Made by a program: the position numbers and the translations under genes. This document shows, piece by piece, positions 1 to 64,000 of a stretch of 64,000 bases of DNA. Position 1 is the first letter of the stretch, and every line of letters begins with the position of its first letter. This stretch comes from Candidatus Tumulicola sp. (GTDB taxonomy: Bacteria; Vulcanimicrobiota; Vulcanimicrobiia; Eremiobacterales; Eremiobacteraceae): assembly GCA_035601835.1 (NCBI GenBank), contig DATNNM010000011.1, forward strand, positions 248,001 through 312,000, read 5' to 3'. The notes under the pieces were generated by a model that had not been told where the DNA came from, searched no databases, and saw nothing but the letters and a program-made list of their open reading frames with translations.

Positions 1-141
1 TGGGTACGTCAAATATAATATCGCCTAAAAAAGACCAATGTAGATGGCTGGTTGCAGCGCCCCTTAAAGGGACCAGAGGTCGAGACTCCGAGACTCCGAT
101 CATACCTCCTACAGCGGTTACGTCGGTCAACTAAGACTTGA

Positions 142-486
142 TCAATTCTTCGCGTCACCTACATATTCGAATAAAACTTGCCTTGCCTTACCGTCGAAGT
201 TCACGCTGACTACTCGGCGGACTAGCGGATTGTCGACACCGGCCTTCATGATTTCCTCTTCGGTAAGCCCAGTTCTTGAGATGAGAAATGGCACCGTGCG
301 CTGCCCATTATCGATTTGTTTTTGCTTTTCGCTTCGAAGAACGTTCTCAAGGCGCTTACGTTTCTCTCGCAAAGCTCTTTTGGACCTAACTGCCTGCCAA
401 AGAGCAATTACAGAACCGAATACCACAACGATTGATGCGACAATCGTTGCAACATCAGCGTAGTTGTGTACGTCGCTAGATTGCAT
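142..486 (-). CDS. Small membrane protein with basic coiled-coil stem
   Basis: Hypothetical protein of about 114 residues. After a short N-terminus there is one hydrophobic segment (about residues 10-28), then a strongly charged Lys/Arg/Glu stretch likely to form a coiled coil, then a compact C-terminal part that includes the motif LTEEEIMKAG. It looks like a single-pass inner-membrane protein with a cytosolic tail. ATG 486 is preferred; an upstream TTG at 504 is possible. Its start overlaps the end of a 24-codon ORF (476-550), which suggests coupling. Base composition is AT-richer than the sel genes next door, so this edge looks accessory. No family is recognised. Confidence 0.6.
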   Translation of the reverse strand: MQSSDVHNYADVATIVASIVVVFGSVIALWQAVRSKRALREKRKRLENVLRSEKQKQIDNGQRTVPFLISRTGLTEEEIMKAGVDNPLVRRVVSVNFDGKARQVLFEYVGDAKN

Positions 487-550
487 CCTTGACACCGCCC
501 ACAAACTGCAGCATTGGAATAACTATCCCAGCGATAATGGCTTCATCCAT
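476..550 (-). CDS. Putative 24-aa hydrophobic peptide
   Basis: Short ORF starting at ATG 550, behind a good Shine-Dalgarno (GGAGGG, 5 nt before the start). It encodes MDEAIIAGIVIPMLQFVGGV and a few more residues. Its stop overlaps the start of the 142-486 gene. It may be a real micropeptide or a leader that couples translation. The ribosome site and the overlap are the only evidence. Confidence 0.35.
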   Translation of the reverse strand: MDEAIIAGIVIPMLQFVGGVKDAI

Positions 551-963
551 TGTAGCCCTCCGTCAGGTTGAGAAAATTGCTCTGGGTACAGAAGAATGCC
601 CAGATGAGAGCATCGTCTACAAGTCTCTTTTAGCGGAGCGCGCATCGCCGGAATCATGACGTTCGTGGCAGGCCGTGACCCTCGGTCATAGCGGCCCAAT
701 AAGCCATCTCTGCTAAGCGCGCAGTCAGCAAACATTTTGCTAACGAAGTCCTTGCGAGACCTTGCAGGTAGATGTCACTGGACGGCATGGCCGCGAGAGG
801 TTGCCCGAAGACAACCTCAGCAACTGATACCGGACGGCAGAGGCTGACAACCCCGCTGACGGTTTTGAAGACCAGCAGGGGCACCAGCCCCATACTTCTC
901 CCACGAGTGGGTCGTCCAACTACGCCGCACGAGTCGCCGTTGTCCTCCAAGCTCATGAGAAAC
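551..963. other. Stretch without a convincing gene
   Basis: About 410 bases between the accessory micro-ORF and the selB stop. Minus-strand reading frames are open at 654-974 and 523-735. They lack ribosome sites, recognisable motifs and a coherent composition. They may be decayed remnants of one gene broken by frameshifts. No tRNA, and in particular no tRNA-Sec, could be folded here by eye. Confidence 0.4.
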
Positions 964-2865
964 TTACTTCTCATGTAGTGCCGGGGCTTTAGCCCCGGGG
1001 TCCCCGTGCCGCAAACGCCGCAGATCGCCGTCGCGAATGGTCAGGCCTATGCCGTCGAAATATTCCATGAGCGGCAGCGCGTACTTGCGCGACGTTCCAA
1101 GTGCATCGCGCACTTGGGCCATCGTCGCGCTTACGCCGCGCACCAACGTCTGTTCCAGCAGCCTGCGCGCTCTATCGATCTGCTCGCGGCGATACACGTC
1201 ATCGCCGATGCGGATGAGCGCGCCCGCCGCATAGAGCGACTCGAGGGCTTCATCGAGTGCCGCTATCTTGGCGGCCGCTAGCTGGACGGCTAAACCGTCG
1301 TGCGAATGCGGCACCAGCGGATTTGCAGGATCCGCTGCGAGCGCGGTGCTGAAGAAAGAGCGCTGCTCGCGCGTGAGCGACGGCGTGAAGCTGGGCAAAC
1401 GCCAGTAGCGGCCGCCTTGGACGACCCGCCCGTCATGCTGCCAAGCGTCGAGCAGGCGCGCCATCAACTTCTCGTCCACACCGAGCGATCGCGCCATTTC
1501 CTGCGATGTCGCCCCAGCGAGCCACGCTTTGTCTCGATGGATGTCGGCGAGCCAGCGCGCAACGAGTTCAAACGCGCCGTCAAAGGCATCGCGCGAAAGG
1601 TACGCCACCGGCTTCTGCAGCGCGATCGCGCGGCCGTCCTCGATCAGCCGCTCGATTTCCGCCTTGGCCGCTTCGAGGACCAGGTTCGACGCGGCAGCGA
1701 GTCTGCTAAGCTCAACCGGTGCGAGGCCGCCGGCTCGCAGCGCTCGCAGCAAGGGAGACGCGCCCTCGTCGGCCGCGATGTCGACTGCATCAACTCCGTC
1801 GGCCACATCGGCGACTGCCACCGCTCCGCCGAGCAGATTCTTCGGACTCAGCCTGCGCAGCACGAGCCGGCTTCCCGGATAGAACACCGCCGGGCGTGAC
1901 AGCGCGAGCCGCGCGCGCGCCGTCTGTGCAGCGGACGGAACGCCGGCATCGAAGATGAGCGAGCCGGGGATCTCCGCGGAGCCGATGTGAGCGCGCACCG
2001 GCGTGCGCCGCTTCAAGAGTTTCTCAGCACCGAGCAGGGGCGTGAAATCCACCGCGAGGCTGCTGGAAGGCTTGAACTCGCGCGGCGCGACAAGCGCCTC
2101 GCCGCGGTGGATGTCCGACACGCCGATGCCCGGAAGATTGAGCGCGGCACGCGACCCGCCGCTGACCGCATCGACTTTTTTGCCGAACACCTGGATGCTG
2201 CGAACCCGAGCCGCGAGGCCGCTCGGTTGCAATGCGAGCGTGTCACCTGTTTTGATCGTGCCTTGCATCAGCGTGCCCGTGACGACGGTGCCGTGGCCGG
2301 GCATCGCAAAGACGCGATCCACCGGAAGATAAGCGGGCGCCGCCGGGTCGCGCGGAGGCAAGGAGACCAGCGCGTCGTGGATGGCGCGCTTCAAGTCCTC
2401 GATGCCTTCGCCGGTCGTGTTCGAGACGGCGATGACCGGAGCGCTGTGGGCAAACGTATTCGAACAGACCTCGCGCGTGAGCGCGCCTGCGATCTCGAGT
2501 TCGTCCGGCCCCACGAGGTCGCGTTTGGTCAACACGATGATCGCGCTCTTCACGTTGAGGACGTTGAGGATGTGGAGATGCTCCAGCGTCTGCGGTCGCG
2601 GGCCCTCGGCGGCGTCGACGACCAGCAGCAGCAGCTCCATGCCGGCGGCGCCCGCAAGCATGTTGTGAAGGAAGCGCTCGTGCCCGGGCACGTCGATGAT
2701 GCCGGCCTCAACGCCATCGTCGAAACGCAACGGAGCGAAGCCGAGATCGAGGGTCATGCCGCGCTCGCGCTCTTCGATGAAGCGGTCGGGATTATGCCCC
2801 GTCAGTGCGATGACGAGCGAACTCTTGCCGTGATCGACGTGCCCGGCCGTGCCTATGATGTGCAT
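964..2865 (-). CDS. selB: Selenocysteine-specific elongation factor SelB
   Basis: Translation GTPase that brings selenocysteinyl-tRNA to the ribosome at UGA codons marked by a SECIS hairpin. GTPase motifs are intact: P-loop GHVDHGKS (residues 8-15), switch region GMTLDLGFA, DVPGH (58-62) and TKRD (113-116). These are followed by EF-Tu-like domains 2/3 and a C-terminal part of about 270 residues expected to hold the winged helices that bind SECIS. At 633 aa it has full family length. It is last in trxA-selA-selB, 43 nt after the selA stop. The final residues (GAKAPALHEK) are encoded by an inserted palindrome and are probably not ancestral. Confidence 0.95.
   Translation of the reverse strand: MHIIGTAGHVDHGKSSLVIALTGHNPDRFIEERERGMTLDLGFAPLRFDDGVEAGIIDVPGHERFLHNMLAGAAGMELLLLVVDAAEGPRPQTLEHLHILNVLNVKSAIIVLTKRDLVGPDELEIAGALTREVCSNTFAHSAPVIAVSNTTGEGIEDLKRAIHDALVSLPPRDPAAPAYLPVDRVFAMPGHGTVVTGTLMQGTIKTGDTLALQPSGLAARVRSIQVFGKKVDAVSGGSRAALNLPGIGVSDIHRGEALVAPREFKPSSSLAVDFTPLLGAEKLLKRRTPVRAHIGSAEIPGSLIFDAGVPSAAQTARARLALSRPAVFYPGSRLVLRRLSPKNLLGGAVAVADVADGVDAVDIAADEGASPLLRALRAGGLAPVELSRLAAASNLVLEAAKAEIERLIEDGRAIALQKPVAYLSRDAFDGAFELVARWLADIHRDKAWLAGATSQEMARSLGVDEKLMARLLDAWQHDGRVVQGGRYWRLPSFTPSLTREQRSFFSTALAADPANPLVPHSHDGLAVQLAAAKIAALDEALESLYAAGALIRIGDDVYRREQIDRARRLLEQTLVRGVSATMAQVRDALGTSRKYALPLMEYFDGIGLTIRDGDLRRLRHGDPGAKAPALHEK
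975..998. repeat. REP-like palindrome, GAKAPAL type
   Basis: Plus strand GTAG at 975-978, then the palindrome CCGGGGCTTTAGCCCCGG at 981-998. It lies inside the last codons of selB. Read on the minus strand it gives Gly-Ala-Lys-Ala-Pro-Ala-Leu-His just before the stop. The same 18-mer recurs at 12870, 54012 and 59996. The GTAG foot is the classic mark of REP sequences handled by RAYT transposases. Confidence 0.85.
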
Positions 2866-2899
2866 ATGGAACAGGAACCTGTAGTCCCCTAAATGTCGA

Positions 2900-2919
2900 G
2901 CGGGACCTTCAGGTCCTGC
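2900..2919. repeat. Palindrome at the selA 3' end
   Basis: Inverted repeat GGGACCTTCAGGTCCTGC with arms around TC. On the minus strand its core ACCTGAAGGT contains the TGA stop codon of selA. It is a sequence variant of the other gene-end palindromes; the pattern (stop inside the core) is the same. Confidence 0.65.
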
Positions 2920-4273
2920 TGCTTAGCGCCCCTACCAGCGTCTGGAGGAGCTGCGGCTCCTCCGCCTCTCGGACCGTGCGCAGATCGATGACGAGTTTCG
3001 GTCCTTCTATGCGCCCGATGACGGGTGGGCTCGCGCGCCGTAGCGATTGCGCCAGCGCATCAGGTCCGGCCGCCGGCTTCTCAATACCGATGCCCGCGGA
3101 TGGCAGCGCTGCATCGGGCAGGGTACCACCTCCGGTGGTCGAGGTCGTGGAAAGCACGGTGATGCGCGCGTCGGAAACGCGGCGTTTGAGTTCGGCGCAC
3201 AGCGCGTCAGCGCGAGCGCGCAGGTGCTCGGCACTTTGCGCGAGCATCGCGAAAAGCGGCAGCTCGGTAAGCCGCTCGGGCTCGAGGTACGCCGCAAGCG
3301 TCGCGCCCAACGCAGCGAGCGTCATCTTGTCCACGCGCAGCGCTCGCAGGAGCGGATTGCGTTTCAGCGCGTCGATGAGATCGGCTCTGCCCGCGATGAT
3401 GCCGCATTGCGGTCCGCCAAGCAACTTGTCGCCCGACACGGCGACGAGATCGAGACCCGCGGCGATCTCTTCAGCTACGGTCGGCTCGTGAGGAAGGCCA
3501 AAACTCTGCAAGTCCACGAGCGCGCCGCTGCCGAGGTCCTCAAACGAGAGCACGTCGAGTTCCTTGGCCAGGGCTGCCAGCGCCGCGGGATCCACATCAG
3601 CGACGAAGCCGCTCATGCGGAAATTGCTCTGATGGCTGCGCATGAACATCGCGGTGTTCGCATTCCACGCATTGCGAAAATCACGCGCATAGGTCTTATT
3701 GGTGGTGCCGACTTCGACAAGCGCGGCGCCGCTCTTGGCCAGCACTTCGGGCAGGCGGAATCCACCGCCGATCTCGATGAGCTGGCCGCGGCTCACGACG
3801 ACCTCGCGTCCGCGTGCGAACGTATCGAGCACGAGCAGCACCGCAGCCGCGCAGTTGTTCACCACGAGAGCGGCCTGCGCTCCGCTGAGTTCTCGCAGCT
3901 GCGAGGCGACGCGGTCGTGCCGGCTGCCGCGCTCGCCGAGTTGCAGATCGTATTCGAGGTTGGTGTAGCCGGCGCCGAGGCGCGACACTTCTTGCAACGC
4001 GGCAGCGGCCAGCGGCGCGCGCCCGAAGTTCGTATGCAACAGAACCCCGGTGCCGTTGATCACCGAGACGAGCCCTTGGGCCTGAGCTACGGCCAAGCGC
4101 GACAGCATTCGATCGCGCAACGCTTCGAAGGCTGGTGCACTATCGCCCGAGGAGCGCGCCTCCTCGAGCACGTCGTGCACCCGTGACTTTACCGCCGAGC
4201 GTCCTAGGACGGACTCATATGCGGCGATCGAAGGATCGGTTGTGAAACGGTGAACGGCGGGGATGTCGCGCAT
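2909..4273 (-). CDS. selA: L-seryl-tRNA(Sec) selenium transferase SelA
   Basis: PLP enzyme that converts seryl-tRNA(Sec) to selenocysteinyl-tRNA(Sec) with selenophosphate. The length of 454 aa is typical. The N-terminal tRNA-binding region is followed by INGTGVLLHTNFGRAPL (72-88), the glycine/asparagine-rich cofactor region and the SGDKLLGGPQ motif, whose Lys283 should bind PLP. It starts 12 nt after the trxA stop and precedes selB, as expected of a sel operon. Its TGA stop lies inside a palindromic repeat. SelD and tRNA-Sec are not in this window. Confidence 0.95.
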   Translation of the reverse strand: MRDIPAVHRFTTDPSIAAYESVLGRSAVKSRVHDVLEEARSSGDSAPAFEALRDRMLSRLAVAQAQGLVSVINGTGVLLHTNFGRAPLAAAALQEVSRLGAGYTNLEYDLQLGERGSRHDRVASQLRELSGAQAALVVNNCAAAVLLVLDTFARGREVVVSRGQLIEIGGGFRLPEVLAKSGAALVEVGTTNKTYARDFRNAWNANTAMFMRSHQSNFRMSGFVADVDPAALAALAKELDVLSFEDLGSGALVDLQSFGLPHEPTVAEEIAAGLDLVAVSGDKLLGGPQCGIIAGRADLIDALKRNPLLRALRVDKMTLAALGATLAAYLEPERLTELPLFAMLAQSAEHLRARADALCAELKRRVSDARITVLSTTSTTGGGTLPDAALPSAGIGIEKPAAGPDALAQSLRRASPPVIGRIEGPKLVIDLRTVREAEEPQLLQTLVGALSSRT

Positions 4274-4285
4274 GGCGGCGCCGCG

Positions 4286-4618
4286 CTACGCGGCGGCGAG
4301 GTGTTTTTCCAGCATCGTCGCGAGATGCTTCTCGGGCACGTAGCCGACGATCCGGTCTACCGGCTCACCCGACTTGAACAGGATGAGACAGGGAATGCCG
4401 TGGACATCATACTGCACGGCGACGTTGGGATTCTCATCCGTATCGACTTTGACGACTTTTAGCCGGCCCTTGTATTGCTCTGCGATCTTGTCGACCACCG
4501 GCGCGACCATTTTACACGGCCCGCACCACGTGGCCCAAAAGTCGACCAGTACCGGGCTGCTCGACTTGAGCACCTCGGAATCGAACGTGGCTTGGCTGAC
4601 GGCTGGGACTTGACTCAA
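4286..4618 (-). CDS. trxA: Thioredoxin
   Basis: Cytosolic dithiol-disulfide oxidoreductase of 110 aa with the canonical active site WCGPC at residues 31-35 and the cis-Pro segment GIPCLILF. No signal peptide. First gene of trxA-selA-selB. Placement beside the selenocysteine genes suggests shared redox physiology, since many selenoproteins are thiol oxidoreductases; that link is inference. Confidence 0.95.
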
Positions 4619-4725
4619 GATGCTCTCCTTTGGCGTTGGAGCAAGCAGTTTCGAGCCGCCCAGCGGCCCTGCCTTTAAGCGCTATGCGCCGGGATAGTAA
4701 GTGGTATGCCGGACCCTAATGTGTA

Positions 4726-4745
4726 TGCCGGACTTTAGTCCGGCA
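4726..4745. repeat. Palindrome supplying a stop codon
   Basis: Perfect 20-bp palindrome TGCCGGACTTTAGTCCGGCA. On the minus strand the core CTAAAG contains the TAA stop of the metallophosphoesterase gene. A half copy (TATGCCGGACCCTA) lies just before it at about 4705-4718, as if a neighbouring unit had decayed. Confidence 0.8.
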
Positions 4746-5466
4746 CGTCCACCAGCACGCCATCCGGCGTCCAGCGCGGATTCTCTTCCGGATACCCGCG
4801 CGGATTGCAGACGATGCGCGTCGCGCCGACCTCGTAATCCATCGCGTCATGCATGTGTCCATGGATCCACAGCGGCGGGCCGAGCTCGGCGATAAGCGGC
4901 TCGAGGTCGGATGCGAAGAAGCCGTTGATCGGCGACCCCGCATAGCGCGGCTTGACGCTTCGCAACGACGGCGCCATATGGGTGACGACCACCGCACGTT
5001 TTCCTTTCGGGTAGGAAGCTCGCAGCCAATCGACGCTGTGCTGATGGTAGTCCATCAAGTCCGGCACCGTTATTTCTTTCATCTCGAAATACTGGAGCAA
5101 TCGCGCAATCGCCGGCGCTTCCGCGCCACGCGCCATGTCGCTCCATAACGTGCAGCCGAGGAAGGTCACGCCGCCGACTTCGACGCTTTGATTCTCAAGC
5201 AGGTGAACGTTTGGCAACGGCGCGAGCGCCTCGCGGTACATCGGCAGCACTTCGGAAAACACGCGGCAGTCGAACTCGTGATTGCCAAGAATTGTGATCA
5301 CAGGTAGGTCGCCCGGAAATGTTTTGAGGAAATCGCGCAGGCTGCCGGGCCGCGTGTCGATATCGCCGGCGAGCACCAACACGTCGCCACGAACGGAAAA
5401 AGGCTCGATGGGAGCCTTTTCAAGATGCAGATCCGACATGACGTGGAGTCTCATGGCCGCACGCAT
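4735..5466 (-). CDS. Calcineurin-like metallophosphoesterase
   Basis: Cytosolic metal-dependent phosphoesterase of 243 aa. Motifs in order: DLH (12-14), GDI (34-36), GNHEF (61-65), a VVTHMAPS block near residue 160 and the GHMHD motif near 200. These are the metal ligands of the family. The substrate cannot be told from sequence. A second ATG at 5454 (MRLHVMSDLH) is an equally good start. The stop codon comes from the palindrome at 4726-4745. Confidence 0.9.
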   Translation of the reverse strand: MRAAMRLHVMSDLHLEKAPIEPFSVRGDVLVLAGDIDTRPGSLRDFLKTFPGDLPVITILGNHEFDCRVFSEVLPMYREALAPLPNVHLLENQSVEVGGVTFLGCTLWSDMARGAEAPAIARLLQYFEMKEITVPDLMDYHQHSVDWLRASYPKGKRAVVVTHMAPSLRSVKPRYAGSPINGFFASDLEPLIAELGPPLWIHGHMHDAMDYEVGATRIVCNPRGYPEENPRWTPDGVLVDVPD

Positions 5467-5490
5467 CCGCGCCTGGGCGCTAAAGTCCTT

Positions 5491-5907
5491 TCAACAGCGC
5501 AAGTCCTTGATAGGCGGCGGCGGCAGCTCTACCGTGTAGTAAGTACAGAGCAAACCTTCGGGGCACGGGGGTTCCCGTTGGGGCGGCACGTGAGCGAGGA
5601 CAAGGTGAAGAGGCCGCGTGGCGTCTTCGCAAACGAGGACGTTGGCAATGATGGTCGGATAACCAATCGACCAGACTTCTACCGTGCTGATTCCGGGTTG
5701 CAGACCAAGAATCGCGAACTCACCGCGACCGTTTGTTCTCGCCGCCATGCTCCGTTCGGGCCAGATGACCCGCACCTCTGCCCCTGCCCACGGTCCCGTC
5801 CAGTTCACGACCGTGCCGCGGATGCCGCCGGTCATATCGGCGCTAACCGGCGGGGTCTGAGCAAAAACGAAGAGGGAGAAAACCAACGCCACGAATAGGC
5901 GCTTCAT
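5491..5907 (-). CDS. Secreted protein with carboxypeptidase-regulatory-like fold
   Basis: Small exported protein of 138 aa. The start MKRLFVALVFSLFVFAQ is a clear signal peptide with likely cleavage near VSA-D. The mature part begins GGIRGTVVNWTGPWAGAEV and continues with a beta-rich section that fits the CarboxypepD_reg-like/Cna-B-type fold, followed by a Pro/Cys-rich tail. An upstream in-frame ATG at 5955 would bury the signal peptide, so ATG 5907 is chosen. Function unknown; a surface or periplasmic role is likely. Confidence 0.75.
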   Translation of the reverse strand: MKRLFVALVFSLFVFAQTPPVSADMTGGIRGTVVNWTGPWAGAEVRVIWPERSMAARTNGRGEFAILGLQPGISTVEVWSIGYPTIIANVLVCEDATRPLHLVLAHVPPQREPPCPEGLLCTYYTVELPPPPIKDLRC

Positions 5908-5952
5908 GCAGATCACGTTGTCCGAGGGGGTATAGAACCCTTTACAAGCATG

Positions 5953-5977
5953 CACGGACCTAAAGGTCCGTGGCTAC
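5953..5977. repeat. REP-like palindrome at the gyrA 3' end
   Basis: Palindrome CACGGACCTAAAGGTCCGTG at 5953-5972, with CTAC (GTAG on the minus strand) at 5974-5977. On the minus strand the core contains the TAG stop of gyrA. It has the same architecture as the other gene-end palindromes but different arm sequence. Confidence 0.8.
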
Positions 5978-8509
5978 GCTTGAGATCTTTTCCATTTCTT
6001 CAGCGCGCCGGCCGATATTGGCCGCCGCGATCACGCTGTCGCCTTCGTCCAACTTCATGACCCGCACGCCCTGCGCAGAGCGCCCAGTCTCGCGGATCTG
6101 GAAAACCTTCGTGCGGATGACCACACCGTGCGCCGAGATGAGCATGATGTCGTCGTCGGGCTTGACCAACATCTGCTCGACGATCTCGCCGTTCTTCGAC
6201 GTCTTGGCGAACGCTTTGATGCCCTTGCCGCCGCGGTTGGTTTTCCGATAGCGATCGATCTGCGTGCGTTTGCCGTAGCCTTTGCTCGTGATCATCAGCA
6301 CCTCGCGCCGATCCTTGCTCACCGCGTCCATCGCTTGTACGAGATCGCGCGAGCCCAGACGCACGGCGCGCACGCCGCGGCTGGCGCGGCCCATCGGCCG
6401 CACCGTCTTCTCGTCGAAGCGGATCGCGTAACCACCGGTCGTGGCGAGGATCAGCTCGGCCTTGCCGCCGGTCAGCGTGACGCTCAACAGCTCGTCGTGC
6501 GGCATGAGATTGATCGCGATGAGACCCGAGCGGCGCACGTTGCCGAATTCCGACAACGCGGTCTTCTTGATGTAGCCTTTTTTGGTGACCATCACCAAGT
6601 ATTCTTCGGTCTTGAGTTTGCGCACGGGGAACACCGCAGAAACGGTTTCCCCCGGCGGCAACGTCAGAAGATTGACCAGCGCCGTGCCGCGCGCTTGGCG
6701 CGAGGCGTCCGGAATCTCATGCGCCCGCAGCCTGTGGACGCGTCCGCGATTCGTGAAGAAGAGGACGTGCTGATGGGTGGTGGCTGAGAACAGCCGCCGC
6801 ACGACGTCTTCCTTTTTCAGCGCCAGACCGGAGATGCCGCGCCCGCCGCGGTTCTGCGAGCGGAACACGTCCACGCTCTGACGCTTTATGTAGCCGCCTG
6901 ACGTCGCGGTGATGACGACTTCCGAGTCCGGGATGAGGTCCTCGATCGCGAATTCGCCCTCGGCTTCCACGATCTGCGTGCGCCGCTTGTCGCCGAATTT
7001 TTTCTTCAGCGCGCCGATCTCGTCTTTGATGATCGCGTAGCGGCGCCGCTCGCTGCGCAGGATCTCCTCGAGATTGGCGATCGTCTTGAGCAGGGCGAGG
7101 TATTCCTCTTCGATCTTCAGGCGCTCGAGTTCGACAAGGCGCTGCAGGCGCAGGTCGAGGATCGCGTTGGCCTGGATCTCCGTCAGCTCGAACTTCTTCA
7201 TCAAGCCTTCGCGCGCTTCTTCGGTGGTCTTCGAAGCGCGGATGAGCTTGATGATCGCATCGAGATTTTGAAGCGCGATGCGATAGCCTTCCAAGATATG
7301 CGCGCGCTCTTTGGCCTTGCGCAAATCGTATTGCGTGCGCCGCGTGACCACGATCATGCGATGCCGGATATACTCGTCTAGCATCTGGCGCAGCGTGAGC
7401 GTGCGCGGCTGGCCGTCGACCAAGGCGACGTTGTTGACGCCGAACGAGGTCTGCAGCGGCGAATGCCGGTACAATTGGTTCAAAACGAGCTGCGCGGGCA
7501 CGTCGCGCTTCAGCTCGATCACGATGCGCATGCCCTTGCGATCGCTCTCGTCGCGCAGATCGGCGATGCCGGTGGTGCGCTTCAAGGCGACCATCTCGGC
7601 GATGGTCTCCAAGAGCCGCGATTTGTTGACTTGGAACGGGATCTCCGTCACGATGATGGCCTGGCGCCCGCCGCGTATCTCTTCGAATTCGTGCTTTGCG
7701 CGCAAAAGCAGCGAGCCGCGTCCCGTGAGGTAGCTTTGCTTGATGCCGTCGCGTCCCAAGATGAGTGCGCCGGTCGGAAAATCCGGACCGGTCACGATTT
7801 TCAAGAGTTCGTTGTCTTTGATGTCGCGATCTTCGATCATGGCGACCAGCGCGTCGCAGATCTCGGTGAGATTCTGCGGCGGGATGTTGGTGGCCATGCC
7901 GACGGCGATGCCCGAAGAGCCGTTGACCAACAGATTCGGCAGGCGCGCGGGCAACAAGGTGGGCTCGCGCGACGAGGAATCGTAGTTGGGGACGAAATCA
8001 ACGGTCTCGCGGTCGATGTCAGCCAGCATCTCCAGCGCCAAGTGCGCGAGACGCGCTTCGGTGTAGCGCATCGCCGCAGGCGGATCGCCGTCGATCGATC
8101 CGAAGTTGCCGTGACCTGCGATGAGGGGATAGCGCAACGAGAAATCCTGCGCCATGCGCACGAGCGCGTCGTAGACCGAGGTGTCGCCGTGGGGGTGATA
8201 GTTCTTCAGCACCTCGCCCACGGTGCCGGCGCACTTGCGATGGGGTTTGTCGGGGTTCAGCCCCATCTGGGACATGGCGTACAAGATGCGCCGATGGACG
8301 GGTTTGAGGCCGTCACGCACGTCCGGAAGCGCGCGCGCCACGATCACGCTCATGGCGTAATCGAGGTACGAGCTGCGCATCTCGTCCTCGATGTTGACCG
8401 TCAGAACCCGGTCGGAGGGCATGCTGTGGCGGTATTCCTCGAAACTTACTTCGGGGCGCGGCTTCTTGCCGCTGCCGTCACGAGAACGAGCGTCGTCGCG
8501 CGGAGACAC
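5960..8509 (-). CDS. gyrA: DNA gyrase subunit A
   Basis: Type IIA topoisomerase subunit, 849 aa, which with GyrB introduces negative supercoils. The DNA-cleaving tyrosine is Tyr149 in [10 protein letters not shown]. The quinolone-determining region reads [15 protein letters not shown]: Thr replaces the E. coli Ser83 while Asp87 is kept. Thr here is natural in several wild-type bacteria. The C-terminal six-bladed beta-propeller carries a GyrA-box-like RGGKG, which favours gyrA over parC. The stop codon lies in a palindromic repeat. Confidence 0.96.
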
Positions 8510-8612
8510 AGATGAATTGTAGCCTTTTCTAGAGCAAAAGCATCAACAGACGTTAACAGGTCAGGGTTCGATTTTGGGCCTCTTGCCTCCCGCCAAAACG
8601 GCTCTTTTAGCA

Positions 8613-8632
8613 GGAGCTGAAGCCCCCGCTCC
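8613..8632. repeat. Degenerate gene-end palindrome
   Basis: GGAGCTGAAGCCCCCGCTCC sits in the gyrA-tsaE divergent gap. It resembles the GGGGCTAAAGCCCC family but has mismatches, so it may be a decayed copy. The 138-bp gap must also hold promoters for both genes; none could be called confidently. Confidence 0.35.
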
Positions 8633-8647
8633 ACACTTGCTACTGCG

Positions 8648-9115
8648 ATGGCATCGTTCACCAGCGCGCTACCGACCGCGTCCTATACCGAGCGGCTCGG
8701 AGCCCGGCTCGCCGCAGCCAGCCCCCGAGGCCTCACGATCTTGCTGCGCGGGCCGCTCGGCGCCGGAAAGACGACGCTGGTCGAGGGCTTCGTCGAGGCC
8801 ATCGGCGCGGGTCACGCGGCCAGCCCAAGCTTCGTCTTGGCGCACTCGTACCCAGACGGCCGCATACCGGTCTGGCATCTTGACCTTTTTCGCATCGTCG
8901 AACAGCGCGACATCGACGATCTGGACCTTTCCCAGTACTTCTCGGAAGACGCCGTGACGTTGATCGAATGGCCTGACAACGCCGAGGGAGCATGGCCGCC
9001 TGATCGCGTCGAGATCGATTTGAGCATCGACGGCGAGGCCCGGGTGGCGAAAGTAACCGGCTTCGGCACGGGCGCACCCATCGTCGACGCCCTTGCAGCG
9101 GAGAGCGCAGGATGA
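8648..9115 (+). CDS. tsaE: tRNA threonylcarbamoyladenosine biosynthesis ATPase TsaE
   Basis: ATPase that supports the TsaB-TsaD complex making t6A37 in ANN-decoding tRNAs. 155 aa. Walker A GPLGAGKT at residues 35-42; the family signature around SPSFVLAHSYP and HLDLFRI follows, then a LIEWPD motif. First gene of a plus-strand cluster. Its stop overlaps the tsaB start by 4 nt (ATGA). Confidence 0.93.
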   Translation: MASFTSALPTASYTERLGARLAAASPRGLTILLRGPLGAGKTTLVEGFVEAIGAGHAASPSFVLAHSYPDGRIPVWHLDLFRIVEQRDIDDLDLSQYFSEDAVTLIEWPDNAEGAWPPDRVEIDLSIDGEARVAKVTGFGTGAPIVDALAAESAG

Positions 9116-9771
9116 ACCGCGCAAATGCGGTGCTCGGCATCTCCACGTCAGGGCCCGTCGAAGCGGCCATCCTGGACGGCGCTCGCGCGTTTGTGGGCGC
9201 AACCAAAGAGCAGGCGCTGGCATCGCTGCTCGGCTGCGTGGAGCGCGTCTTGCGCGACGCCGGCATGTCTCTTGACAGGGTTGCGCTTATCGCGGTGTGC
9301 GTGGGCCCGGGATCCTTCACCGGTCTGCGCATCGGCGTCGCGTTCGCCAAATCGCTCGCGCAAGCGCGCGACATCCCGCTCGTCGGCGTGTCCGCTTACG
9401 ATGTCGCGCAAGCCGGGCACGAGCCGACCCACACCGGCGTAGCTCTTGTGGCGGGAAAGCGCGGTTTCTACTACGCTCGCTTGCGTGCCCACAAGAACGC
9501 ACCGTTCGATTTCGTGCGCGGCGACAGAACGGCGATGGCCGAGGCGATTCGCGTCGCCGCAGGAACGGGCGACGCGCCGGTGACGCTGTACGGCGAGATG
9601 CCCGGCAGCGTGGATGCACCGCACGTCGTGGGCAGCAGTTTTGCGCAGCGGCCGCCGGGAGATCGCGCGCGCGAGGTGGCCAAACTCGGCTTGCAAGCGC
9701 GCAAGGCGGGGGCGTCGGGCGACTGGCGCACGCTGGAGATCGACTACGGGCAGGCGCCCTACGTGCCGTAG
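9112..9771 (+). CDS. tsaB: tRNA threonylcarbamoyladenosine biosynthesis protein TsaB
   Basis: Scaffold partner of TsaD in t6A synthesis, 219 aa. It begins with the ASKHA-type strand VLGISTSG and contains the strongly conserved GPGSFTGLRIGVAFAKSLA motif (about residues 63-81). It overlaps tsaE by 4 nt and is followed 15 nt later by rimI, the usual gene order. TsaD is not in the window. Confidence 0.93.
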   Translation: MNRANAVLGISTSGPVEAAILDGARAFVGATKEQALASLLGCVERVLRDAGMSLDRVALIAVCVGPGSFTGLRIGVAFAKSLAQARDIPLVGVSAYDVAQAGHEPTHTGVALVAGKRGFYYARLRAHKNAPFDFVRGDRTAMAEAIRVAAGTGDAPVTLYGEMPGSVDAPHVVGSSFAQRPPGDRAREVAKLGLQARKAGASGDWRTLEIDYGQAPYVP

Positions 9772-9786
9772 CGCGCAGGGGGGCCG

Positions 9787-10329
9787 ATGTTCCGGGAGCG
9801 CGAACCAAATTCGCCAATGAAATCGCTCCCGCGAACGCTGGACATCGAACCCATGAGTCTCGAACACATCCCGGACGTTCTGCGGGTCGAGAACCTGTGT
9901 TTCGTCACCACCTGGCCGCGCAACGCCTTCCTCAACGAACTGACCGAGAACAAACTGGCGCACTATTTCGTGGGCCGGGCGGACGACAAGATCATCGCCT
10001 ACGGCGGTTTGTGGGTCATCCTCGAAGATGCGCATATCACCACCGTCGCGGTCGAGCCGGACTATCAGCGCCACCGATACGGCGAGCGCATGCTGATCCG
10101 GCTGCTCGAGGAATCGATCGAACGCGGGGCGTCCTGGATCACGCTCGAAGTGCGCGAGTCGAACGTCGCGGCGCAGCGCCTGTATAAGAAGTATGGCTTC
10201 AGCATCGTGAACACGCGGCGCGGCTACTATTCGGACAACGATGAGAACGCGCTCGTGATGTGGGCCGGCAACCTCAAAGGCGCGATCTACCGCAATCGCT
10301 TGAACACGCTGAAAGCGAGTCTCGACTGA
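9787..10329 (+). CDS. rimI: Ribosomal-protein-alanine N-acetyltransferase RimI-like
   Basis: GNAT acetyltransferase of 180 aa. The acetyl-CoA loop appears as VEPDYQRHRYGERML (VxPxxQxxxxGxxLL pattern), with the LEVRESNVAAQRLYKKYGF motif typical of RimI. A start at Met 9820 would remove a short polar N-terminal extension. Position after tsaB supports the name. The target protein (bS18 or other) is inference. Confidence 0.88.
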   Translation: MFREREPNSPMKSLPRTLDIEPMSLEHIPDVLRVENLCFVTTWPRNAFLNELTENKLAHYFVGRADDKIIAYGGLWVILEDAHITTVAVEPDYQRHRYGERMLIRLLEESIERGASWITLEVRESNVAAQRLYKKYGFSIVNTRRGYYSDNDENALVMWAGNLKGAIYRNRLNTLKASLD

Positions 10330-10346
10330 CGGCGCGTCTGCAAGCA

Positions 10347-10964
10347 GTGCCTCCCTCCGAAGATTCTTCCGCCGAAGCCGGATCTGGAGCACGTCTTCTC
10401 GCGATGTGCGCTGCGATGCGAGAACGGCTTGCGCGGCCGCGCTATCGCCACGTGCTCGCGGTGGCGCGCACGGCGGAGCGTTTGGCTCGCCGCTACGGCC
10501 TCCCGACCTGGAAGGCGCGCATCGCAGGCGTGCTGCATGACGCGGCCCGTGAATGGCCGCCTGATGAGCTGCTCGCCTATGCGCTCCGGCACGGCTTGCC
10601 GGTCTCCGAGAGCGAACGGCGTGCTCCGACGCTGTTGCACGCGCGGGTCGGCGCGGACATCGCGCGCCGGGAGTTCGGCGTCACCGATCCGGACGTGGCC
10701 GCCGCGATCGAGACGCACACCGTGGCGCGACCCGGCATGACGGATCTTCAAAAAATCCTGTATCTGGCGGACACGTTCGAACCGTGCCGGCAATTTCCGC
10801 AGCGCGCGCAACTCGAAGCGGCGGCGCTGCGTTCGCTCGACGAGGGCATGCTGGCGTGCATCGAAGCGTCGATTGAATACCTGAGAGAGCGCAGCGTTCC
10901 CGTTGCGCCCGAAACTATGGAGGCGTACCGCGCGTTGGTAGAACGATATGGCAAAACGTCCTAA
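10347..10964 (+). CDS. yqeK: YqeK-type HD hydrolase (Ap4A hydrolase family)
   Basis: HD-domain phosphohydrolase. RYRHVLAVARTAERLA supplies the first His and VLHDAAREWP the HD pair; HARVGADIA and THTVARPGMTDLQKILYLAD complete the metal site. Family members cleave diadenosine tetraphosphate symmetrically. GTG 10347 is chosen because it avoids running into rimI; ATG 10404 is the alternative. The 3' end overlaps rsfS by 17 nt. The yqeK-rsfS pairing is common in bacteria. Confidence 0.88.
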   Translation: MPPSEDSSAEAGSGARLLAMCAAMRERLARPRYRHVLAVARTAERLARRYGLPTWKARIAGVLHDAAREWPPDELLAYALRHGLPVSESERRAPTLLHARVGADIARREFGVTDPDVAAAIETHTVARPGMTDLQKILYLADTFEPCRQFPQRAQLEAAALRSLDEGMLACIEASIEYLRERSVPVAPETMEAYRALVERYGKTS

Positions 10965-11478
10965 GTCCCGGGCTCCGAAGCGGGCAAAACCAGTGGTCGC
11001 ACGCAAGAAAAAAGCGCGCATCGCGCGGCCTTCACTCGGCGGAGCCAAACGCTTCATCGCGCGAAGCGAATTCTTAGCGCCGCAGCGAAACGGCATCGCC
11101 ACGACTCGCGACACCGTGGGAGCGCTCAACGACGCGCAAGCGCTCGAACTGGCGCGGCGCTGCCGCACCGCCGCGTTGGAGAAAAAGGGCGAAGACGTGG
11201 TCATGTTGGACATCCGCCGCCGCGCCAACTTCGCCGACTACTTCGTGCTAGCCACGGGTCGTTCGCTGATCCAAGCGCGCGGCATCGCCGACGCAGTCGT
11301 CGAGGCCTGCGAAGACGAGTACGGCGCGCCGGTGAGGACCGAGGGTTATAATGAAGGCGGCTGGATCCTCGTTGACTACGGTGCGGTGATCCTCCACGTT
11401 TTTCTGCCGCAGACGCGCGAGTTTTACAACCTCGAGCGGCTGTGGGGAACGCCCAATGCGCCGGCCAAGAAACGCTGA
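10948..11478 (+). CDS. rsfS: Ribosomal silencing factor RsfS
   Basis: Binds uL14 on the 50S subunit and blocks subunit joining when nutrients are short. The domain (about residues 64-165) has the ADYFVLATGRSLIQARGIAD and GGWILVDYGAVILHVF motifs. An unusual N-terminal extension of about 55 residues is very Lys/Arg-rich and may bind rRNA. It starts within yqeK. Confidence 0.92.
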   Translation: MAKRPKSRAPKRAKPVVARKKKARIARPSLGGAKRFIARSEFLAPQRNGIATTRDTVGALNDAQALELARRCRTAALEKKGEDVVMLDIRRRANFADYFVLATGRSLIQARGIADAVVEACEDEYGAPVRTEGYNEGGWILVDYGAVILHVFLPQTREFYNLERLWGTPNAPAKKR

Positions 11479-11487
11479 GGCCTTAGG

Positions 11488-11619
11488 GTGTGGAACAGAC
11501 TTAAGAAGAAAACCCGTCAACGGATCATCCGTACCTTCACGCTTATCTTTCTCGTGCTCTTCGTGCTTTCGGTCGCAGCCGCGCTGCTGATCACGGGTTT
11601 GCAGGCTCCCAGCCAATGA
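11488..11619 (+). CDS. 43-aa single-pass membrane protein
   Basis: Short gene starting at GTG 11488, ten bases after the rsfS stop. Residues 1-15 are basic (RLKKKTRQRIIR), then a hydrophobic helix of about 20 residues (FTLIFLVLFVLSVAAALLI) and a short polar tail. The layout is that of a genuine inner-membrane microprotein co-transcribed with rsfS. Function unknown. Confidence 0.6.
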   Translation: MWNRLKKKTRQRIIRTFTLIFLVLFVLSVAAALLITGLQAPSQ

Positions 11620-11644
11620 CGCTTGGACCTGCCGAACTGGTGAT

Positions 11645-12412
11645 GTGGATCTAGGGATTCGCGGCAAGGTCGCGCTCGTCACCGGTGCCAGCTCGGGCCT
11701 CGGCGAGGCGGTGGCGCTTCAGCTAGCCGGCGAGGGGGCTAAGATCGCGGTGGCGGCGCGCCGTCTCGATCGCCTCGAAAACGTCGCGCGCGAGGCTAAA
11801 CGCCGCGGTGCGCCAGATGCCCGTCCGTTCGCGCTCGACCTCGAGGACCCAGACTCGATCGATGCGCTGCTCGGCAAGGTTCGCGCAGACCTCGGGCCTA
11901 TCGATATCCTCGTCGTCAATAGCGGTGGTCCAAGATCGGGAACCTACCTCGATCTCAAGCTCGAGGACTTCGACACTGCCTATCGGGGCATTCTTCGCGG
12001 CGCGCTGCAGTTGATCAGCGCCGTCACGCCCGAGATGCGCGGGCGCAAGTGGGGCCGGATCGTCGCGCTGACCTCGACGTCGGTCAAGCAGCCCATCCCG
12101 ACGCTGGCGCTTTCGAACACGTTTCGCACGGCGCTGATCGCCGCGTTGAAAACGCTCTCCGGAGAAGTCGCGCCGGATGGCATCACGGTCAACGCGATTG
12201 CGACCGGCCGCATTCTGACCGATCGGCTGCGCCAGATCTACGGCGATGAAGATGCGATTCACAAAGCCGCAGCCGCCGAGGTGCCGATCCGGCGTGTCGC
12301 CACGCCCGAAGAATTCGCGCCGCTGGTCGCGTTCTTGTGCGGCGAGCCGGCGCGCTACATCACGGGGCAGACGATCGCCGTCGACGGCGGTCTGATCAAG
12401 AGCCTGTTCTAG
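11645..12412 (+). CDS. Short-chain dehydrogenase/reductase lacking the catalytic Tyr-Lys
   Basis: Rossmann-fold SDR of 255 aa resembling FabG-type oxoacyl-ACP reductases. The TGASSGLG cofactor motif is present near residue 14 and NSGG replaces NNAG near 92. The catalytic YxxxK is missing: 13 residues after the expected Ser144 there is Ser157, and four later Arg161 (SNTFR). The C-terminal TGQTIAVDGG motif is intact. It probably binds NAD(P) but works by altered chemistry or is non-enzymatic. Confidence 0.85.
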   Translation: MDLGIRGKVALVTGASSGLGEAVALQLAGEGAKIAVAARRLDRLENVAREAKRRGAPDARPFALDLEDPDSIDALLGKVRADLGPIDILVVNSGGPRSGTYLDLKLEDFDTAYRGILRGALQLISAVTPEMRGRKWGRIVALTSTSVKQPIPTLALSNTFRTALIAALKTLSGEVAPDGITVNAIATGRILTDRLRQIYGDEDAIHKAAAAEVPIRRVATPEEFAPLVAFLCGEPARYITGQTIAVDGGLIKSLF

Positions 12413-12421
12413 CCATCTAAT

Positions 12422-12446
12422 GTAGCGTTCCGAGCGCTAGCTCGGA
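12422..12446. repeat. Second-family REP-like palindrome
   Basis: GTAG at 12422-12425 followed by TCCGAGCGCTAGCTCGGA (12429-12446), in the gap between the SDR and etfA stops. A matching copy in the opposite orientation is at 15424-15447. The arms differ from the GGGGCTTTAGCCCC family but the GTAG foot is shared. Confidence 0.7.
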
Positions 12447-12453
12447 GTACGTC

Positions 12454-13488
12454 CTATAAGGCCGCGAGCAGCGCTCGGGCATGGTCGGCGACGCTGCCGA
12501 TCAAGAGATAGTCTGCGATTTGAGCGATCGGCGCGCGTTCGTCCTCGACAAAGACGACGATGACGCGCGCACGACGCATTGCCGTGTTGTGCTCGGTCGA
12601 GCCGTTCACGCCAAAAGCGACGTAGAGGTCGGGCGCATACGATCGGCCGGCAACGGCGTTAGGATCGATGACGGTAGCGCCAAGCGCTTTCGCGCAAGCC
12701 CGCGCCGCCTCTGTGGTCGCTTGATCGAGATCGGCCGCGATCGCGACGACGCGCCGCGCCATCGTATCCGGCTCAATCGGTGCTTCTTGCGCGAAAGTTT
12801 CTGGTGCCGGAGCCAAGGTTTGTAGTGCCGGAGCCAAGGTTTGTAGTGCCGGAGCCAAGGTTTGTAGTGCCGGGGCTTTAGCCCCGGTAGGGAGCGTTGT
12901 CGCGGCGAAGTGCGTGACGCCTCGCGGGATAAGTGTCGCCACGGTTAAGCCGGCGGGGCAGCGGCTTGTGACTTCGACCACTCCGCGATAGCGCGGTCTC
13001 CGCGCGCGAAGCGCACCGTCCTCGTCCACGCCGATGTCGGAGCAGCAGGCGAGCAGCGTCGCATTCAGCGTCGCGGCCAGTCTGGAGGCGATGGCATCGC
13101 CTGCGCCCGCATGCGGCAGAATGATAAGCGTAGCGCCTTCAGTCCGAGCAAACTCGGCGAGTGCTTGCGCGGCGTCACCTGCGTTTGCAACGTCGATGCG
13201 CACTGCGCTGGAGGCGGCTTCCGCTTTTCGCGCGATGCGCTCGGCCACGCGCGCGATGCCTGATTCGTCTTCGAAGTCCACCGTCAGCACGCGGGCTTTG
13301 CCGGCCGCGACCGGTGCGGTGGACGAGATGATCGCATCCGTCGGGCAGGCGCGCACGCATACATCGCAATCCACGCAGTTCTCGAAGATGACGCATTTGC
13401 CGTCGCGCACCTCGAGCGCGTTGAAGGCGCAGGCCTTCAGACACTCCGCCGTGCCGTCGCATTTTTCGAGATCGACGCTTACCGGCAC
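12454..13488 (-). CDS. etfA: Electron transfer flavoprotein alpha subunit with N-terminal ferredoxin domain
   Basis: About 344 aa. Residues 1-60 are a two-cluster ferredoxin-like domain: C10, T13, C16, C20, then C38, C41, C44, C48-Pro. Thr13 replaces the second cysteine of the first motif, so cluster I may be [3Fe-4S] or absent. The ETF-alpha domain follows, ending in a reduced FAD-binding region (SYAPDLYVAFGVNGSTEH). Between the two ETF parts is a low-complexity insert with three Leu-Ala-Pro-Ala-Leu-Gln-Thr units, encoded by a repeat array. GTG 13488 follows the etfB stop by one base. Ferredoxin-EtfA fusions are known in bifurcating systems such as caffeyl-CoA reductase. Confidence 0.88.
   Translation of the reverse strand: MPVSVDLEKCDGTAECLKACAFNALEVRDGKCVIFENCVDCDVCVRACPTDAIISSTAPVAAGKARVLTVDFEDESGIARVAERIARKAEAASSAVRIDVANAGDAAQALAEFARTEGATLIILPHAGAGDAIASRLAATLNATLLACCSDIGVDEDGALRARRPRYRGVVEVTSRCPAGLTVATLIPRGVTHFAATTLPTGAKAPALQTLAPALQTLAPALQTLAPAPETFAQEAPIEPDTMARRVVAIAADLDQATTEAARACAKALGATVIDPNAVAGRSYAPDLYVAFGVNGSTEHNTAMRRARVIVVFVEDERAPIAQIADYLLIGSVADHARALLAAL
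12801..12887. repeat. Tandem array ending in a REP palindrome, inside etfA
   Basis: Three direct 21-bp units (TGCCGGAGCCAAGGTTT with GTAG at the junction; units at about 12801-12821, 12822-12842, 12843-12863), then one full palindrome CCGGGGCTTTAGCCCCGG at 12870-12887. 21 bp is a multiple of three, so etfA stays in frame and gains a 7-residue repeat. The degenerate units keep the GTAG foot and left arm but have lost the right arm. Confidence 0.85.
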
Positions 13489-13489
13489 G

Positions 13490-14242
13490 TCACAACAGCG
13501 CGCGGTCGCGCAGCGCGGCGACGAGCGTGATCGCGTCGACCGTCTCGTTGGCGCGTTTTTTCCGCGTCGCTTCCGGCGAGCCGTCGAGCACGCCGCTTGA
13601 TGGAAGCGGGTTTGGCGCGCCGATGGCGGCAAGCGTCAGGTCGACGATCGGTTTTTTCGCCGCGCGCATGAGCAGCAGCGGCGAGATCGTGCGCACCGCG
13701 ATGCCGTACGGAGCGGCGGCGAGCACGACCGGTGGCGTGGCGGAGGAACGCACCAAAGAAGTCGTTCCGATGGAAGCGACGGACACGCCATTGTCGTCGG
13801 TCGCGATGTCGATCACGCCGCTCAAGAGTCCGGCCTCGAGGTAGGCGGACAGAAAACCCGGCACGGCGCCGCTGCCGAACGAGGCGGACGATGCGCCGCA
13901 GAGCACGACATCGGCGCTGCCTGCGTGACGGATCGCCGCAGCGAGCGCTGCAGCGACGCCGCGTTCATCAGCCTGCTCCAGCAAAGGATCGCCGAGCGCG
14001 ATCAAAGGATCGGCGCCGAACACGGCTGCCTCGCGCAACGCGGAAGAAGCGCCTGGACCGGCGCTAATCGTGAAAAACGTCGAGCTGGTCTTCTTGGCGA
14101 GCTGCCCGGCGAGTTCGAGCGCATTGCGGTCGAGCGGATTGAGGACGGGCTCGGCGTCCTGCAGGTCGAGCACTTGACGGAAGCGGTCCCAAGCAACCTT
14201 TTCGGGGTTGGGGACCGCCGTCACGCAGACCGCGATGCGCAC
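13490..14242 (-). CDS. etfB: Electron transfer flavoprotein beta subunit
   Basis: 250 aa; accepts electrons from acyl-CoA dehydrogenase together with EtfA. The start VRIAVCVTAVPNPEKV and the LNPLDRNALELAGQLAKK motif are typical. GTG 14242 overlaps the TAG stop of the dehydrogenase gene by one base (TAGTG), showing translational coupling. Earlier in-frame starts lie inside the upstream gene and are rejected. The AMP/FAD motif is less conserved than in mitochondrial-type ETF. Confidence 0.9.
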   Translation of the reverse strand: MRIAVCVTAVPNPEKVAWDRFRQVLDLQDAEPVLNPLDRNALELAGQLAKKTSSTFFTISAGPGASSALREAAVFGADPLIALGDPLLEQADERGVAAALAAAIRHAGSADVVLCGASSASFGSGAVPGFLSAYLEAGLLSGVIDIATDDNGVSVASIGTTSLVRSSATPPVVLAAAPYGIAVRTISPLLLMRAAKKPIVDLTLAAIGAPNPLPSSGVLDGSPEATRKKRANETVDAITLVAALRDRALL

Positions 14243-15411
14243 TACTTGAGGAGTTCTTCCGCGATGATCATGCGCTGGATCTCGTTGGTGCCCTCGTAGA
14301 TCGCGAGGATGCGCGCGTCGCGATAACCGCGCTCGATGCCCGTCTCTTTCATGAAGCCCATGCCGCCGTGGATCTGCAGCACGCGGTCGATCACCCAGAT
14401 CGACATGTCCGAGCAATAGCGCTTGACCATCGCCGCTTCCATCGAGAAACGCTCGCCGCGATCCGCCTTCCACGCCGCATGATAGACCATGTTGCGCGCG
14501 GCGTAGATCTTGGTCGCGATGTCGGCCAGCATGAACTGCACGGCTTGCTGTTTGGCGATCGGTTTGCCGAACTGCACGCGCTCCTTGGCGTGCGCGATCG
14601 CTTTTTCGAGCGCCAGCTGCGAGCCGCCCACGCACCCGGCGCCGAGCGATAAGCGGCCCATGTCGAGCGTGCGCATGGCGGTGATGAAGCCCATGCCTAC
14701 TTGGCCGATGACGTGATCCGCCGGCACCTTTGCGTCCTGGAAGATCAGCTCGCAGGTGTGGCTGCCGTACAGCCCCATTTTGCGATCCTTGGGCCCGCGC
14801 TTGACGCCGGGCTGGTTGAGATCCGTCCAAAACGCCGTGATGCCGCCGCGCGCGCCGAGATTCTTGTCGGTCACCGCGAACACGGTGGCGAAGTCAGCGA
14901 TGTCGCCGCTGGTGATGAAATGCTTGACGCCGTTGAGCAGGAACGTATCGCCCTCGCGCCGCGCCGCCGTTTGAATGGCGGCCGCATCCGAGCCGGCGTT
15001 GGGTTCGGACAGCGCGAAGCAGGCCAGCTTCTCGCCGGTGCAGAGCTGCTCCATGTACTTGTCCTTGAGCTCTTTGCTCCCGTCGAGGTGCACCGCCATA
15101 GCGCCGATGCTGCAGTGCGCTCCGATCAAGTTAGAAAACGCGGCATTGGCTCGGCCGAGCTCTTCAAGCGCCACGCAGTAGCCGAGTTCGCCGATGCCGG
15201 CGCCGCCGTATTCGTCGGAAAACGGCAGACCGAAGAGCCCCATCTCTTTCATCTTGTTGATGGCGGCTTGCGGGATCTCGTCCGTGTCCTCGACCTGGTT
15301 GCCGATCGGCCAGAGTTCTTTCTCCACGAACTCGCGGATCGAACGCTTGAGGAGTTTCAAATCCTCGGGCAGTTCGAAGTTCAGACCTTCAGGTTTGGTG
15401 GCGATAGCCAT
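14242..15411 (-). CDS. Acyl-CoA dehydrogenase
   Basis: FAD enzyme of 389 aa that introduces the 2,3-double bond in beta-oxidation. Conserved FALSEPNAGSDA, FGKPIAKQQAVQFMLADI and QIHGGMGF motifs are present; the catalytic base is the Glu in AIYEGTNEIQR near the C-terminus. ATG 15411 has a strong GGAGGAG ribosome site that directly abuts a second-family palindrome. Its electron acceptor is presumably the adjacent EtfBA. Confidence 0.93.
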   Translation of the reverse strand: MAIATKPEGLNFELPEDLKLLKRSIREFVEKELWPIGNQVEDTDEIPQAAINKMKEMGLFGLPFSDEYGGAGIGELGYCVALEELGRANAAFSNLIGAHCSIGAMAVHLDGSKELKDKYMEQLCTGEKLACFALSEPNAGSDAAAIQTAARREGDTFLLNGVKHFITSGDIADFATVFAVTDKNLGARGGITAFWTDLNQPGVKRGPKDRKMGLYGSHTCELIFQDAKVPADHVIGQVGMGFITAMRTLDMGRLSLGAGCVGGSQLALEKAIAHAKERVQFGKPIAKQQAVQFMLADIATKIYAARNMVYHAAWKADRGERFSMEAAMVKRYCSDMSIWVIDRVLQIHGGMGFMKETGIERGYRDARILAIYEGTNEIQRMIIAEELLK

Positions 15412-15423
15412 ATCGATTTCTCC

Positions 15424-15447
15424 TCCGAGCTTCGCTCGGAACGCTAC
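15424..15447. repeat. Second-family REP-like palindrome next to a ribosome site
   Basis: TCCGAGCTTCGCTCGGA at 15424-15440, with CTAC (GTAG on the minus strand) at 15444-15447. It fills the gap between the hydratase stop and the acyl-CoA dehydrogenase start. The minus-strand right arm runs into GGAGGAG, which serves as the Shine-Dalgarno of the dehydrogenase. Confidence 0.75.
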
Positions 15448-15448
15448 A

Positions 15449-16240
15449 TCAGGTTCCCGTGAATTTCGGGCGGCGCTTGCCGAGGAACGCCGCGACGCCT
15501 TCCTTAGCGTCGTTGCTGTTGAAGATCGCCAGCGCACCCTCGGCTTCCGCGCGCAATCCGGCGGCAATGCCTTCGTCGAGCCCGACATTGGTCGTGTGTT
15601 TGATATACTTCATCGCGATCGGCGCCGACATCGCGAGCTTGCGCGCGAGGTTGCGCGCATGGGTCAGCACTTCGTTGTCCGGAACGACTTTGTTCACGAG
15701 CCCATAGCGCTGCGCATCATCGGCCTTGACGAGATCGCCGGTGAGCATCATCTCCAGGGCGCGTCCTTTGCCGACCAAGCGCGTCAAGCGCTGGCTTCCG
15801 CCCCAACCCGGGATGATGCCGAGCGAGACCTCGGGCTGTCCGAACTTGGCGCTTTCGGCCGCGATCCTGATGTCGCACGCCATCGCCAGCTCGTTGCCGC
15901 CGCCGACGCACACGCCGTTGACCGCCGCGATGACCGGCTTGGGAAAATGCTCGATCTTGCTGAACAGCGCGTGACCGCGTTGCACTGAAGAGCGCACGCC
16001 GGCGTCATCGAGGCCGACGAACTCGTTGATGTCGGCCCCGCCGATGAACACGTACTGGCCCGCGCCGGTGATGACGACGGCGCGCGTCGCCGGATCGTTT
16101 TCCAGCGCGTCGAACGCAGCGTTCAACTCCTCCAGCGTCGCTTTCGACAACGAATTCGCGGGCGGCCGGTTGATGGTGAGCAGCGCGACGCCGCCTTGGA
16201 CGTCGACGAGGATATTGGAATACGTCGCAGTCTCGGGCAT
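15449..16240 (-). CDS. Enoyl-CoA hydratase/isomerase
   Basis: Crotonase-fold protein of 263 aa for the hydration step of beta-oxidation. The oxyanion-hole segments GQYVFIGGADINEF and NGVCVGGGNELAMACD are clear; the two catalytic acids are in GGGNELA and QPEVSLGIIPGWGG. ATG 16240 starts one base after the TGA of the upstream HADH C-domain gene. Confidence 0.93.
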   Translation of the reverse strand: MPETATYSNILVDVQGGVALLTINRPPANSLSKATLEELNAAFDALENDPATRAVVITGAGQYVFIGGADINEFVGLDDAGVRSSVQRGHALFSKIEHFPKPVIAAVNGVCVGGGNELAMACDIRIAAESAKFGQPEVSLGIIPGWGGSQRLTRLVGKGRALEMMLTGDLVKADDAQRYGLVNKVVPDNEVLTHARNLARKLAMSAPIAMKYIKHTTNVGLDEGIAAGLRAEAEGALAIFNSNDAKEGVAAFLGKRRPKFTGT

Positions 16241-16241
16241 G

Positions 16242-16559
16242 TCACGAATACCCCAAAAAGCCGCGGCCCGTTTTTTTGCCGAGCGCGCCTTTGGCCACGA
16301 GTCCTTCGAGCGTGGCGCTCGGCTTATAGTTGTCACCGTGCTTGGCGTGAAGCGAGCGCAGCGTTTCGAGCACCACGTCGAGCCCGATCGTGTCGGCCTG
16401 CTCGAGCGGACCGACGGCCAAACCGGCGCCCGCGCGCATTGCGAGATCGATATCCTTGGCAGACGCGATATCCTCATCCAAAAGCCGGCCCGCTTCGGCG
16501 ATGGCGGCGTAGGTGAAGCGCTCGACGAGCGCGGCCTCTTTGTCTTGGGTGATCGCCAT
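16242..16559 (-). CDS. Stand-alone C-terminal domain of 3-hydroxyacyl-CoA dehydrogenase
   Basis: 105 aa consisting only of a 3HCDH C-terminal helical domain: FTYAAIAEAGRLLDEDIAS, a GLAVGPLEQADTIGLD block and the closing KGALGKKTGRGFLGYS. In FadB-type proteins a second copy of this domain follows the first on the same chain. Here it is a separate gene 3 nt after the main dehydrogenase, so it probably packs onto it in trans. Gene fission is the simplest explanation. Confidence 0.85.
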   Translation of the reverse strand: MAITQDKEAALVERFTYAAIAEAGRLLDEDIASAKDIDLAMRAGAGLAVGPLEQADTIGLDVVLETLRSLHAKHGDNYKPSATLEGLVAKGALGKKTGRGFLGYS

Positions 16560-16562
16560 CGG

Positions 16563-17426
16563 TTACTTCGCCTCCGCGCCGGTGTGCGTGTAGAAGCCCT
16601 TGCCGGTCTTCACTCCCAAATGGCCGGCTGCGACAAGTTCGCGCAGCTCCGGCGGCGCGGCAAAACGCGGGCCATACGCCTTTTCCAATGTCGCTGCGAC
16701 GTCTGCCGCGATATCCAGCCCGAGCATGTCTGACAGCAGGAAGGGTCCGATGGGTGCGCCGCCCTTTGCGGTGACGATCGCGTCGACGGTCTGGGGATCG
16801 ACGCCTAGCTCCGCGCGCGCCTTGATGATCTCGATCATCGAAGCCATCAACACGCGATTGACCACGAAGCCGGCGCACTCTTTGACCTTGACGGGCAGCT
16901 TGCGCAATTCTTCGGCGAACGACACCGCGGTGTCCATCGTGTCTTGGCTGGTCTGCGGTCCCGCCACGACCTCGATCAGCTTCATGACCGACGCCGGATA
17001 GAAGAAGTGGAAGCCGACCACTTGCGCCGGCCGCTTGGTCGCGCCGGCGATCGCGGTGATGGAGAGCGCCGAGGTGTTGGTCGCCAGGATAGCGGTGCTC
17101 TGGCACACTTTGTCGAGTTCGGCGAAAACGCGTTGCTTGAGTTCGAGCTTCTCGGGCACGGCTTCGATGACGAAATCGACGTCGCCGAAATCGTCGTAAG
17201 TGAGCACCGGCGTGATGAGCGCGAGCTTGTCGTTCATCTCCGACGCCGTCATCTTGCCTTTGTCAACGCGCCGTTGATAGATGGTGCGAGCGGTCTCCAT
17301 GCCGTGGTCGAGCGCTTTTTGATCTACGTCTTTGAGCAGGACCGGCAAACCGGACCACGAGACGACTTGCGCGATCTCGCCGCCCATCGTTCCCGCGCCG
17401 ACCACTGCGCACTTGAAGATATACAC
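16563..17426 (-). CDS. 3-hydroxyacyl-CoA dehydrogenase
   Basis: 287 aa; NAD-dependent oxidation of 3-hydroxyacyl-CoA. Rossmann motif GAGTMGG at 10-16, ATNTSALSI and the catalytic HFFYP...E region near residue 140. The first C-terminal domain ends GHLGVKTGKGFYTH. Starts directly after the thiolase stop and is followed by the separate second C-domain gene. Confidence 0.94.
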   Translation of the reverse strand: MYIFKCAVVGAGTMGGEIAQVVSWSGLPVLLKDVDQKALDHGMETARTIYQRRVDKGKMTASEMNDKLALITPVLTYDDFGDVDFVIEAVPEKLELKQRVFAELDKVCQSTAILATNTSALSITAIAGATKRPAQVVGFHFFYPASVMKLIEVVAGPQTSQDTMDTAVSFAEELRKLPVKVKECAGFVVNRVLMASMIEIIKARAELGVDPQTVDAIVTAKGGAPIGPFLLSDMLGLDIAADVAATLEKAYGPRFAAPPELRELVAAGHLGVKTGKGFYTHTGAEAK

Positions 17427-18632
17427 TTACGCCGCCTCCGCGTTTTCGATCACGAGCGCGCCGCCTTGGCCGCCGCCGATGCACATGGTCACGAGCCCGA
17501 AGCGCTTGCCCTGGCGGCGCATCTCGAACACCAAGGTGGTGGTGAGCCGCGCCCCGGTCGCGCCGATCGGGTGGCCGAGCGCGATCGCGCCGCCGTTGAC
17601 GTTGACGATGCTGCGGTCCAGCTCCATGATCTTCTCGCAAGCCAGGTACTGCGCGGCGAACGCTTCGTTGAACTCCACGAGTTCGATGTCGTCCAGCGTG
17701 ATGCCGGCGCGCGCGAGCGCCTTGGGCGTCGCGACCGTCGGGCCCAATCCCATGGTCCTCGGATCGCAGCCGGCAAAAGCGTACGAGCGGATGCGCGCGA
17801 GCGGCTTGACTCCCAGTTTCTCCGCCTTTTCCGCGCTGATCACGACGAGCGCGGCGCCCGCATCGTTGAGCGGACACGAGTTGCCGGGCGTGACGGTGCC
17901 GCCTTTTTTGAACACCGCCGGATACAGGCTGAGTTTTTGCACGGAGAGTCCGGCCTGCGGGCCTTCGTCTTTGGCGACCGTCTCGGGCTCACCGACCTTC
18001 TTGGGCACCTGCACGTGCACGAGTTCATCGTTGAACTTGCCCATGCGCTGAGCGCGGAAAGCCTTGTTGTGGCTTTCGACTGCAAGTTGATCCTGCATCT
18101 CGCGCGTGATTGTGAATTCTTCCGCGAGCAGTTCGGCCGTCTCGCCCATGAGCAAGCCCGTGTGATGGTCGGTGAGGCCGGTCCAGATCGGATCGAGCAT
18201 CTCCACGGGGCGTAGTCGCGCGCCCCAACGCGCCGACGGGATGATGTACGGCGCCATGGATTGGTTCTCGGTGCCACCGACGAGATACACGTCTCCGTCG
18301 CCGCTGGCGATGCCCTGCACCGCGTTGGCGATCGATTGTATCCCGCTCGCGCAGTTGCGTTGCACGCTGTAGGCGGGAGTGCCGATGGGAATGCCGACCT
18401 CGAGCGAGATCTGTCGCGCGATGTTGGCGAATTCGATCGGCTGCCCGCCGCTGCCGAAGATGACTTCGTCGAAATGTTCGACGCCGATGCCGGAGCGCTC
18501 GATCGCGGCCTTGGCCGCGACCGTGCCGAGTTTGAGCGCGTCGTATTCGCGATATGCGCTGCCGAAGTTACCGACTGGGGTGCGCGCGGCGCTGACGATG
18601 ACCGCGTCGCGCTTGCCGTTATTCGAGCTCAT
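17427..18632 (-). CDS. Acetyl-CoA acyltransferase (thiolase)
   Basis: 401 aa; final thiolytic step of beta-oxidation. Nucleophile Cys94 in QRNCASG, then NEAFA, GGAIALGHPIGATGAR and the second active-site cysteine in CIGGGQG. Complete thiolase length. Its ATG overlaps the padR stop (ATGA), so regulator and enzymes share one transcript. Confidence 0.94.
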   Translation of the reverse strand: MSSNNGKRDAVIVSAARTPVGNFGSAYREYDALKLGTVAAKAAIERSGIGVEHFDEVIFGSGGQPIEFANIARQISLEVGIPIGTPAYSVQRNCASGIQSIANAVQGIASGDGDVYLVGGTENQSMAPYIIPSARWGARLRPVEMLDPIWTGLTDHHTGLLMGETAELLAEEFTITREMQDQLAVESHNKAFRAQRMGKFNDELVHVQVPKKVGEPETVAKDEGPQAGLSVQKLSLYPAVFKKGGTVTPGNSCPLNDAGAALVVISAEKAEKLGVKPLARIRSYAFAGCDPRTMGLGPTVATPKALARAGITLDDIELVEFNEAFAAQYLACEKIMELDRSIVNVNGGAIALGHPIGATGARLTTTLVFEMRRQGKRFGLVTMCIGGGQGGALVIENAEAA

Positions 18633-19111
18633 GAGGCGATCTCCGAAATGGGGGCGGTGCGCGCGCCGCGGCGCTTGCCGCCTTTGGTCGACGTCGCGTC
18701 GACGACCTCGCTGCGCAGGAGCTGCATGGCGCCGATCAGCCGGTCGAGATGCGGTCGCACGCGCACTTTGATCTGTTCGTAACGCTCCGCGCCGGCGCGC
18801 GTGAGTTTGTAGAGCCGGCGGCTGCGCCGGTCAGGATGTTCCCACGTGCCGACCACAAAGCCGCGCTCCTCGAGCCGCCGCAAGAGAGGATACATCGTGT
18901 TCGGATTGACCGGCATGACGTCGCCCGTCATCTTTGCGATGCGTTCCATCAGCCCGTAGCCGTGCTCGGGGCTCTTGCCGAGCAGATGAAGGATGAGCAG
19001 CGGGACGATGGTCTTCGTCTTCACCGGTCCGCGGAAGATGGCGGAGCCGAATACCGCGTCTTGGTGGCGTGGAGCCGCCCGTCGCGGCACATTATTACTT
19101 TTAATAATCAT
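18629..19111 (-). CDS. PadR-family transcriptional regulator
   Basis: Winged-helix regulator, up to 160 aa. The PadR core reads LLILHLLGKSPEHGYGLMERI, NPNTMYPLLRRLEERGFV and RRLYKLTRAGAERY. It heads the beta-oxidation operon and probably represses it and itself, responding to an acyl-CoA-like ligand (inference). An 18-bp inverted repeat occupies codons 2-7 of the longest frame, so the real start may be the GTG at codon 8 (19090) or later, leaving the repeat as an operator. Confidence 0.85.
   Translation of the reverse strand: MIIKSNNVPRRAAPRHQDAVFGSAIFRGPVKTKTIVPLLILHLLGKSPEHGYGLMERIAKMTGDVMPVNPNTMYPLLRRLEERGFVVGTWEHPDRRSRRLYKLTRAGAERYEQIKVRVRPHLDRLIGAMQLLRSEVVDATSTKGGKRRGARTAPISEIAS
19091..19108. 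promoter_or_regulatory. Inverted repeat, candidate PadR operator
   Basis: ATTATTACTTTTAATAAT has perfect 6-bp arms and is strikingly AT-rich in a GC-rich region. It lies at the 5' end of padR in the divergent gap before the ligase gene, so it could control both directions. Confidence 0.5.
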
Positions 19112-19225
19112 AGAAATGTAAGGGTATCCTAGAGCAACGCCAAGGTCTTGTCAATACCCGGAGCTATCTTTCGAGCCACGTGACGCGCCGGAGGCAGCCG
19201 TCTGGCAAGACAGAAAGCTTCCCGC

Positions 19226-20740
19226 GTGCTGGAAGCGATTAGCGGCGCGCCGGTTTGGAGACCGACGAAGCCCTGGCATGAGTGGGCCGATGAACGCAAC
19301 GCGCGGCTGCATCGGTTTATCAACGAGGAGCTGTATCCGTATAGCCCGCTTTACCGGCGGCTCTTCGACACGAACAAGATTGACCCGAGGTCGATCCGCA
19401 CACTCGACGATCTGCGCCGGATACCGTTCACGACCAAGGCCGACATCGCGCCGACCGCCGACAACCCCACCCGTCACCTCGATCTCGTCCTGCAGCCCGA
19501 CGCGGAAAAGATCCGCAGGTTCGCGCCGAAAACGAGGCTCGCGCAGCTCGCGTGGATCAAACTGACGCGCGGCGATCACGCCGTCGTGCAAGAAGTACGG
19601 CGCAAGTATGGGCCCGTGCTGGTGACGTTCACCACTGGAAGGACAGCGCTGCCCACGCAGTTCGTGTACAGCGGTCCGGACATGGAGCGTTTTCACTTAG
19701 TCGGGCGGCGCTTGACGGACGTGGTGGATATCGGCGAAGATAACCGCTGCCTGAACGTGTTTCCGTTCGCGCCGCACCTCGCATTTTGGCAGGTCTACGC
19801 AGTCGGTCAAGGCAGCAACACGCTCATCTTGCACACCGGCGGCGGCAAGACGATGGGTACGGCCGGCAACATCACCGTGCTCACGCGCATGCAGCCTGAA
19901 GTCATGATGGGGATTCCAGGTTACGTCTATCACATGCTGCTCGAAGCCGCCGCACAAGGCTTGAAGCTGGCCAAGTTGCGATGCATCGCAGTCGGCGGCG
20001 AGCGCGTGCCGGTAGCGTTGCGCGAACGCATGGGCGCGCTGTGCGAGCAGATGGGTCAGCCGGGCGTGCGCGTGCACAGCATCTACGGTTTCACGGAAGC
20101 GCGCCAATGCTGGGCCGAGTGTCCGCCGCCCGACTATCAGACGTCGTACGGCTTTCACACCTATCCGGAACTCGAGATCTTCGAGATCGTCGACCCGGCG
20201 TCGGGCGAACCGGTCAAACCGGGAGAGCGCGGCGAACTGGTGTACACGACGCTTGCCGGCCACGGGTCGTGCGTGCTGCGCTATCGGACGGGCGACATCG
20301 CCGAAGGCGGCATCCTCTACGATAGTTGCCCGGGCTGCGGCCGCGTCGTGCCGCGCATCTCCACGACGCTGTCTCGCAAGACCGATGTCGGCGAATTCCA
20401 ACTGACGAAGATCAAGGGAACGCTGGTGGATCTGAACACGTTCCTGCCGTCGATGGCCGAAGTACGCGACGTCGTCGAATGGCAGTTGGTGATCAAAAAG
20501 CATAACGACGATCCCAACGATCTCGATGAACTCGTGCTTTCAATCGCGTGCAACGATGGCGTGAACACCGACGCGCTCAAGGCCCGCCTCATGCAAAAGC
20601 TGCTCGCAGATACCGAAGTGGCGCCGAACCGGATCGACGTGCTGCCGCTTGCGCAGCTCGAGGCCAACCTCGGCCTCGACACGCAGATGAAAGAACTCCG
20701 GATTAGGGATTTGCGGGGGCACGCGAAGGGCGTAAAATAA
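19226..20740 (+). CDS. Phenylacetate-CoA-ligase-like adenylate-forming enzyme
   Basis: 504 aa, PaaK-like acyl/aryl-CoA ligase that would activate a carboxylic acid with ATP and CoA. Visible features: YSPLYRRLF and the IPFTTKADI block, TFTTGRTALPTQF in place of the usual STGTTG, IYGFTEARQCWAEC, and LRYRTGDIAEGG. A zinc-like CPGCGR follows. Divergent from padR and the beta-oxidation operon, so it may feed that pathway. Its last 18 codons were supplied by the mobile element, which integrated at 20687; the native 3' end is at 35131-35184. Confidence 0.88.
   Translation: MLEAISGAPVWRPTKPWHEWADERNARLHRFINEELYPYSPLYRRLFDTNKIDPRSIRTLDDLRRIPFTTKADIAPTADNPTRHLDLVLQPDAEKIRRFAPKTRLAQLAWIKLTRGDHAVVQEVRRKYGPVLVTFTTGRTALPTQFVYSGPDMERFHLVGRRLTDVVDIGEDNRCLNVFPFAPHLAFWQVYAVGQGSNTLILHTGGGKTMGTAGNITVLTRMQPEVMMGIPGYVYHMLLEAAAQGLKLAKLRCIAVGGERVPVALRERMGALCEQMGQPGVRVHSIYGFTEARQCWAECPPPDYQTSYGFHTYPELEIFEIVDPASGEPVKPGERGELVYTTLAGHGSCVLRYRTGDIAEGGILYDSCPGCGRVVPRISTTLSRKTDVGEFQLTKIKGTLVDLNTFLPSMAEVRDVVEWQLVIKKHNDDPNDLDELVLSIACNDGVNTDALKARLMQKLLADTEVAPNRIDVLPLAQLEANLGLDTQMKELRIRDLRGHAKGVK
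20687..20697. repeat. Left attachment core (attL)
   Basis: ATGAAAGAACT, the longest exact match with the right junction. Upstream is host ligase sequence; downstream is element sequence that restores a near-identical C-terminus (MKELRIRDLR, then GHAKGVK). Confidence 0.7.
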
Positions 20741-20821
20741 GAGTTTCCCGACTCGATTGTCTCAACCGATTGAGTAAAGTACCCTCCAAGTCCCCACTTC
20801 GCGACGTGAGGACACGCCGAA

Positions 20822-20843
20822 GGCGGACCATTTTGAGTCCGCC
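20822..20843. terminator. Hairpin between convergent genes
   Basis: Perfect 7-bp stem GGCGGAC/GTCCGCC with an 8-nt loop, between the ligase 3' end and the DUF3892 gene. It lacks a long T run, so it is a weak or bidirectional terminator candidate. Confidence 0.45.
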
Positions 20844-20859
20844 TCGGTTGTTGGAGGCG

Positions 20860-21156
20860 CTACCGCAACGGAAGCGCGAGGAGATTGTCGGTCCAGCGCC
20901 CATCGGCCATGGTCTGTACCCACTTCACGACGGCGTTGTGGTTCACGTAGAGCCACGCGCCGTTGAGAGTTGGGTTCCGGTCAGGGCACCAGACAGAGTT
21001 TTCGCCGTTTTTCTCAACATACTCCACCATCAGCGCGCGAGTACAGACTTGCTCGGCCCCGCGGCCATCGTCCCCCCTGTACCACAGATGGCTTATGTGA
21101 AGATGATCGCTGGTTGCGCTCGCCGCCATTCGGCGGCCTGTACACTTAAGTGCCAC
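20860..21156 (-). CDS. DUF3892-like small protein
   Basis: 98 aa. The C-terminal end YVNHNAVVKWVQTMADGRW followed by TDNLLALP matches the hallmark of DUF3892 (aDgxxxDNLLxLP). Start GTG 21156 has GAGGGAG upstream; a longer frame to 21297 has no ribosome site. First gene inside the element, pointing back to the left junction. Members are small proteins of unknown function often found on mobile DNA. Confidence 0.65.
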   Translation of the reverse strand: MALKCTGRRMAASATSDHLHISHLWYRGDDGRGAEQVCTRALMVEYVEKNGENSVWCPDRNPTLNGAWLYVNHNAVVKWVQTMADGRWTDNLLALPLR

Positions 21157-21281
21157 GGCAGTCTCCCTCTTTGCGGCTGTCGCCGCTAGGAATGTGCCCG
21201 GCGGACTCGAAAATGTCTGTGTCGCAAGACATGCCCGGGTCCGCCCGAGCAGCGTATCTAAGGGGCATGCGCCCCATTTAG

Positions 21282-21306
21282 GGCTCAGCGGGCACACCGC
21301 TGAGCC
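21282..21306. other. 10-bp perfect hairpin
   Basis: GGCTCAGCGG/CCGCTGAGCC with a 5-nt loop, upstream of the DUF3892 gene and before the divergent plus-strand genes. It could be a terminator, an operator or a recombination site. Confidence 0.45.
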
Positions 21307-21421
21307 TTAAACGTGTCCCGCCTTCTGCACTAACCCCTGGTATCCTTCAAAAGTATCGACTTGCACCAATAAAGCATCAGGTATAATTGACGCAACCAGC
21401 CGCCCGTGGTAGCATCTGAGC

Positions 21422-21865
21422 ATGCCGGATCAGTTCTCGACCGACCTGAAAGAATTTGGGTCGGTCAATCACCGAATCGGTGAGTTGGAAAGGGAGCTTG
21501 ATAATCTTCGTGCCCAGCGCGACACGCTGCAACGGCGGCTGCGCGGACAACTTTCGGCGGCACATGGCCTTCCGCGCGAGGCGATTCGCGACGATGCAAG
21601 GGGGCCAACACCTGACGCCGTGCGCGCCGTTGTGGAGTTCCTACGGTCTGTGGAGGGGGCCCGGTCCGTCTCAGACGTTGCGCAGGAGCTGCGGATAAAC
21701 GAGCGTGCCGCTACTAACCGCCTCCTTCGAGCCGAAAAGGCGGGGTTGATCGAGCGCGAAGCGCGCGGGAGGTATCGCATGAAAAGCATACCGCCCAGCG
21801 CATCAGCTACGAGCGACGCTAAGAACGAGCAATCAGGCGCGACCGCAACTGAGTCGGGCGAGTAG
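21422..21865 (+). CDS. Coiled-coil/winged-helix DNA-binding protein
   Basis: 147 aa. Residues about 14-45 (RIGELERELDNLRAQRDTLQ) form a coiled coil. Residues about 64-118 form a winged helix: VVEFLRSVEGARSVSDVAQE, then NERAATNRLLRAEKAGLIER. The tail is Ser/Ala/Thr-rich. Probably a regulator of the following Cas2-fold gene, whose start lies 5 nt after its stop. No named family. Confidence 0.7.
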   Translation: MPDQFSTDLKEFGSVNHRIGELERELDNLRAQRDTLQRRLRGQLSAAHGLPREAIRDDARGPTPDAVRAVVEFLRSVEGARSVSDVAQELRINERAATNRLLRAEKAGLIEREARGRYRMKSIPPSASATSDAKNEQSGATATESGE

Positions 21866-21870
21866 CCGGA

Positions 21871-22152
21871 ATGGTTCACATAGTGACCTACGATCTTCGA
21901 AGTCCCAACGACACGCCTGCTGACTATGACCGCGTAATAACCGCCATCAAGGGCGCGTTTCCAAACTGGGCCCACGTTGAGAAATCCGTGTGGTTAGTGG
22001 ATACGCCCCTTACCGCGGCACAGGTTCGCGACCACCTCCAACAGTCTTTGCACGATGGAGACGTTCTCTTTGTCGCGCGCCTTCATAAGCATTGGGCGTC
22101 CATATACTTTGGTGATGAACGTAACAATTGGCTAAAGACTCGCGCCTTCTAA
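21871..22152 (+). CDS. Cas2-fold (SinR/VapD-like) small protein
   Basis: 93 aa. It begins MVHIVTYDLRSP, the Cas2-type first strand with an Asp, and continues DYDRVITAIKGAFPNWAHVE, KSVWLVDTPLTAAQVRDHL and DGDVLFVARL. This matches the ferredoxin-like Cas2/VapD group of small nuclease-related proteins, often labelled SinR family. There is no Cas1 and no CRISPR array in the window. A toxin or RNA-cleaving role is possible but unproven. Confidence 0.65.
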   Translation: MVHIVTYDLRSPNDTPADYDRVITAIKGAFPNWAHVEKSVWLVDTPLTAAQVRDHLQQSLHDGDVLFVARLHKHWASIYFGDERNNWLKTRAF

Positions 22153-22177
22153 GGCGCTCGAAAGGAGGTGGACTTGA

Positions 22178-22300
22178 ATGAAAAACTACGTCGGAGCAAC
22201 ATTAGTTCTCGGATTGATGTTTGTCGTCGCCGATGGCTTCGTCAGGCAAGAGGAATCCCTGTTTGCTGCGTTCTGCAAGCTGCTCGGATTGCGAAAATAG
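22178..22300 (+). CDS. 40-aa membrane microprotein
   Basis: ATG 22178 is preceded by a very strong Shine-Dalgarno (AAAGGAGGTGG). Sequence begins MKNYVGATLVLGLMFVVADG, a single hydrophobic helix, and ends with FCKLLGLRK. It is 25 nt after the Cas2-fold gene and in the same direction. Size and position are those of an antitoxin-, holin- or leader-like element; function unknown. Confidence 0.6.
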   Translation: MKNYVGATLVLGLMFVVADGFVRQEESLFAAFCKLLGLRK

Positions 22301-22492
22301 CAGGACGAAGCCGAGGTGAAGGTTCATCGACTCAGGTTCGACACCGAAAAGTGCCCGGATTCAGCGCGCGTCGCATCTTTTATTGATGAAATACTGACGC
22401 GATGGCCCCGCTCTTGCCAAGCTCTGCTATAATCCAAGGCGAAGGGGCTGCCGAATATAGTCGTCAGTCTTGGCCAACGGGAGTTTTGCAAA

Positions 22493-22963
22493 ATGAAGAA
22501 GCCTTTGACTGTTAATATAGTTTCGGCCGCCGGTACCTTGGGCCAGCCGATCAGCGTCGGCACCATTCGTGTGCCAAAGGTTCCTAGGATTGACACGGGC
22601 GAGGCCTTCGAGACAGAAGAGATCATCACTGAAGGCGTCGGTGTGAACGTGCATAGCGGTGAACTTTCGAAGCAGGCCTTTGTACTTGACCTTTTCAAGG
22701 GCGGAGCTTCGAAAGTTACCAAAGTCAAAATCGAAGACATGACGAGTGATCTGAACAGTGCCCTGACGGCCCTTGATGCAAGCTTCTCACCGTGGTTCAA
22801 TAAGCCGGTTGGTGGGCTCAACCTTCAGACGGTCGAGGTGAACCTACAAGCCTCAGCAGACGGCAAGATCGGGATTCTCGGCACTGGTGCCTCCCTTGGC
22901 GGCTCGGCGAGCATCAAGTTGGTCTTCGAGCGCAAGAAGGCGGACTCGAATCTAACGCAATGA
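22493..22963 (+). CDS. Trypco1-like (CU044_2847-type) domain protein
   Basis: 156 aa, mostly beta. The C-terminal block TVEVNLQASADGKIGILGTG, then GSASIKLVFERKK, resembles the trypsin-co-occurring domain 1 ending (VEvxfGxkxsaeagaviaxxgxxxxxxVxLxW). In other genomes this domain is linked to peptidases or STAND-type conflict systems. A -10 like TATAAT lies at 22428-22433. The next gene (23001) is the natural candidate partner. Confidence 0.55.
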   Translation: MKKPLTVNIVSAAGTLGQPISVGTIRVPKVPRIDTGEAFETEEIITEGVGVNVHSGELSKQAFVLDLFKGGASKVTKVKIEDMTSDLNSALTALDASFSPWFNKPVGGLNLQTVEVNLQASADGKIGILGTGASLGGSASIKLVFERKKADSNLTQ

Positions 22964-23000
22964 TCGAGGCTGGAGCACCAAGTGACGGTGGCACTCGCAG

Positions 23001-23765
23001 TTGACTACGCGTCACTCGCGACGTCCAATCTCTGACGAGGAGATTCTCGATCCCTTCGACCGTTTCTTAGCGAACAGGGTTCGAGTGATTGAGGGCCTAC
23101 TGAAGGCCGACCCATATTCAATTGACGCCCTTGGCCTGATGGGGATTGTCATGTGCTCGTTGGGGAAGTATTGTTACCCGGGAAAGGGGACCCAAAGGCA
23201 GTTTCGGTTGCTGCTAAGAGAACACTGCCCCTCATTCAAAGAACGTGTGAGCATTCCGATTCTACTGAGAAAACTGAAGAGAGAAGGCGGCCACGCCAGG
23301 TTTGAGAGCAACTGCCGACGGGCTTACCCCTTAGAGCATAATTGGCTAGTCCGCGAGGCGACCGCCGATCCATTGGAGGCGGACTTTCTGAGATGGACTG
23401 CCGGGCTCGGCTACAGAACTCCCTCGGAATTGATTGATAGGGCCACCTATAGCTACTTGATCTACGTCGATTACCGCACGTGCATTCACCACGAGCTGAG
23501 AGTGGGCAAGGAGCATGAGCCGTTCAGGGGGTTACCAACGGAACACGAAATCTACTACGAAAATCAGAGCAAAGACGGAGACCCGCCGGAGGAATACATG
23601 CATTTATGCGTCGCGCCCGATCACTTATTGCTTTTACTCAAAGAAGCAATTGCGAATTTGCGCGCATGGGCACTCGCAAACAGACGGAACTTGTTTGCCA
23701 ATCCGGCTTCGAAGATCGGGGTAAGTGGTTCAACGGCTGTCCGGCTGTGCGATTCTGTCACGTAG
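23001..23765 (+). CDS. Hypothetical protein, possible partner of the Trypco1-like protein
   Basis: 254 aa, soluble, no signal peptide. Starts MTTRHSRRPISDEEILDPFD; features include a Cys/Tyr-rich stretch (CSLGKYCYPGKG), RVSIPILLRKLKREGGHARF, and an RTCIHHELRVG segment. No family recognised. It begins 37 nt after the Trypco1-like gene on the same strand and the two appear co-transcribed. Confidence 0.6.
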   Translation: MTTRHSRRPISDEEILDPFDRFLANRVRVIEGLLKADPYSIDALGLMGIVMCSLGKYCYPGKGTQRQFRLLLREHCPSFKERVSIPILLRKLKREGGHARFESNCRRAYPLEHNWLVREATADPLEADFLRWTAGLGYRTPSELIDRATYSYLIYVDYRTCIHHELRVGKEHEPFRGLPTEHEIYYENQSKDGDPPEEYMHLCVAPDHLLLLLKEAIANLRAWALANRRNLFANPASKIGVSGSTAVRLCDSVT

Positions 23766-23879
23766 GGCTTCAAGCAGCTCGTATCTTGGCGGAGTTCTTT
23801 GTGACTGAGCGGTCTCTCGCGCGACTCGGGCTATGAAAAGCGCCGCCTGGTAAACGTGCCGCAGTTCACGCCAAATTTT

Positions 23880-24263
23880 TCAAACAGTACGGCGATCTTT
23901 GGTCATCGAGGCTCCCTCGGCAGGAGCGCTGGACAGAATAGTGTCAAAGTCGCTTATGATTTCTTGGACGCATTTTTTTGCCGGACCGTCTAGACAGGAC
24001 AACGTGCCTAGCAGTACTAGCTCCTCGCGCAGGAGCCCAAACATTTTCGCCTGGTAGTCGATCACATCTCTCAGGTTATGAAATGCCCCGCCCGGTATTG
24101 TGCCGCTGTCTCCCTGCTTTTTGAAAAACTCCCCGACAATCGTGCCGACCTGGCGGCCCTGCGGGTCGCGATTGAGAATCGGCTTGAGCGCATCCATCAT
24201 CGTTTGCCCATCGTTCTCGATGTCGGTCACAACCGCGACAAACAGTTCGCCTAGTTTACTCAC
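23880..24263 (-). CDS. Hypothetical helical protein
   Basis: 127 aa starting at GTG 24263 behind GGAGG. Mostly alpha-helical by composition (LGELFVAVVTDIENDGQTMM; VIDYQAKMFGLLREELVLLG). The start overlaps the stop of the upstream small gene by 4 nt (GTGA), so the two form an operon. Convergent with the 23001 gene. Function unknown. Confidence 0.6.
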   Translation of the reverse strand: MSKLGELFVAVVTDIENDGQTMMDALKPILNRDPQGRQVGTIVGEFFKKQGDSGTIPGGAFHNLRDVIDYQAKMFGLLREELVLLGTLSCLDGPAKKCVQEIISDFDTILSSAPAEGASMTKDRRTV

Positions 24264-24457
24264 CTTCGGCCTCCGAACAACCCGAAGATGCTTCGGCCAA
24301 GGTTCCCAAAGAACCGCCAAAACACGTGCTGACCCATTCGCCGCGCCATGCGTTCTGATTTGCCCGAGGAGACAGCCTCAACGTCACCAAGGATTGAACC
24401 TGCGCGGTAGACTTTCTGCCGCAAACTAGAGAGCCGCAGTTTTCTTGGGAGCTTCAT
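24260..24457 (-). CDS. Small basic amphipathic protein
   Basis: 65 aa from ATG 24457: MKLPRKLRLSSLRQKVYRAG near the start and RMARRMGQHVFWRFFGNLGR near the end. The Arg/Phe/Gly-rich C-terminus looks membrane- or nucleic-acid-interacting. Small proteins of this style are common on phages and plasmids. Coupled to the next gene by a GTGA overlap. Confidence 0.5.
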   Translation of the reverse strand: MKLPRKLRLSSLRQKVYRAGSILGDVEAVSSGKSERMARRMGQHVFWRFFGNLGRSIFGLFGGRR

Positions 24458-24552
24458 AGTTCGTTCTTCGCCAGGCAAGAGTCCCAGACTCTTTCAACCG
24501 GGGGCTTAGTACCCCTCCGGCTCGTCTCCCTCGGGGTCCGCGCTAGACAACC

Positions 24553-24582
24553 AAAAAGCCCCGGCGTTTCCGCCGAGGCTTT
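24553..24582 (-). terminator. Rho-independent terminator
   Basis: On the minus strand: stem GCCTCGGCG / CGCCGGGGC with a GAAA loop, followed by TTTTT. It closes the recombinase / AT-hook / membrane protein operon that ends at 24605. Confidence 0.8.
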
Positions 24583-24604
24583 GAGGATGCTAGAGTTTAC
24601 GGCC

Positions 24605-24778
24605 TCACCAACCCGCTGCGCGCTGCCCCAACCAAAAGATGAGCAGTACAAACGCACCGATGATGGCAACGACCGAGAACCAGCCGTATTTCTTCCTGCG
24701 CCATAGAGCGTTCAGCGGAAGCAGGAAGACCAGGGTGAGGAGAGCCCAAACGAAGACATCGAACGCGAGCCTAGTCAT
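24605..24778 (-). CDS. 57-aa two-helix membrane protein
   Basis: Starts MTRLAFDVFVWALLTLVFLL, then a basic turn (LWRRKK) and a second hydrophobic helix (WFSVVAIIGAFVLLIFWL). ATG 24778 overlaps the stop of the upstream AT-hook protein gene (ATGA). It is last in the recombinase operon, just before the terminator. Holin-like topology; function unknown. Confidence 0.65.
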   Translation of the reverse strand: MTRLAFDVFVWALLTLVFLLPLNALWRRKKYGWFSVVAIIGAFVLLIFWLGQRAAGW

Positions 24779-24972
24779 TGGCGAGCCTCTTTCTTCTGAG
24801 CGGCCTTCCAGCGGCGCGAGCCGGGGACAAGACCCTTCGGACGTCCGCGCGGCCGCCTAACCTTCAAACCCAAGATCGACAGAAGCGAAAACTGCGAGGC
24901 GTAATTCTCACCAGCACCATTCGGAGAACCCCACGTCCGCCGATTCGATCCGTAGTTGAACATGTGCCACAT
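24775..24972 (-). CDS. Small AT-hook-like protein
   Basis: 65 aa. Residues about 38-52 (KVRRPRGRPKGLVPGSRR) carry an AT-hook core RPRGRPKG, which binds the minor groove of AT-rich DNA. It starts 2 nt after the recombinase stop and overlaps the membrane-protein gene by 4 nt. It might serve as an accessory factor for the recombinase. Confidence 0.55.
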   Translation of the reverse strand: MWHMFNYGSNRRTWGSPNGAGENYASQFSLLSILGLKVRRPRGRPKGLVPGSRRWKAAQKKEARQ

Positions 24973-24973
24973 G

Positions 24974-25678
24974 TTAGGCAGCCTCCAGTGCGAGCTTAGA
25001 GTTCAGGACCTGCCTTACTGTGGCCGGATACCACTTGTCCCCGGCTCGGGGCTTGATTCGATTCTCTGCCAGCCAGCGAGCGATACTCTGCCAAGAATCG
25101 TTCTTAGCGCGCATGGTTCGTATTTGGGCAAGTGCGCGCTGCTCGGCCTCGGCAGGTCGGAAGTCCCCGCCGACACGCTTCCAGCCAAAAGGAGCCGTGC
25201 GACAGTAGGCCTTGCCATCGAGCCGTGCTTTGCGTAGCGCGAAGGATGTTCGCTCGCCAACCTGCTCGGCTTCTAACTGCGCCAAAGAGCCTAGAAGGGT
25301 GATGACAAAGCGACCCATGGAAGTTGACGTGTCGATATTCTCAAAGACGCTCACGAATGAAGTCTTATGCGTCTCGAACTCCTGAAGGAGGTTGAGCAAG
25401 TCTCGCGTCGATCTGGAAACCCGATCAACCTTAAGCGTGATGATCGTCTCGACTTGGCCTTCGCGGACTTCGCGTCGCAACCGCTCCAGCATAGGCCGTC
25501 GCGTATTCTTCCCGGACCGAGCTGCGTCGATCAGAACGTCCGTAAGCGCCCAACCCTTCGCAAGAGCGTAGCCCTCAATGCGGGCCTGTTGCGCGTCCAA
25601 AGAGATACCTTCGTCAGCCTGACCCCTGCTCGAAACTCGCGCATACCCGTAGACTTTGCGCGTACTCTTGTCTGCCAC
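24974..25678 (-). CDS. Serine recombinase (resolvase/invertase family)
   Basis: 234 aa. Catalytic Ser16 in YGYARVSSRGQ; further motifs AARSGKNTRRPMLERLRRE, KVDRVSRS, and ENIDTSTSMGRFVITLLGSL before the E-helix. A short C-terminal HTH-like part follows (SWQSIARWLAE, ATVRQVLNSK). It is resolvase-sized and not a large integrase, so it likely resolves multimers or inverts DNA. Start GTG 25678 has GGGAGGT upstream. Confidence 0.9.
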   Translation of the reverse strand: MADKSTRKVYGYARVSSRGQADEGISLDAQQARIEGYALAKGWALTDVLIDAARSGKNTRRPMLERLRREVREGQVETIITLKVDRVSRSTRDLLNLLQEFETHKTSFVSVFENIDTSTSMGRFVITLLGSLAQLEAEQVGERTSFALRKARLDGKAYCRTAPFGWKRVGGDFRPAEAEQRALAQIRTMRAKNDSWQSIARWLAENRIKPRAGDKWYPATVRQVLNSKLALEAA

Positions 25679-25697
25679 GATCCCTACCTCCCATGAC

Positions 25698-25741
25698 GGT
25701 ATATTACCATTATTATATCACTAAGTACTATGCACCGCCAA
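25698..25741 (-). promoter_or_regulatory. Promoter and operator of the recombinase operon
   Basis: Minus strand TTGGCG (25741-25736), 18-nt spacer, TATAAT (25717-25712). Immediately downstream is the inverted repeat GGTATATTACC (25698-25708), a candidate autoregulatory operator or resolvase subsite. Confidence 0.65.
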
Positions 25742-26369
25742 GCCGCTCTATCCCCACCGTGAGCGGGTCTCTGGTGTCCGATTAGCGCCAAAGAATCACC
25801 CCCGCTCCTTGGGCACCCCCACACAGCGGATGCCCTCCCTTGGGCGTAGGAAGCGCTAGGAGCGACGATTTTGCCCTGCCCATAAGGCTTTGCGACAACG
25901 TATGTATTTTTGGCCTAGGAGGGCTTAGAATGCAAATTCACGCGGACTTGAGGCAAGCTCGCTCCCGGATCGTCATTCCTGCCTAGCGCTGACGCCGTGG
26001 CGGGATCACGGTCGATCCCAGGGCGAGCGCGACCGTATTACATAGAACTATAGCATAAGGTCTCAAATCGACCTCCCTAACCCGAACCGCTCAAACCCTT
26101 ATAACATAAGGCTTTCCGGCTCCCCAAGATCAGCTACGGAGACCCTTGGGGGATAAGAAGCAGTGGGAAAAAGTAGGACCCGGCTGCCCCGCACCACCAC
26201 ACAACCTTACCGCGCGTGGCCGTCAACTCGATTTGAAAAAACCGGCGGACCCGATCCACGATTTTGGATTTTTTGACCGGGGGACTAGACTAGGGACTAG
26301 ACCCGTGACCAGACCCGTGACATGACCGGGGACACCCCGGGGACACGCAACAGAAAGGAATACAATCTC
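25742..26369. other. Long non-coding region with direct repeats
   Basis: About 630 bases with no plausible gene. It holds two near-identical direct repeats CATAAGGCTTT(G/C)CG (25881-25894 and 26105-26118), AT-rich patches, and a series of short 12-nt-spaced repeats at 26281-26340 (GGGACTAGAC twice, then CCGTGAC variants twice, then GGGGACAC twice). Candidate resolution site, origin or operator array for the gene at 26370. Confidence 0.5.
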
Positions 26370-27551
26370 ATGACCCTCCCGATAACTCAACACTGCAGCC
26401 ACTGCGGAAAGGCCTATCGCCCCAAGAAAATAGGCGTTCAGCAATCCTATTGCATTACCAAATGCCGCGAGGCCGCTCGGAAAGCTCGGCACCGCGCCAA
26501 GAACCGTCCGGCGGTCGCCTTCGGCCAAGCTCCGACCGCAAAGCCGATCCTACCTGATCTTGAAATGGACGCCCTGGAAGCCGACGTCGCTATTCTAGGC
26601 AAGCTCCGAGAGAAGGAAGTCGGGCTCTTCACCGAGAGCAAAGACTTCGACGACGTCGAGCGTACCCTGAGCGCGGTTCTGGATCGAATCCTGGTCGAGA
26701 TGGACGAGCTTGGCACAAGTCGGCGCGAGCGGATCGAGGCGCGTCAGGGTAGCGTCGCAAGCGTGTCTCAATTGGTCAGCAACTACACGGGCACGGTCGA
26801 GCGGATGTCCCCGAAGAACCTACGCGCCCACAAGGAACGCGAGGCCCTGGCTCTTCGCAAACTCGCTCCGAGGATGGATGCCCTCGGACTAAGCTTCGAA
26901 CTCCCTCCGGTATCGGCCATTGAAGTTGACCGTCCGGAGTTCTTGGCGGCTTATCCCGACGAGGTGCGCGAGGCAATAACGGCGCGCGTCCAAGAACTCT
27001 TTACCCTCGTCGACGAAGATCGTGGTCAGTTCCCCTTGCTCTATGCGTTCGCAGTCGACGAAATGCTCTTGCGAGTGCTGCGCAGCCGCCAGCTTGACTC
27101 ACCGGACGCCGAGGTTACAGTTCCCCTAAAGCAGGCCTCGGCCCGGCTCAAGAAGTTGGCAGAATCCCTGGCACTCAACCGAGTAGCCGTCGAAAGGCAC
27201 GGATCGTGGATTTCTCCCGAGGAGGGCCTACTGACGACGTTTGTTGAGAACTGCGAGCGCGCAGCGCAAGCAAGAGAGGAAGAGGCTCAGGAAGAGCGAG
27301 TCCGCGTCGCTTTGGACGCCCGCGTTCGTAGGATCATAAACGGTGAGCCCTCAGAAGAGCGATCCTTGCCGGGCAAGTCAGAACCGGCAGTACGACTCGC
27401 GGAAGAAGTTCACAAACGCGAAGACGGCACTACCACCCTTCCGTCCGCCCAAGCCCCGACCTTCGAGGAAGCTCTGGCGCGCGAACGCTCGACTCAGGCG
27501 CTTGCGGAACAACTCGCTGACCAACTCGACAAGCAATGGACACCATACTAA
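26370..27551 (+). CDS. Zinc-ribbon and coiled-coil protein of unknown function
   Basis: 393 aa from ATG 26370 (AAAGGA upstream; a 16-residue longer start at 26322 lies inside the repeats). The N-terminus has a zinc finger: CSHCGKAYRPKK, then SYCITKCREAARKARHR. The rest is acidic/basic, Ala/Glu-rich helices including RERIEARQGSVASVSQLVSN and a long coiled-coil C-terminus. It may be a DNA-binding replication or partition protein; no family is recognised. Confidence 0.65.
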   Translation: MTLPITQHCSHCGKAYRPKKIGVQQSYCITKCREAARKARHRAKNRPAVAFGQAPTAKPILPDLEMDALEADVAILGKLREKEVGLFTESKDFDDVERTLSAVLDRILVEMDELGTSRRERIEARQGSVASVSQLVSNYTGTVERMSPKNLRAHKEREALALRKLAPRMDALGLSFELPPVSAIEVDRPEFLAAYPDEVREAITARVQELFTLVDEDRGQFPLLYAFAVDEMLLRVLRSRQLDSPDAEVTVPLKQASARLKKLAESLALNRVAVERHGSWISPEEGLLTTFVENCERAAQAREEEAQEERVRVALDARVRRIINGEPSEERSLPGKSEPAVRLAEEVHKREDGTTTLPSAQAPTFEEALARERSTQALAEQLADQLDKQWTPY

Positions 27552-27721
27552 TGCAAACCTGTGCTTATTGCCATGAACTGATCGAAGGCGCGGTCTACAA
27601 CGAGGTGTACTGCTCGTTCCGATGTCTGCTCGAACACGAGCCTATCCGTGAACGAAACTTCCAGGAAGCGCTCGAAGCTGCGAAGGAGCAGAGTCGCCGG
27701 CGATTTTACGGAGGCGGCTAA
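27551..27721 (+). CDS. Small zinc-ribbon protein
   Basis: 56 aa. MQTCAYCHELIEGAVYNEVY, then CSFRCLLEHEP: CxxC and CxxxC, a treble-clef/zinc-ribbon pattern similar to that of the preceding protein. ATG overlaps the upstream TAA by one base, indicating coupling. Confidence 0.65.
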   Translation: MQTCAYCHELIEGAVYNEVYCSFRCLLEHEPIRERNFQEALEAAKEQSRRRFYGGG

Positions 27722-27870
27722 TCAGAGACGGCTCTATCCCCGAAGCGTTCAAGAAACACCGGGACTCCATACTCTTGGAGCACGGCAAGGGCGTCAGCCG
27801 CTGACTTCCGATCCTCAAACTCGAAGTAGAATCTTCGCCCCGTGGACAGGTGCGTAATGCAGATGCGCAT
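27718..27870 (-). CDS. 50-aa hypothetical protein, convergent
   Basis: ATG 27870 with GGAGGT ten bases upstream. Sequence starts MRICITHLSTGRRFYFEFED and ends LERFGDRAVSD. It has a plausible beta-alpha layout. The 3' end overlaps the stop of the zinc-ribbon gene on the opposite strand. Function unknown. Confidence 0.45.
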   Translation of the reverse strand: MRICITHLSTGRRFYFEFEDRKSAADALAVLQEYGVPVFLERFGDRAVSD

Positions 27871-28060
27871 AGCAACGGGTACCTCCGTTGCGACCATAGC
27901 ACACAGACATGGTAAGGTCGAAATCGAGAACTGCGCGCGACCTTCATCGTAAGGTTTGGCGGAAATAGCTCTCCGACAAGGTCGCCTTCTTCGTCAGGTT
28001 TGTCGGCAAACCACGATTAGGTAAAATTCCATTCGTCCCGCTATGAAAAGGTCTACCCTC

Positions 28061-28090
28061 TTGACAAATGGGACAGTCCTGTGATACAAT
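28061..28090 (+). promoter_or_regulatory. Sigma-70 promoter before the HNH gene
   Basis: TTGACA (28061-28066), 18-nt spacer, TACAAT (28085-28090). Close to consensus. Predicted start near 28097. Confidence 0.75.
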
Positions 28091-28096
28091 CCGATA

Positions 28097-28130
28097 GCAC
28101 AGTGGTTAATGCCACTGCGCCTCGTTTTTT
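28097..28130 (+). terminator. Attenuator-like hairpin at the transcription start
   Basis: CAGTGG (28100-28105) pairs with CCACTG (28112-28117), extended by GC pairs to 28097-28120, followed by CTCG and TTTTTT (28125-28130). It begins at the predicted start of transcription, so the nascent RNA would fold at once into a terminator. Could be an attenuator or yield a very short RNA. Confidence 0.6.
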
Positions 28131-28151
28131 GTCCGGGCACCGGACCATTTC

Positions 28152-28706
28152 ATGGGGCTCTCGCCCTCATCGCGACCCACTCCTTCGCCGCCGAACGTCG
28201 CGGGCGGCACCCAAGTAGCGGACGTGACAGCAGTAAACCCCGAGATCGAGGCGGCCGTGCAGGCTGCCTTAAAGTGCCATGCTTACCGCAAGCGCCACTC
28301 GTCGCGTTGGGGTCCCTCGCCCCAAGATTTGTGGATCGTCGACTGCGAGGGTTGCCGTAAGACGTTTCCCGCGTACCGGCGGTCGGCGAAGCATTGCGAG
28401 CCAAAGTGCGGCCGAGCCCATCGGGAGCGCTTTAGCCCTCGGGCACAGGTCTTAGATCGGGATCGGCATCGCTGCGTTGCATGTGGCGAAACGTCGCGTC
28501 GAATGTTCGTCCGGGCCCCGATAGGTGCGCCTAAGACGTTCGAGTCTCTTCGAACCCTTTGCGGAACCTGCCACCGTCGGCAATCGCATCGGGTTTTCTG
28601 GGACCGCACCGGGGTTTCCGAGGCTGAACGCAAACGCCGGGCCGAAGCTCGCCTCCGTATCGTCGAAGAGCGATTCTTAGCATTAAGAACGCGCGCAACT
28701 AGATGA
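28152..28706 (+). CDS. HNH-type endonuclease-like protein
   Basis: 184 aa. A first cysteine cluster (CEGCRKTFPAYRRSAKHCEP) is followed by the HNH-like core VLDRDRHRCVACG, then LRTLCGTCHRRQSH, with four cysteines to hold a zinc and a His-rich end. Likely a nicking or double-strand nuclease. The start is uncertain: ATG 28152 gives a Pro-rich lead. Preceded by a strong promoter plus attenuator and followed by a terminator. Confidence 0.7.
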   Translation: MGLSPSSRPTPSPPNVAGGTQVADVTAVNPEIEAAVQAALKCHAYRKRHSSRWGPSPQDLWIVDCEGCRKTFPAYRRSAKHCEPKCGRAHRERFSPRAQVLDRDRHRCVACGETSRRMFVRAPIGAPKTFESLRTLCGTCHRRQSHRVFWDRTGVSEAERKRRAEARLRIVEERFLALRTRATR

Positions 28707-28751
28707 CGAAGCCCACGATAGGATTGGAGAGGGGCATTTTTCCGCTCTCGA

Positions 28752-28783
28752 CGATCTCGCTACGGCGAGGTCGCTCTTTTTTT
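28752..28783 (+). terminator. Rho-independent terminator
   Basis: CGATCTCGC / GCGAGGTCG stem around TACG, then CTC and a run of T (28776-28783). It ends the HNH transcript. Confidence 0.8.
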
Positions 28784-28833
28784 GCCAAGCTGTCGCTTTG
28801 GTCTTGGACCTTAGCCCGAGGAGGTGGCCGAAC

Positions 28834-29082
28834 GTGCCATCATTTATCATCAAAATCGCCAGAACTTTAAGAGCCGAAACGATTGACGAACTCGCCGCGT
28901 CGGTCGGCTCACATCGGAGCACGATCCAGGCCATAGAAGCCAATCGCGCCGATGCGTCCCTCGAACTCAGACGGAAATTGAGCGAGCACTACGGTTTGCC
29001 GCCTGCCGTGCTTTTCACGCGCGTCAGTGACGATTTAATCGCCGACATTTTTGCCTTCATCAAGGGCCGAGTCGCGGCTTAG
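28834..29082 (+). CDS. XRE-family helix-turn-helix protein
   Basis: 82 aa from GTG 28834, with GAGGAGGTGG upstream. HTH core TIDELAASVGSHRSTIQAIE followed by ELRRKLSEHYGLPPAVLF. Likely a small repressor that heads the bS21/replication gene run. Confidence 0.8.
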   Translation: MPSFIIKIARTLRAETIDELAASVGSHRSTIQAIEANRADASLELRRKLSEHYGLPPAVLFTRVSDDLIADIFAFIKGRVAA

Positions 29083-29094
29083 GAGATTACATCC

Positions 29095-29406
29095 GTGGAA
29101 ATTCGCGAAATTCAGACCAAACTAACCGAGATCACGTCGGCGCTGGACAAATATGCGGCGGCCATCGCCGACCAAAATACCTTTATCGAATCTCATGCGC
29201 CTAAAAAGACCCTCCGTGAGGTTGTTTCATCTCTACGCGGGGACGCTTTGAAAACATGGAACGACGAAAATCTATTTTTCGGGACCGCCGATCCCGCGCG
29301 CAAAGCCCAAGTCCGCGAGGCGATAGACATCGCCGAAAGCCTTTTGAGGCGTTTGCCTGACGATCTGCGTGAGCGGGAATGGTGGCAGACTCGCTTTGGG
29401 CACTAA
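29095..29406 (+). CDS. Hypothetical helical protein
   Basis: 103 aa, GTG start, 12 nt after the HTH gene. Begins VEIREIQTKLTEITSALDKY; the rest is soluble and helical. Charged N-terminus suggests a coiled coil. No family recognised. Confidence 0.55.
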   Translation: MEIREIQTKLTEITSALDKYAAAIADQNTFIESHAPKKTLREVVSSLRGDALKTWNDENLFFGTADPARKAQVREAIDIAESLLRRLPDDLREREWWQTRFGH

Positions 29407-29445
29407 CTTGCCCTCATTTCAAAAAATCCCAACTGGAGCAAATAA

Positions 29446-29727
29446 ATGATTAAAAAAGAAAACGACGACCTCGATACCGAGATTTCACTAGCCGACCGCG
29501 CGCGCGCAGAACGAAAGCTTGCGGCCCGAAAAGGGATTGACGACGCGAAGGCCCTGGCTGATGGTCGCCGGGCCATCCGCAAAAAAGCTGACTTCGATTC
29601 GCAGAGGTTCGGCAGTGTGAGTGCCGCCGAAAGTTTTAACCGCGCAGTTGACGCCCGGCAGGCGGTCACGGACCGTGCGGCGGCGTCCAAGAAGCAGCTC
29701 GCCGACGACTTTTCCAAGCTCGCTTAA
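29446..29727 (+). CDS. Hypothetical highly charged protein
   Basis: 93 aa, extremely rich in Ala, Asp, Arg and Lys (DLDTEISLADRARAERKLAA; ADGRRAIRKKADFDSQRF). Probably one long helix. Position in the small-gene run before bS21 suggests an element-specific accessory protein. Confidence 0.55.
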   Translation: MIKKENDDLDTEISLADRARAERKLAARKGIDDAKALADGRRAIRKKADFDSQRFGSVSAAESFNRAVDARQAVTDRAAASKKQLADDFSKLA

Positions 29728-29825
29728 TTCAAAACATTCCCGCCGAGCGTTTCATCCTGGGCGTTTGGCGGGATAGCGGGCGCGCGTTTTCAGCCGCGCG
29801 TCCGAGCGACTCGCCTTACCTTCCT

Positions 29826-30032
29826 TTGGCGGAGTCGTGGAGTGCGGCCGATCCGCGCGAAGCGACGAGCTGGCGTAAACCGCTCGTCGCCGATCTAACT
29901 TGCCCGCCTTCTGCCTTCTATGTGACCGCAGAACTCCAGCGGGAACTCAGCGCGACGTTTTTCCTTTCGTCGCGCGACTCGCGGGCGCTCGAAAAGGAAA
30001 ATACCCTTCACGGCGCTCGCGACATCTTTTAA
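29826..30032 (+). CDS. Hypothetical small protein, start uncertain
   Basis: 68 aa if started at TTG 29826. The frame stays open upstream to about 29727 with coherent sequence (FILGVWRDSGRAFSAARPSD), so the real start may be earlier at a non-ATG codon. The C-terminus FYVTAELQRELSATFFLSSR looks structured. Its stop is 10 nt before the bS21 gene. Confidence 0.4.
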   Translation: MAESWSAADPREATSWRKPLVADLTCPPSAFYVTAELQRELSATFFLSSRDSRALEKENTLHGARDIF

Positions 30033-30042
30033 GAAATACCCC

Positions 30043-30237
30043 ATGATACATGTTCAGCCCGAAGAGGGCGTAATTTCCGCGCTCAAGCGCTTTCGCCGAG
30101 AGATCGAAAAGGCGGGCATTCCTTTCGAGATGCGTCGCCGGGCGCACTTTCTCCCGTCCGGACAGCGACGCCGACTAAAATCACACGCCACGAGAAAGCG
30201 GCTCAAGAAAGCTAACCGATATGAAAGCCCTCGCTAA
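30043..30237 (+). CDS. rpsU: Ribosomal protein bS21 homologue
   Basis: 64 aa. Core ALKRFRREIEKAGIPFEMRR followed by RRLKSHATRKRLKK matches the bS21 pattern (ALRRFKRxxEKAGxxxExRRR, basic C-terminus). In the cell bS21 sits near the anti-Shine-Dalgarno on the 30S subunit and affects initiation. The gene lies inside the mobile element among small ORFs. bS21 is the ribosomal protein most often carried by phages, where it is thought to replace the host copy. Confidence 0.88.
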   Translation: MIHVQPEEGVISALKRFRREIEKAGIPFEMRRRAHFLPSGQRRRLKSHATRKRLKKANRYESPR

Positions 30238-30508
30238 GAAACTCTACCGCGAATGGAAACTCTTGACAACCCGTTTCGTCCTTCGCGTAACTCACTTTGT
30301 TCTTCGTACGCATTTGGCCGTCGCTAATGCGCGAATCGCCTGGCTTAGTACGCGTGGTGCACCCGATCTGCTCCTGAGGGCCAAGTTCGTATGGCTAACG
30401 GCGGAAGTTTCGTGGCTCAAGACTCCAGCGCACATTCGCATCGTGAATCAAATGCGCGAAGCGACGGCGCGTCGCCTTGTCGAGAACATTCCCGACCTAC
30501 ATTTTTAG
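30221..30508 (+). CDS. Hypothetical basic protein overlapping bS21
   Basis: 95 aa, overlaps the bS21 stop by 17 nt. Rich in Leu, Arg and Trp (LYREWKLLTTRFVLRVTHFV; RAKFVWLTAEVSWLKTPAH). Amphipathic, perhaps membrane-associated. Unknown function. Confidence 0.55.
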   Translation: MKALAKKLYREWKLLTTRFVLRVTHFVLRTHLAVANARIAWLSTRGAPDLLLRAKFVWLTAEVSWLKTPAHIRIVNQMREATARRLVENIPDLHF

Positions 30509-30523
30509 CGATAGAGAGGCATT

Positions 30524-30709
30524 ATGAAAGTACCTTCAGGTTGTACCCACATCTGGTTTGTGACCAACCCTGGCACTGTGCTGCGTTCCACCTACGATGA
30601 TGAAACGTCAACGCTCGTCGTTGTGGCGTCGCGCGTAGGTCAAGAGCATAAGTTCACGGCCGATAAACTCACCGAGGTTGCGTCCACAAGAGCGCGCGAC
30701 CTCGAATAA
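30524..30709 (+). CDS. Small hypothetical beta-rich protein
   Basis: 61 aa. MKVPSGCTHIWFVTNPGTVL then TSTLVVVASRVGQEHKF. Likely a small beta-sheet protein. It lies between bS21 and the replication ATPase, same strand. Confidence 0.5.
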   Translation: MKVPSGCTHIWFVTNPGTVLRSTYDDETSTLVVVASRVGQEHKFTADKLTEVASTRARDLE

Positions 30710-30726
30710 CTTTTTGAAAGACGATT

Positions 30727-31839
30727 ATGGACATAGATACAAACACAGAGGCGACGGTCGAAAAGCTCAAGCTCGATTCCGAATGGCAATGGGAAGCTCG
30801 CTCGGCCGACGACATCGCGGAAAACCCCCCGCCTCCACCCTCCTGGGACGCGGAAGGCTTTCTAGAACGCGATTCCGGTCCCGTGCTGTGGTTCGGTGAC
30901 TCGGATTCGTACAAGTCTTGGCTTGCATTGCACGTAGCGAGTTGTATTGCTTCAGGAAGTTCGGTCTTCGGTCACTTCAAGTCGCGGAAGCGAATCAACG
31001 TCTACTACATCAACCTCGACGCCGGGCGACTCGCGTTCGAGCGCCGAGTTTGTCGTCTGGAGCATCATCCGCGCAACCTATACGTGGTGAGCGCTTCTCA
31101 CTGGGAAACAGAGAAGTTTGGTTATCTCCTACGCGAGAACAAAGACACGTTTTATGTGTTTGACTGCTGGACGGACGTCTACGAGCCAAATGCGTCAACA
31201 GAGCAGGCTCGCGACATGCGAGAAGCCATTCGTGCTATACGCGCCGCGTTTGAAAATCACAAGGCGAACGGCATCATCGTTGACCACTCGAAACGGCAAC
31301 AGATCGGTGCTTCAGCCAACCCGGCCGATCTGATCTATGGATCGACACAGAAGAAGGCGTCATTCCGCCAAGTTGCCCACATAAGTACAGTTCGACTGGC
31401 CGAGTTCGAGCCGGGGGTATCTCGCGTAAAGTTCACATGCGTAAAGATGAACGAAGCGGAGAAATATGATCCATTCTTCGTTGACCTGAGGTTCGCGGGC
31501 GGGAAGTACACTTGCACATATGCGGGGCTCGCAGGCGGTGAGGCAGCCGATGGTAGCAAGGCGGAGCACGTCGCCGACTCGGTTATTAGTCACCTTGAGC
31601 GCGTCTTTCCACAATGGGTGCGACCAACAGAGTTGGCGCAAGCCGTGGGACTGGACCGAAGCAGCGGTACCTTCAGGCGAGCAGTCAGCGCTGCGTTCGA
31701 GCGTGACTCAGTCGAGTCAACGGGGAAAAGCAGAGCCCTCCGTTATCGGTTCAAGGCTCAACCACAGGCAGCGCTCGACCTGGAGTCATACGCGATCCCC
31801 GATCCCCTAACGACCGAGGGGCTAGAACCGCGCCAATAA
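30727..31839 (+). CDS. RecA-like replication ATPase (RepA/AAA_25-type)
   Basis: 370 aa. Walker A GDSDSYKS at residues 57-64, slightly unusual but with the Lys-Ser pair; Walker B FYVFD at 142-146. The C-terminal part (PTELAQAVGLDRSSGTFRRA) looks like a winged helix. The size and layout match RSF1010 RepA-like hexameric helicases used by plasmids and satellites. It directly precedes a cluster of GGCGCG repeats and a cruciform, a plausible origin. Confidence 0.75.
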   Translation: MDIDTNTEATVEKLKLDSEWQWEARSADDIAENPPPPPSWDAEGFLERDSGPVLWFGDSDSYKSWLALHVASCIASGSSVFGHFKSRKRINVYYINLDAGRLAFERRVCRLEHHPRNLYVVSASHWETEKFGYLLRENKDTFYVFDCWTDVYEPNASTEQARDMREAIRAIRAAFENHKANGIIVDHSKRQQIGASANPADLIYGSTQKKASFRQVAHISTVRLAEFEPGVSRVKFTCVKMNEAEKYDPFFVDLRFAGGKYTCTYAGLAGGEAADGSKAEHVADSVISHLERVFPQWVRPTELAQAVGLDRSSGTFRRAVSAAFERDSVESTGKSRALRYRFKAQPQAALDLESYAIPDPLTTEGLEPRQ

Positions 31840-32095
31840 ACCGCGCCAACGTGGCGCGATACTGGCGCGAATCGCGTGAAAGCCATACCGCGCCTATATT
31901 CTAATTCGCGCCACGCCCGAAGCATATCTTGGGAGTGGGTACCATAGCCCACCCCGGCCACGTATACACCGATACGTGGCGGGGGGCGTGTACTTTGGCT
32001 GACAAGTAGTTGGTTTCCGGCGCGGATCGAATCGAGCCAATCGCGCCATTCCCTAGGCGCGCATTTTTGGCGCGAATACAGTCGTAAGTGTCGCG
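31829..32095. repeat. GGCGCG-rich iteron-like region (candidate origin)
   Basis: About ten short copies of TGGCGCGA or its complement TCGCGCCA, some with one mismatch, between the ATPase stop and 32095. AT-rich patches lie between them. Such clustered repeats next to a replication helicase gene are typical of a plasmid origin. Confidence 0.55.
31957..31980. other. Perfect 9-bp inverted repeat
   Basis: GCCACGTAT / ATACGTGGC with a 6-nt loop, within the iteron-like region. Candidate single-strand origin, cruciform or terminator. Confidence 0.55.
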
Positions 32096-32296
32096 CTATT
32101 TCTTGTCGTCTGAGGCTTGGGGCTTTTCCGGAGCAGGTTTCGATGTCGGATCGGGGACCCTCTGGGGTGGTTTGTCAAAATCCGCATGATCCGAACCCAT
32201 CGGCGTGGGCTTGTGACCCTTCTCGACTGGTTTCCAGCCTTCGCGGTCCTTCTCGCTCTTCTGGCCTGCAGGTTGCGGTTTCTTATCGTCGGACAC
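32096..32296 (-). CDS. Small hydrophilic low-complexity protein
   Basis: 66 aa, nearly all Lys, Pro, Asp, Glu, Gln, Ser (MSDDKKPQPAGQKSEKDREG at the start; PEKPQASDDKK at the end). Likely unstructured. Start GTG 32296 with GAGGT upstream. Similar start and end sequences (SDDKK) are a curiosity. Confidence 0.5.
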   Translation of the reverse strand: MSDDKKPQPAGQKSEKDREGWKPVEKGHKPTPMGSDHADFDKPPQRVPDPTSKPAPEKPQASDDKK

Positions 32297-32305
32297 GGCG
32301 CTACC

Positions 32306-32869
32306 TCACTCTAGGAGTTCAAACATTAGAATGTCTGCACCGTTGACTATTATACCACGAGTCCGGTCGTGGGGCTCCGAGAAAGAACCATGCTCGTCGA
32401 GCGTCCATACCTCTTCGAGGTAGATTTGCTCAGGTGCTGGATATGATGAAGCGAATGACTTGAAGCCGTATTTCCCTGCGAGCTTCTCCCCGTTACGCAG
32501 ATGCAGGATCACCCAGCGTGTATTCAGCCGGAGGACGTAGTCCCATGGCTTAGCGTAAGGATCGACGGTCGTAAACGGAAGCCACTCTCTGACTTTAAGA
32601 TATAGGAATGGCCAGCCGATTGGCAAGAGGAGTAGACTGATGTAGAGGGCAGGCACGAACCAAACCGGGTCTTTGGACATAAAGAATAGGACGGGACCGA
32701 CCACGGCATAGTTGAGCGCACTGAAGCCAATCGCTTCAGGCAACTGTTTGCTGAAATCACGCGGCTCAGTCGGCACAAGCAGCGAAAATACTTGCATTGA
32801 CACGAAACCGGGCACGAAGAACGCTAGGAAGATTACGATTGAAACCGTGTTCCATATTCCTGAGGGCAT
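32306..32869 (-). CDS. DUF6338-like membrane protein
   Basis: 187 aa. N-terminal helix SIVIFLAFFVPGFVSMQVFS with a VPGF motif, two further hydrophobic segments (YAVVGPVLFFMS, PALYISLLLLPIGWPFLYL), then a soluble C-terminal domain (WVILHLRNGEKLAGKYGFKS; EQIYLEEVWTLDEHG). The arrangement resembles DUF6338 proteins. Same strand as the 66-aa gene; role unknown. Confidence 0.65.
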   Translation of the reverse strand: MPSGIWNTVSIVIFLAFFVPGFVSMQVFSLLVPTEPRDFSKQLPEAIGFSALNYAVVGPVLFFMSKDPVWFVPALYISLLLLPIGWPFLYLKVREWLPFTTVDPYAKPWDYVLRLNTRWVILHLRNGEKLAGKYGFKSFASSYPAPEQIYLEEVWTLDEHGSFSEPHDRTRGIIVNGADILMFELLE

Positions 32870-32955
32870 AGCGCCTCCAATCCTTTACTCATCGAATTAT
32901 ACTCTCAGCGCAGCGTCGCTGATACACCGGCCTTCGGAATCCGGGGCCTGGTGCG

Positions 32956-32969
32956 CGGGCGAAAGCCCG
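32956..32969. other. GNRA-tetraloop hairpin upstream of the excisionase
   Basis: CGGGC-GAAA-GCCCG in a GC-rich patch before the xis-like gene. Together with the neighbouring GGCC-rich stretch it could be a structured leader or a terminator. Confidence 0.35.
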
Positions 32970-33002
32970 AGAAACCCAAAATCCAATTGAGACTAGAACA
33001 GA

Positions 33003-33215
33003 ATGCTTTACCCAAGATCGCTAGAAACCCACTATCAGGGCATCGACCTACTTTCAGAGGGCCTCGTTACCGTGAAGCAGGCCGCAGAGCACTTGCAGTT
33101 GGGTGAGTCCACACTTTACAAACTAATGGAGGCGGGCAAGTTGCCTTTCTGCAAACTAGGCAAGTCGCGTCGCATTCCCAGGGTCGCGCTTCGGATTTAC
33201 GCCGAAAAGGGATAA
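33003..33215 (+). CDS. Excisionase-type helix-turn-helix protein
   Basis: 70 aa. GLVTVKQAAEHLQLGESTLY, then LPFCKLGKSRRIPR: the MerR-like excisionase fold (HTH_17) that binds DNA arms and steers recombination direction. It ends 6 nt before the integrase gene. Confidence 0.85.
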   Translation: MLYPRSLETHYQGIDLLSEGLVTVKQAAEHLQLGESTLYKLMEAGKLPFCKLGKSRRIPRVALRIYAEKG

Positions 33216-33221
33216 GACTCA

Positions 33222-34352
33222 ATGAAAGCACCACGTGGCAAAGGCGAGGGTGGCGTACATTTTAGTAGGAGCAAGGGCCTTTGGGTCGGCTCGATTGCAA
33301 TAGCGCTCGACGAAAACGGTCGAGCAAAACGCCGCTACGTCTACGCGAAGCGCAAGGAAGACCTGCTCGACAAACTCGACTCACTCAAGGCGGACAAAAA
33401 GGACGGCAAGTTGGTAAAGAGCGAGAAGATTAGAGTTGCCAAGTATCTCGAACGCTGGCTCGAAGATGTTGTTCGCCCGGGTCTAACCGTCGGGAGCTAC
33501 AAAGACTACAATAGCGTACTTCGAAACCACGTCATTCCAAATCTCGGCGGCTACAGACTCAGAGACCTGGAACCGTTGCACATTCAAAACTTGTACGCAA
33601 ACCTAGAGCGGAAGGGCAATTCGGCCCGCAACCGTCAGAAGGTTCATATCATCCTATCTGGAGCGCTCAAGCAGGCTTTGGCTTGGAACATGATTGCGGT
33701 AAACCCGTGCAAGGCTGTGAAACCGCCCAAGGTCGAGCGAAAAGAGATGCACGTCCTGGACGAGAGCCAATCCGAGCAACTCTTAAAGGCCGCGAAAGGC
33801 GACCGACTCTACGCTCTTTATGTCTTGGCAATCACAACAGGTCTAAGGCAGGGCGAACTCCTCGGCCTGAAGTGGAAAGACTTGAAATTGAAGGATGAGC
33901 AACCAACTCTGACTGTCTGCAGGACACTAGACCCGATCGGTTTGGTTGCCAAGGACACGAAAACCCCGTGGAGTCGGCGAACCATCGACCTGAATACCCT
34001 TGCTGCCTCAGCCCTGCGCGATCACCAAAAGAACATGCTCGCCGGGGGAAACAGAGCGTCCGAATGGGTCTTTTCAAACACAGAAGGCAACCCATACTTC
34101 CGAGGGAACCTCGTGCGCCAGCAATTTGAGCCAATGCTCACCAAGGCAGAGCTGCCCCGGATTCGCTTTCACGATCTGAGACATACTGCGGCCTCACTCA
34201 TGATAGCGAAAGGCGTTAATATCAAGGTCGTCTCGGCCATTCTCGGTCACAAGGACGTGGTTATCACGCTCGACCGCTATGGTCACATCTTACCCTCGAT
34301 GCAGCGGCAAGCCGTGGACGCAATGGATAGTCTCTTCTCCAAGTTGGCGTAA
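33222..34352 (+). CDS. int: Tyrosine site-specific integrase
   Basis: 376 aa phage-type integrase. N-terminal arm-binding part, SAM-like core-binding domain (AKYLERWLEDVVRPGLTVGS), then the catalytic domain: Arg209 in TGLRQGELLGLKW, H317-x-x-R320 in HDLRHTAAS, His343 in LGHKDV and the nucleophile Tyr353 in LDRYGH. All catalytic residues are present. It should have inserted the element at the ATGAAAGAACT core in the ligase gene. Confidence 0.95.
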   Translation: MKAPRGKGEGGVHFSRSKGLWVGSIAIALDENGRAKRRYVYAKRKEDLLDKLDSLKADKKDGKLVKSEKIRVAKYLERWLEDVVRPGLTVGSYKDYNSVLRNHVIPNLGGYRLRDLEPLHIQNLYANLERKGNSARNRQKVHIILSGALKQALAWNMIAVNPCKAVKPPKVERKEMHVLDESQSEQLLKAAKGDRLYALYVLAITTGLRQGELLGLKWKDLKLKDEQPTLTVCRTLDPIGLVAKDTKTPWSRRTIDLNTLAASALRDHQKNMLAGGNRASEWVFSNTEGNPYFRGNLVRQQFEPMLTKAELPRIRFHDLRHTAASLMIAKGVNIKVVSAILGHKDVVITLDRYGHILPSMQRQAVDAMDSLFSKLA

Positions 34353-34358
34353 CAGCAA

Positions 34359-35003
34359 GTGCCTCACGCCAACTTTAGTATCAAGGTAATCCCTACCGGA
34401 GCCTGGTGGTTTCTCCTGGCGCTTGTCGGGGGTTTCTCGTGGCTACTGTACCAACACAGAAGCGATCCGGACATCTTCACTGCGACTGGCACCTGGATGG
34501 GGGCGCTAGCCGTTGTTTTCGCGCTATCGGTCGCTTACTTTCAACTGAGGGACTTTCGACGGTCGGTTGAGTTTGATGCTCTCTCTCGTCTGATGGAACC
34601 ATTCACGAGGAAAGAATACATGGAAGCGACGAGGCACCTCAACTCGATGTACCCGGTTTTGCACAGTCAAATGAAAGTGGCTGACTTCGACAAGACCAAC
34701 GAAGCCGCCAGAATCATCCTGAACGAGTTTGAGCGAATAGGACAAGCAATTAATTTCGGATTGGTGAGCAAAGACATCATGCTTGAAAGCGTTGTCTATG
34801 ATGTTCTCGTGGGGTGGTCAAAGTTGAAGCCCTTCGTCGAGTTGCAACAGAAACAGGGTGCTTCCTATTGGCGCAACGCTGTTGATTTGCATAGTATGGC
34901 CGAGGAATATCGCAAGAGACACAACTTGGAAGAGCCGCACACCATGAGGCCTGAGGACGTCGTAGAGATAGCCAAGAAAACCGAAAAGGAGGTCCCCACT
35001 TAG
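34359..35003 (+). CDS. DUF4760-like membrane protein
   Basis: 214 aa, GTG start, 6 nt after int. Two N-terminal helices (WWFLLALVGGFSWLLY and TWMGALAVVFALSVAYFQL), then a helical cytosolic domain with FERIGQAINFGLVSKDIMLE, like DUF4760. Last element gene before the right junction; likely cargo. Confidence 0.65.
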   Translation: MPHANFSIKVIPTGAWWFLLALVGGFSWLLYQHRSDPDIFTATGTWMGALAVVFALSVAYFQLRDFRRSVEFDALSRLMEPFTRKEYMEATRHLNSMYPVLHSQMKVADFDKTNEAARIILNEFERIGQAINFGLVSKDIMLESVVYDVLVGWSKLKPFVELQQKQGASYWRNAVDLHSMAEEYRKRHNLEEPHTMRPEDVVEIAKKTEKEVPT

Positions 35004-35013
35004 GTCCCCACAT
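34993..35013. repeat. Direct repeats near attR (possible integrase arm sites)
   Basis: TCCCCACTT (34993-35001) and TCCCCACAT (35005-35013). TCCCCACTT also occurs near attL at 20791-20799. Repeats shared by both ends are expected for integrase arm sites. Confidence 0.5.
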
Positions 35014-35130
35014 AGCGGTGGTCAATGCGGCAAAATGAGAGAACACTGGAGAAACAGGAAATCGTCGCAATGGCTCGTCCGTAAAGGGCTGTAGAGAATG
35101 AGAGAGATTGCGAGAACTCGTCCTGACAAA

Positions 35131-35184
35131 ATGAAAGAACTACGCATCCGCGATCTGCGCAGTCAGGCGAGGCTGACAAAATAG
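35131..35184 (+). pseudogene. Displaced native 3' end of the ligase gene, with attR
   Basis: Encodes MKELRIRDLRSQARLTK and a stop, in the same register as the ligase C-terminus at 20687-20740 (MKELRIRDLRGHAKGVK). The first 11 bases are identical to attL; after that only the protein sequence is conserved, with different third codon positions. The next gene starts one base after this stop, so the ligase and the 35186 gene were once an operon. Confidence 0.8.
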
Positions 35185-35185
35185 G

Positions 35186-35608
35186 ATGCGAAGTCAACGA
35201 GTTTGGTTGATCGTTGTGTTAGCGGTTCTAGGGATCGTTTATTCCGTGATTGCAACGCGGTATTATGCTGCGAATGAGCTCTCAGTCACGCTGTTCATGG
35301 GAAACTCCATGTTTCTTCGATTTCTCCTTGGACCATTTTGGTTCGCCGTAGAGCTTGCCCCAATCACCGTTGTCGTAGCGCTGCTTCGCGTTAACGTCGT
35401 CTACGCCGCGATGACGGTATTGTTCTACGAAGTCATCATGAATGTCGTGCTGTCGACATATTTCCCATGGAATTGGGGCGGTTTCGTCGCCGCCGTCATA
35501 AACATGCCGTGGAACTTCAGCTTTCAGATTCCAGTGTACGGGTTGACGTGGCTCATCTTCGTGTACGCTTGGGACTTGACGCGAAAGTCTCGAGCGAAGG
35601 ACACGTAA
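35186..35608 (+). CDS. Four-helix membrane protein
   Basis: 140 aa, four predicted helices (VWLIVVLAVLGIVYSVIA; FLLGPFWFAVELAPITVVVA; VVYAAMTVLFYEVIMNVVLS; VYGLTWLIFVYAWDL). No family recognised. It was probably downstream of the ligase gene in one operon before the element inserted. The next gene starts 3 nt later. Confidence 0.7.
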   Translation: MRSQRVWLIVVLAVLGIVYSVIATRYYAANELSVTLFMGNSMFLRFLLGPFWFAVELAPITVVVALLRVNVVYAAMTVLFYEVIMNVVLSTYFPWNWGGFVAAVINMPWNFSFQIPVYGLTWLIFVYAWDLTRKSRAKDT

Positions 35609-35611
35609 GCA

Positions 35612-36439
35612 GTGCCGATCGAGTTCGCGCGTCGCGGTCATGGGCCCGTGATGTACGTGCATCCGGGAGGCCCCGGGCTGAGTTCGGCCGAGTTCGGCGA
35701 CGATTTCGCCGGGCTCGAACACATCTTTGAGCTCGTCCTCATCGATCCGCGCGGGACCGGCAGGAGCGGCACGCCTCCGGACCCGCGCGCCTACTCCCTC
35801 GACGACTACGTGGCCGACCTCACGCAGATCATCCCGGCGGGCGTTCCGCCGGTCATGCTGCTCGGATTCTCACACGGGGGTCTTGTCGCGCAGCAGTTCG
35901 CCGCGCATTTCGGCCGCCGGATCAGCGCGCTCGTTCTGGCGAGCACCGCAGCGCGTTTCTCCAACGAGACCATCAGCGCCATGGACAAGCACATCGAGTC
36001 CAAGCGCGGTGAAGCGTGGTTCGATAGCGCCATGGCCGCGCTGAAACGCGAGCAGGCCGGCGATTTTCAAGACGCAGCCGAGCTGGGGACGCTGCTCGCG
36101 CAAGAAATGCCGCTGTACTTCCACTCGTTCGATGCTCGAGCCCAAGCGTATACGGAGAAGCTTCGCGAACACGGCTGCAATCCAAACGCGCTTCGTTACT
36201 TCAACGAGGTTGAATTCCGCAAGATCGATCTGCGGCCGGAGCTTGCGCGCATCACCACCAGGACGCTCATCATCGCCGGCGATAGCGATTTCATCTGTCC
36301 GCCGGAAGCCACACGAGAACTGCATGAGAGCATCAAAGGATCGGAAGTGGTGACCATCCCGGAAGCGGGGCACATGACGTTCGTCGAGCAGCCGGAGGCG
36401 TTCGCCGCCGCGTGCGCGCGCCTGCAGCTGCACGGATAA
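35612..36439 (+). CDS. Alpha/beta hydrolase (proline iminopeptidase-like)
   Basis: 275 aa. HPGGPG oxyanion motif near residue 17, nucleophile serine in GFSHGG near 87, acid in GDSDFICPP and catalytic His in AGHMTF. The DPRGTGRSG box and the HPGGPG motif place it near proline iminopeptidases and related S33 hydrolases. Substrate unknown. GTG start. Confidence 0.88.
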   Translation: MPIEFARRGHGPVMYVHPGGPGLSSAEFGDDFAGLEHIFELVLIDPRGTGRSGTPPDPRAYSLDDYVADLTQIIPAGVPPVMLLGFSHGGLVAQQFAAHFGRRISALVLASTAARFSNETISAMDKHIESKRGEAWFDSAMAALKREQAGDFQDAAELGTLLAQEMPLYFHSFDARAQAYTEKLREHGCNPNALRYFNEVEFRKIDLRPELARITTRTLIIAGDSDFICPPEATRELHESIKGSEVVTIPEAGHMTFVEQPEAFAAACARLQLHG

Positions 36440-36473
36440 TCCAAGAGCACCGCGAAGACGTAGCAACGATCAG

Positions 36474-37262
36474 ATGAAAAATCGGATATACCGACACCCG
36501 CTGGCCGTGCGGATCACGCACTGGGTGACCGCGCTTGCGCTCCTCGTGCTGACGATGAGCGGGTTGCAGATCTTCATGGCGCATCCCGCGCTCTATGCTT
36601 CCGATGCCTCGAACTTCACGCAACCGTTGCTCTCAATCTACGCGGATAACGATGCACGCGGCCAACCCGCGGGCCGTCTGCGGGTGGGCAGCAAGACGTT
36701 CACCACCACCCACGTGTTGGGGTGGACGGACGATGGGCAAGGCGGCGAGACGGATAGAGCGTTTCCGTCGTGGGCCACGATTCCGTTTTATCGCGACCTT
36801 GCCGACGGCAGGCGCTGGCACATCCTGTTCGCGTGGATTTTCGGACTGTGCGCCTTGGTGTACGCGTATTGGGCCTTGCGGCTCATCCCGAAGAAAAAAG
36901 ACATTTCGGACCTGCCCGGCGCGCTCAAACGCCATATCGTGCCGTGGCGCGTCAAGGCCGAACCTATCTATAATCCGCTGCAAAAAATCACCTACTTCGG
37001 CGTGGTCTTCGTGCTCGCTCCCCTTGCGATTCTTTCCGGGCTCGCGCTTTCGCCGTCGGTGGATGCGTGGGCGCCGTGGCTGCCCGCGCTGCTCGGCGGC
37101 AGGCAGTTCGCGCGTGTCTGGCACTTCGCCGCGATGTGGGGTTTGATCGGCTTCTTCGGACTCCACATCATGATGGTCTCGCTCACCGGCGTCTTCAATA
37201 ACGTATGGGCGATGATCACGGGCTGGTTCGTCGTCGGCAAGGCTGCGGAGAAAGCGAAATGA
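36474..37262 (+). CDS. Cytochrome b561-type membrane subunit
   Basis: 262 aa integral membrane protein. Starts RHPLAVRITHWVTALALLVL with a haem-ligand His, followed by three more helices containing RRWHILFAWIFGL and WHFAAMWGLIGFFGLHIMMV. It belongs to the group of b-type cytochromes that anchor periplasmic molybdenum enzymes or hydrogenases. Its stop overlaps the next gene (ATGA), so it is the likely electron partner of that molybdoenzyme. Confidence 0.87.
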   Translation: MKNRIYRHPLAVRITHWVTALALLVLTMSGLQIFMAHPALYASDASNFTQPLLSIYADNDARGQPAGRLRVGSKTFTTTHVLGWTDDGQGGETDRAFPSWATIPFYRDLADGRRWHILFAWIFGLCALVYAYWALRLIPKKKDISDLPGALKRHIVPWRVKAEPIYNPLQKITYFGVVFVLAPLAILSGLALSPSVDAWAPWLPALLGGRQFARVWHFAAMWGLIGFFGLHIMMVSLTGVFNNVWAMITGWFVVGKAAEKAK

Positions 37263-38011
37263 GCATGCAGCGCGCTCGCTTTCTGACCTTGCTGGCCGGC
37301 TCCGCCGCGTTGACCGGTTGTTCGAAGTGGGCGACGGATCTGACCGAAAACCCGGCGTTTCGTAAAATGCTCGAAGCGCCCGAGCGATTGGACCTTGCGC
37401 TGCTTGGTGCCGGGCAGCCGCTCGCGCGCGAGTATTCGGAAGCCGATATCGCGCCGATGTTCCGCCACAACGGCTTCGATCCGCCGATGTATCCCGAATA
37501 CGTGCGCTGGAGCAACCGCGCCTGGCGCGGCTACCGGTTGTTCGTCGGCGGCTTGGTGGACCAGCCGAAGTCCTACGATCTGCCCGCCTTGCGCACGAAG
37601 TTCGTGAAGCGCTCGCAGATCACGCGTCATGATTGCGTGGAAGGCTGGAGCGTCATCGGCAAGTGGGGCGGCGCCCTGTTGGCCGACGTGCTATCCGATT
37701 GCGCGCCCAAGCCCGAAGCGCGCTACGTCGTCTTCCATTGCATGGACGACGACGGCACCGGCGTCAAGTATTACGAATCGCTCGACATGCATCAGGCGGC
37801 GCACCCGCAAGCGCTGCTCGCGTACGACCTCAACGATCAGCCCGTGCCCCCGCTCAACGGCGCCCCGCTGCGCCTCAAAGTGCCGACGCAGCTGGGGTAC
37901 AAGAGCGCCAAGCATATCAACCGGATCGAACTCGTCGCTGGACTTGGCGGACCGAACGGCCGCGGAGGCTACTGGGAAGATCGAGGCTACGAGTGGTTCG
38001 CGGGGATATAA
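37259..38011 (+). CDS. Molybdopterin-dependent oxidoreductase (sulfite oxidase/YedY fold)
   Basis: 250 aa. N-terminal export signal RARFLTLLAGSAALTGC is lipobox-like with a weak Tat flavour. The Mo-coordinating cysteine is in TRHDCVEGWSVIGKWGG; the C-terminal half contains LKVPTQLGYKSAKHINRIEL and GGYWEDRGYEWF, typical of the SUOX/YedY-type fold. Acts outside the inner membrane. ATG overlaps the cytochrome b stop. Substrate unknown. Confidence 0.88.
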   Translation: MSMQRARFLTLLAGSAALTGCSKWATDLTENPAFRKMLEAPERLDLALLGAGQPLAREYSEADIAPMFRHNGFDPPMYPEYVRWSNRAWRGYRLFVGGLVDQPKSYDLPALRTKFVKRSQITRHDCVEGWSVIGKWGGALLADVLSDCAPKPEARYVVFHCMDDDGTGVKYYESLDMHQAAHPQALLAYDLNDQPVPPLNGAPLRLKVPTQLGYKSAKHINRIELVAGLGGPNGRGGYWEDRGYEWFAGI

Positions 38012-38042
38012 TCCGCTTGGCTCTAGGCTGCGTACTATCGGC

Positions 38043-38558
38043 ATGAGACAAATCGCTCTTATCCTTGCGGCCCTGGCCCTTAGCGCGTGCGCGTCGCAAG
38101 CCCGATCTGCACAGGCGATGGGGCCGGGCATAACGCTCCAACGAGTTTTGTCCGAATCAGACTGGCTCAACGGCCGGCCTGCGGCTGCCGACGTGCGCGG
38201 TAAAGTCGTGTTGCTCGATTTTTACACGTTTCTGTGCTACAACTGCAAGAACACCGAGCCCAACCTGCGGGCGCTATACAAACAGCACTCGCGCAACGAC
38301 CTCGTCATCTTGAGCGTGCATAGCCCTGAGACGGAATACGAGAAGGTGCGCAAGAACTTGATCGAGTCGTTTTCGGAACAGGGCGTCGTGTGGCCGGTAC
38401 TCGTGGACAACGATCGCAGCGTCTTCGATGCCTACGGCGTCACGGCATGGCCGACGCAGATGATCTTCGACCGCCACGGCCGGCTCGTGCAGACGGTCGT
38501 CGGAGATTCGCAAGACGCCACGGTCAATTCGGCGCTGAAGAACGCTCTGGGTCGTTAA
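38043..38558 (+). CDS. Thioredoxin-like lipoprotein
   Basis: 171 aa. Lipoprotein signal ending LALSACAS. TlpA/DipZ-like thioredoxin domain with active site CYNC in FYTFLCYNCKNTEPNLRALY, and the cis-Pro segment TAWPTQMIFD. Probably a periplasmic reductase supporting the adjacent molybdoenzyme or cytochrome maturation. Tail-to-tail 4-nt overlap with comEA. Confidence 0.85.
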   Translation: MRQIALILAALALSACASQARSAQAMGPGITLQRVLSESDWLNGRPAAADVRGKVVLLDFYTFLCYNCKNTEPNLRALYKQHSRNDLVILSVHSPETEYEKVRKNLIESFSEQGVVWPVLVDNDRSVFDAYGVTAWPTQMIFDRHGRLVQTVVGDSQDATVNSALKNALGR

Positions 38559-39247
38559 AGGTGCACGAAGGGTTGCATCTTATCAAATTTCGAGGGGCCG
38601 ATGCCGGGCACGTTTTGGAGATCGTCCACCGTTTGGAACGGTCCGTATTGCCGGCGATAGTCGACGATGCGCTCGGCCAAACTCGGCCCTACGCCCGGCA
38701 AAGCCACTAACTGATCGGCGGCGGCGGTGTTCACGTCAAGGGTCTGACCTTGCTGCAGCTTGTGGGCGCCGCCGCTCGAACCTCCGCCGCGCGACCGGCC
38801 GCGATGGTGCCGCCCGCTACCGGCTGCGGCCTGCGCTGCCGCCGCATCCGCGATGCCGAAGTCGGATAAAGCCTGACCCTTGCGCGGCACGCATACTTTC
38901 ATGGCGTCGGTCAGCGGCTCTGCCAAGTTGATGAGGTCGAGATCGGCCGCGCTCGTGGTCCCGCCGGCGGCTTTCACCGCATCCTCCACGCGCGCGCCGG
39001 CTTCGAGCCGGTATACGCCTGGCTTGGCGACGGCACCGCATATATAAACCGCGACCCCGCCGGGGGACGGTGATGGCGAAGCGCCGAGCGACGCGTCGAT
39101 TCCGTTGCTGAGTTGCGGTGGAACCGTTGCCAACGGCGCGAGTTGCGTTGCCGGCGGCGAGGGATGGGGCAACAGAAAGCCGGTGGCCAGAGCTGCGACC
39201 CCTGCTCCGACCGCCAGCCATCGCCTATCGAGAATGTGGCTCTTCAT
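38555..39247 (-). CDS. comEA: Competence protein ComEA
   Basis: 230 aa DNA receptor for transformation. Membrane anchor (residues 10-26), Pro/Ser linker, SLBB domain (about 65-122: VAVYICGAVAKPGVYRLEAG), a Gly/His/Arg-rich spacer, and a C-terminal helix-hairpin-helix domain (170-228) with LPGVGPSLAERI and VPGIGPSKFD. comEC lies 6 kb away on the other strand, so uptake of DNA is likely. Confidence 0.93.
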   Translation of the reverse strand: MKSHILDRRWLAVGAGVAALATGFLLPHPSPPATQLAPLATVPPQLSNGIDASLGASPSPSPGGVAVYICGAVAKPGVYRLEAGARVEDAVKAAGGTTSAADLDLINLAEPLTDAMKVCVPRKGQALSDFGIADAAAAQAAAGSGRHHRGRSRGGGSSGGAHKLQQGQTLDVNTAAADQLVALPGVGPSLAERIVDYRRQYGPFQTVDDLQNVPGIGPSKFDKMQPFVHL

Positions 39248-39305
39248 GCAACGTCATTCCCGCCTGGCATAGCAGGCGTCAAGGGCTTGTGCGCCGCCCC
39301 ATGGT

Positions 39306-39322
39306 ACGATATAGCGTATCGT
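39306..39322. promoter_or_regulatory. Inverted repeat just before a start codon
   Basis: ACGATATAGCGTATCGT: perfect arms ACGATA/TATCGT, one base before the ATG of the 39324 gene. A related palindrome ACGATATCGT sits in the 53.1-kb promoter ahead of a MarR gene. Confidence 0.5.
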
Positions 39323-39323
39323 T

Positions 39324-40067
39324 ATGACACAACAGATGAGCGACGCGATCAGAATCGTGCCGATGCGGCTGCCGGAGGCCGGCGCGCCGCCGACGGCTGC
39401 GCCGCAACTGACGTATCGCGGTGGTCCGATCATAAGCGCGGTGAGCGTTGCAATCGTGTACTGGGGCGATGCGTGGTCGACGCCCCCTCTTGGCGACACG
39501 CGCAGCGCGCTCGACGCTTTCTTCGACTACATCGTCGCCAGCCCGCTCATCGATCAATTGACCGAGTATGATACGCTGAGCACGATCATAGGGCCCGGCC
39601 GTCGCGCGGCCTCCACGATCGCCGCCGGCGCGCCGCCCGCCACCGTGACTGATGCCGACGTGCGCGCGGCGCTCGCCGCGCAGATCCTGTCGGGCGCCGT
39701 GCCGAAGCCCGACGTCGATGCGCTCTATTTCATCTACCTGCCGCCGAACGCGAGCGTCACCAATTTCGGCAGCGCGTCATGTCAAAGCTTCTGCGGGTAC
39801 CACGACGTCATCGCTCCCGCGACATATTACGCGGTCATGCCGTATCCGAATTGTTCCGGCTGCAACGCCGGCTTCACCGAGCTCGAAGCATTGACGATCG
39901 TCTCGTCGCATGAGCTGTGCGAAGCCATCACCGACCCGGTGCCCGGCAGCGGCTGGTACGACGACGCCAACGGCGAGATCGGCGACATCTGCGCATGGAA
40001 GGTCAAGACGTTAGGCGGCTATCAGGTGCAACAAGAGTGGTCCAACGCGGCCAACGCGTGCGTATGA
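39324..40067 (+). CDS. Metalloprotease-like protein with SSHELCEAITDP motif
   Basis: 247 aa. The motif SSHELCEAITDPVPGSGWYD followed by EIGDIC suggests a zinc site of HExxxE style. An N-terminal block VSVAIVYWGDAW and Cys-rich CGYHDV and CSGCNAG segments are present. No clear signal peptide. The family is widespread but uncharacterised, loosely like EXORDIUM/phosphate-induced proteins. Its stop overlaps the leuS start (ATGA). Confidence 0.7.
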   Translation: MTQQMSDAIRIVPMRLPEAGAPPTAAPQLTYRGGPIISAVSVAIVYWGDAWSTPPLGDTRSALDAFFDYIVASPLIDQLTEYDTLSTIIGPGRRAASTIAAGAPPATVTDADVRAALAAQILSGAVPKPDVDALYFIYLPPNASVTNFGSASCQSFCGYHDVIAPATYYAVMPYPNCSGCNAGFTELEALTIVSSHELCEAITDPVPGSGWYDDANGEIGDICAWKVKTLGGYQVQQEWSNAANACV

Positions 40068-42565
40068 GCGCCGATACGACGAGCGAAGCTCGACCAATAC
40101 CCGCGTACGAGCCGCAGGTCATCGAGCCGAAGTGGCAGCGCATCTGGGCGGAGCGCGCGCAGAACGAGGTCCACGAAGATCCCTCGCGCCAAAAATTCTA
40201 TCTGCTCGAAATGCTGCCGTACGCGAGCGGCGACCTGCATGTCGGCCATGCCCGCAACTACGCGCTCGGCGACATCGTCGGACGCTATCGCCGCATGCGC
40301 GGACGCAACGTCATGCACCCGATCGGCTGGGATGCGTTCGGCTTGCCTGCCGAAAACGCGGCGATCCAGCGCGGCGTGCACCCAGCCGACTGGACCGAGG
40401 CGAACATCGCAAATATGCGCAGCCAACTCCAGCGCCTCGGCGTCGCCATCGACTGGACGCGCGAGATCGACACATCCTCGCCTGAGTATTACCGCTGGAC
40501 GCAATGGTTGTTCTTGCTCATGCATCGCCGCGGGCTCGCCTATAAGAAGGAAGCGCCCGTCAATTGGTGCCCCACCGACCTGACCATCCTCGCCAACGAG
40601 CAGGCGGAGGGCGGGGTGTGCTGGCGCTGCGGCTCGCGCGTCGAGCAGCGCATGGTCAATCAATGGTTTTTCCGCACCACCGCGTACGCAGAACAACTCC
40701 TGGCCGGACTCGACAAACTCAGCGGCTGGCCCGAACGCATCAAGACGATGCAGCGCAACTGGATCGGGCGCAGCGAAGGCGTCACCTTCTCGTTCGACGT
40801 CGAAGGCGTCAGCGGCAAGATCCCGGTCTTCACGACGCGCATCGACACGCTTTTCGGCGTCACGTTCGTCGCGATCGCGCCGGAGCATCCGCTCGTCGCC
40901 GAGATCGTCAAGGGCAAAGCGCAGGCAAAGGACGTCGCCGAGTTCGCAGCCGGCCTGAAGACCAAGAGCGAGCTCGAGCGCACGCAGCTCATGGAGAAAC
41001 TTGGCGTCTTCTCCGGCGGCTATGCGCTTCATCCGCTGACCGGCGCACGCGTGCCCATCTGGGTGACCAACTACATCGTGACGAGTTACGGCGGCGGCGC
41101 GGTCATGGGCGTGCCGGCGCACGATCAGCGCGACTTCGAGTTCGCTCGCAAGTACGGACTCGAAGTCAAGACGGTGGTCGCGCCGCAGCAACCCGGGGCG
41201 AAGGCGCCCGCGACCCAGGCGTTTGTCGAGGACGGCGTGCTGGTCGATTCCGGCGAGTTCGACGGCCAGCCGAGCGCGCAAGCCCGCGCGAACATCGCGC
41301 GCCGGCTGATCGAACGCGGCATCGGCGAAGAGACGGTCAATTACAAGCTGCGCGACTGGCTCATCTCGCGTCAGCGCTATTGGGGCGCGCCGATCCCGTT
41401 CGTCAATTGCCCCGACCATGGACTCGTGCCGGTGCCCGAAGATCAACTGCCGGTGCTGCTGCCGCACGACGCTCCGTTCACCGGCGTGCAAGGCAGTCCG
41501 TTGGAACATGTGCCTTCCTTCATGAACACCACGTGCCCGAAATGCGGCAAGCCGGCCAAGCGTGAAGCCGACACGATGGACACGTTCATGTGCTCGTCGT
41601 GGTACTATTTGCGCTACTTGAGTCCGCATGAAGACAAGGCGCCGTGGAACAAAGAGGCGGTGGACTACTGGATGCCGGTGGATCAGTACATCGGCGGCGC
41701 CGAGCACGCCGTCATGCACCTCATGTACGCGCGCTTTTTCTACAAGGTGCTGGCGGATGAAGGCATGGTGCCGGGCGACGAACCGTTCACGCGGCTGTTC
41801 AACCAAGGCTTCGTGCTTGGCGAGAACAACGAGAAGATGAGCAAGTCTCGCGGCAACGTCATCAGCATCGACGACACGGCCGACCGCTACGGCGTGGATG
41901 CGCTGCGCCTATTCGAGATGTTCGCCGCACCGCCCGGAGCAGATTTCCCCTGGTCGACGACGGGCATCGCAGGCGCCACTCGCACGCTTCAGCGCGTGTG
42001 GCGGCTCGTGCTGGCCAACATCGACGCGTTCTCAGGCAAGCAGCCAGCTGGCGCCTCAAACGGGAGCGCTGATACCGCGCTGCGCTACAGCACGCATGCC
42101 AAGATCAAGCAGATCACGGAAGAATTTGGCGACCGGCTGCACGTGAACACGTCGGTTGCGGCGATCATGACGCTGCTGAACGATCTCGAAGCGTACGCGA
42201 GCGCGCATCCGGCGGCACGCTCAGCCGCCTTCAGCGAAGGACTACGAGCGTTGCTGCTATTGCTGGCGCCCTTCGCGCCGCACATCACGGAAGAGCTGTG
42301 GCAGCGCGCCGGCCAGGCGGGCAGCATTCATCTGCAGAGCTGGCCGTCGTACGACGAGACGGCGCTGCGGCGTTCTTTGATCCCGCTGGTGATCCAAGTC
42401 AATGGCAAACACCGCGGCACGCTGGAAGTCGCGCCGGGGACGCCCGAAGAAGCGGTGTTCGAGCAAGCGAAAGACGTCTCAACGGTTCGCGCGCAGCTCG
42501 ACGGCAAAACGGTGCGCAAGCGCATCTTCGTCAAAGACAAGCTGCTGAATATCGTCGCGAACTAG
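40064..42565 (+). CDS. leuS: Leucyl-tRNA synthetase
   Basis: 833 aa class I synthetase. HVGH (59-62) in PYASGDLHVGHARNY; CP1 editing domain with TTRIDTLFGVTF and YGGGAVMGVPAHDQRDFEF; zinc motif CPKCGKPAKREADTMDTFMC; KMSKS at 591-595. ATG 40064 overlaps the upstream stop. At the end of the editing domain the linker reads PGAKAPATQ, similar to the palindrome-derived GAKAPAL in other genes. Confidence 0.96.
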   Translation: MSADTTSEARPIPAYEPQVIEPKWQRIWAERAQNEVHEDPSRQKFYLLEMLPYASGDLHVGHARNYALGDIVGRYRRMRGRNVMHPIGWDAFGLPAENAAIQRGVHPADWTEANIANMRSQLQRLGVAIDWTREIDTSSPEYYRWTQWLFLLMHRRGLAYKKEAPVNWCPTDLTILANEQAEGGVCWRCGSRVEQRMVNQWFFRTTAYAEQLLAGLDKLSGWPERIKTMQRNWIGRSEGVTFSFDVEGVSGKIPVFTTRIDTLFGVTFVAIAPEHPLVAEIVKGKAQAKDVAEFAAGLKTKSELERTQLMEKLGVFSGGYALHPLTGARVPIWVTNYIVTSYGGGAVMGVPAHDQRDFEFARKYGLEVKTVVAPQQPGAKAPATQAFVEDGVLVDSGEFDGQPSAQARANIARRLIERGIGEETVNYKLRDWLISRQRYWGAPIPFVNCPDHGLVPVPEDQLPVLLPHDAPFTGVQGSPLEHVPSFMNTTCPKCGKPAKREADTMDTFMCSSWYYLRYLSPHEDKAPWNKEAVDYWMPVDQYIGGAEHAVMHLMYARFFYKVLADEGMVPGDEPFTRLFNQGFVLGENNEKMSKSRGNVISIDDTADRYGVDALRLFEMFAAPPGADFPWSTTGIAGATRTLQRVWRLVLANIDAFSGKQPAGASNGSADTALRYSTHAKIKQITEEFGDRLHVNTSVAAIMTLLNDLEAYASAHPAARSAAFSEGLRALLLLLAPFAPHITEELWQRAGQAGSIHLQSWPSYDETALRRSLIPLVIQVNGKHRGTLEVAPGTPEEAVFEQAKDVSTVRAQLDGKTVRKRIFVKDKLLNIVAN

Positions 42566-42566
42566 A

Positions 42567-43001
42567 CTAGCCGCCCTCGAGGACGCGCTTGAGTTCAGCG
42601 AGGCAAGCCACTTCGCTTTGCATCGACTTGGCGATCATGCCGCCCATGAGTTTCGCCATGCCTGATGGCTCGCACGAAAGGCCGAAGGTGACTTGCGTCG
42701 ATCCGCCCTTGTCGTCGAACTGATAGTAGCCCTCAGGACGCACCGGTCCGGCGACCGCGCGGAATTCCAAGCGCCGATTCGGCTCGTACTTCGTGACCTC
42801 GTAGTCGGCAGGCACGTCGCCCATCGGCCCGCCCTTCACGCGCTGCATGTACACCGCCCCGACGCTGTCCTTGGAGCCTGACTTGAGCTTGATGCTGACG
42901 ACGGCAGGCCGCCAACGCGGCGCCGTTTCTCCGTCCGCAACGAAAGCGAAGACATCGCCGACAGGACGATTGATGGTGATGCTGTTTTGCGCGGTCAACA
43001 T
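42567..43001 (-). CDS. SRPBCC-family (polyketide cyclase-like) protein
   Basis: 144 aa START/Bet v 1-type hydrophobic pocket protein: ITINRPVGDVFAFVADGETA at the N-terminus, RRLEFRAVAGPVRPEGYYQF in the middle and a long C-terminal helix. Ligand unknown. ATG 43001 chosen; an upstream in-frame start would add 45 Arg-rich residues. Lies 14 nt after the epimerase stop. Confidence 0.85.
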   Translation of the reverse strand: MLTAQNSITINRPVGDVFAFVADGETAPRWRPAVVSIKLKSGSKDSVGAVYMQRVKGGPMGDVPADYEVTKYEPNRRLEFRAVAGPVRPEGYYQFDDKGGSTQVTFGLSCEPSGMAKLMGGMIAKSMQSEVACLAELKRVLEGG

Positions 43002-43015
43002 GATCCGTTTTCTCC

Positions 43016-43957
43016 TCAGTCGCTCGCCACTTGGGCTGCGCGCGCGCTTTCGACGGTCAGCTTGATTCCTTCGGCGAGCGCGACGGACGGCTGCCAACCG
43101 AGCAGCTTTTTCGCCTTGCTCGCGTCGAACACGCACGCTCTGACGTCGCCGGCCCGCTTGGGCGCATGCACGACCTCGACGTCGCGGCCGACCTCCTGCG
43201 CGATCGCCCGATGCAATGCATTGACCGATGTGCCGGACCCCGTGCCGATGTTCATGATCTCGTCATCAGCCTTTTCGAGCGCGGCCACGTTCGCGCGGGC
43301 TACGTCGCTGACGTAGACGTAGTCTTTTTGCTGCTCGCCATCCCAGTCGATGCGGATCGGCTCACCGCGCAGCATGCGCGTGGCGAAGATAGCGATGACG
43401 CCCGCCTCACCGTTGGGATCCTGTCGCGGACCATACACGTTGCCATATCGGAGTGCGGTGTATTTCAGACCGGCCGCCTCGCTGAAGTAGCGCAGGTAGT
43501 GTTCCCCGACCATTTTGGAGATGCCGTACGGCGACTCGGGGATCTGCGGATGGCGCTCATCGATCGGAAGGTACTGCGGCATGCCGTAGGTCGCGGAAGA
43601 AGATGCGAAAATGAACTTGCGCGCTTGCGACTTGACGCTCGCCTGGAGGATGTTCAACAGACCGCGGACGTTGACGTCCGCGTCGTGCTGCGGGTCCTGG
43701 GTCGAAAGCAAGACGCTGTGCTGCGCGGCGTGATGGCACACGACTTCCGGCCGGAACAGCTGCGTGAAGATCTCGCCGATGTCCGGGTCACGGATGTCGC
43801 GGTCGTAGAACGCCGCGCGGGGATTGACGTGCTCACGGCGGCCGCCGCCATGCACCCAAAGATCGTCGATGACGGCGACTTCGTGCCCGGCGGAGAGAAA
43901 GGCGTCCACCACGTGCGAGCCGATGAAGCCCGCGCCGCCCGTGACCAGGATGCGCAA
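43016..43957 (-). CDS. NAD-dependent sugar epimerase (UDP-glucose 4-epimerase-like)
   Basis: 313 aa extended SDR. TGGAGFIGSH at 6-15, ASSSATYG, SPYGISKMVGEHYLR with catalytic Tyr-x3-Lys, ALRYGNVYGPRQDPNGEAGV. GalE-like; the exact sugar is not certain. May supply nucleotide sugars for the polysaccharide operon at 47.5 kb. Confidence 0.9.
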   Translation of the reverse strand: MRILVTGGAGFIGSHVVDAFLSAGHEVAVIDDLWVHGGGRREHVNPRAAFYDRDIRDPDIGEIFTQLFRPEVVCHHAAQHSVLLSTQDPQHDADVNVRGLLNILQASVKSQARKFIFASSSATYGMPQYLPIDERHPQIPESPYGISKMVGEHYLRYFSEAAGLKYTALRYGNVYGPRQDPNGEAGVIAIFATRMLRGEPIRIDWDGEQQKDYVYVSDVARANVAALEKADDEIMNIGTGSGTSVNALHRAIAQEVGRDVEVVHAPKRAGDVRACVFDASKAKKLLGWQPSVALAEGIKLTVESARAAQVASD

Positions 43958-43966
43958 CGTGGCGGA

Positions 43967-44038
43967 CTAGAGGGTGAGGTGCCCGCTGATCAGCAGCAAG
44001 ACCAAGATCAGCAAGAATATGAGGAGCGTGCTGGACAT
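43967..44038 (-). CDS. 23-aa hydrophobic micropeptide (GHLTL)
   Basis: ATG 44038 with a very strong GGGGGTGA ribosome site. MSSTLLIFLLILVLLLISGH then LTL. A single hydrophobic helix. Paralogue of the 26-aa peptide just upstream; both end in GHLxL. Confidence 0.65.
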   Translation of the reverse strand: MSSTLLIFLLILVLLLISGHLTL

Positions 44039-44072
44039 CAGTTCACCCCCCTTTCAGCATGTAACGTCGGGT

Positions 44073-44153
44073 CTACAGCTTCAGGTGACCCGTCACCGCG
44101 AGGAAGATGAGGACGAGCAAAACGATGATCAAGACGGTATCGTCAGCGTACAT
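44073..44153 (-). CDS. 26-aa hydrophobic micropeptide (GHLKL)
   Basis: ATG 44153, GGGAGG ribosome site just before it. MYADDTVLIIVLLVLIFLAV then TGHLKL. Tandem with the 23-aa peptide, 34 nt apart. Same length class, hydrophobic core and C-terminal GHLxL. Confidence 0.65.
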   Translation of the reverse strand: MYADDTVLIIVLLVLIFLAVTGHLKL

Positions 44154-44282
44154 TTTTCCTCCCGTGGAGCCGCGCGGTCGCGGTCCTAGGACTACCCCTT
44201 CCACTGAGAACTGTGATGTACCTCGCAGTGCCCCCTCATCCGGCTCAAGCTGAGCCGCCAGGCGTTCGATAACCATAATAAG

Positions 44283-44861
44283 ATGTGCGAGCAATGCGCG
44301 TCGCCGAAAATCGATCGGCGCGCTTTCGTCCTTGGCGGCTTGGGCATCGCCGCGACTATTTCGCTGGCGCCATTCGAGCTTGCAGCAGCCGCGAGCGATT
44401 CTTCGCGTTGGAATCTATGGCTCGAACGCTCCGACACGGGCGAGCAGTCGTATGCTCCGTTCACACGTGACGGAAAAACATTATACTTCCCCGGCTACAA
44501 GCAGCTGTGCGCCGTGCTGCGCGACGAACACGTGCCGATCTATCGGGGCTGGGTGAAGATCCCAATCCGCACCGTTGAAGTGCTATGGTCGGTGCAGCAA
44601 TACCTGATACGCGCGGGCGTGAGCGAGCCGCTCGTCGTGCACAGCGGCTACCGCACGCCCGAAACCAACGCCGCGACCGAAGGTGCGGCGTGGAACTCGC
44701 TGCACATGTACGGCCGCGCCGTCGATTTTCACGTGCGCGGCGTGGACACCGACGAGTTGGCGGGTATCTGCTATGCTTGCCCCGATAGCGGCGGCGTCGG
44801 CAACTACGCCGGCGGCTGGGTGCACATCGACACGGGCCCGAAGCGCTCCTGGACCGGCTAA
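44283..44861 (+). CDS. Tat-exported DUF882/M15-like peptidase
   Basis: 192 aa. Tat signal DRRAFVLGGLGIAATISLAP. Mature domain has VHSGYRTPETN, SLHMYGRAVDFHV and GGVGNYAGGWVHIDTG, the zinc-binding pattern of YcbK/peptidase M15A. Likely acts on peptidoglycan in the periplasm. Confidence 0.88.
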   Translation: MCEQCASPKIDRRAFVLGGLGIAATISLAPFELAAAASDSSRWNLWLERSDTGEQSYAPFTRDGKTLYFPGYKQLCAVLRDEHVPIYRGWVKIPIRTVEVLWSVQQYLIRAGVSEPLVVHSGYRTPETNAATEGAAWNSLHMYGRAVDFHVRGVDTDELAGICYACPDSGGVGNYAGGWVHIDTGPKRSWTG

Positions 44862-44902
44862 CTCCACCTTGACATAGCGCGCTGCGACCGTGATATGAGG
44901 GC

Positions 44903-47329
44903 GTGGCGCCACTCGTTGAACAACTGCGCGCAGGTCACGCTTTTGCCGTGGCCTTCGGCGCTTATGCTTTCGGAGTCATCGTCGCGGCGCGCGGCTTTCC
45001 GTGGACAACGGGTCTTGCTGGGTTGGCGCTGGTCGCCGCTCTCACAGCGGCGCTTCGACCTTCGCGCGCTGTCCGCGAACTCGCCTTTGTCGTCTGTGCC
45101 GCGGCAGGCATAGGGCTCCTTAGCGCAAGCACCGCGTTGTGGCGCGTCGAGCATCGCTCATTCGCAACGCTTGACGGCAGGCACATCGTGGTCGAAGCGA
45201 TCGCGCTTGAGCGTCCGCGACCGAGCGGAAACGGTGTCTCCGTTCGTGTCCGCATCGAAAGCGTCCAGTCGCCCGCAAATCGGGCGGCAAGCGACCTCGT
45301 CGGCACCGGCGCCCTGGTGGAGCTTCCGGGCGATCTGGAGCATGCGGAGCTCGCGGGCAAGCTGGTGCGCCTGCGAGCGAGGCTAGACATGCCCGCCGGA
45401 GTACGCAACGAGGGCGAGCCTTCGGAGCGCGACACGCTTGCCGAGCAAGGCGTCGCCGTCGTGCTGACCGTGCATCGTGCAGCGGACATCTTGGATCTCG
45501 GCGAGTCGCACGATTGGCGCGCTCGGTTGGCTCGCGTTCGCGTGCGTGCCGCAGCAGCCGTGGAATCTCGCTTGCCGCCATTGGAGGCGACGGTCCTCGA
45601 AGGCATCCTATGGGGTGATCGCGGCAACTTGCCCGCGACCATGCGCCAAGAATTTTCGGACACCGGCACGGTGCACGTGCTCACGACCGCGGGGCTGCAT
45701 CTGGGCATCATGGCCGCGCTCGTCGCCGGTCTGCTGTCGTTCTTGCCGATTCCAAGACCGGCCCGCGTCGCGCTCACCCTTGGCGCGGCGTGGGGCTATG
45801 CCGCGCTTGCCGGAATGCATCTGCCTACGCTGCGAGCGGCCACCATGCTGACAGCGGGTGCTATCGCATACGAAGCAGGCCGAGGCCGCTCGCCCTCGGC
45901 TGCGCTCGCCGCCGCGGCATTTGCCGTCGGGCTGCCGCATCCGCTTGCCATCCTCACGCCGTCATTTTCGATGTCGTTCGCATGCGTTGGCGGGATCGCG
46001 CTGCTTTCGCCGGCGCTCGCCGCTTGCGGACTTCGCGAGGGTGACAACTGCCCGCGCTTTGTCGCCGAGCTAGCGCGCACCAGCAGCGCCGTGCAGTTGG
46101 CGCTCTGGCCGCTGCAAGCGCTATATTTCAACGCGTTCACGCCATATGCGATCGCCGCGAACATGCTCGTCGTGCCGCTGGTCGGCCTGGTCATGGCGGC
46201 AGGTACGGCCTACGCATCTACGGCCCTGTGGTTTCCGCCGCTCGCGGCTCCGCTCTCCAACCTGTGCTGGTGGGCGCTGGCGTTCGTCATCGGCGCCGTT
46301 GAAAAAATCGCCACGTTGCCACATGCCCATATCGACGTGCCGCCGCCGAGTCACGCGTTCATCATCCTCTACTGGGCCGGGCTCGCAGCGTTTGCGTGGG
46401 CGGCGCACAAACAGCTGGAATGGAAGCGCGCTGCGCCCTGGGCGATCGGGGCGTCCTTGGCGCTCGCGCTTGTCTATTGCGCGCCGGGCATCGCGGCCGC
46501 ACTCGATCCGCGTTTGCGCTTCGATGCGATCGACGTCGGCCAAGCGGATTGCTTGCTGATCCGAGCGCCCGGCATGCACGCGATGCTGGTCGACGGCGGA
46601 GGCAGGCTGGAACGCGTTGGAAGCACAAGCGTCGTCGCGCAACCGATCGGCGATCGCATCGCCGCGCGCACCGTGTTGCCGTTTCTGCTACGGCACTGGG
46701 TCCTACAACTTGACGCCGTGGTGCTGACCCATCCACACGGCGATCACGCAGGCGGGCTCCCGCTGATCCTCACGCGCCAGCGCGTCGGTGCGCTGTACGA
46801 CTCAGCTCAACTCTACAGCGGGCCGGCCTATCAACGCGCACTCGACGCCGCGCGCGAGCGTCATATCCCATGGCTGAGAGCACAGCGTGGCGTGACCTTC
46901 AGGCTCGGGCCCTCCGCCCGCGTCAAGATCCTCGCCCCCGAGCTGCCGCTGATCACCGGCACCGCATCCGACATCAACAACAACTCCGTGGTGTTGCGCA
47001 TCGAGTTTGGCAAGATCGCCATATTGCTGACCGGCGACGCGCAATCCGAAGCAGAAGCGCGTCTGCTATCGCACGGAAGAGCCGATGTGCGCGCCGACGT
47101 CCTAAAAGTCGGTCATCATGGCAGCGCCTACTCGTCGACGCCTGACTTCTTAGCCGCCGTACGCCCGAAGATCGCGGTCATCTCATGTGGCCGGCACAAC
47201 GTGTTCGGCCACCCAAGCCCGCAGACGCTCGCGGCATTGCAGGACGCCGGCGCTGAAGTCTATCGCACGGACTTAAGCGGGGGCATAACCCTGATCAGCA
47301 ACGGCAGTGCGATCAGCGTTTTGCGATAG
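44903..47329 (+). CDS. comEC: Competence DNA channel ComEC/Rec2
   Basis: 808 aa. N-terminal helices and a DUF4131-like extracellular part, central competence domain (LEGILWGDRGNLPATMRQEF; TAGLHLGIMAALVAGLLSFL), further helices, and a C-terminal metallo-beta-lactamase domain with VVLTHPHGDHAGG, SVVLRIEFGKIAILLTGDAQ and KVGHHGS. Inner-membrane channel for single-stranded DNA. GTG start 44903. Confidence 0.93.
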   Translation: MAPLVEQLRAGHAFAVAFGAYAFGVIVAARGFPWTTGLAGLALVAALTAALRPSRAVRELAFVVCAAAGIGLLSASTALWRVEHRSFATLDGRHIVVEAIALERPRPSGNGVSVRVRIESVQSPANRAASDLVGTGALVELPGDLEHAELAGKLVRLRARLDMPAGVRNEGEPSERDTLAEQGVAVVLTVHRAADILDLGESHDWRARLARVRVRAAAAVESRLPPLEATVLEGILWGDRGNLPATMRQEFSDTGTVHVLTTAGLHLGIMAALVAGLLSFLPIPRPARVALTLGAAWGYAALAGMHLPTLRAATMLTAGAIAYEAGRGRSPSAALAAAAFAVGLPHPLAILTPSFSMSFACVGGIALLSPALAACGLREGDNCPRFVAELARTSSAVQLALWPLQALYFNAFTPYAIAANMLVVPLVGLVMAAGTAYASTALWFPPLAAPLSNLCWWALAFVIGAVEKIATLPHAHIDVPPPSHAFIILYWAGLAAFAWAAHKQLEWKRAAPWAIGASLALALVYCAPGIAAALDPRLRFDAIDVGQADCLLIRAPGMHAMLVDGGGRLERVGSTSVVAQPIGDRIAARTVLPFLLRHWVLQLDAVVLTHPHGDHAGGLPLILTRQRVGALYDSAQLYSGPAYQRALDAARERHIPWLRAQRGVTFRLGPSARVKILAPELPLITGTASDINNNSVVLRIEFGKIAILLTGDAQSEAEARLLSHGRADVRADVLKVGHHGSAYSSTPDFLAAVRPKIAVISCGRHNVFGHPSPQTLAALQDAGAEVYRTDLSGGITLISNGSAISVLR

Positions 47330-47414
47330 CTTCTTAGCGCCGATTAGACCCCTAAATAACGCCTCGCAGCCAGCGGATTATGTAACGAAAACGGTGTGAG
47401 CCCGGTCATACTAA

Positions 47415-47463
47415 ATGCCGATAATAGGTATGAATACCGGCATGGGATTCTGTTGTAGAATCC
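47415..47463. promoter_or_regulatory. Two inverted repeats in the leader of the polysaccharide operon
   Basis: First: ATGCCG...CGGCAT (47415-47443) enclosing GGTATGAATACC. Second: GGATTC/GAATCC (47445-47463) with a 7-nt loop. Both lie between the comEC stop and the TTG start at 47489. Candidate operators or leader hairpins. Confidence 0.4.
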
Positions 47464-47488
47464 TGTAGCGCGACCCTAGGAGTTCCCG

Positions 47489-48823
47489 TTGGCGTACCGC
47501 ATAGCGCCTCACGACATCACCTCGCGTGGGACCGCAAAACAAGCTCTGATAGAGGCGATAAAAAGCAAGCGAGCCGGCGTCGGCATCGTGGGGCTGGGTT
47601 ATGTCGGTCTGCCGCTTGCCACCAGTTTCTCCGAAGCGGGCTACCACACCATCGGGTTTGAGATCGACGAGTCGAAGGCGCGTCGCATCAACGAGAACCA
47701 AACCTCTGCGCGCTCGCCCGTCGTCGTCGAGATGCTCGCGCGAAAGCGCCTGCGCGCCACCACTGATTTCCGCGAAATAAAGGAATGCGATTGCATCATC
47801 ATTTGCGTTCCCACGCCGCTGACCGATACGCTCGATCCCGATCTTAGCCACATCCGGGCGGCGGTCCAGCAGGTCAAAAAACATCTGCGCCCCGGTCAGC
47901 TGATCGTTCTCGAGTCGACGACCTATCCCGGCTGCACCGATGAGCTGCTCCTCGCCGAGCTGACCCAGACCGGTCTCGAGCTCGACCGCGATTTCTTCGT
48001 CGCATTCTCTCCCGAGCGCGTCGATCCGGGAAATCGAGATTTTGGCATTGCGAATACACCGCGCATCGTCGGCGGATGCAGTCCGGACTCCGCGGAGGCC
48101 GCAGAGGCGCTTTACACCGCGATCACGCCAAACGTGAAAGTGGTCAGTTCGACGCGCGTGGCCGAAACGGCGAAGGTCTTGGAGAACACGTTTCGCGCGG
48201 TCAACATCGCGCTCGTCAACGAGATGGCGCTGATCTGCCGCGAGATGGACATCGATATTTGGGAAGTCATCGACGCTGCGAAGACCAAGCCCTACGGTTT
48301 CATGCCGTTCTATCCGGGACCCGGCGTGGGCGGGCACTGCATCCCGATCGATCCAGCCTACCTGTCATGGAAGGGCAAGCAGTTCGGAGTCGAGTCGCGA
48401 TTCATCCGCCTGGCGCAGCAGATCAACGACGCGATGCCGAAACACGTCGTGCGACTGGTCACCGAGGGCTTGAACGTTGACGGAAAGCCGCTGCGCGGAG
48501 CGCGCATCCTGTTGATCGGCGTCGCGTACAAGCCGGACGTCGACGATATGCGAGAAAGCCCCGCCCTCGAGATCATCAAGCTCCTGCGCGACCAACAAGC
48601 GGATGTCAGCTATCACGATCCGTTCGTCGCGCGGCTTGACGCGGAGCATGCATCGGTCGCACTCGACGACATCGTTTTGCAGAACGCCGATTGCGTCGTC
48701 ATCGTCACGGCGCACACAGGCGTCGATCATAAGTTCATCGGCGAGCGCGCAAAGCTCATCGTCGATACGCGAAACGTCATCCCTAAAGACCTCCCGACCA
48801 AAGCACGGGTCATTCGCCTGTGA
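47489..48823 (+). CDS. Nucleotide-sugar 6-dehydrogenase (UDP-GlcNAc/ManNAc type)
   Basis: 444 aa. GLGYVGLPLA at 35-44, CVPTPLTD, LESTTYPGCTDELL, FSPERVDPGN, catalytic Cys284 in GVGGHCIPIDP, and C-terminal GVAYKPDVDDMRESP. Closest in style to WbpA/VipA/TviB. Start is TTG 47489 with TAGGAG six bases upstream. First gene of a tightly coupled polysaccharide operon. Confidence 0.92.
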   Translation: MAYRIAPHDITSRGTAKQALIEAIKSKRAGVGIVGLGYVGLPLATSFSEAGYHTIGFEIDESKARRINENQTSARSPVVVEMLARKRLRATTDFREIKECDCIIICVPTPLTDTLDPDLSHIRAAVQQVKKHLRPGQLIVLESTTYPGCTDELLLAELTQTGLELDRDFFVAFSPERVDPGNRDFGIANTPRIVGGCSPDSAEAAEALYTAITPNVKVVSSTRVAETAKVLENTFRAVNIALVNEMALICREMDIDIWEVIDAAKTKPYGFMPFYPGPGVGGHCIPIDPAYLSWKGKQFGVESRFIRLAQQINDAMPKHVVRLVTEGLNVDGKPLRGARILLIGVAYKPDVDDMRESPALEIIKLLRDQQADVSYHDPFVARLDAEHASVALDDIVLQNADCVVIVTAHTGVDHKFIGERAKLIVDTRNVIPKDLPTKARVIRL

Positions 48824-49794
48824 AAGTCCTCATCACGGGCGGCGCGGGCTTTATCGGCTCGTACCTGGCTGAGGCCTGCATCCGTCGCGGCGACGCGGTA
48901 TGCGCCCTCGACGACATGTCCACCGGCCGCGAAGCCAACGTCGCGCATCTCGCGGCCAATCCGAATTTTCAACTCATCCAGGGGAGCGTCACGGATGAGA
49001 GCCTCGTAGCCCGCCTCGTCAAAGACTGCGACCAGGTATACCATCTCGCGGCCGCGATCGGCATGCGCCTCGTGCTCGAACGGCCGCTGCGGACGTTCGA
49101 AACGAACGTGCGCGGCACGGAAGTGGTATTCGCGCAAGCCGCCGCCGCCGGCAAATCGGTCTTGTTCACGTCCACCTCCGAGATGTACGGACTGAACGAG
49201 CACAAGCCGAGCCGTGAAGGCGATCACATCGTGCTCGGGGACACGACGAAAAGGCGCTGGAACTACGCCTACACGAAGGCCGCCGGCGAGGTCTTGGCCA
49301 TGGCCTACCACGCGGAGCGGAACATGCCGGTCGCCATCGTCCGGCTTTTCAATACCGTCGGACCCCGGCAGACCGGTCGATATGGCATGGTCATCCCGAC
49401 GTTCGTCCGCCAAGCTCTAGCCGGCGAGCCGCTTACCGTCCACGGTGACGGCTCCCAGACGCGCTGCTTCGCCGACGTGACCGAGGTCGCGGAAGCCCTC
49501 ATCGCGGCGATGAACGAGCCGAAGGCGCGCGGGCAGATCCTCAACATCGGCACGAACGACGAGATCACCATCCGCGATCTGGCGTTGCGCGTGAAGGGCT
49601 TGACGAATTCGTCCTCCGAATTGGTGTACATGTCGCACGAACTGGCCTACGAGCATGAATTCGACGAGATCAAACGACGAATCCCAGATATCTCCTTTGC
49701 CAGGCAGTGCATCGGCTTCAATCCAAGGATTGGGATCGATGCGATACTGCAGGGCGTTATCGCTGAGCAGAAGCGACGCTTAGTCGTGGCGTGA
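48820..49794 (+). CDS. NAD-dependent epimerase/dehydratase
   Basis: 324 aa extended SDR. TGGAGFIGSYLAEACIRRGD, LAAAIGMRLVLERP, SEMYG, NYAYTKAAGE (Tyr-x3-Lys) and RLFNTVGPRQTGRYGMV. The pattern resembles UDP-glucuronate decarboxylase/epimerase enzymes. GTG overlaps the dehydrogenase stop (GTGA). The two enzymes together would make a uronic or amino-uronic sugar nucleotide. Confidence 0.9.
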   Translation: MKVLITGGAGFIGSYLAEACIRRGDAVCALDDMSTGREANVAHLAANPNFQLIQGSVTDESLVARLVKDCDQVYHLAAAIGMRLVLERPLRTFETNVRGTEVVFAQAAAAGKSVLFTSTSEMYGLNEHKPSREGDHIVLGDTTKRRWNYAYTKAAGEVLAMAYHAERNMPVAIVRLFNTVGPRQTGRYGMVIPTFVRQALAGEPLTVHGDGSQTRCFADVTEVAEALIAAMNEPKARGQILNIGTNDEITIRDLALRVKGLTNSSSELVYMSHELAYEHEFDEIKRRIPDISFARQCIGFNPRIGIDAILQGVIAEQKRRLVVA

Positions 49795-50582
49795 CCCGCC
49801 TCCGTACCGGACTTGCAACGCTCGCCGTAGCGCTAGCGCTGTTGTTCGGTGCGGCAGCAGCGGCCGCGCCGGCACCGCCCGCCGCACGGCCTACCACCGA
49901 CCTCGAACTCGGCGCGACCTACGAATCGCTGACGAACGGCTTCCCGGCCTGGACCAGTCAGTATGTGCGAGTCATCCGCAAGGTCGATAACCAGCGGGTC
50001 GACTACGCCGAATTCGACCTGGTCGATCGATTCTCAAAGCACGACACGCAGCTCACGCTCGGCGCCTATTTCCCGCTCGGGACTCGTTGGACCGGCATGG
50101 CGGAGGGGTCGTTCTCTCCGACGTATCGCATCCTGCCTTCCAACTCGGTCGCACTCGGCGCCACCTACGAATCCGGTGCCAAATGGTTCGAGGGCCTGAC
50201 CCTGCGACACACGGGTTATCGTTCGACGAGCGTCAATAGCACCGCATTGAGCGTCGAGCATTACTGGGGGACTTTTCGTTTCGCCTACTTGGTCACCGCC
50301 GCGCACGTCGAGGCCACGGGCACGGACGTCGATCATTCGATCGAGCTCGACCGCTACTACGGAGCGAGGAATAGCTACGTCGGCCTCGGCTTCACCGCCG
50401 GCCGCGAAGTCGAGAACGTGGGACTGCCGGCGCTGCTCGTATCGAACGTCAGCGGCGTGAGCATAGCGGGGAGGCACTGGACGAGCGATCATTGGGGCAT
50501 CGCCTACGGGCTGGAATCTTTCGCGCAAGGAAAAAGCTACACCCGGTCGGGCGGACATCTCGGCCTTGACTATCGACTTTAG
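49791..50582 (+). CDS. YaiO-like outer-membrane beta-barrel protein
   Basis: 263 aa. Signal peptide (LATLAVALALLFGAAAAAAP), then alternating beta strands (LELGATYESLTNGFPAW; TLGAYFPLGTRWTGMAEGSF; SVALGATYESGAKWFEGLTL) and a terminal ...GLDYRL. Pattern matches YaiO-family barrels. Overlaps the previous stop by 4 nt. Probable export pore or surface partner for the polymer. Confidence 0.75.
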   Translation: MTRLRTGLATLAVALALLFGAAAAAAPAPPAARPTTDLELGATYESLTNGFPAWTSQYVRVIRKVDNQRVDYAEFDLVDRFSKHDTQLTLGAYFPLGTRWTGMAEGSFSPTYRILPSNSVALGATYESGAKWFEGLTLRHTGYRSTSVNSTALSVEHYWGTFRFAYLVTAAHVEATGTDVDHSIELDRYYGARNSYVGLGFTAGREVENVGLPALLVSNVSGVSIAGRHWTSDHWGIAYGLESFAQGKSYTRSGGHLGLDYRL

Positions 50583-51648
50583 CGTACTCATCGCGGTTGT
50601 CTACTGGGTCGCCGCCGCCGTGGGCGTCGCATCATTTCTCTTGACCTTCCAGGTCACCGCCATGCGCGTCTTGGGGCGCGCGCGCACGCAGCACCTGGAA
50701 CGGTTCGAAGCGACCTGGAAGGCGATCCTTGACGGTCCGCCACAGCCGATCGATCAGCTCCCGGGCGTGGAGGCCGCCGACCTCACGGTCTTGATGATCC
50801 TATGGAATGAAGCGCAAGAAGCGGCATTGAGCCGTGATGCTGGTCGCGATGCGAAGAGGCGCAGCTATCTCAATGAGATCGCCGGCCACACCGGGCTGGG
50901 GCAAAGCGCGCTGCACCGGCTGCGAGGGCGTGACCTCGCCAGGCGCCTTTCCGCCATCACGCTGTTGGGCCACTTCGGCGAGCGTTCTGCCACGCCGGCG
51001 CTGACCGGCTTCGTCTTGTCGCCGAGCGCGCTGATCTCGTTCGCTTCCGCGCGCGCTTTGCTGCAGATCGATTCCGTCGAGGCGGGGCGTTTCGTCGCCC
51101 TCATGGTCGAGCGCACCGATTGGTCGCCGTTCAAATTGCTTTCGGTCGTGCGCCAAGAAACCGCGTCGCTCGTCGAGCCCCTGGTCGCCGCCGTGCAGGA
51201 GTTCCCGCCCGCGGCATCCTCGCGCCTGATCCCGTACTTGGCCTTTTTCGACGCGGCTAAGGCGATGCCGGCCATCCGCCGCGTGTTAGAAACGGGCGCC
51301 GACGCCGAGCAGATCCGCGAGGCGCTCAAAGTGCTTGGCGCGATCGCAGCGGCCACCGATGCCGGCCTCGCCGGCAAGTTCGCGACGCATCCCGACTGGC
51401 GGGTGCGCGTGCAGGCGGCCAATGCGATCGGCCGCTTGGGCCGGAAGACGCAGGCGCCTATCCTCACGGCCTTGCTTGGAGACACTCACTGGTGGGTGCG
51501 CTACCGCGCCGCGGAGGCTCTTGCCAAGTTGAACGCCGTCAGTTCGCTGCAACGCCTGCTCGAAAAGCATCCCGATCGATTTGCGCGCGACGTTCTCAGA
51601 CAGGTCATCGGAGAGCGCGAGCTCGCTGCGCGAAGCGGGGGCGCCTGA
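50566..51648 (+). CDS. Membrane-anchored HEAT-repeat protein
   Basis: 360 aa. N-terminal helix (LIAVVYWVAAAVGVASFLLTF), then HEAT-like repeats including RRLSAITLLGHFGERSATPA, DWRVRVQAANAIGRLG and WWVRYRAAEALAKLN. Likely a scaffold contacting the synthase. TTG start 50566 overlaps the YaiO-like gene. Ends TGATG into the glycosyltransferase gene. Confidence 0.82.
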   Translation: MTIDFSVLIAVVYWVAAAVGVASFLLTFQVTAMRVLGRARTQHLERFEATWKAILDGPPQPIDQLPGVEAADLTVLMILWNEAQEAALSRDAGRDAKRRSYLNEIAGHTGLGQSALHRLRGRDLARRLSAITLLGHFGERSATPALTGFVLSPSALISFASARALLQIDSVEAGRFVALMVERTDWSPFKLLSVVRQETASLVEPLVAAVQEFPPAASSRLIPYLAFFDAAKAMPAIRRVLETGADAEQIREALKVLGAIAAATDAGLAGKFATHPDWRVRVQAANAIGRLGRKTQAPILTALLGDTHWWVRYRAAEALAKLNAVSSLQRLLEKHPDRFARDVLRQVIGERELAARSGGA

Positions 51649-53129
51649 TGCACGCGGTGCACTTGCCGTTCCATGTGACGATCACCGGTATGCCCCAGGG
51701 ACTGGGCGCGCATCCCGTCGTGATCACGATCGAGCTGCTTCTGGCCGCCTATTTCATCATCGTGAACGGCATCGACTTTTCGCTGATCGCGATCGCGCTC
51801 TGGAACATGCCGCGCTTCCTGCGGGTCGGCGCGGCCGATGCGCTGCGCCGCGTCACGCTCCCGTTCGCGCGGCCCGTCTCGGTGCTGCTGCCCGTGTACA
51901 ATGAGTCCGCGGCAGTGGTGGACGTCGTGCGCTCATTGCTGCGGCTGCGCTATCCCACCATGGAACTGATCGTCATCAACGACGGGTCCACCGACGAGAC
52001 GTTGCAGCTCCTGGAGAAAGCATTCGAGCTCACACCGGTCTTCGAAGCCGGATATCAAGCAGTCCGAACCAAGCCGGTTCGCGGCAGATACCGTTCGACG
52101 AAATACCCCGAGCTTCGCGTGGTCGATAAGGAGAACGGCGGCAAGGGCGATGCTCTGAACGCCGGCCTCAATGAGGCGCGCTACCCGCTCTTGTTGACGG
52201 GCGACGGAGATTCCGTGTACCTGGCCGACGCACTCGAGCAGATGATCCAGCCGTTCTTGGAGGATCCGAGGACGGTCGCATGCGGCGCGGGGTTGAGGAT
52301 TTTGAACGAGGCCGAGCTCGTCGACGGCGTGCCCATCCCTAAAGCTTTACCCCGGAACTTGCTCGTGCGCTTTCAGGTACTCGAGTATCTGCGCAGCGCA
52401 TTGACGTCGCGCTTCGGATGGGCGCCCATCAATGGACTGATGAGCATCTCCGGCGCCTGCGGGCTGTGGACGAAGGATATCGTCGTGGGCGCCGGCGGCT
52501 ACTTAGCCAACACCACATGGGAAGACATGGAGATCACCGTCCGCGTCCACCATTACATGCGGGAACGAGGGCTTCCATATAGGATCGCCTTCGTGCCGGC
52601 CGCCGTGTGTTGGACGACGGTGCCGGATAGTTTGGAGGCATTGCAGGGCCAACGCATCGGATGGCATCGTCACATCACCGAGACGATCATGCACCACCGC
52701 AACCTCATGTTCAGCCGCCGCGGCGGCGTGGCGGGTTGGGTCGCGCTGCCTGCGATCGCGCTGATCGAATGGCTGTCACCCATCTGGATGATCGGCGGGC
52801 TCGCGTTCGTGATCGTCGCGGGATGGCTTGGCATCCTTTCGGTCTATGCGCAAGTGGCGTTGCTCGCGCTGGTCTTCAGCCTGACGATCTTGAAGTCCGC
52901 GAGCGCGTTCCTGCTCGACGAGGTATCCTATCGCACGCGCCGCGTGAGCGAAGTGTGGGCGCTCTTCCTGACCGCGTTTCTGGAGCAGATCGGCTATCGT
53001 CAACTGCTCGCCGTATGGCATTTGATCGGCATGGTGAAATTCTTCGCGGGCCGTCCCATCCGGGGGCGCACCAGCGACATCCCGAGTTGGCGCGACCCGC
53101 CCTATCGGCCGGTGATCTCAAGCTCTTGA
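51648..53129 (+). CDS. Processive family 2 glycosyltransferase
   Basis: 493 aa membrane synthase (PgaC/hyaluronan-type). N-terminal TM helix, then PVSVLLPVYNESAAVVDVVR, VINDGSTDET, NGGKGDALNAG, TGDGDS, TTWEDMEIT and QGQRIGWHRH (QxxRW-like), then several C-terminal helices. All signature residues of a processive synthase are present. Final gene of the coupled operon. Confidence 0.92.
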   Translation: MHAVHLPFHVTITGMPQGLGAHPVVITIELLLAAYFIIVNGIDFSLIAIALWNMPRFLRVGAADALRRVTLPFARPVSVLLPVYNESAAVVDVVRSLLRLRYPTMELIVINDGSTDETLQLLEKAFELTPVFEAGYQAVRTKPVRGRYRSTKYPELRVVDKENGGKGDALNAGLNEARYPLLLTGDGDSVYLADALEQMIQPFLEDPRTVACGAGLRILNEAELVDGVPIPKALPRNLLVRFQVLEYLRSALTSRFGWAPINGLMSISGACGLWTKDIVVGAGGYLANTTWEDMEITVRVHHYMRERGLPYRIAFVPAAVCWTTVPDSLEALQGQRIGWHRHITETIMHHRNLMFSRRGGVAGWVALPAIALIEWLSPIWMIGGLAFVIVAGWLGILSVYAQVALLALVFSLTILKSASAFLLDEVSYRTRRVSEVWALFLTAFLEQIGYRQLLAVWHLIGMVKFFAGRPIRGRTSDIPSWRDPPYRPVISSS

Positions 53130-53160
53130 CATAATACGTAATCGTATAGTACGATATCGT
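53126..53160. promoter_or_regulatory. Promoter with overlapping palindromic operator
   Basis: TTGACA (53126-53131), 18-nt spacer, TACGAT (53150-53155). ATCGTA/TACGAT inverted repeat overlaps the -10, and ACGATATCGT (53151-53160) is a perfect palindrome. Likely bound by the MarR regulator encoded downstream. Confidence 0.65.
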
Positions 53161-53164
53161 CATA

Positions 53165-53593
53165 ATGAACTCGAGAGATCTCGTCAGCGCGCTCGAATCG
53201 CTGCGCTTGCCGAATGAGGCGTTTCGCCATCGCCAGCACCTGCAGGCCACCGTCTACTATCTGCGGACTTTCGGATTTCCGGCAGCGCAAGAGCACATGC
53301 TGCGGGTCATCAACCGATATGCGACCGGTCTCGGCCACCAACAGAAGTTCCACGTCACGCTCACGTGCTGCTGGACGCGGCTCGTGGCCGCAGCTCTCGA
53401 TGCAGAGAAATCGGCGCGGTCCTTCGAGGAGTTCCTCGAATATAACCCGGACCTGCTCGACAAGAAGATGCCGCTCCGCTTCTACAGCCGCGATCTGCTT
53501 TTTCGCGACGATGCGCGCGCGAGATGGGTCGAGCCGGACCTCCAGGTTTTGCCGGTGTGCCCGCCGCACGCGGGAGTACGTCCCTGGGACTAA
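53165..53593 (+). CDS. Conserved hypothetical protein
   Basis: 142 aa, soluble. NEAFRHRQHLQATVYYLRTF and HVTLTCCWTRLVAAALDAEK are recognisable as a common small family with a FRHRxHL motif, function unknown. Shares its 3' end with the start of the MarR gene. Confidence 0.7.
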   Translation: MNSRDLVSALESLRLPNEAFRHRQHLQATVYYLRTFGFPAAQEHMLRVINRYATGLGHQQKFHVTLTCCWTRLVAAALDAEKSARSFEEFLEYNPDLLDKKMPLRFYSRDLLFRDDARARWVEPDLQVLPVCPPHAGVRPWD

Positions 53594-53994
53594 AAGCCAT
53601 TCCCAAGGTGGAGCGCGCCGTCCACGCGGTGGCGCTCTACCTCGCCGACCACAAAGAACTCAAGGTGGACCAAGCCGAGGCGCACCTGCTGGCCCATTTG
53701 CACGGGGCGCGCGCGGCTCGGGTCGGCGATCTCCACGCGGAATTCGGCCACAGGCGTTCGACGCTGACGAGCGTCCTCGATCGCCTGGAGCAGCGGGGGC
53801 TGATCACGCGTGCTGTCGACCGCAGCGACCGCCGCAGCATCACGGTGCGTCTCACGAAAGCCGGCTCGACGTTGGCGTCCAAAGTCTTCGAAGTTCTCAG
53901 CAAGTACGAGGCGAGCGCGCTCAAGGGGTTCAGCGTCAAAGAGATCGCGGCGTTTCAAAAGGTGCTGGAGGCGTTCTCCAGCATCCGGGGCTAA
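53557..53994 (+). CDS. MarR-family transcriptional regulator
   Basis: Winged-helix regulator: RVGDLHAEFGHRRSTLTSVL followed by DRLEQRGLITRAVDRSDRRS. Likely start GTG 53557 (or GTG 53608); an ATG at 53524 is possible. It overlaps the preceding gene and probably represses the 53.1-kb promoter. Its TAA stop lies in a REP-like palindrome (CCGGGGCTAAAGCCCGG). Confidence 0.85.
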   Translation: MPAARGSTSLGLKAIPKVERAVHAVALYLADHKELKVDQAEAHLLAHLHGARAARVGDLHAEFGHRRSTLTSVLDRLEQRGLITRAVDRSDRRSITVRLTKAGSTLASKVFEVLSKYEASALKGFSVKEIAAFQKVLEAFSSIRG

Positions 53995-54035
53995 AGCCCG
54001 GCACTACATTTCCGGGGCTAAAGCCCCGGCACTAC
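53985..54035. repeat. Tandem REP-like palindromes
   Basis: Two copies 27 bp apart: CCGGGGCTAAAGCCCGG (53985-54001) and CCGGGGCTAAAGCCCCGG (54012-54029), each followed by CACTAC (GTAG on the minus strand). The first provides the MarR stop codon. They fill the gap between convergent genes. Confidence 0.85.
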
Positions 54036-54036
54036 A

Positions 54037-54879
54037 TCACGCTCCGCGGACCGCTCTTGCCGTTTGTTCCCAGAGGCGCTTCGCAAGCTCCGCGTCTTCC
54101 GCCAGCGGATTGACCGGCCCGAGCAGGCACTTCCGGTAGTAGCCGCCGGTCTTGCCGGCGACCTCAGGCGACGTCGCAAGATAGACGGGCGTGCGCGCGC
54201 CTTCCGCCGGTGTGATTCCGAAGTGCTTGTAGACCCGCCATCCGAACTCCACGATGCCGCCGACCTCGCCGAAATTGGTGTTCACCAATCCGGGGTGGAG
54301 CGCGTTCACCGTCACAAGCGCGGGATCGACGCGCCTGGCTAGTTCCTTCGTGAACAGCACGTTCGCGAGTTTCGAGCGCTCGTAGGCGCGCGGAGGCCAA
54401 AAACCGCGCTCGGCGTTCAGGTCGTCGAAGTCGATCGTGCCGTGCAGGTGCGAGTCCGAGTTTACGTTGACGATGCGAGCGGGTGCATTCGCGCGCAGGA
54501 CTTCGAGCAACTCCGTGCTGAGCACGAACGGCGCGATGTGATTGACGGCCCACGTGAGTTCGAAGCCGTCCTCGGTGATCGCGCGCCGCCTGCAGATCGC
54601 GCCGGCATTGTTGACCAAAACGCTCAAGCGCGGATGCGCAGCGGCCAGATCGCGCGCCAGCCGGCGGATGTCGGCCAGGCGCGAAAGGTCCGCGGCCAGT
54701 GAGCTGACCTGCGCGCCAGGCTCATTTGCGCGGATGAAGGCTGTCGCTTCATCGGCGCGCCGCTGCGAGCGGCATACGAGGACGACGTGCGCGCCGAGCT
54801 TCACGAGAGCGAGGGCGGTGTGGCTGCCGATCCCGCCGTTGGCACCGGTGACGGCTACGGTTGCGCCCAGCATGCTCAC
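54037..54879 (-). CDS. Short-chain dehydrogenase (retinol dehydrogenase-like)
   Basis: 280 aa. VTGANGGIGSHTALALVKLG, NNAGAICRRR, NVNSDSHLHG and the catalytic AYERSKLAN (Tyr-x3-Lys). Canonical active site. GTG start overlaps the MFS stop (GTGA); ATG 54873 is an alternative. Substrate unknown. Confidence 0.9.
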   Translation of the reverse strand: MSMLGATVAVTGANGGIGSHTALALVKLGAHVVLVCRSQRRADEATAFIRANEPGAQVSSLAADLSRLADIRRLARDLAAAHPRLSVLVNNAGAICRRRAITEDGFELTWAVNHIAPFVLSTELLEVLRANAPARIVNVNSDSHLHGTIDFDDLNAERGFWPPRAYERSKLANVLFTKELARRVDPALVTVNALHPGLVNTNFGEVGGIVEFGWRVYKHFGITPAEGARTPVYLATSPEVAGKTGGYYRKCLLGPVNPLAEDAELAKRLWEQTARAVRGA

Positions 54880-55985
54880 CGTAGGTCGCGATGCCGGACG
54901 TAGAGGACGACATCGTAGACGATCTTGAGGATACCCGCAAGGAAGAACGGCGCGGCGAGGGCGCCGACCTGCACGGCGGCGCCGGCCAAGGTGGGACCCG
55001 GCGTCTGCGCGATACCCCGTGCTCCCGCCGCAAGCGCGGCGGCTCTGTCGCGCGCTTCAGGCGGCGCAAGCGAGGCGATCAGCGCTTGCCGCGCGGGCAC
55101 ATCCATCTGCGCGATGGCGAAGCGCATGACGAGCACGGTGAGCGCCGCCGTCAACGTCGGACATAGCGGCACGGCGATGAGGAGCACGTTGCTGGGCAGA
55201 TGCGTGAACACCATCGTCCGGATGGAACCGAAGCGTTGAGCGAGCCTGCCCGATACTTCGAATGACGCTGCTTGCGCCAACGACATGAAGGCCACCGCGG
55301 GTCCGAGCGTCTGCGCATCGACGCCGAAACGGACGTGCAGCCAGTACACGATGAAGCCTTGCACGACGAGCCCTCCGGCGAACGAATCCAGCGCGAAGAG
55401 CGCAGCGAGTTCGTAGATGCTCCTCGGCAGCGCAGCCCGTTTCGCAGACCGTCCAGGCGCCGGGCTTTCGATGTCATCGAGGAGCAGCGCGGCACCCGCT
55501 GACAAGACGCCGACCACCGCATACCCGATGAAGAGCCAATGTGTCGCGGGCAGCGTCACGCCCACGAGTGCGGCAAAGGAGCCCGCCGCGAAGCCCAAGC
55601 CACCGGCCAAGGCATAGCGTCCGAAAACAATGGCATGATGCTGTTGCGGAATGACTTGGGCCAAAGCCGCCTGCTCCACCGAGCTGAACGCACCGACATC
55701 CGCGCCGGCGATGCCCAACATGCCCGTTGCGCCGGCGAGCACGAGGATCCACGACTGCGTGGCAAACGCCAAATCCAGCCCGCACAAGGCCATCAACGCT
55801 CCGCTGACCGCCAAGGAAAGACGCCGGCCAACCCGGGCGGCAAGCCAAGCCGCGCCGAGGCCAAAAAGGGAAGCGGACAACACGCCCAGCGTGAGCGTCA
55901 GACCGATGAGCCTTGGATCGACGCCCAAGCGCTCCAAATGGATCGCGACGAGCACCGTGGCGACGCCGAACGCCGCCGCGCGCAA
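54876..55985 (-). CDS. Major facilitator superfamily transporter
   Basis: At least 369 aa, about 11-12 helices. The start is uncertain: the listed TTG would cut the first helix, and the frame runs open to the upstream stop (LTRTLTVLFGTRFLRAAAFG), so a CTG near 56026 may be the real start. Drug- or metabolite-efflux type; sits between a ChrB-like gene and an SDR. Confidence 0.85.
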   Translation of the reverse strand: MRAAAFGVATVLVAIHLERLGVDPRLIGLTLTLGVLSASLFGLGAAWLAARVGRRLSLAVSGALMALCGLDLAFATQSWILVLAGATGMLGIAGADVGAFSSVEQAALAQVIPQQHHAIVFGRYALAGGLGFAAGSFAALVGVTLPATHWLFIGYAVVGVLSAGAALLLDDIESPAPGRSAKRAALPRSIYELAALFALDSFAGGLVVQGFIVYWLHVRFGVDAQTLGPAVAFMSLAQAASFEVSGRLAQRFGSIRTMVFTHLPSNVLLIAVPLCPTLTAALTVLVMRFAIAQMDVPARQALIASLAPPEARDRAAALAAGARGIAQTPGPTLAGAAVQVGALAAPFFLAGILKIVYDVVLYVRHRDLR

Positions 55986-56030
55986 GAACCGGGTGCCGAA
56001 GAGAACCGTCAGCGTGCGCGTCAGTAGGTC

Positions 56031-56459
56031 TTACCCGCCGGCAACGCCGCGGCAGTACTCATACAGCGCATCGTAGACGAACGACTGATGCTCTAAGTTC
56101 TTGTGATCGTCCGGGAAGAGTTTGGAAAAGCCTGATGCGATCGCTCTGAGTCCCGCGGACTGCTCGGTCAAGCCGATGTCGCTCGTATCGGCCCCGCGCA
56201 CGACCTTGGCAAGTTCGCGCAGCGCCGGATCGTCGAGACCGTGCTTGTCGAGAATCGCGTCGAAGGAGCAAAGCGGTCCATGATGCCCGAGCTCGACGTC
56301 AGGCACATCAAAGGCCAAAGCCCCCTCGCGCTTCGCGACTTCCATCACCTTGTCGGCAGGGACGTACAAGAATTCGGCCTGCTTATCGATGAATCGGCGT
56401 ATGAGCCACGGGCAGGCGATGCGGTCGACCTTGGCGTGCTCTCGTGTCACCCATTTCAT
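56031..56459 (-). CDS. Chromate-resistance ChrB C-terminal-like protein
   Basis: 142 aa from ATG 56459. MKWVTREHAKVDRIACPWLI and RRFIDKQAEFLYVP, then HHGPLCSFDAILDKHGLDDP match the ChrB C-terminal domain, which occurs alone in many bacteria. Only this domain is present, not the N-terminal regulatory part. Next to an MFS gene, suggesting efflux or stress response. Confidence 0.85.
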   Translation of the reverse strand: MKWVTREHAKVDRIACPWLIRRFIDKQAEFLYVPADKVMEVAKREGALAFDVPDVELGHHGPLCSFDAILDKHGLDDPALRELAKVVRGADTSDIGLTEQSAGLRAIASGFSKLFPDDHKNLEHQSFVYDALYEYCRGVAGG

Positions 56460-56577
56460 AACAGCAATTTCTCCATCACCAGCATGCGTGAAGCATACCA
56501 TTTCGAAGTTGTCAAGTCCCGTCCGGAAAGAAAATCATCCAGGGGAGCGAGCGGTCCGCGTCGATAGTAGGTGAGCG

Positions 56578-57993
56578 ATGCAACGAAACGCAGGTCCTGC
56601 CGGCGCGAGGCGCGGCATCTTCGATGAATCGCGGCCGCTATGGCGGGTGATGCTGATCTTCGTGCTGCCGTTCATGCTCGGCAACTTATTGCAGTCGGCG
56701 TCGGGCACGCTCACGAGCATCTTCATCGGCCGGCTCATCGGCGTCAACGGCCTTGCCGCCATCTCGGCCTTTTTCCCCATATTCTTCTTCCTGATCTCAT
56801 TCCTCATCGGGTTGAGCAGCGGCGCGAGCGTGCTGATCGGCCAGGCGTACGGCGCGCGCGACGAGCATCGCCTCAAGCAGGTATCCGGCACGACGATCTC
56901 GTTCATGCTGTTGTTGGGCATCGCGCTTGCGATTTTCGGCGCGCTCTTCACGGACAGGACCCTCGTCGCGCTCGGCACGCCTGCCAATATCCTTCCGGAC
57001 TCGATCGCCTACGCGCGCTTCGTGTTCTTCTCGCTGCCCGTCGCATTCGTGTTCTTGATGTACACGTCGATCTTGCGCGGCATCGGCGACGCGGCGACGC
57101 CGTTCTGGTTTCTGGTGCTCTTCACGGTCGTCGGGCTGATCACGACCCCGGCGTTCATCTTGGGTTGGCTGGGCCTGCCGCACCTTGGCGTCTCGAGCGC
57201 CGCGGCGGGGCTGCTGTGCTCGAGCGTCGTGTCGCTGGTCGTGCTGATCATCTACCTGCGCGCCGTGAAGCATCCCCTTGCGCTCGATGCGGAGACCCTC
57301 CACAACTTTCGCATCCGGTGGCCGGTGCTCTCGGCTGTCGTGCGCATCGGCGTACCCACAGGTCTCCAAGTCGTCATGGTCTCGCTGGCGGAGATCGCCG
57401 TCATCTCCTTCGTGAACCACTTCGGTTCGAAGGCGACCGCGGCGTACGGCGCCGTCAACCAGATCGTGAGCTACGTGCAGTTCCCTGCGGTGAGCGTCTC
57501 GATCACCGCCTCGATCTTCGGCGCACAGGCGATCGGCGCGGGGCGCCCCGATCTGCTGAGCCGCGTCATCCACGCCGGCATCGGCCTCAACTACGCGATC
57601 GGCGCGGTGCTCATCAGCCTGTGCTACCTCTTCTCGCGCGAGCTGGTCTCGCTGTTCATCACGGATCCGAGCACGATCGACATCGCCCACTCGCTGTTGA
57701 TGATCACCCTGTGGAGCTACCTGATATTCGGCAACTCAGCCGTCCTTTCGGGCATCATGCGCGCGAGCGGCACGGTGATCGTCCCCACCATCAACGGCAT
57801 CCTGGCGATTTGGGCGGTCGAGGTTCCGGTCGCCTACGTGCTGATGCAGCACCTCGGGCTCAACGGGATATGGATAGGCTATCCAGCCGGCTTTATCGTC
57901 GCGCTCTCGCTGCAGTCGGCGTACTACTTCCTGGTTTGGAAGCGTCGCGAGCACAAGCCGCTCATACCCCAGGCCGCCCCCCTCGTGGAATAA
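56578..57993 (+). CDS. MATE-family efflux transporter
   Basis: 471 aa with 12 predicted helices. PLWRVMLIFVLPFMLGNLLQ at the N-terminus, SGASVLIGQAYGARDEHRLK and the symmetric GAQAIGAGRPDLL mark the MATE family. Cation-driven multidrug exporter. Followed by a strong hairpin. Confidence 0.92.
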   Translation: MQRNAGPAGARRGIFDESRPLWRVMLIFVLPFMLGNLLQSASGTLTSIFIGRLIGVNGLAAISAFFPIFFFLISFLIGLSSGASVLIGQAYGARDEHRLKQVSGTTISFMLLLGIALAIFGALFTDRTLVALGTPANILPDSIAYARFVFFSLPVAFVFLMYTSILRGIGDAATPFWFLVLFTVVGLITTPAFILGWLGLPHLGVSSAAAGLLCSSVVSLVVLIIYLRAVKHPLALDAETLHNFRIRWPVLSAVVRIGVPTGLQVVMVSLAEIAVISFVNHFGSKATAAYGAVNQIVSYVQFPAVSVSITASIFGAQAIGAGRPDLLSRVIHAGIGLNYAIGAVLISLCYLFSRELVSLFITDPSTIDIAHSLLMITLWSYLIFGNSAVLSGIMRASGTVIVPTINGILAIWAVEVPVAYVLMQHLGLNGIWIGYPAGFIVALSLQSAYYFLVWKRREHKPLIPQAAPLVE

Positions 57994-57998
57994 CAAAA

Positions 57999-58022
57999 CT
58001 GCGCGGGAGTGATCCCGCGCAG
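57999..58022 (+). terminator. Perfect 10-bp hairpin after the MATE gene
   Basis: CTGCGCGGGA / TCCCGCGCAG with a GTGA loop, between convergent genes. No long T run, but its position suggests a terminator. Confidence 0.6.
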
Positions 58023-58048
58023 CGCGTTCGTTCGTCGAAGGTCAGGCG

Positions 58049-58522
58049 CTAGTTGTCGCCGCCGTGATTTTCGTTCCCACCGCGGTTCTCGTTGCCCTCA
58101 CCTTTGTTCTTGTGATGCTTCCAATAGCCGTACGCGTGGCCGCGCGGCGCGTAGGCGGTCACGTTCGGTCCGCAACGCTGGGCGTCGTTGTCGTCATCCC
58201 AGTCGCAGATCTGCTGGCCGTTGTTGCTCGGATACATGACCCCGCCGTTCGGGTACACGATGCGACCGTCAGCGTAGATCACGCCGCCATCGCGGGTGTA
58301 ACCGACAACCGTGTTCGCAGCGGCTTTCTTGTGCTGGTAGTTGTTGTACAGGATTATGCCCACCGTCGCTGCAGCTGCGCCCAAAAGGATGTTGCGCGTC
58401 GAGCGCTGGCCAGCGGTCTCGGCCAACGCGGGGATTGCGATGGACGCGAGCAGCGCCACCGCGACGAACGATGCGACGAGCGTCCGCCAGGTATGCGCCA
58501 TTGAATTCAAGACATGTGTCAT
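58049..58522 (-). CDS. Secreted protein with N-terminal helix and His/Asn/Gly-rich tail
   Basis: 157 aa (or 150 from the second Met). Signal peptide WRTLVASFVAVALLASIAIP, likely cleaved after ALA. Then a hydrophobic segment STRNILLGAAAATVGIILYN, a YTRDGGVIYADGR repeat-like part, and a tail rich in His, Asn and Gly. Looks exported; function unknown. Confidence 0.65.
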   Translation of the reverse strand: MTHVLNSMAHTWRTLVASFVAVALLASIAIPALAETAGQRSTRNILLGAAAATVGIILYNNYQHKKAAANTVVGYTRDGGVIYADGRIVYPNGGVMYPSNNGQQICDWDDDNDAQRCGPNVTAYAPRGHAYGYWKHHKNKGEGNENRGGNENHGGDN

Positions 58523-58597
58523 TAGATGTACTCCCTCCGTATCTCTAACGTACCCATCCAGACGGGTGTTTCTTCCAGGCGGCCGCTCGGTTGCCTG

Positions 58598-59152
58598 CTA
58601 GAGGCCAAGCTCGTCTGAGCGCTCCGAAAGCGCCGCGATCAGGAACTCGATGTGCTCGTCTAACGGAACGCCCCACTCCTCGGCCGCTTGAAAGATCTCG
58701 TCGCGATTCACGTTCGCGGCGAAGCTTTTCTCTTTCAACTTTTTCTTGACCGATTGGAGTGTGACTTCGCGCACGGTTTTCCCGGGCCTGACGAAGGCGA
58801 CCGCCGTGATGAAACCGGTGAGTTCGTCACACGCGAAAAGGGCCTTCGCCATCGGCGTGTCGCGCGGCACGCCCAGATAGGGCGCGTGTCCGCGGATCGC
58901 TTTCACGATGTCCGGAGGCCAGGCGGCTTCTTCCAGCATCCGGCACCCCAGTTCGGGATGTTGCTCTTTGGTGGGGTGGATCTCCCAGTCGAAGTCGTGC
59001 AGCAAGCCGGTGACGCCGAAGCGGTCCTCGTCCTCGCCGAGTTTGCGCGCGCAGGCGCGCATCGCGACCTCCACGGCAAGCGAATGCCGCCGCAGCGCGG
59101 GGTTCTGCACATGCCGGCACAGCAGCTCCCACGCGGCTTGTCGATCGTTCAT
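58598..59152 (-). CDS. HD-domain phosphohydrolase
   Basis: 184 aa. LRRHSLAVEVAMRACARKLG, GLLHDFDWEIHPTKEQHPEL, AIRGHAPYLG and FACDELTGFI give the HD metal site. Likely cytosolic; substrate unknown. ATG overlaps the GNAT stop (ATGA). Confidence 0.88.
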   Translation of the reverse strand: MNDRQAAWELLCRHVQNPALRRHSLAVEVAMRACARKLGEDEDRFGVTGLLHDFDWEIHPTKEQHPELGCRMLEEAAWPPDIVKAIRGHAPYLGVPRDTPMAKALFACDELTGFITAVAFVRPGKTVREVTLQSVKKKLKEKSFAANVNRDEIFQAAEEWGVPLDEHIEFLIAALSERSDELGL

Positions 59153-59730
59153 CGCGGCGCAACTCGAAGCTGCTTACGCACGATCGGCCGGTCTGCCGAG
59201 CGGCGCACGACCTCTTTGAATCCGTTGCGCAAGAAGGTCGAAGCGACTCCGTGCCAGAGCGCCGAGCTGCTCCTCCGCGCGCGGGCGTCGACCGGATAGG
59301 CCTCAGCGATACGCGCGCCGCGTTTGCGAACGTGCTCCAAAGCGGCCCGCAGCAGCGCGCCCGTCAAGCCGGCTCGGCGCACGCTCCTCGCTATGAAGAA
59401 GCAGATGATCGACCAGACCGGCTTGTCGTCGACCGGCCGCAGCACGCGCGAGGTGGCCAGACGGCGGTATTCCTCGCGCGGCGCGAAGGCGCACCACCCC
59501 ACGGGCCGGCCGTCGCGATATGCAAGGATGCCAGGCGGAACGCCTGAGTTGACGAGGCGGTGGAGCGCGCGTCGATTCGCCTCGTTGCTCCTCTTGCGCA
59601 TCTGCGCGGGTGCAAATCTAGGCCACATGCACCAGCAGTCGGCGCAGGCGCCGCGCGGGCCGAAGAGCGCTTCCAAGTCTTTCCATCTGGCGGGCGTTAG
59701 GGGCCGGAATTGCAGGCTGGCGCTGGCCAT
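59149..59730 (-). CDS. GNAT-family acetyltransferase
   Basis: 193 aa. The WCMWPRF motif near residue 33 is found in a distinct GNAT subgroup; GWCAFAPREEYRRL and FIARSVRRAGLTGALLRAAL form the acetyl-CoA site. Forms a pair with the HD gene. Target unknown. Confidence 0.83.
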   Translation of the reverse strand: MASASLQFRPLTPARWKDLEALFGPRGACADCWCMWPRFAPAQMRKRSNEANRRALHRLVNSGVPPGILAYRDGRPVGWCAFAPREEYRRLATSRVLRPVDDKPVWSIICFFIARSVRRAGLTGALLRAALEHVRKRGARIAEAYPVDARARRSSSALWHGVASTFLRNGFKEVVRRSADRPIVRKQLRVAPR

Positions 59731-59758
59731 GACCGCTCCTTATTCCTGGAATGCTCGA

Positions 59759-59815
59759 TAACCTGCAAAATCTATTGACAGGTTATACTAACTAGTGTAC
59801 TATTATAGCAGGTTA
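59759..59815 (+). promoter_or_regulatory. Regulated promoter of a small-peptide gene
   Basis: TTGACA (59775-59780), 17-nt spacer, TACTAT (59798-59803). TAACCTG/CAGGTTA inverted repeat (59759-59765, 59779-59785) spans the -35, and a third CAGGTTA lies at 59809-59815. AT-rich in a GC-rich neighbourhood. Strong candidate for a repressor- or activator-controlled promoter. Confidence 0.7.
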
Positions 59816-59846
59816 CTAAACGGATACCACTCGGAGGTTCAAAATC

Positions 59847-59972
59847 ATGGTCAGCAACATACTCATTCAAGGTTCCAACTCGTCCCAACTACTGGGGTCG
59901 CAGTCCACGCTGGTTCGCGCTCTGGGAGCCGCCGATGCCTCGCTTTTCAGCGGCTGGGGCGTCCGGATCTAA
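59847..59972 (+). CDS. 41-aa peptide
   Basis: ATG 59847 with GGAGG nine bases upstream. MVSNILIQGSNSSQLLGSQS at the start and LFSGWGVRI at the end. Strong regulated promoter just upstream. Not obviously a signal peptide or RiPP precursor, though the N-terminal/C-terminal split would suit either a secreted or a modified peptide. It lies antisense to the C-terminal tail of the acyltransferase gene. Confidence 0.55.
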   Translation: MVSNILIQGSNSSQLLGSQSTLVRALGAADASLFSGWGVRI

Positions 59973-61154
59973 TCCAACAAGACCTAATCGTAGTGCCGGG
60001 GCTTTAGCCCCGGTGTTGCCTTTGTTGAGCAGCGGCCGTTCGAAAAGGTACGTGATCGCGGCCGCCACGATGATGCCCGCCACCACCGCGGTGAACGTAT
60101 ACAGCCACGCCCAGTATGGATCGTTGTGCGGATCCGGTGTCCCCGGCGCCGGAATCCGGTGTTCGAACAAGTAGCGGGCGATCACCGCGTGCCACAGATA
60201 CAAGTTGTACGAGATGATCGAGAAAAAGAACAGGATCTTGTTGGCGAGCACGGCCCGCCACCACGCAGCCGCGAGCAGCGATGCCACGGTGAACGCGAGG
60301 AACACCAGCCCGAGGTAGGTACGGTTGTCGGCTTTCCAGATCTCGAAGCCCTGATCTTGATAACGCACCTCGAACAAATTATGCTGCATGAGATAGAAGA
60401 CCGCCGCCATAGCGAGCGCCACGACCGTGAAGCCCAGCGCGTAGCGCTCCACGTTTACGACTTTGACCTTTAAGAACACGAAGAGATACGCGGCCATCAT
60501 GCCCGCGGCGAACAGATCGATGTAAGCCGGCAATTGGTTCATCTTCGTGTAATCGGCGATGCAGCATGCTGCGAGCAGGTGGCGATAGATCAGCGCCGTC
60601 GCCAGCATACCGAGAAACGTCCATAACGGCCACTTGCGGAACGCCAGCGCCAGCAGCAGGAAGATGACGTAGAACTGCACCTCGATGCCGAGCGACCAGA
60701 GCACGCCGTTGATCGAGCTCATCGTGTCGTAGAACCACGTGTGGATGAACAGCGCGTGGGTGAAAACCTGCCACGCCGTATTCGCGGCCGAACCGAAGTC
60801 GCGGGCGACGATCGGCACGAGCACGATCAGCACGATCAAATACGAGGGCACGATCTTGATAAAACGGCGGTATGCGAATTGACCCGCCGTCTGCAAGCGC
60901 TTGCCTTCGAACACATGCCGCGCGTACGGATAGAATAAGACGAAACCGCTGATGAAGAAGAACAGTTCGACGCCCAAAAAGCCGGTTTCCGGGATGAACT
61001 GAGCGTCGAAGTGCCGCCCAAGCGCGGTGACGCCGGTGCTCAGCCACGACAGCTGCCACACGTGGTACCACAACACCATGAGGATCGCGATGCCTCGCAA
61101 ACCGTCCAAGACGTCGAGCCGCGCATCGCTCGGCGGACGCGGGGAAGACACCAT
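59889..61154 (-). CDS. Acyltransferase 3 family membrane protein
   Basis: About 421 aa from ATG 61154. LDVLDGLRGIAILMVLWYHV with the family His, GVELFFFISGFVLFYPYARH, LWSLGIEVQFYVIFLLLALA and about ten helices. Probably O-acetylates a cell-surface or polysaccharide substrate. After the last helix (YLFERPLLNKGNT) the frame runs into GAKAPAL from a palindrome and a nonsense-like tail antisense to the 41-aa peptide gene, so the ancestral C-terminus was likely near 60016. Confidence 0.88.
   Translation of the reverse strand: MVSSPRPPSDARLDVLDGLRGIAILMVLWYHVWQLSWLSTGVTALGRHFDAQFIPETGFLGVELFFFISGFVLFYPYARHVFEGKRLQTAGQFAYRRFIKIVPSYLIVLIVLVPIVARDFGSAANTAWQVFTHALFIHTWFYDTMSSINGVLWSLGIEVQFYVIFLLLALAFRKWPLWTFLGMLATALIYRHLLAACCIADYTKMNQLPAYIDLFAAGMMAAYLFVFLKVKVVNVERYALGFTVVALAMAAVFYLMQHNLFEVRYQDQGFEIWKADNRTYLGLVFLAFTVASLLAAAWWRAVLANKILFFFSIISYNLYLWHAVIARYLFEHRIPAPGTPDPHNDPYWAWLYTFTAVVAGIIVAAAITYLFERPLLNKGNTGAKAPALRLGLVGLDPDAPAAEKRGIGGSQSANQRGLRPQ
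59990..60013. repeat. REP-like palindrome in the acyltransferase 3' region
   Basis: GTAG at 59990-59993 and CCGGGGCTTTAGCCCCGG at 59996-60013. On the minus strand it is read in the acyltransferase frame as Gly-Ala-Lys-Ala-Pro-Ala-Leu. Confidence 0.85.
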
Positions 61155-61218
61155 GCGGCGCGGGTTCGGTGCGCCTGGTGCGCAAGCATTTTCCGATGAT
61201 GTCGCCGAAGCGCCGCGC

Positions 61219-62085
61219 ATGGCGCTTCGTCACACTGAGGAGCGATCGGGCCGCCTCGTGCTATGTCCGACGCCTTTGGGAAATCTTGAAGACATCACTG
61301 CGCGCGCGCTGCGCGCGTTGCGCGAGTGCGACGTCATCGTCGCCGAAGACACGCGCGTGACGCGTACGCTGCTCACGCACTTCGGCATTTCCAAACCGAT
61401 CCATTCGTTGCACGAAGGCGTCGAGCAGCAGCGCATCCGCGCCGTGTTGAAGACGTTGGCGGCCGGCAAGACCGTCGCGCTGGCCACCGACGCCGGCACG
61501 CCCGGCATCTCTGACCCCGGAGTGGAGCTCGTGCGAGCCGCTCGCTCCGCTGGCGCGGCGATCGAGGTATTGCCGGGGCCTACGGCTTTTGTCGGCGCGT
61601 TGGTGCTCAGCGGGTTCGACGTCAGCCGCTTTCGCTTCGACGGGTTTCCGCCTCGCAAGTCTGGGGAACGTCGCAAGTATTTGCGCTTGCTCTCAGATGA
61701 ACGTTTCGCCGTCGCGTGGTACGAGGCACCGAGCCGCGTGACGGATCTGCTCGCCGACGTCGCCGGCGTCCTGCCCGAGCGCCGAGTCTTCGTCCTGCGT
61801 GAATACACCAAGAAGTTCGAGCAGCATCTGCTCGGCACGGCGGCCGAAGTGCTTCGTGAGCTTTCGGCACCGCCCCGCGGTGAGTTCGCACTCGTGTTGG
61901 AGGGGGCGCCGGCGGAACAGCGCTCGAGCGTCGCGATCGCCGACAGCGTCGTCGTCGCGCTCGAGCAGCTGCTCGCGGACGGCGTGAGCGCCAAGACCGC
62001 AGTTGCGGCACTGCATGCGGCCAGCGGAGCGCCGCGGAACCAGTTGTACGCGCTGGCGCAGCGCATCCGCGCGGCTCGCGACTAG
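61219..62085 (+). CDS. rsmI: 16S rRNA 2'-O-methyltransferase RsmI
   Basis: About 288 aa from ATG 61219 (ATG 61153 is possible but overlaps the acyltransferase start). GRLVLCPTPLGNLEDITARA, AEDTRVTRTLL, TDAGTPGISDPG, LPGPTAFVGALVLSGF and the C-terminal block. Methylates C1402 of 16S rRNA. SAM-dependent. Confidence 0.94.
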   Translation: MALRHTEERSGRLVLCPTPLGNLEDITARALRALRECDVIVAEDTRVTRTLLTHFGISKPIHSLHEGVEQQRIRAVLKTLAAGKTVALATDAGTPGISDPGVELVRAARSAGAAIEVLPGPTAFVGALVLSGFDVSRFRFDGFPPRKSGERRKYLRLLSDERFAVAWYEAPSRVTDLLADVAGVLPERRVFVLREYTKKFEQHLLGTAAEVLRELSAPPRGEFALVLEGAPAEQRSSVAIADSVVVALEQLLADGVSAKTAVAALHAASGAPRNQLYALAQRIRAARD

Positions 62086-62853
62086 ATGCCCCATACAGAT
62101 CCGTGGGTGATCGCCGTTCTCGGCGCCGTCGCGTTTGTGGCGGCGACCATCGATGCGGTCGCCGGCGGCGGGGGCTTGGTCAACGTGCCGGCGCTCTTGC
62201 TTGCAGGCCTACCGGTGCAAATGGCGCTCGGCACGAATAAGCTGGCCGGCATCGCGGGGACGGCGACCGCGACTGTGACGTTCGCCTCGGCGCGCGCCAT
62301 CCGCTGGCATCTGGTCGCCAGCGCGATGATCGCTGCGCTGCTCGGTTCGGTCCTCGGCGCTCACGCGGTGCTGAACACCAACCCGACGATCTTGCGCATC
62401 GTGGTGATCGTCCTCGTGCTGCTCGTGTCGCTCGTGATCACCGTGTTTCCACAGCTCGGCCAAGACCTGACACGTCAAGCAGCCACACATTCGATTTGGC
62501 GCTCCGGCACTATCGGGCTTGCGTTGGGCTTCTACGACGGCTTCTTCGGACCCGGCGCCGGCCTTTTCATGGTGTTCCTCTTCGTGGCGTGGCTCGGGCT
62601 TGATTTTCTTCACGCAACGGGCATGGCAAAGGCGGCGAACTTCGCTTCGAACCTTGGTTCGGTCGTGATTTTCGCGCTGGCCGGCGCGATCGACTATCGC
62701 GTGGGAGTGGTGATGGCGGCCTGCGCCATCGCCGGCGGGTTCACGGGTTCGCGGCTTGCGATTTTGCGCGGTGCGCCGTTTGTCCGTTACGTCTTCTTGG
62801 CGATGACATGGGTGCTCGCGTCGAGCCTGCTCTGGCAGATCCTTCGCCGCTAG
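62086..62853 (+). CDS. TSUP-family permease (TauE/SafE)
   Basis: 255 aa integral membrane protein, eight predicted helices. ATIDAVAGGGGLVNVPALLL and GTNKLAGIAGTATATV are the first TSUP motif; GFYDGFFGPGAGLF and KAANFASNLGS the second. Likely exports or imports a sulfonate, sulfite or similar anion. Starts directly after the rsmI stop. Confidence 0.9.
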   Translation: MPHTDPWVIAVLGAVAFVAATIDAVAGGGGLVNVPALLLAGLPVQMALGTNKLAGIAGTATATVTFASARAIRWHLVASAMIAALLGSVLGAHAVLNTNPTILRIVVIVLVLLVSLVITVFPQLGQDLTRQAATHSIWRSGTIGLALGFYDGFFGPGAGLFMVFLFVAWLGLDFLHATGMAKAANFASNLGSVVIFALAGAIDYRVGVVMAACAIAGGFTGSRLAILRGAPFVRYVFLAMTWVLASSLLWQILRR

Positions 62854-62919
62854 CAACCGGCTCTAGGTTCCTGCAGGCAGGCCCTCCCGAAGGAGTTTGC
62901 TGAACACCTACGGCTAACG

Positions 62920-64000
62920 ATGCCAAAAGATACGTTTTACGTCACGACCCCGCTGTACTACACGAACAGCACGCCGCACATCGGCCACGCGTACAGCACC
63001 GTCGCGGCCGACATCATCGCGCGCTATCGCCGCGTCACGGGCGACGGACACGCCCACTTCCTCACCGGCACCGACGAGCACGCGCAGAAGATCGCCGATG
63101 CCGCGCGAGCCATGGGGAAAACACCCAAGCAGTTCTGCGACGAGATCGTCGAGCGCTGGAAGGCGCAGTGGCGCGAGCTGAACATCTCCTATGATCAATT
63201 CATCCGCACGACCGATCCGGAACACGAGGCCGCGGTACAGGCGATCTTCGAAACGTTGCGCCGCAAAGGCGACATCGTCCCCGGCAAGTACGAAGGTTGG
63301 TACTGCCGCAACGACGAGACGTTCTGGTTGGAGTCGAAGTTGGTCGACGGTCACTGTCCGAACCCTGAATGCGGCCGTCCGGTCGAATGGGTCTCCGAGG
63401 ATTCGTGGTTCTTCAAACTATCCGCATATCGCGACAAAGTCGCCGATCACTTCCGCAAGCATCCGGACTGGGTGCGGCCGCAGAGCGCGTACAATGAGAT
63501 GATGGCGCTGCTCGAGGCGGGGCTCGAAGACGTGAGCGTTTCTCGCGCCAGCGTCGACTGGGGCATCCCCATCCCCGGTGGCGGCGGCACCATCTATGTG
63601 TGGTTCGATGCGATCGTCAACTACATCACGGCCGCAGGCTACCCGCACGACATGGCGCGCTTCGAGCGGCGCTGGCCGGCGGACGTGCAGCTCATCGGCA
63701 AAGAGATCCTTCGCTTCCACACGGTCTTGTGGCCGGCGATCTTGTTCGCGCTCGGCTTGCCGGCGCCCAAGCTCGTGTTCGCCAACGGCTGGATCACGAT
63801 GGAAGGCCGCAAGATGAGCAAGAGCATCGGCAACATCGTGAGCGCGCGCGAGCTCATCGATCGCTTCGGCGTGGATTCGACGCGCTACGTCCTGTTCGCC
63901 CAAGCGACCTTCGGAACCGATTTCAGCTTCAGCGAAGAGGCGATGCTGCGGCGCCACAACGCCGACCTGGCAAACGATTTGGGCAATCTCGTTCAGCGCA
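62920..64000 (+). CDS. metG: Methionyl-tRNA synthetase (5' part, runs off the window)
   Basis: 360 codons visible. HIGH at 20-23 in NSTPHIGHAYST; GTDEHAQKIADAA; KMSKS at 298-302; VWFDAIVNYITAAG. The knuckle reads YCRNDETFWL, then HCPNPECGRPVEW, so Asp replaces the expected second zinc cysteine. 66-bp gap after the TSUP gene, with CTCCCGAAGGAG as a small hairpin. Continues beyond 64000. Confidence 0.95.
   Translation, partial: MPKDTFYVTTPLYYTNSTPHIGHAYSTVAADIIARYRRVTGDGHAHFLTGTDEHAQKIADAARAMGKTPKQFCDEIVERWKAQWRELNISYDQFIRTTDPEHEAAVQAIFETLRRKGDIVPGKYEGWYCRNDETFWLESKLVDGHCPNPECGRPVEWVSEDSWFFKLSAYRDKVADHFRKHPDWVRPQSAYNEMMALLEAGLEDVSVSRASVDWGIPIPGGGGTIYVWFDAIVNYITAAGYPHDMARFERRWPADVQLIGKEILRFHTVLWPAILFALGLPAPKLVFANGWITMEGRKMSKSIGNIVSARELIDRFGVDSTRYVLFAQATFGTDFSFSEEAMLRRHNADLANDLGNLVQR

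Follow-up and report, generated by a model that had tools for sequence, protein, structure and literature searches.

What is a gene for ribosomal protein bS21 doing in an inserted piece of bacterial DNA, and could its product enter the ribosomes of the host? The gene lies in the window, the whole 64,000-nucleotide stretch of a Candidatus Tumulicola contig that we analysed. Virus-encoded bS21 is already known, so far described almost only from lytic phages: temperate signs were seen in only three of 1310 bS21-encoding viral genomes, and viral bS21 and bL12 incorporate into E. coli ribosomes (Mizuno et al., 2019, PMC6375957). The literature searched contained no account of bS21 being carried by satellites or by integrated elements that lack capsid genes. 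We consider it probable, though well short of certain, that the window gene belongs to an integrated element that is phage-derived or satellite-like, that its bS21 is of a divergent lineage, and that this protein would most likely replace host bS21 on the 30S subunit and thereby shift initiation. The features on which this reading draws are collected in Table 1.

Table 1. Positions of features in the window and, in the last three lines, of sister elements delimited at other loci of the phylum.
Feature	Position	Strand	Basis and remarks
Strain-variable inserted stretch holding bS21, ATPase, integrase and other genes	20741..35611	.	synteny break, lower GC; ends approximate
Remnant of gene preceding integrase in L062 and L063	24260..24478	-	67% and 65% identity over 49 aa
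Serine recombinase, kind adjoining bS21 in L062 and L067	24974..25678	-	PF00239, 128 bits
409-aa protein, N-terminal zinc-ribbon-like motif	26322..27551	+	weak PHROG 16925 match, 30 bits
HTH_3 repressor-like regulator	28798..29082	+	PF01381, 31 bits
bS21 gene, divergent mobile-element type	30043..30237	+	ATG start, 64 aa, PF01165, 49.5 bits
95-aa ORF, start overlaps bS21 end	30221..30508	+	ORF list; no family match (Pfam, PHROG)
AAA_25 (RepA/DnaB-like) replication ATPase	30727..31839	+	PF13481, 66.9 bits
HTH_17 excisionase-like regulator	33003..33215	+	PF12728, 53 bits; PHROG 66 excisionase
Tyrosine integrase	33222..34352	+	PF00589, 91 bits; PHROG 1, 253 bits
L062 element	4300-16750		46-bp exact tRNA-Pro repeat; 12.4 kb
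G088 C39 element (L115/L063)	48150-61849		35-bp exact tRNA-Leu repeat; 13.7 kb
L067 element	4685-15961		26-bp exact tRNA-Leu repeat; 11.3 kb

The initial annotation had called the open reading frame bS21 and named a profile search without bS21 similarity as the result that would speak against the call. The Pfam profile Ribosomal_S21 (PF01165) matches the frame over profile positions 2-54 of 55 (E = 3.5e-13, 49.5 bits against a curated cut-off of 27 bits), and the call stands. PHROG 21469, 'ribosomal protein S21', also matches the protein (37 bits), and phmmer matched it to the bS21 chains of ribosome structures in the PDB (E-values as low as 2.5e-8). A single-sequence AlphaFold model, whose scores are too low to establish a fold (mean pLDDT 70, pTM 0.30), places helices at residues 10-23, 28-34 and 48-59. 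The helix-1 core ALKRFRREIEKAGI is retained in the window copy and in element bS21, and the [FY]YEKP segment, a conserved trait of cellular bS21 copies that lies outside the PF01165 family cut-off, is missing from the window copy, which has HFLPSG there instead.

Database searches returned no close homologue of the window protein. Its best matches (L017-L019, 53-55%) are flanked by V-type ATPase and metabolic genes and were set aside as chromosomal rpsU of another lineage. Klebsiella 'phage' S21 records were rejected as phage copies, as they score the same against the window protein as enterobacterial host rpsU does; they are probably host rpsU genes situated at the borders of prophages. Other phage records gave only weak matches to element bS21, with identity below 50%, and pattern scans of IMG/VR with the window bS21, ATPase and integrase, two sister bS21 and two TerL returned no relatives.

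Whether the window gene is simply the host's own rpsU could be answered by searching the rest of the genome, as the initial annotation had proposed. A profile search of the window genome (2.57-Mb assembly, 97.9% complete) found a canonical rpsU on a separate contig, C14 (79.6 bits), and the window gene is therefore a second copy and not the only one. Exactly one bS21 is present in 12 of the 13 other genomes of the family and none in the remaining one, which is 72% complete; family genomes without the element carry their own rpsU, and two copies occur within the family in the window genome only. A recent duplicate of host rpsU, captured by the element as a dosage copy without special function, would belong to the same protein family, and host genes are common on elements. 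However, the window protein scores 39.8 bits with an HMM of host copies, compared to 131.6 bits for the host's own protein, and 52.5 bits with an HMM of accessory copies built without it, and an AU test rejected its grouping with the rpsU of its own family (p-AU=0.013). We regard such a duplicate as highly improbable.

Across the phylum we found eight divergent extra bS21 copies in 7 of 149 genomes, comprising the window genome, G036, G053, G065, G088 (two copies), G099 and G117. Most of these copies score above the PF01165 cut-off, and most read F[IVL]Pxx[EQ]Rx+xKSxxARKRL where the canonical protein has YEKPSxRRKKKSAAARKRR. In a tree built from 58 alignment columns, in which the accessory copies are all on long branches, they form one group that includes the window copy (support 98/93, or 97/92 without the three longest branches); with the same short alignment and long branches, a position of the window copy outside this group was not rejected (p=0.117). 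A single origin of the lineage is likely on this evidence, though not proven. Candidates that were discarded include extra copies in G033 and G100, which at 21 bits fall below the cut-off and are due to chance, and those in G060, G061 and G082, which are pieces of the canonical gene, either broken or at the end of a contig. G139, an 8.3-Mb genome of another class, was also discarded as a carrier of element copies: its three bS21 genes (L040, L043 and L053, each on a different contig) are of the ordinary type and stand in apparently chromosomal surroundings.

The DNA around the window gene is variable between strains. The sequence from the gene end at 20740 to about 35.6 kb (~14.9 kb) is missing from the family genomes aligned there, and GC falls from ~0.62 to 0.50-0.61. 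On its two sides are a CoA-ligase-like gene, which ends at 20740, and a cytochrome b561-like gene at 36474; the distance between them is ~15.7 kb in the window and ~4.2 kb in G006, where none of the genes of the stretch is present. In the right part, on the plus strand, are bS21, the ATPase, the excisionase and the integrase. The small genes before the replication ATPase that the initial annotation described are indeed there: bS21 lies within a run of small plus-strand ORFs, two of which (30221-30508 and 30524-30709) separate it from the ATPase. The left part, on the minus strand, holds the serine recombinase and a 72-aa gene remnant (159 aa in L062), both matching genes of the bS21-bearing elements L062, L063 and L067; the recombinase is 36-37% identical to those of L062 and L067. 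The closest tested relative of the window integrase is likewise that of L062 (37% identity over its length), and four window genes (integrase, serine recombinase, the small pre-integrase gene and bS21) have relatives in this single element. Relatives of the AAA_25 ATPase occur in only two other genomes of the phylum, in one of them adjoining an integrase and an excisionase, and the 409-aa protein has no full-length relative in 148 phylum genomes.

Among the 20 larger ORFs scanned between 21.4 and 35.6 kb, none matched capsid, portal, tail or terminase families, TerL included, in agreement with the original description of an integrated element without visible capsid genes. No relaxase, partition or plasmid initiator family matched the scanned ORFs either, the AAA_25 ATPase alone being found, and PADLOC returned no known defence genes in the stretch, only weak HTH and recombinase matches. 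The alternative label of integrative plasmid gained no specific evidence; gene content and sister elements favour a phage-derived or satellite-like element, and an integrase, a regulator and a replication gene without capsid genes of its own make up the gene set of a satellite. No attachment repeat above chance was found for the window element, so the ends given in Table 1 are approximate, and two or more insertions may be combined here.

Several further observations concern this and similar DNA. The variable stretch includes two proteins that are possible cargo, one with a Pepco domain (PF24393, 22493-22960) and one with DUF6338 (32306-32869), as well as a 93-aa protein at 21871-22152 that matches the phage family PHROG 1090 (76 bits) downstream of a winged-helix protein. 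The window genome has a second integrated element next to tRNA-Asn (G000 C9, ~27.3-39.1 kb; L118, L119), with a partial integrase and tape-measure, TerL, TerS-like and primosomal genes, and with neither a portal or capsid match nor bS21. In another genome (L113, 5992-10001, G126 C360), an integrase, an excisionase and a DnaB-N/AAA_25 fusion are adjacent, forming a related mobile module with no bS21 in view. L062, L063 and L067 all encode a SEC-C motif plus glycosyltransferase-like protein.

The state of the stretch raises the question of whether the window gene still has a role. It could be a surviving reading frame in a decaying insertion, left from an ancestral element in which bS21 was functional: TerL and attachment repeats are both missing, the left part holds a truncated gene and an opposite-strand recombinase, no Shine-Dalgarno (SD) sequence precedes bS21, and the protein sits on a long branch. 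With SD and close homologue both absent, decay of the window bS21 is possible. However, its reading frame is intact and covers nearly the whole profile, and the integrase, excisionase and ATPase frames are full length. We think a relic without present function conceivable but doubtful. On the reading that we prefer, the window copy is part of an older, rearranged insertion that keeps integrase, regulator, replication ATPase and bS21 and is without TerL and clear ends.

TerL lies 0-2.7 kb from bS21 in six of the seven sister copies (PHROG 38, 338-397 bits), and in L061 the two genes overlap, with the stop of bS21 reaching into the start codon of TerL. The seventh, in G036, has a transposase fragment next to it and is close to the end of its contig. 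The linkage is absent at the window copy, although fragments of this type of element persist around it. The larger ORFs of the three delimited elements match integrase, replication and terminase families, in L063 also a tape measure, with no match to portal, major capsid or lysis genes. Such matches are also lacking in L068, a tape-measure locus for which no ends could be located. Among the unassigned ORFs of L067, none longer than 313 aa remains as a portal candidate; the others may encode very divergent head proteins. The proposal that satellites carry bS21 is widened, from the window to sister copies in small tRNA-integrated elements with a terminase and no recognised head genes. This TerL linkage would also fit an extra-ribosomal use, in which this divergent and basic protein would bind nucleic acids for the element, perhaps during packaging, instead of forming part of the ribosome; the replacement of the conserved YEKPS stretch of ordinary bS21 in the lineage points the same way. 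However, the lineage keeps the helix-1 core and most copies exceed the bS21 cut-off, and published viral bS21 enters ribosomes (PMC6375957). We judge the extra-ribosomal use unlikely.

The initial annotation also supposed a bias of translation initiation and suggested comparing the host anti-SD with the ribosome sites of element genes. A canonical anti-SD is present in all 17 of the phylum's 16S tails that were read (17 of 17), which come from other families, as 16S is absent from all 14 assemblies of the host and its family. The window bS21 has no SD (upstream pairing with the anti-SD of -2.3 kcal/mol) and SD energies of element genes are mixed (-8.7 to +0.3 kcal/mol). The comparison lends no clear support to the bias, being compatible with its presence or its absence. 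The SD of host rpsU, in turn, is exceptionally strong (across 21 orthologues from the class of the host, -11.7 to -16.2 kcal/mol), with AAAGGGGGTG and variants conserved upstream of it (L001, L005-L016, L030-L039), and -12.6 is reached by one of 233 host genes. Most host genes have weak SDs, and SD use in the host is otherwise moderate (first-ATG mean -4.1 versus -2.5 for internal sites, in an energy-based test over 400 kb with a Klebsiella control), and after this test we dropped the idea, drawn from a motif count (20/113 versus 28/113 in controls), that the host hardly uses SDs. Stronger SDs in element and prophage genes than in host genes, another idea we did not retain, appeared only as a trend (38 ORFs, p=0.052). 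Should the SD of host rpsU serve for autoregulation, element bS21 would escape such control; we offer this only as a suggestion because the host otherwise uses SDs moderately, and for the same reason occlusion of the anti-SD is not implied in this host.

How might an element profit from its own bS21? We propose that the divergent lineage is carried by small tRNA-integrated elements with an integrase, a replication gene and usually TerL, and that on element expression its bS21 would most likely replace host bS21 on the 30S platform. bS21 joins the 30S subunit late and exchanges, and because of this late loading and exchange the host protein would be replaceable by that of the element. On our best reading the two compete for the host 30S subunit, and element bS21 would then shift initiation toward the element. 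We infer expression, ribosome incorporation and initiation bias, the second of these from published work on viral bS21. The effect may also be inhibition instead of redirection, which is conceivable because in vitro translation by ribosomes with viral bS21 was strongly reduced, at ~5% (PMC6375957).

What is new is a lineage of bS21 that, within the searches made, occurs only in the integrated elements of one phylum, some of them satellite-sized. This suggests that a host ribosome part is swapped by integrated elements as well as by lytic viruses. Several of the elements are probably too short, and carry too few genes, to build heads of their own. If element bS21 enters ribosomes, resident, inducible DNA can change ribosome composition in a defined host genome, and the long-open question of specialised bacterial ribosomes would become testable with one gene and one element, without lytic infection. 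More tentatively, capsid-less elements that integrate at tRNA genes and encode a terminase of their own may form a family that uses a dedicated, divergent bS21 to make specialised ribosomes in its hosts, in which case retuning would be a regular satellite or temperate trait; we see this as possible and no better than that.

Three known systems invite comparison. Bacteroidota bS21 is autoregulated through an extended SD (McNutt et al., 2023, PMC9976891), and host rpsU in the phylum studied here also has an exceptionally strong SD; unlike in Bacteroidota, the host's other genes use SDs moderately and element bS21 lacks a strong one. The bS21 of viruses, pelagiphage and Bacteroidota phages among them, is likewise a divergent second copy on a mobile genome besides the host copy (Mizuno et al., 2019, PMC6375957; Chen et al., 2022, PMC9723584). 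In Bacteroidota phages the gene adjoins TerL and capsid genes and is expressed late, with a link to late replication (PMC9723584), and the neighbouring TerL recurs in the sister copies; unlike virus bS21, the copies described here stand in integrated elements with integrases, three of them delimited at 11-14 kb, with no recognised head genes. Phage satellites (P4-like, PICI, cfPICI), among whose known genes bS21 does not figure in the literature searched, share with the sister elements a size of 11-14 kb, tRNA integration, an integrase, an excisionase, a replication gene and the lack of a full capsid gene set. In contrast to these satellites, the sister elements carry their own TerL and some a tape-measure gene; no packaging gene is present in the window element.
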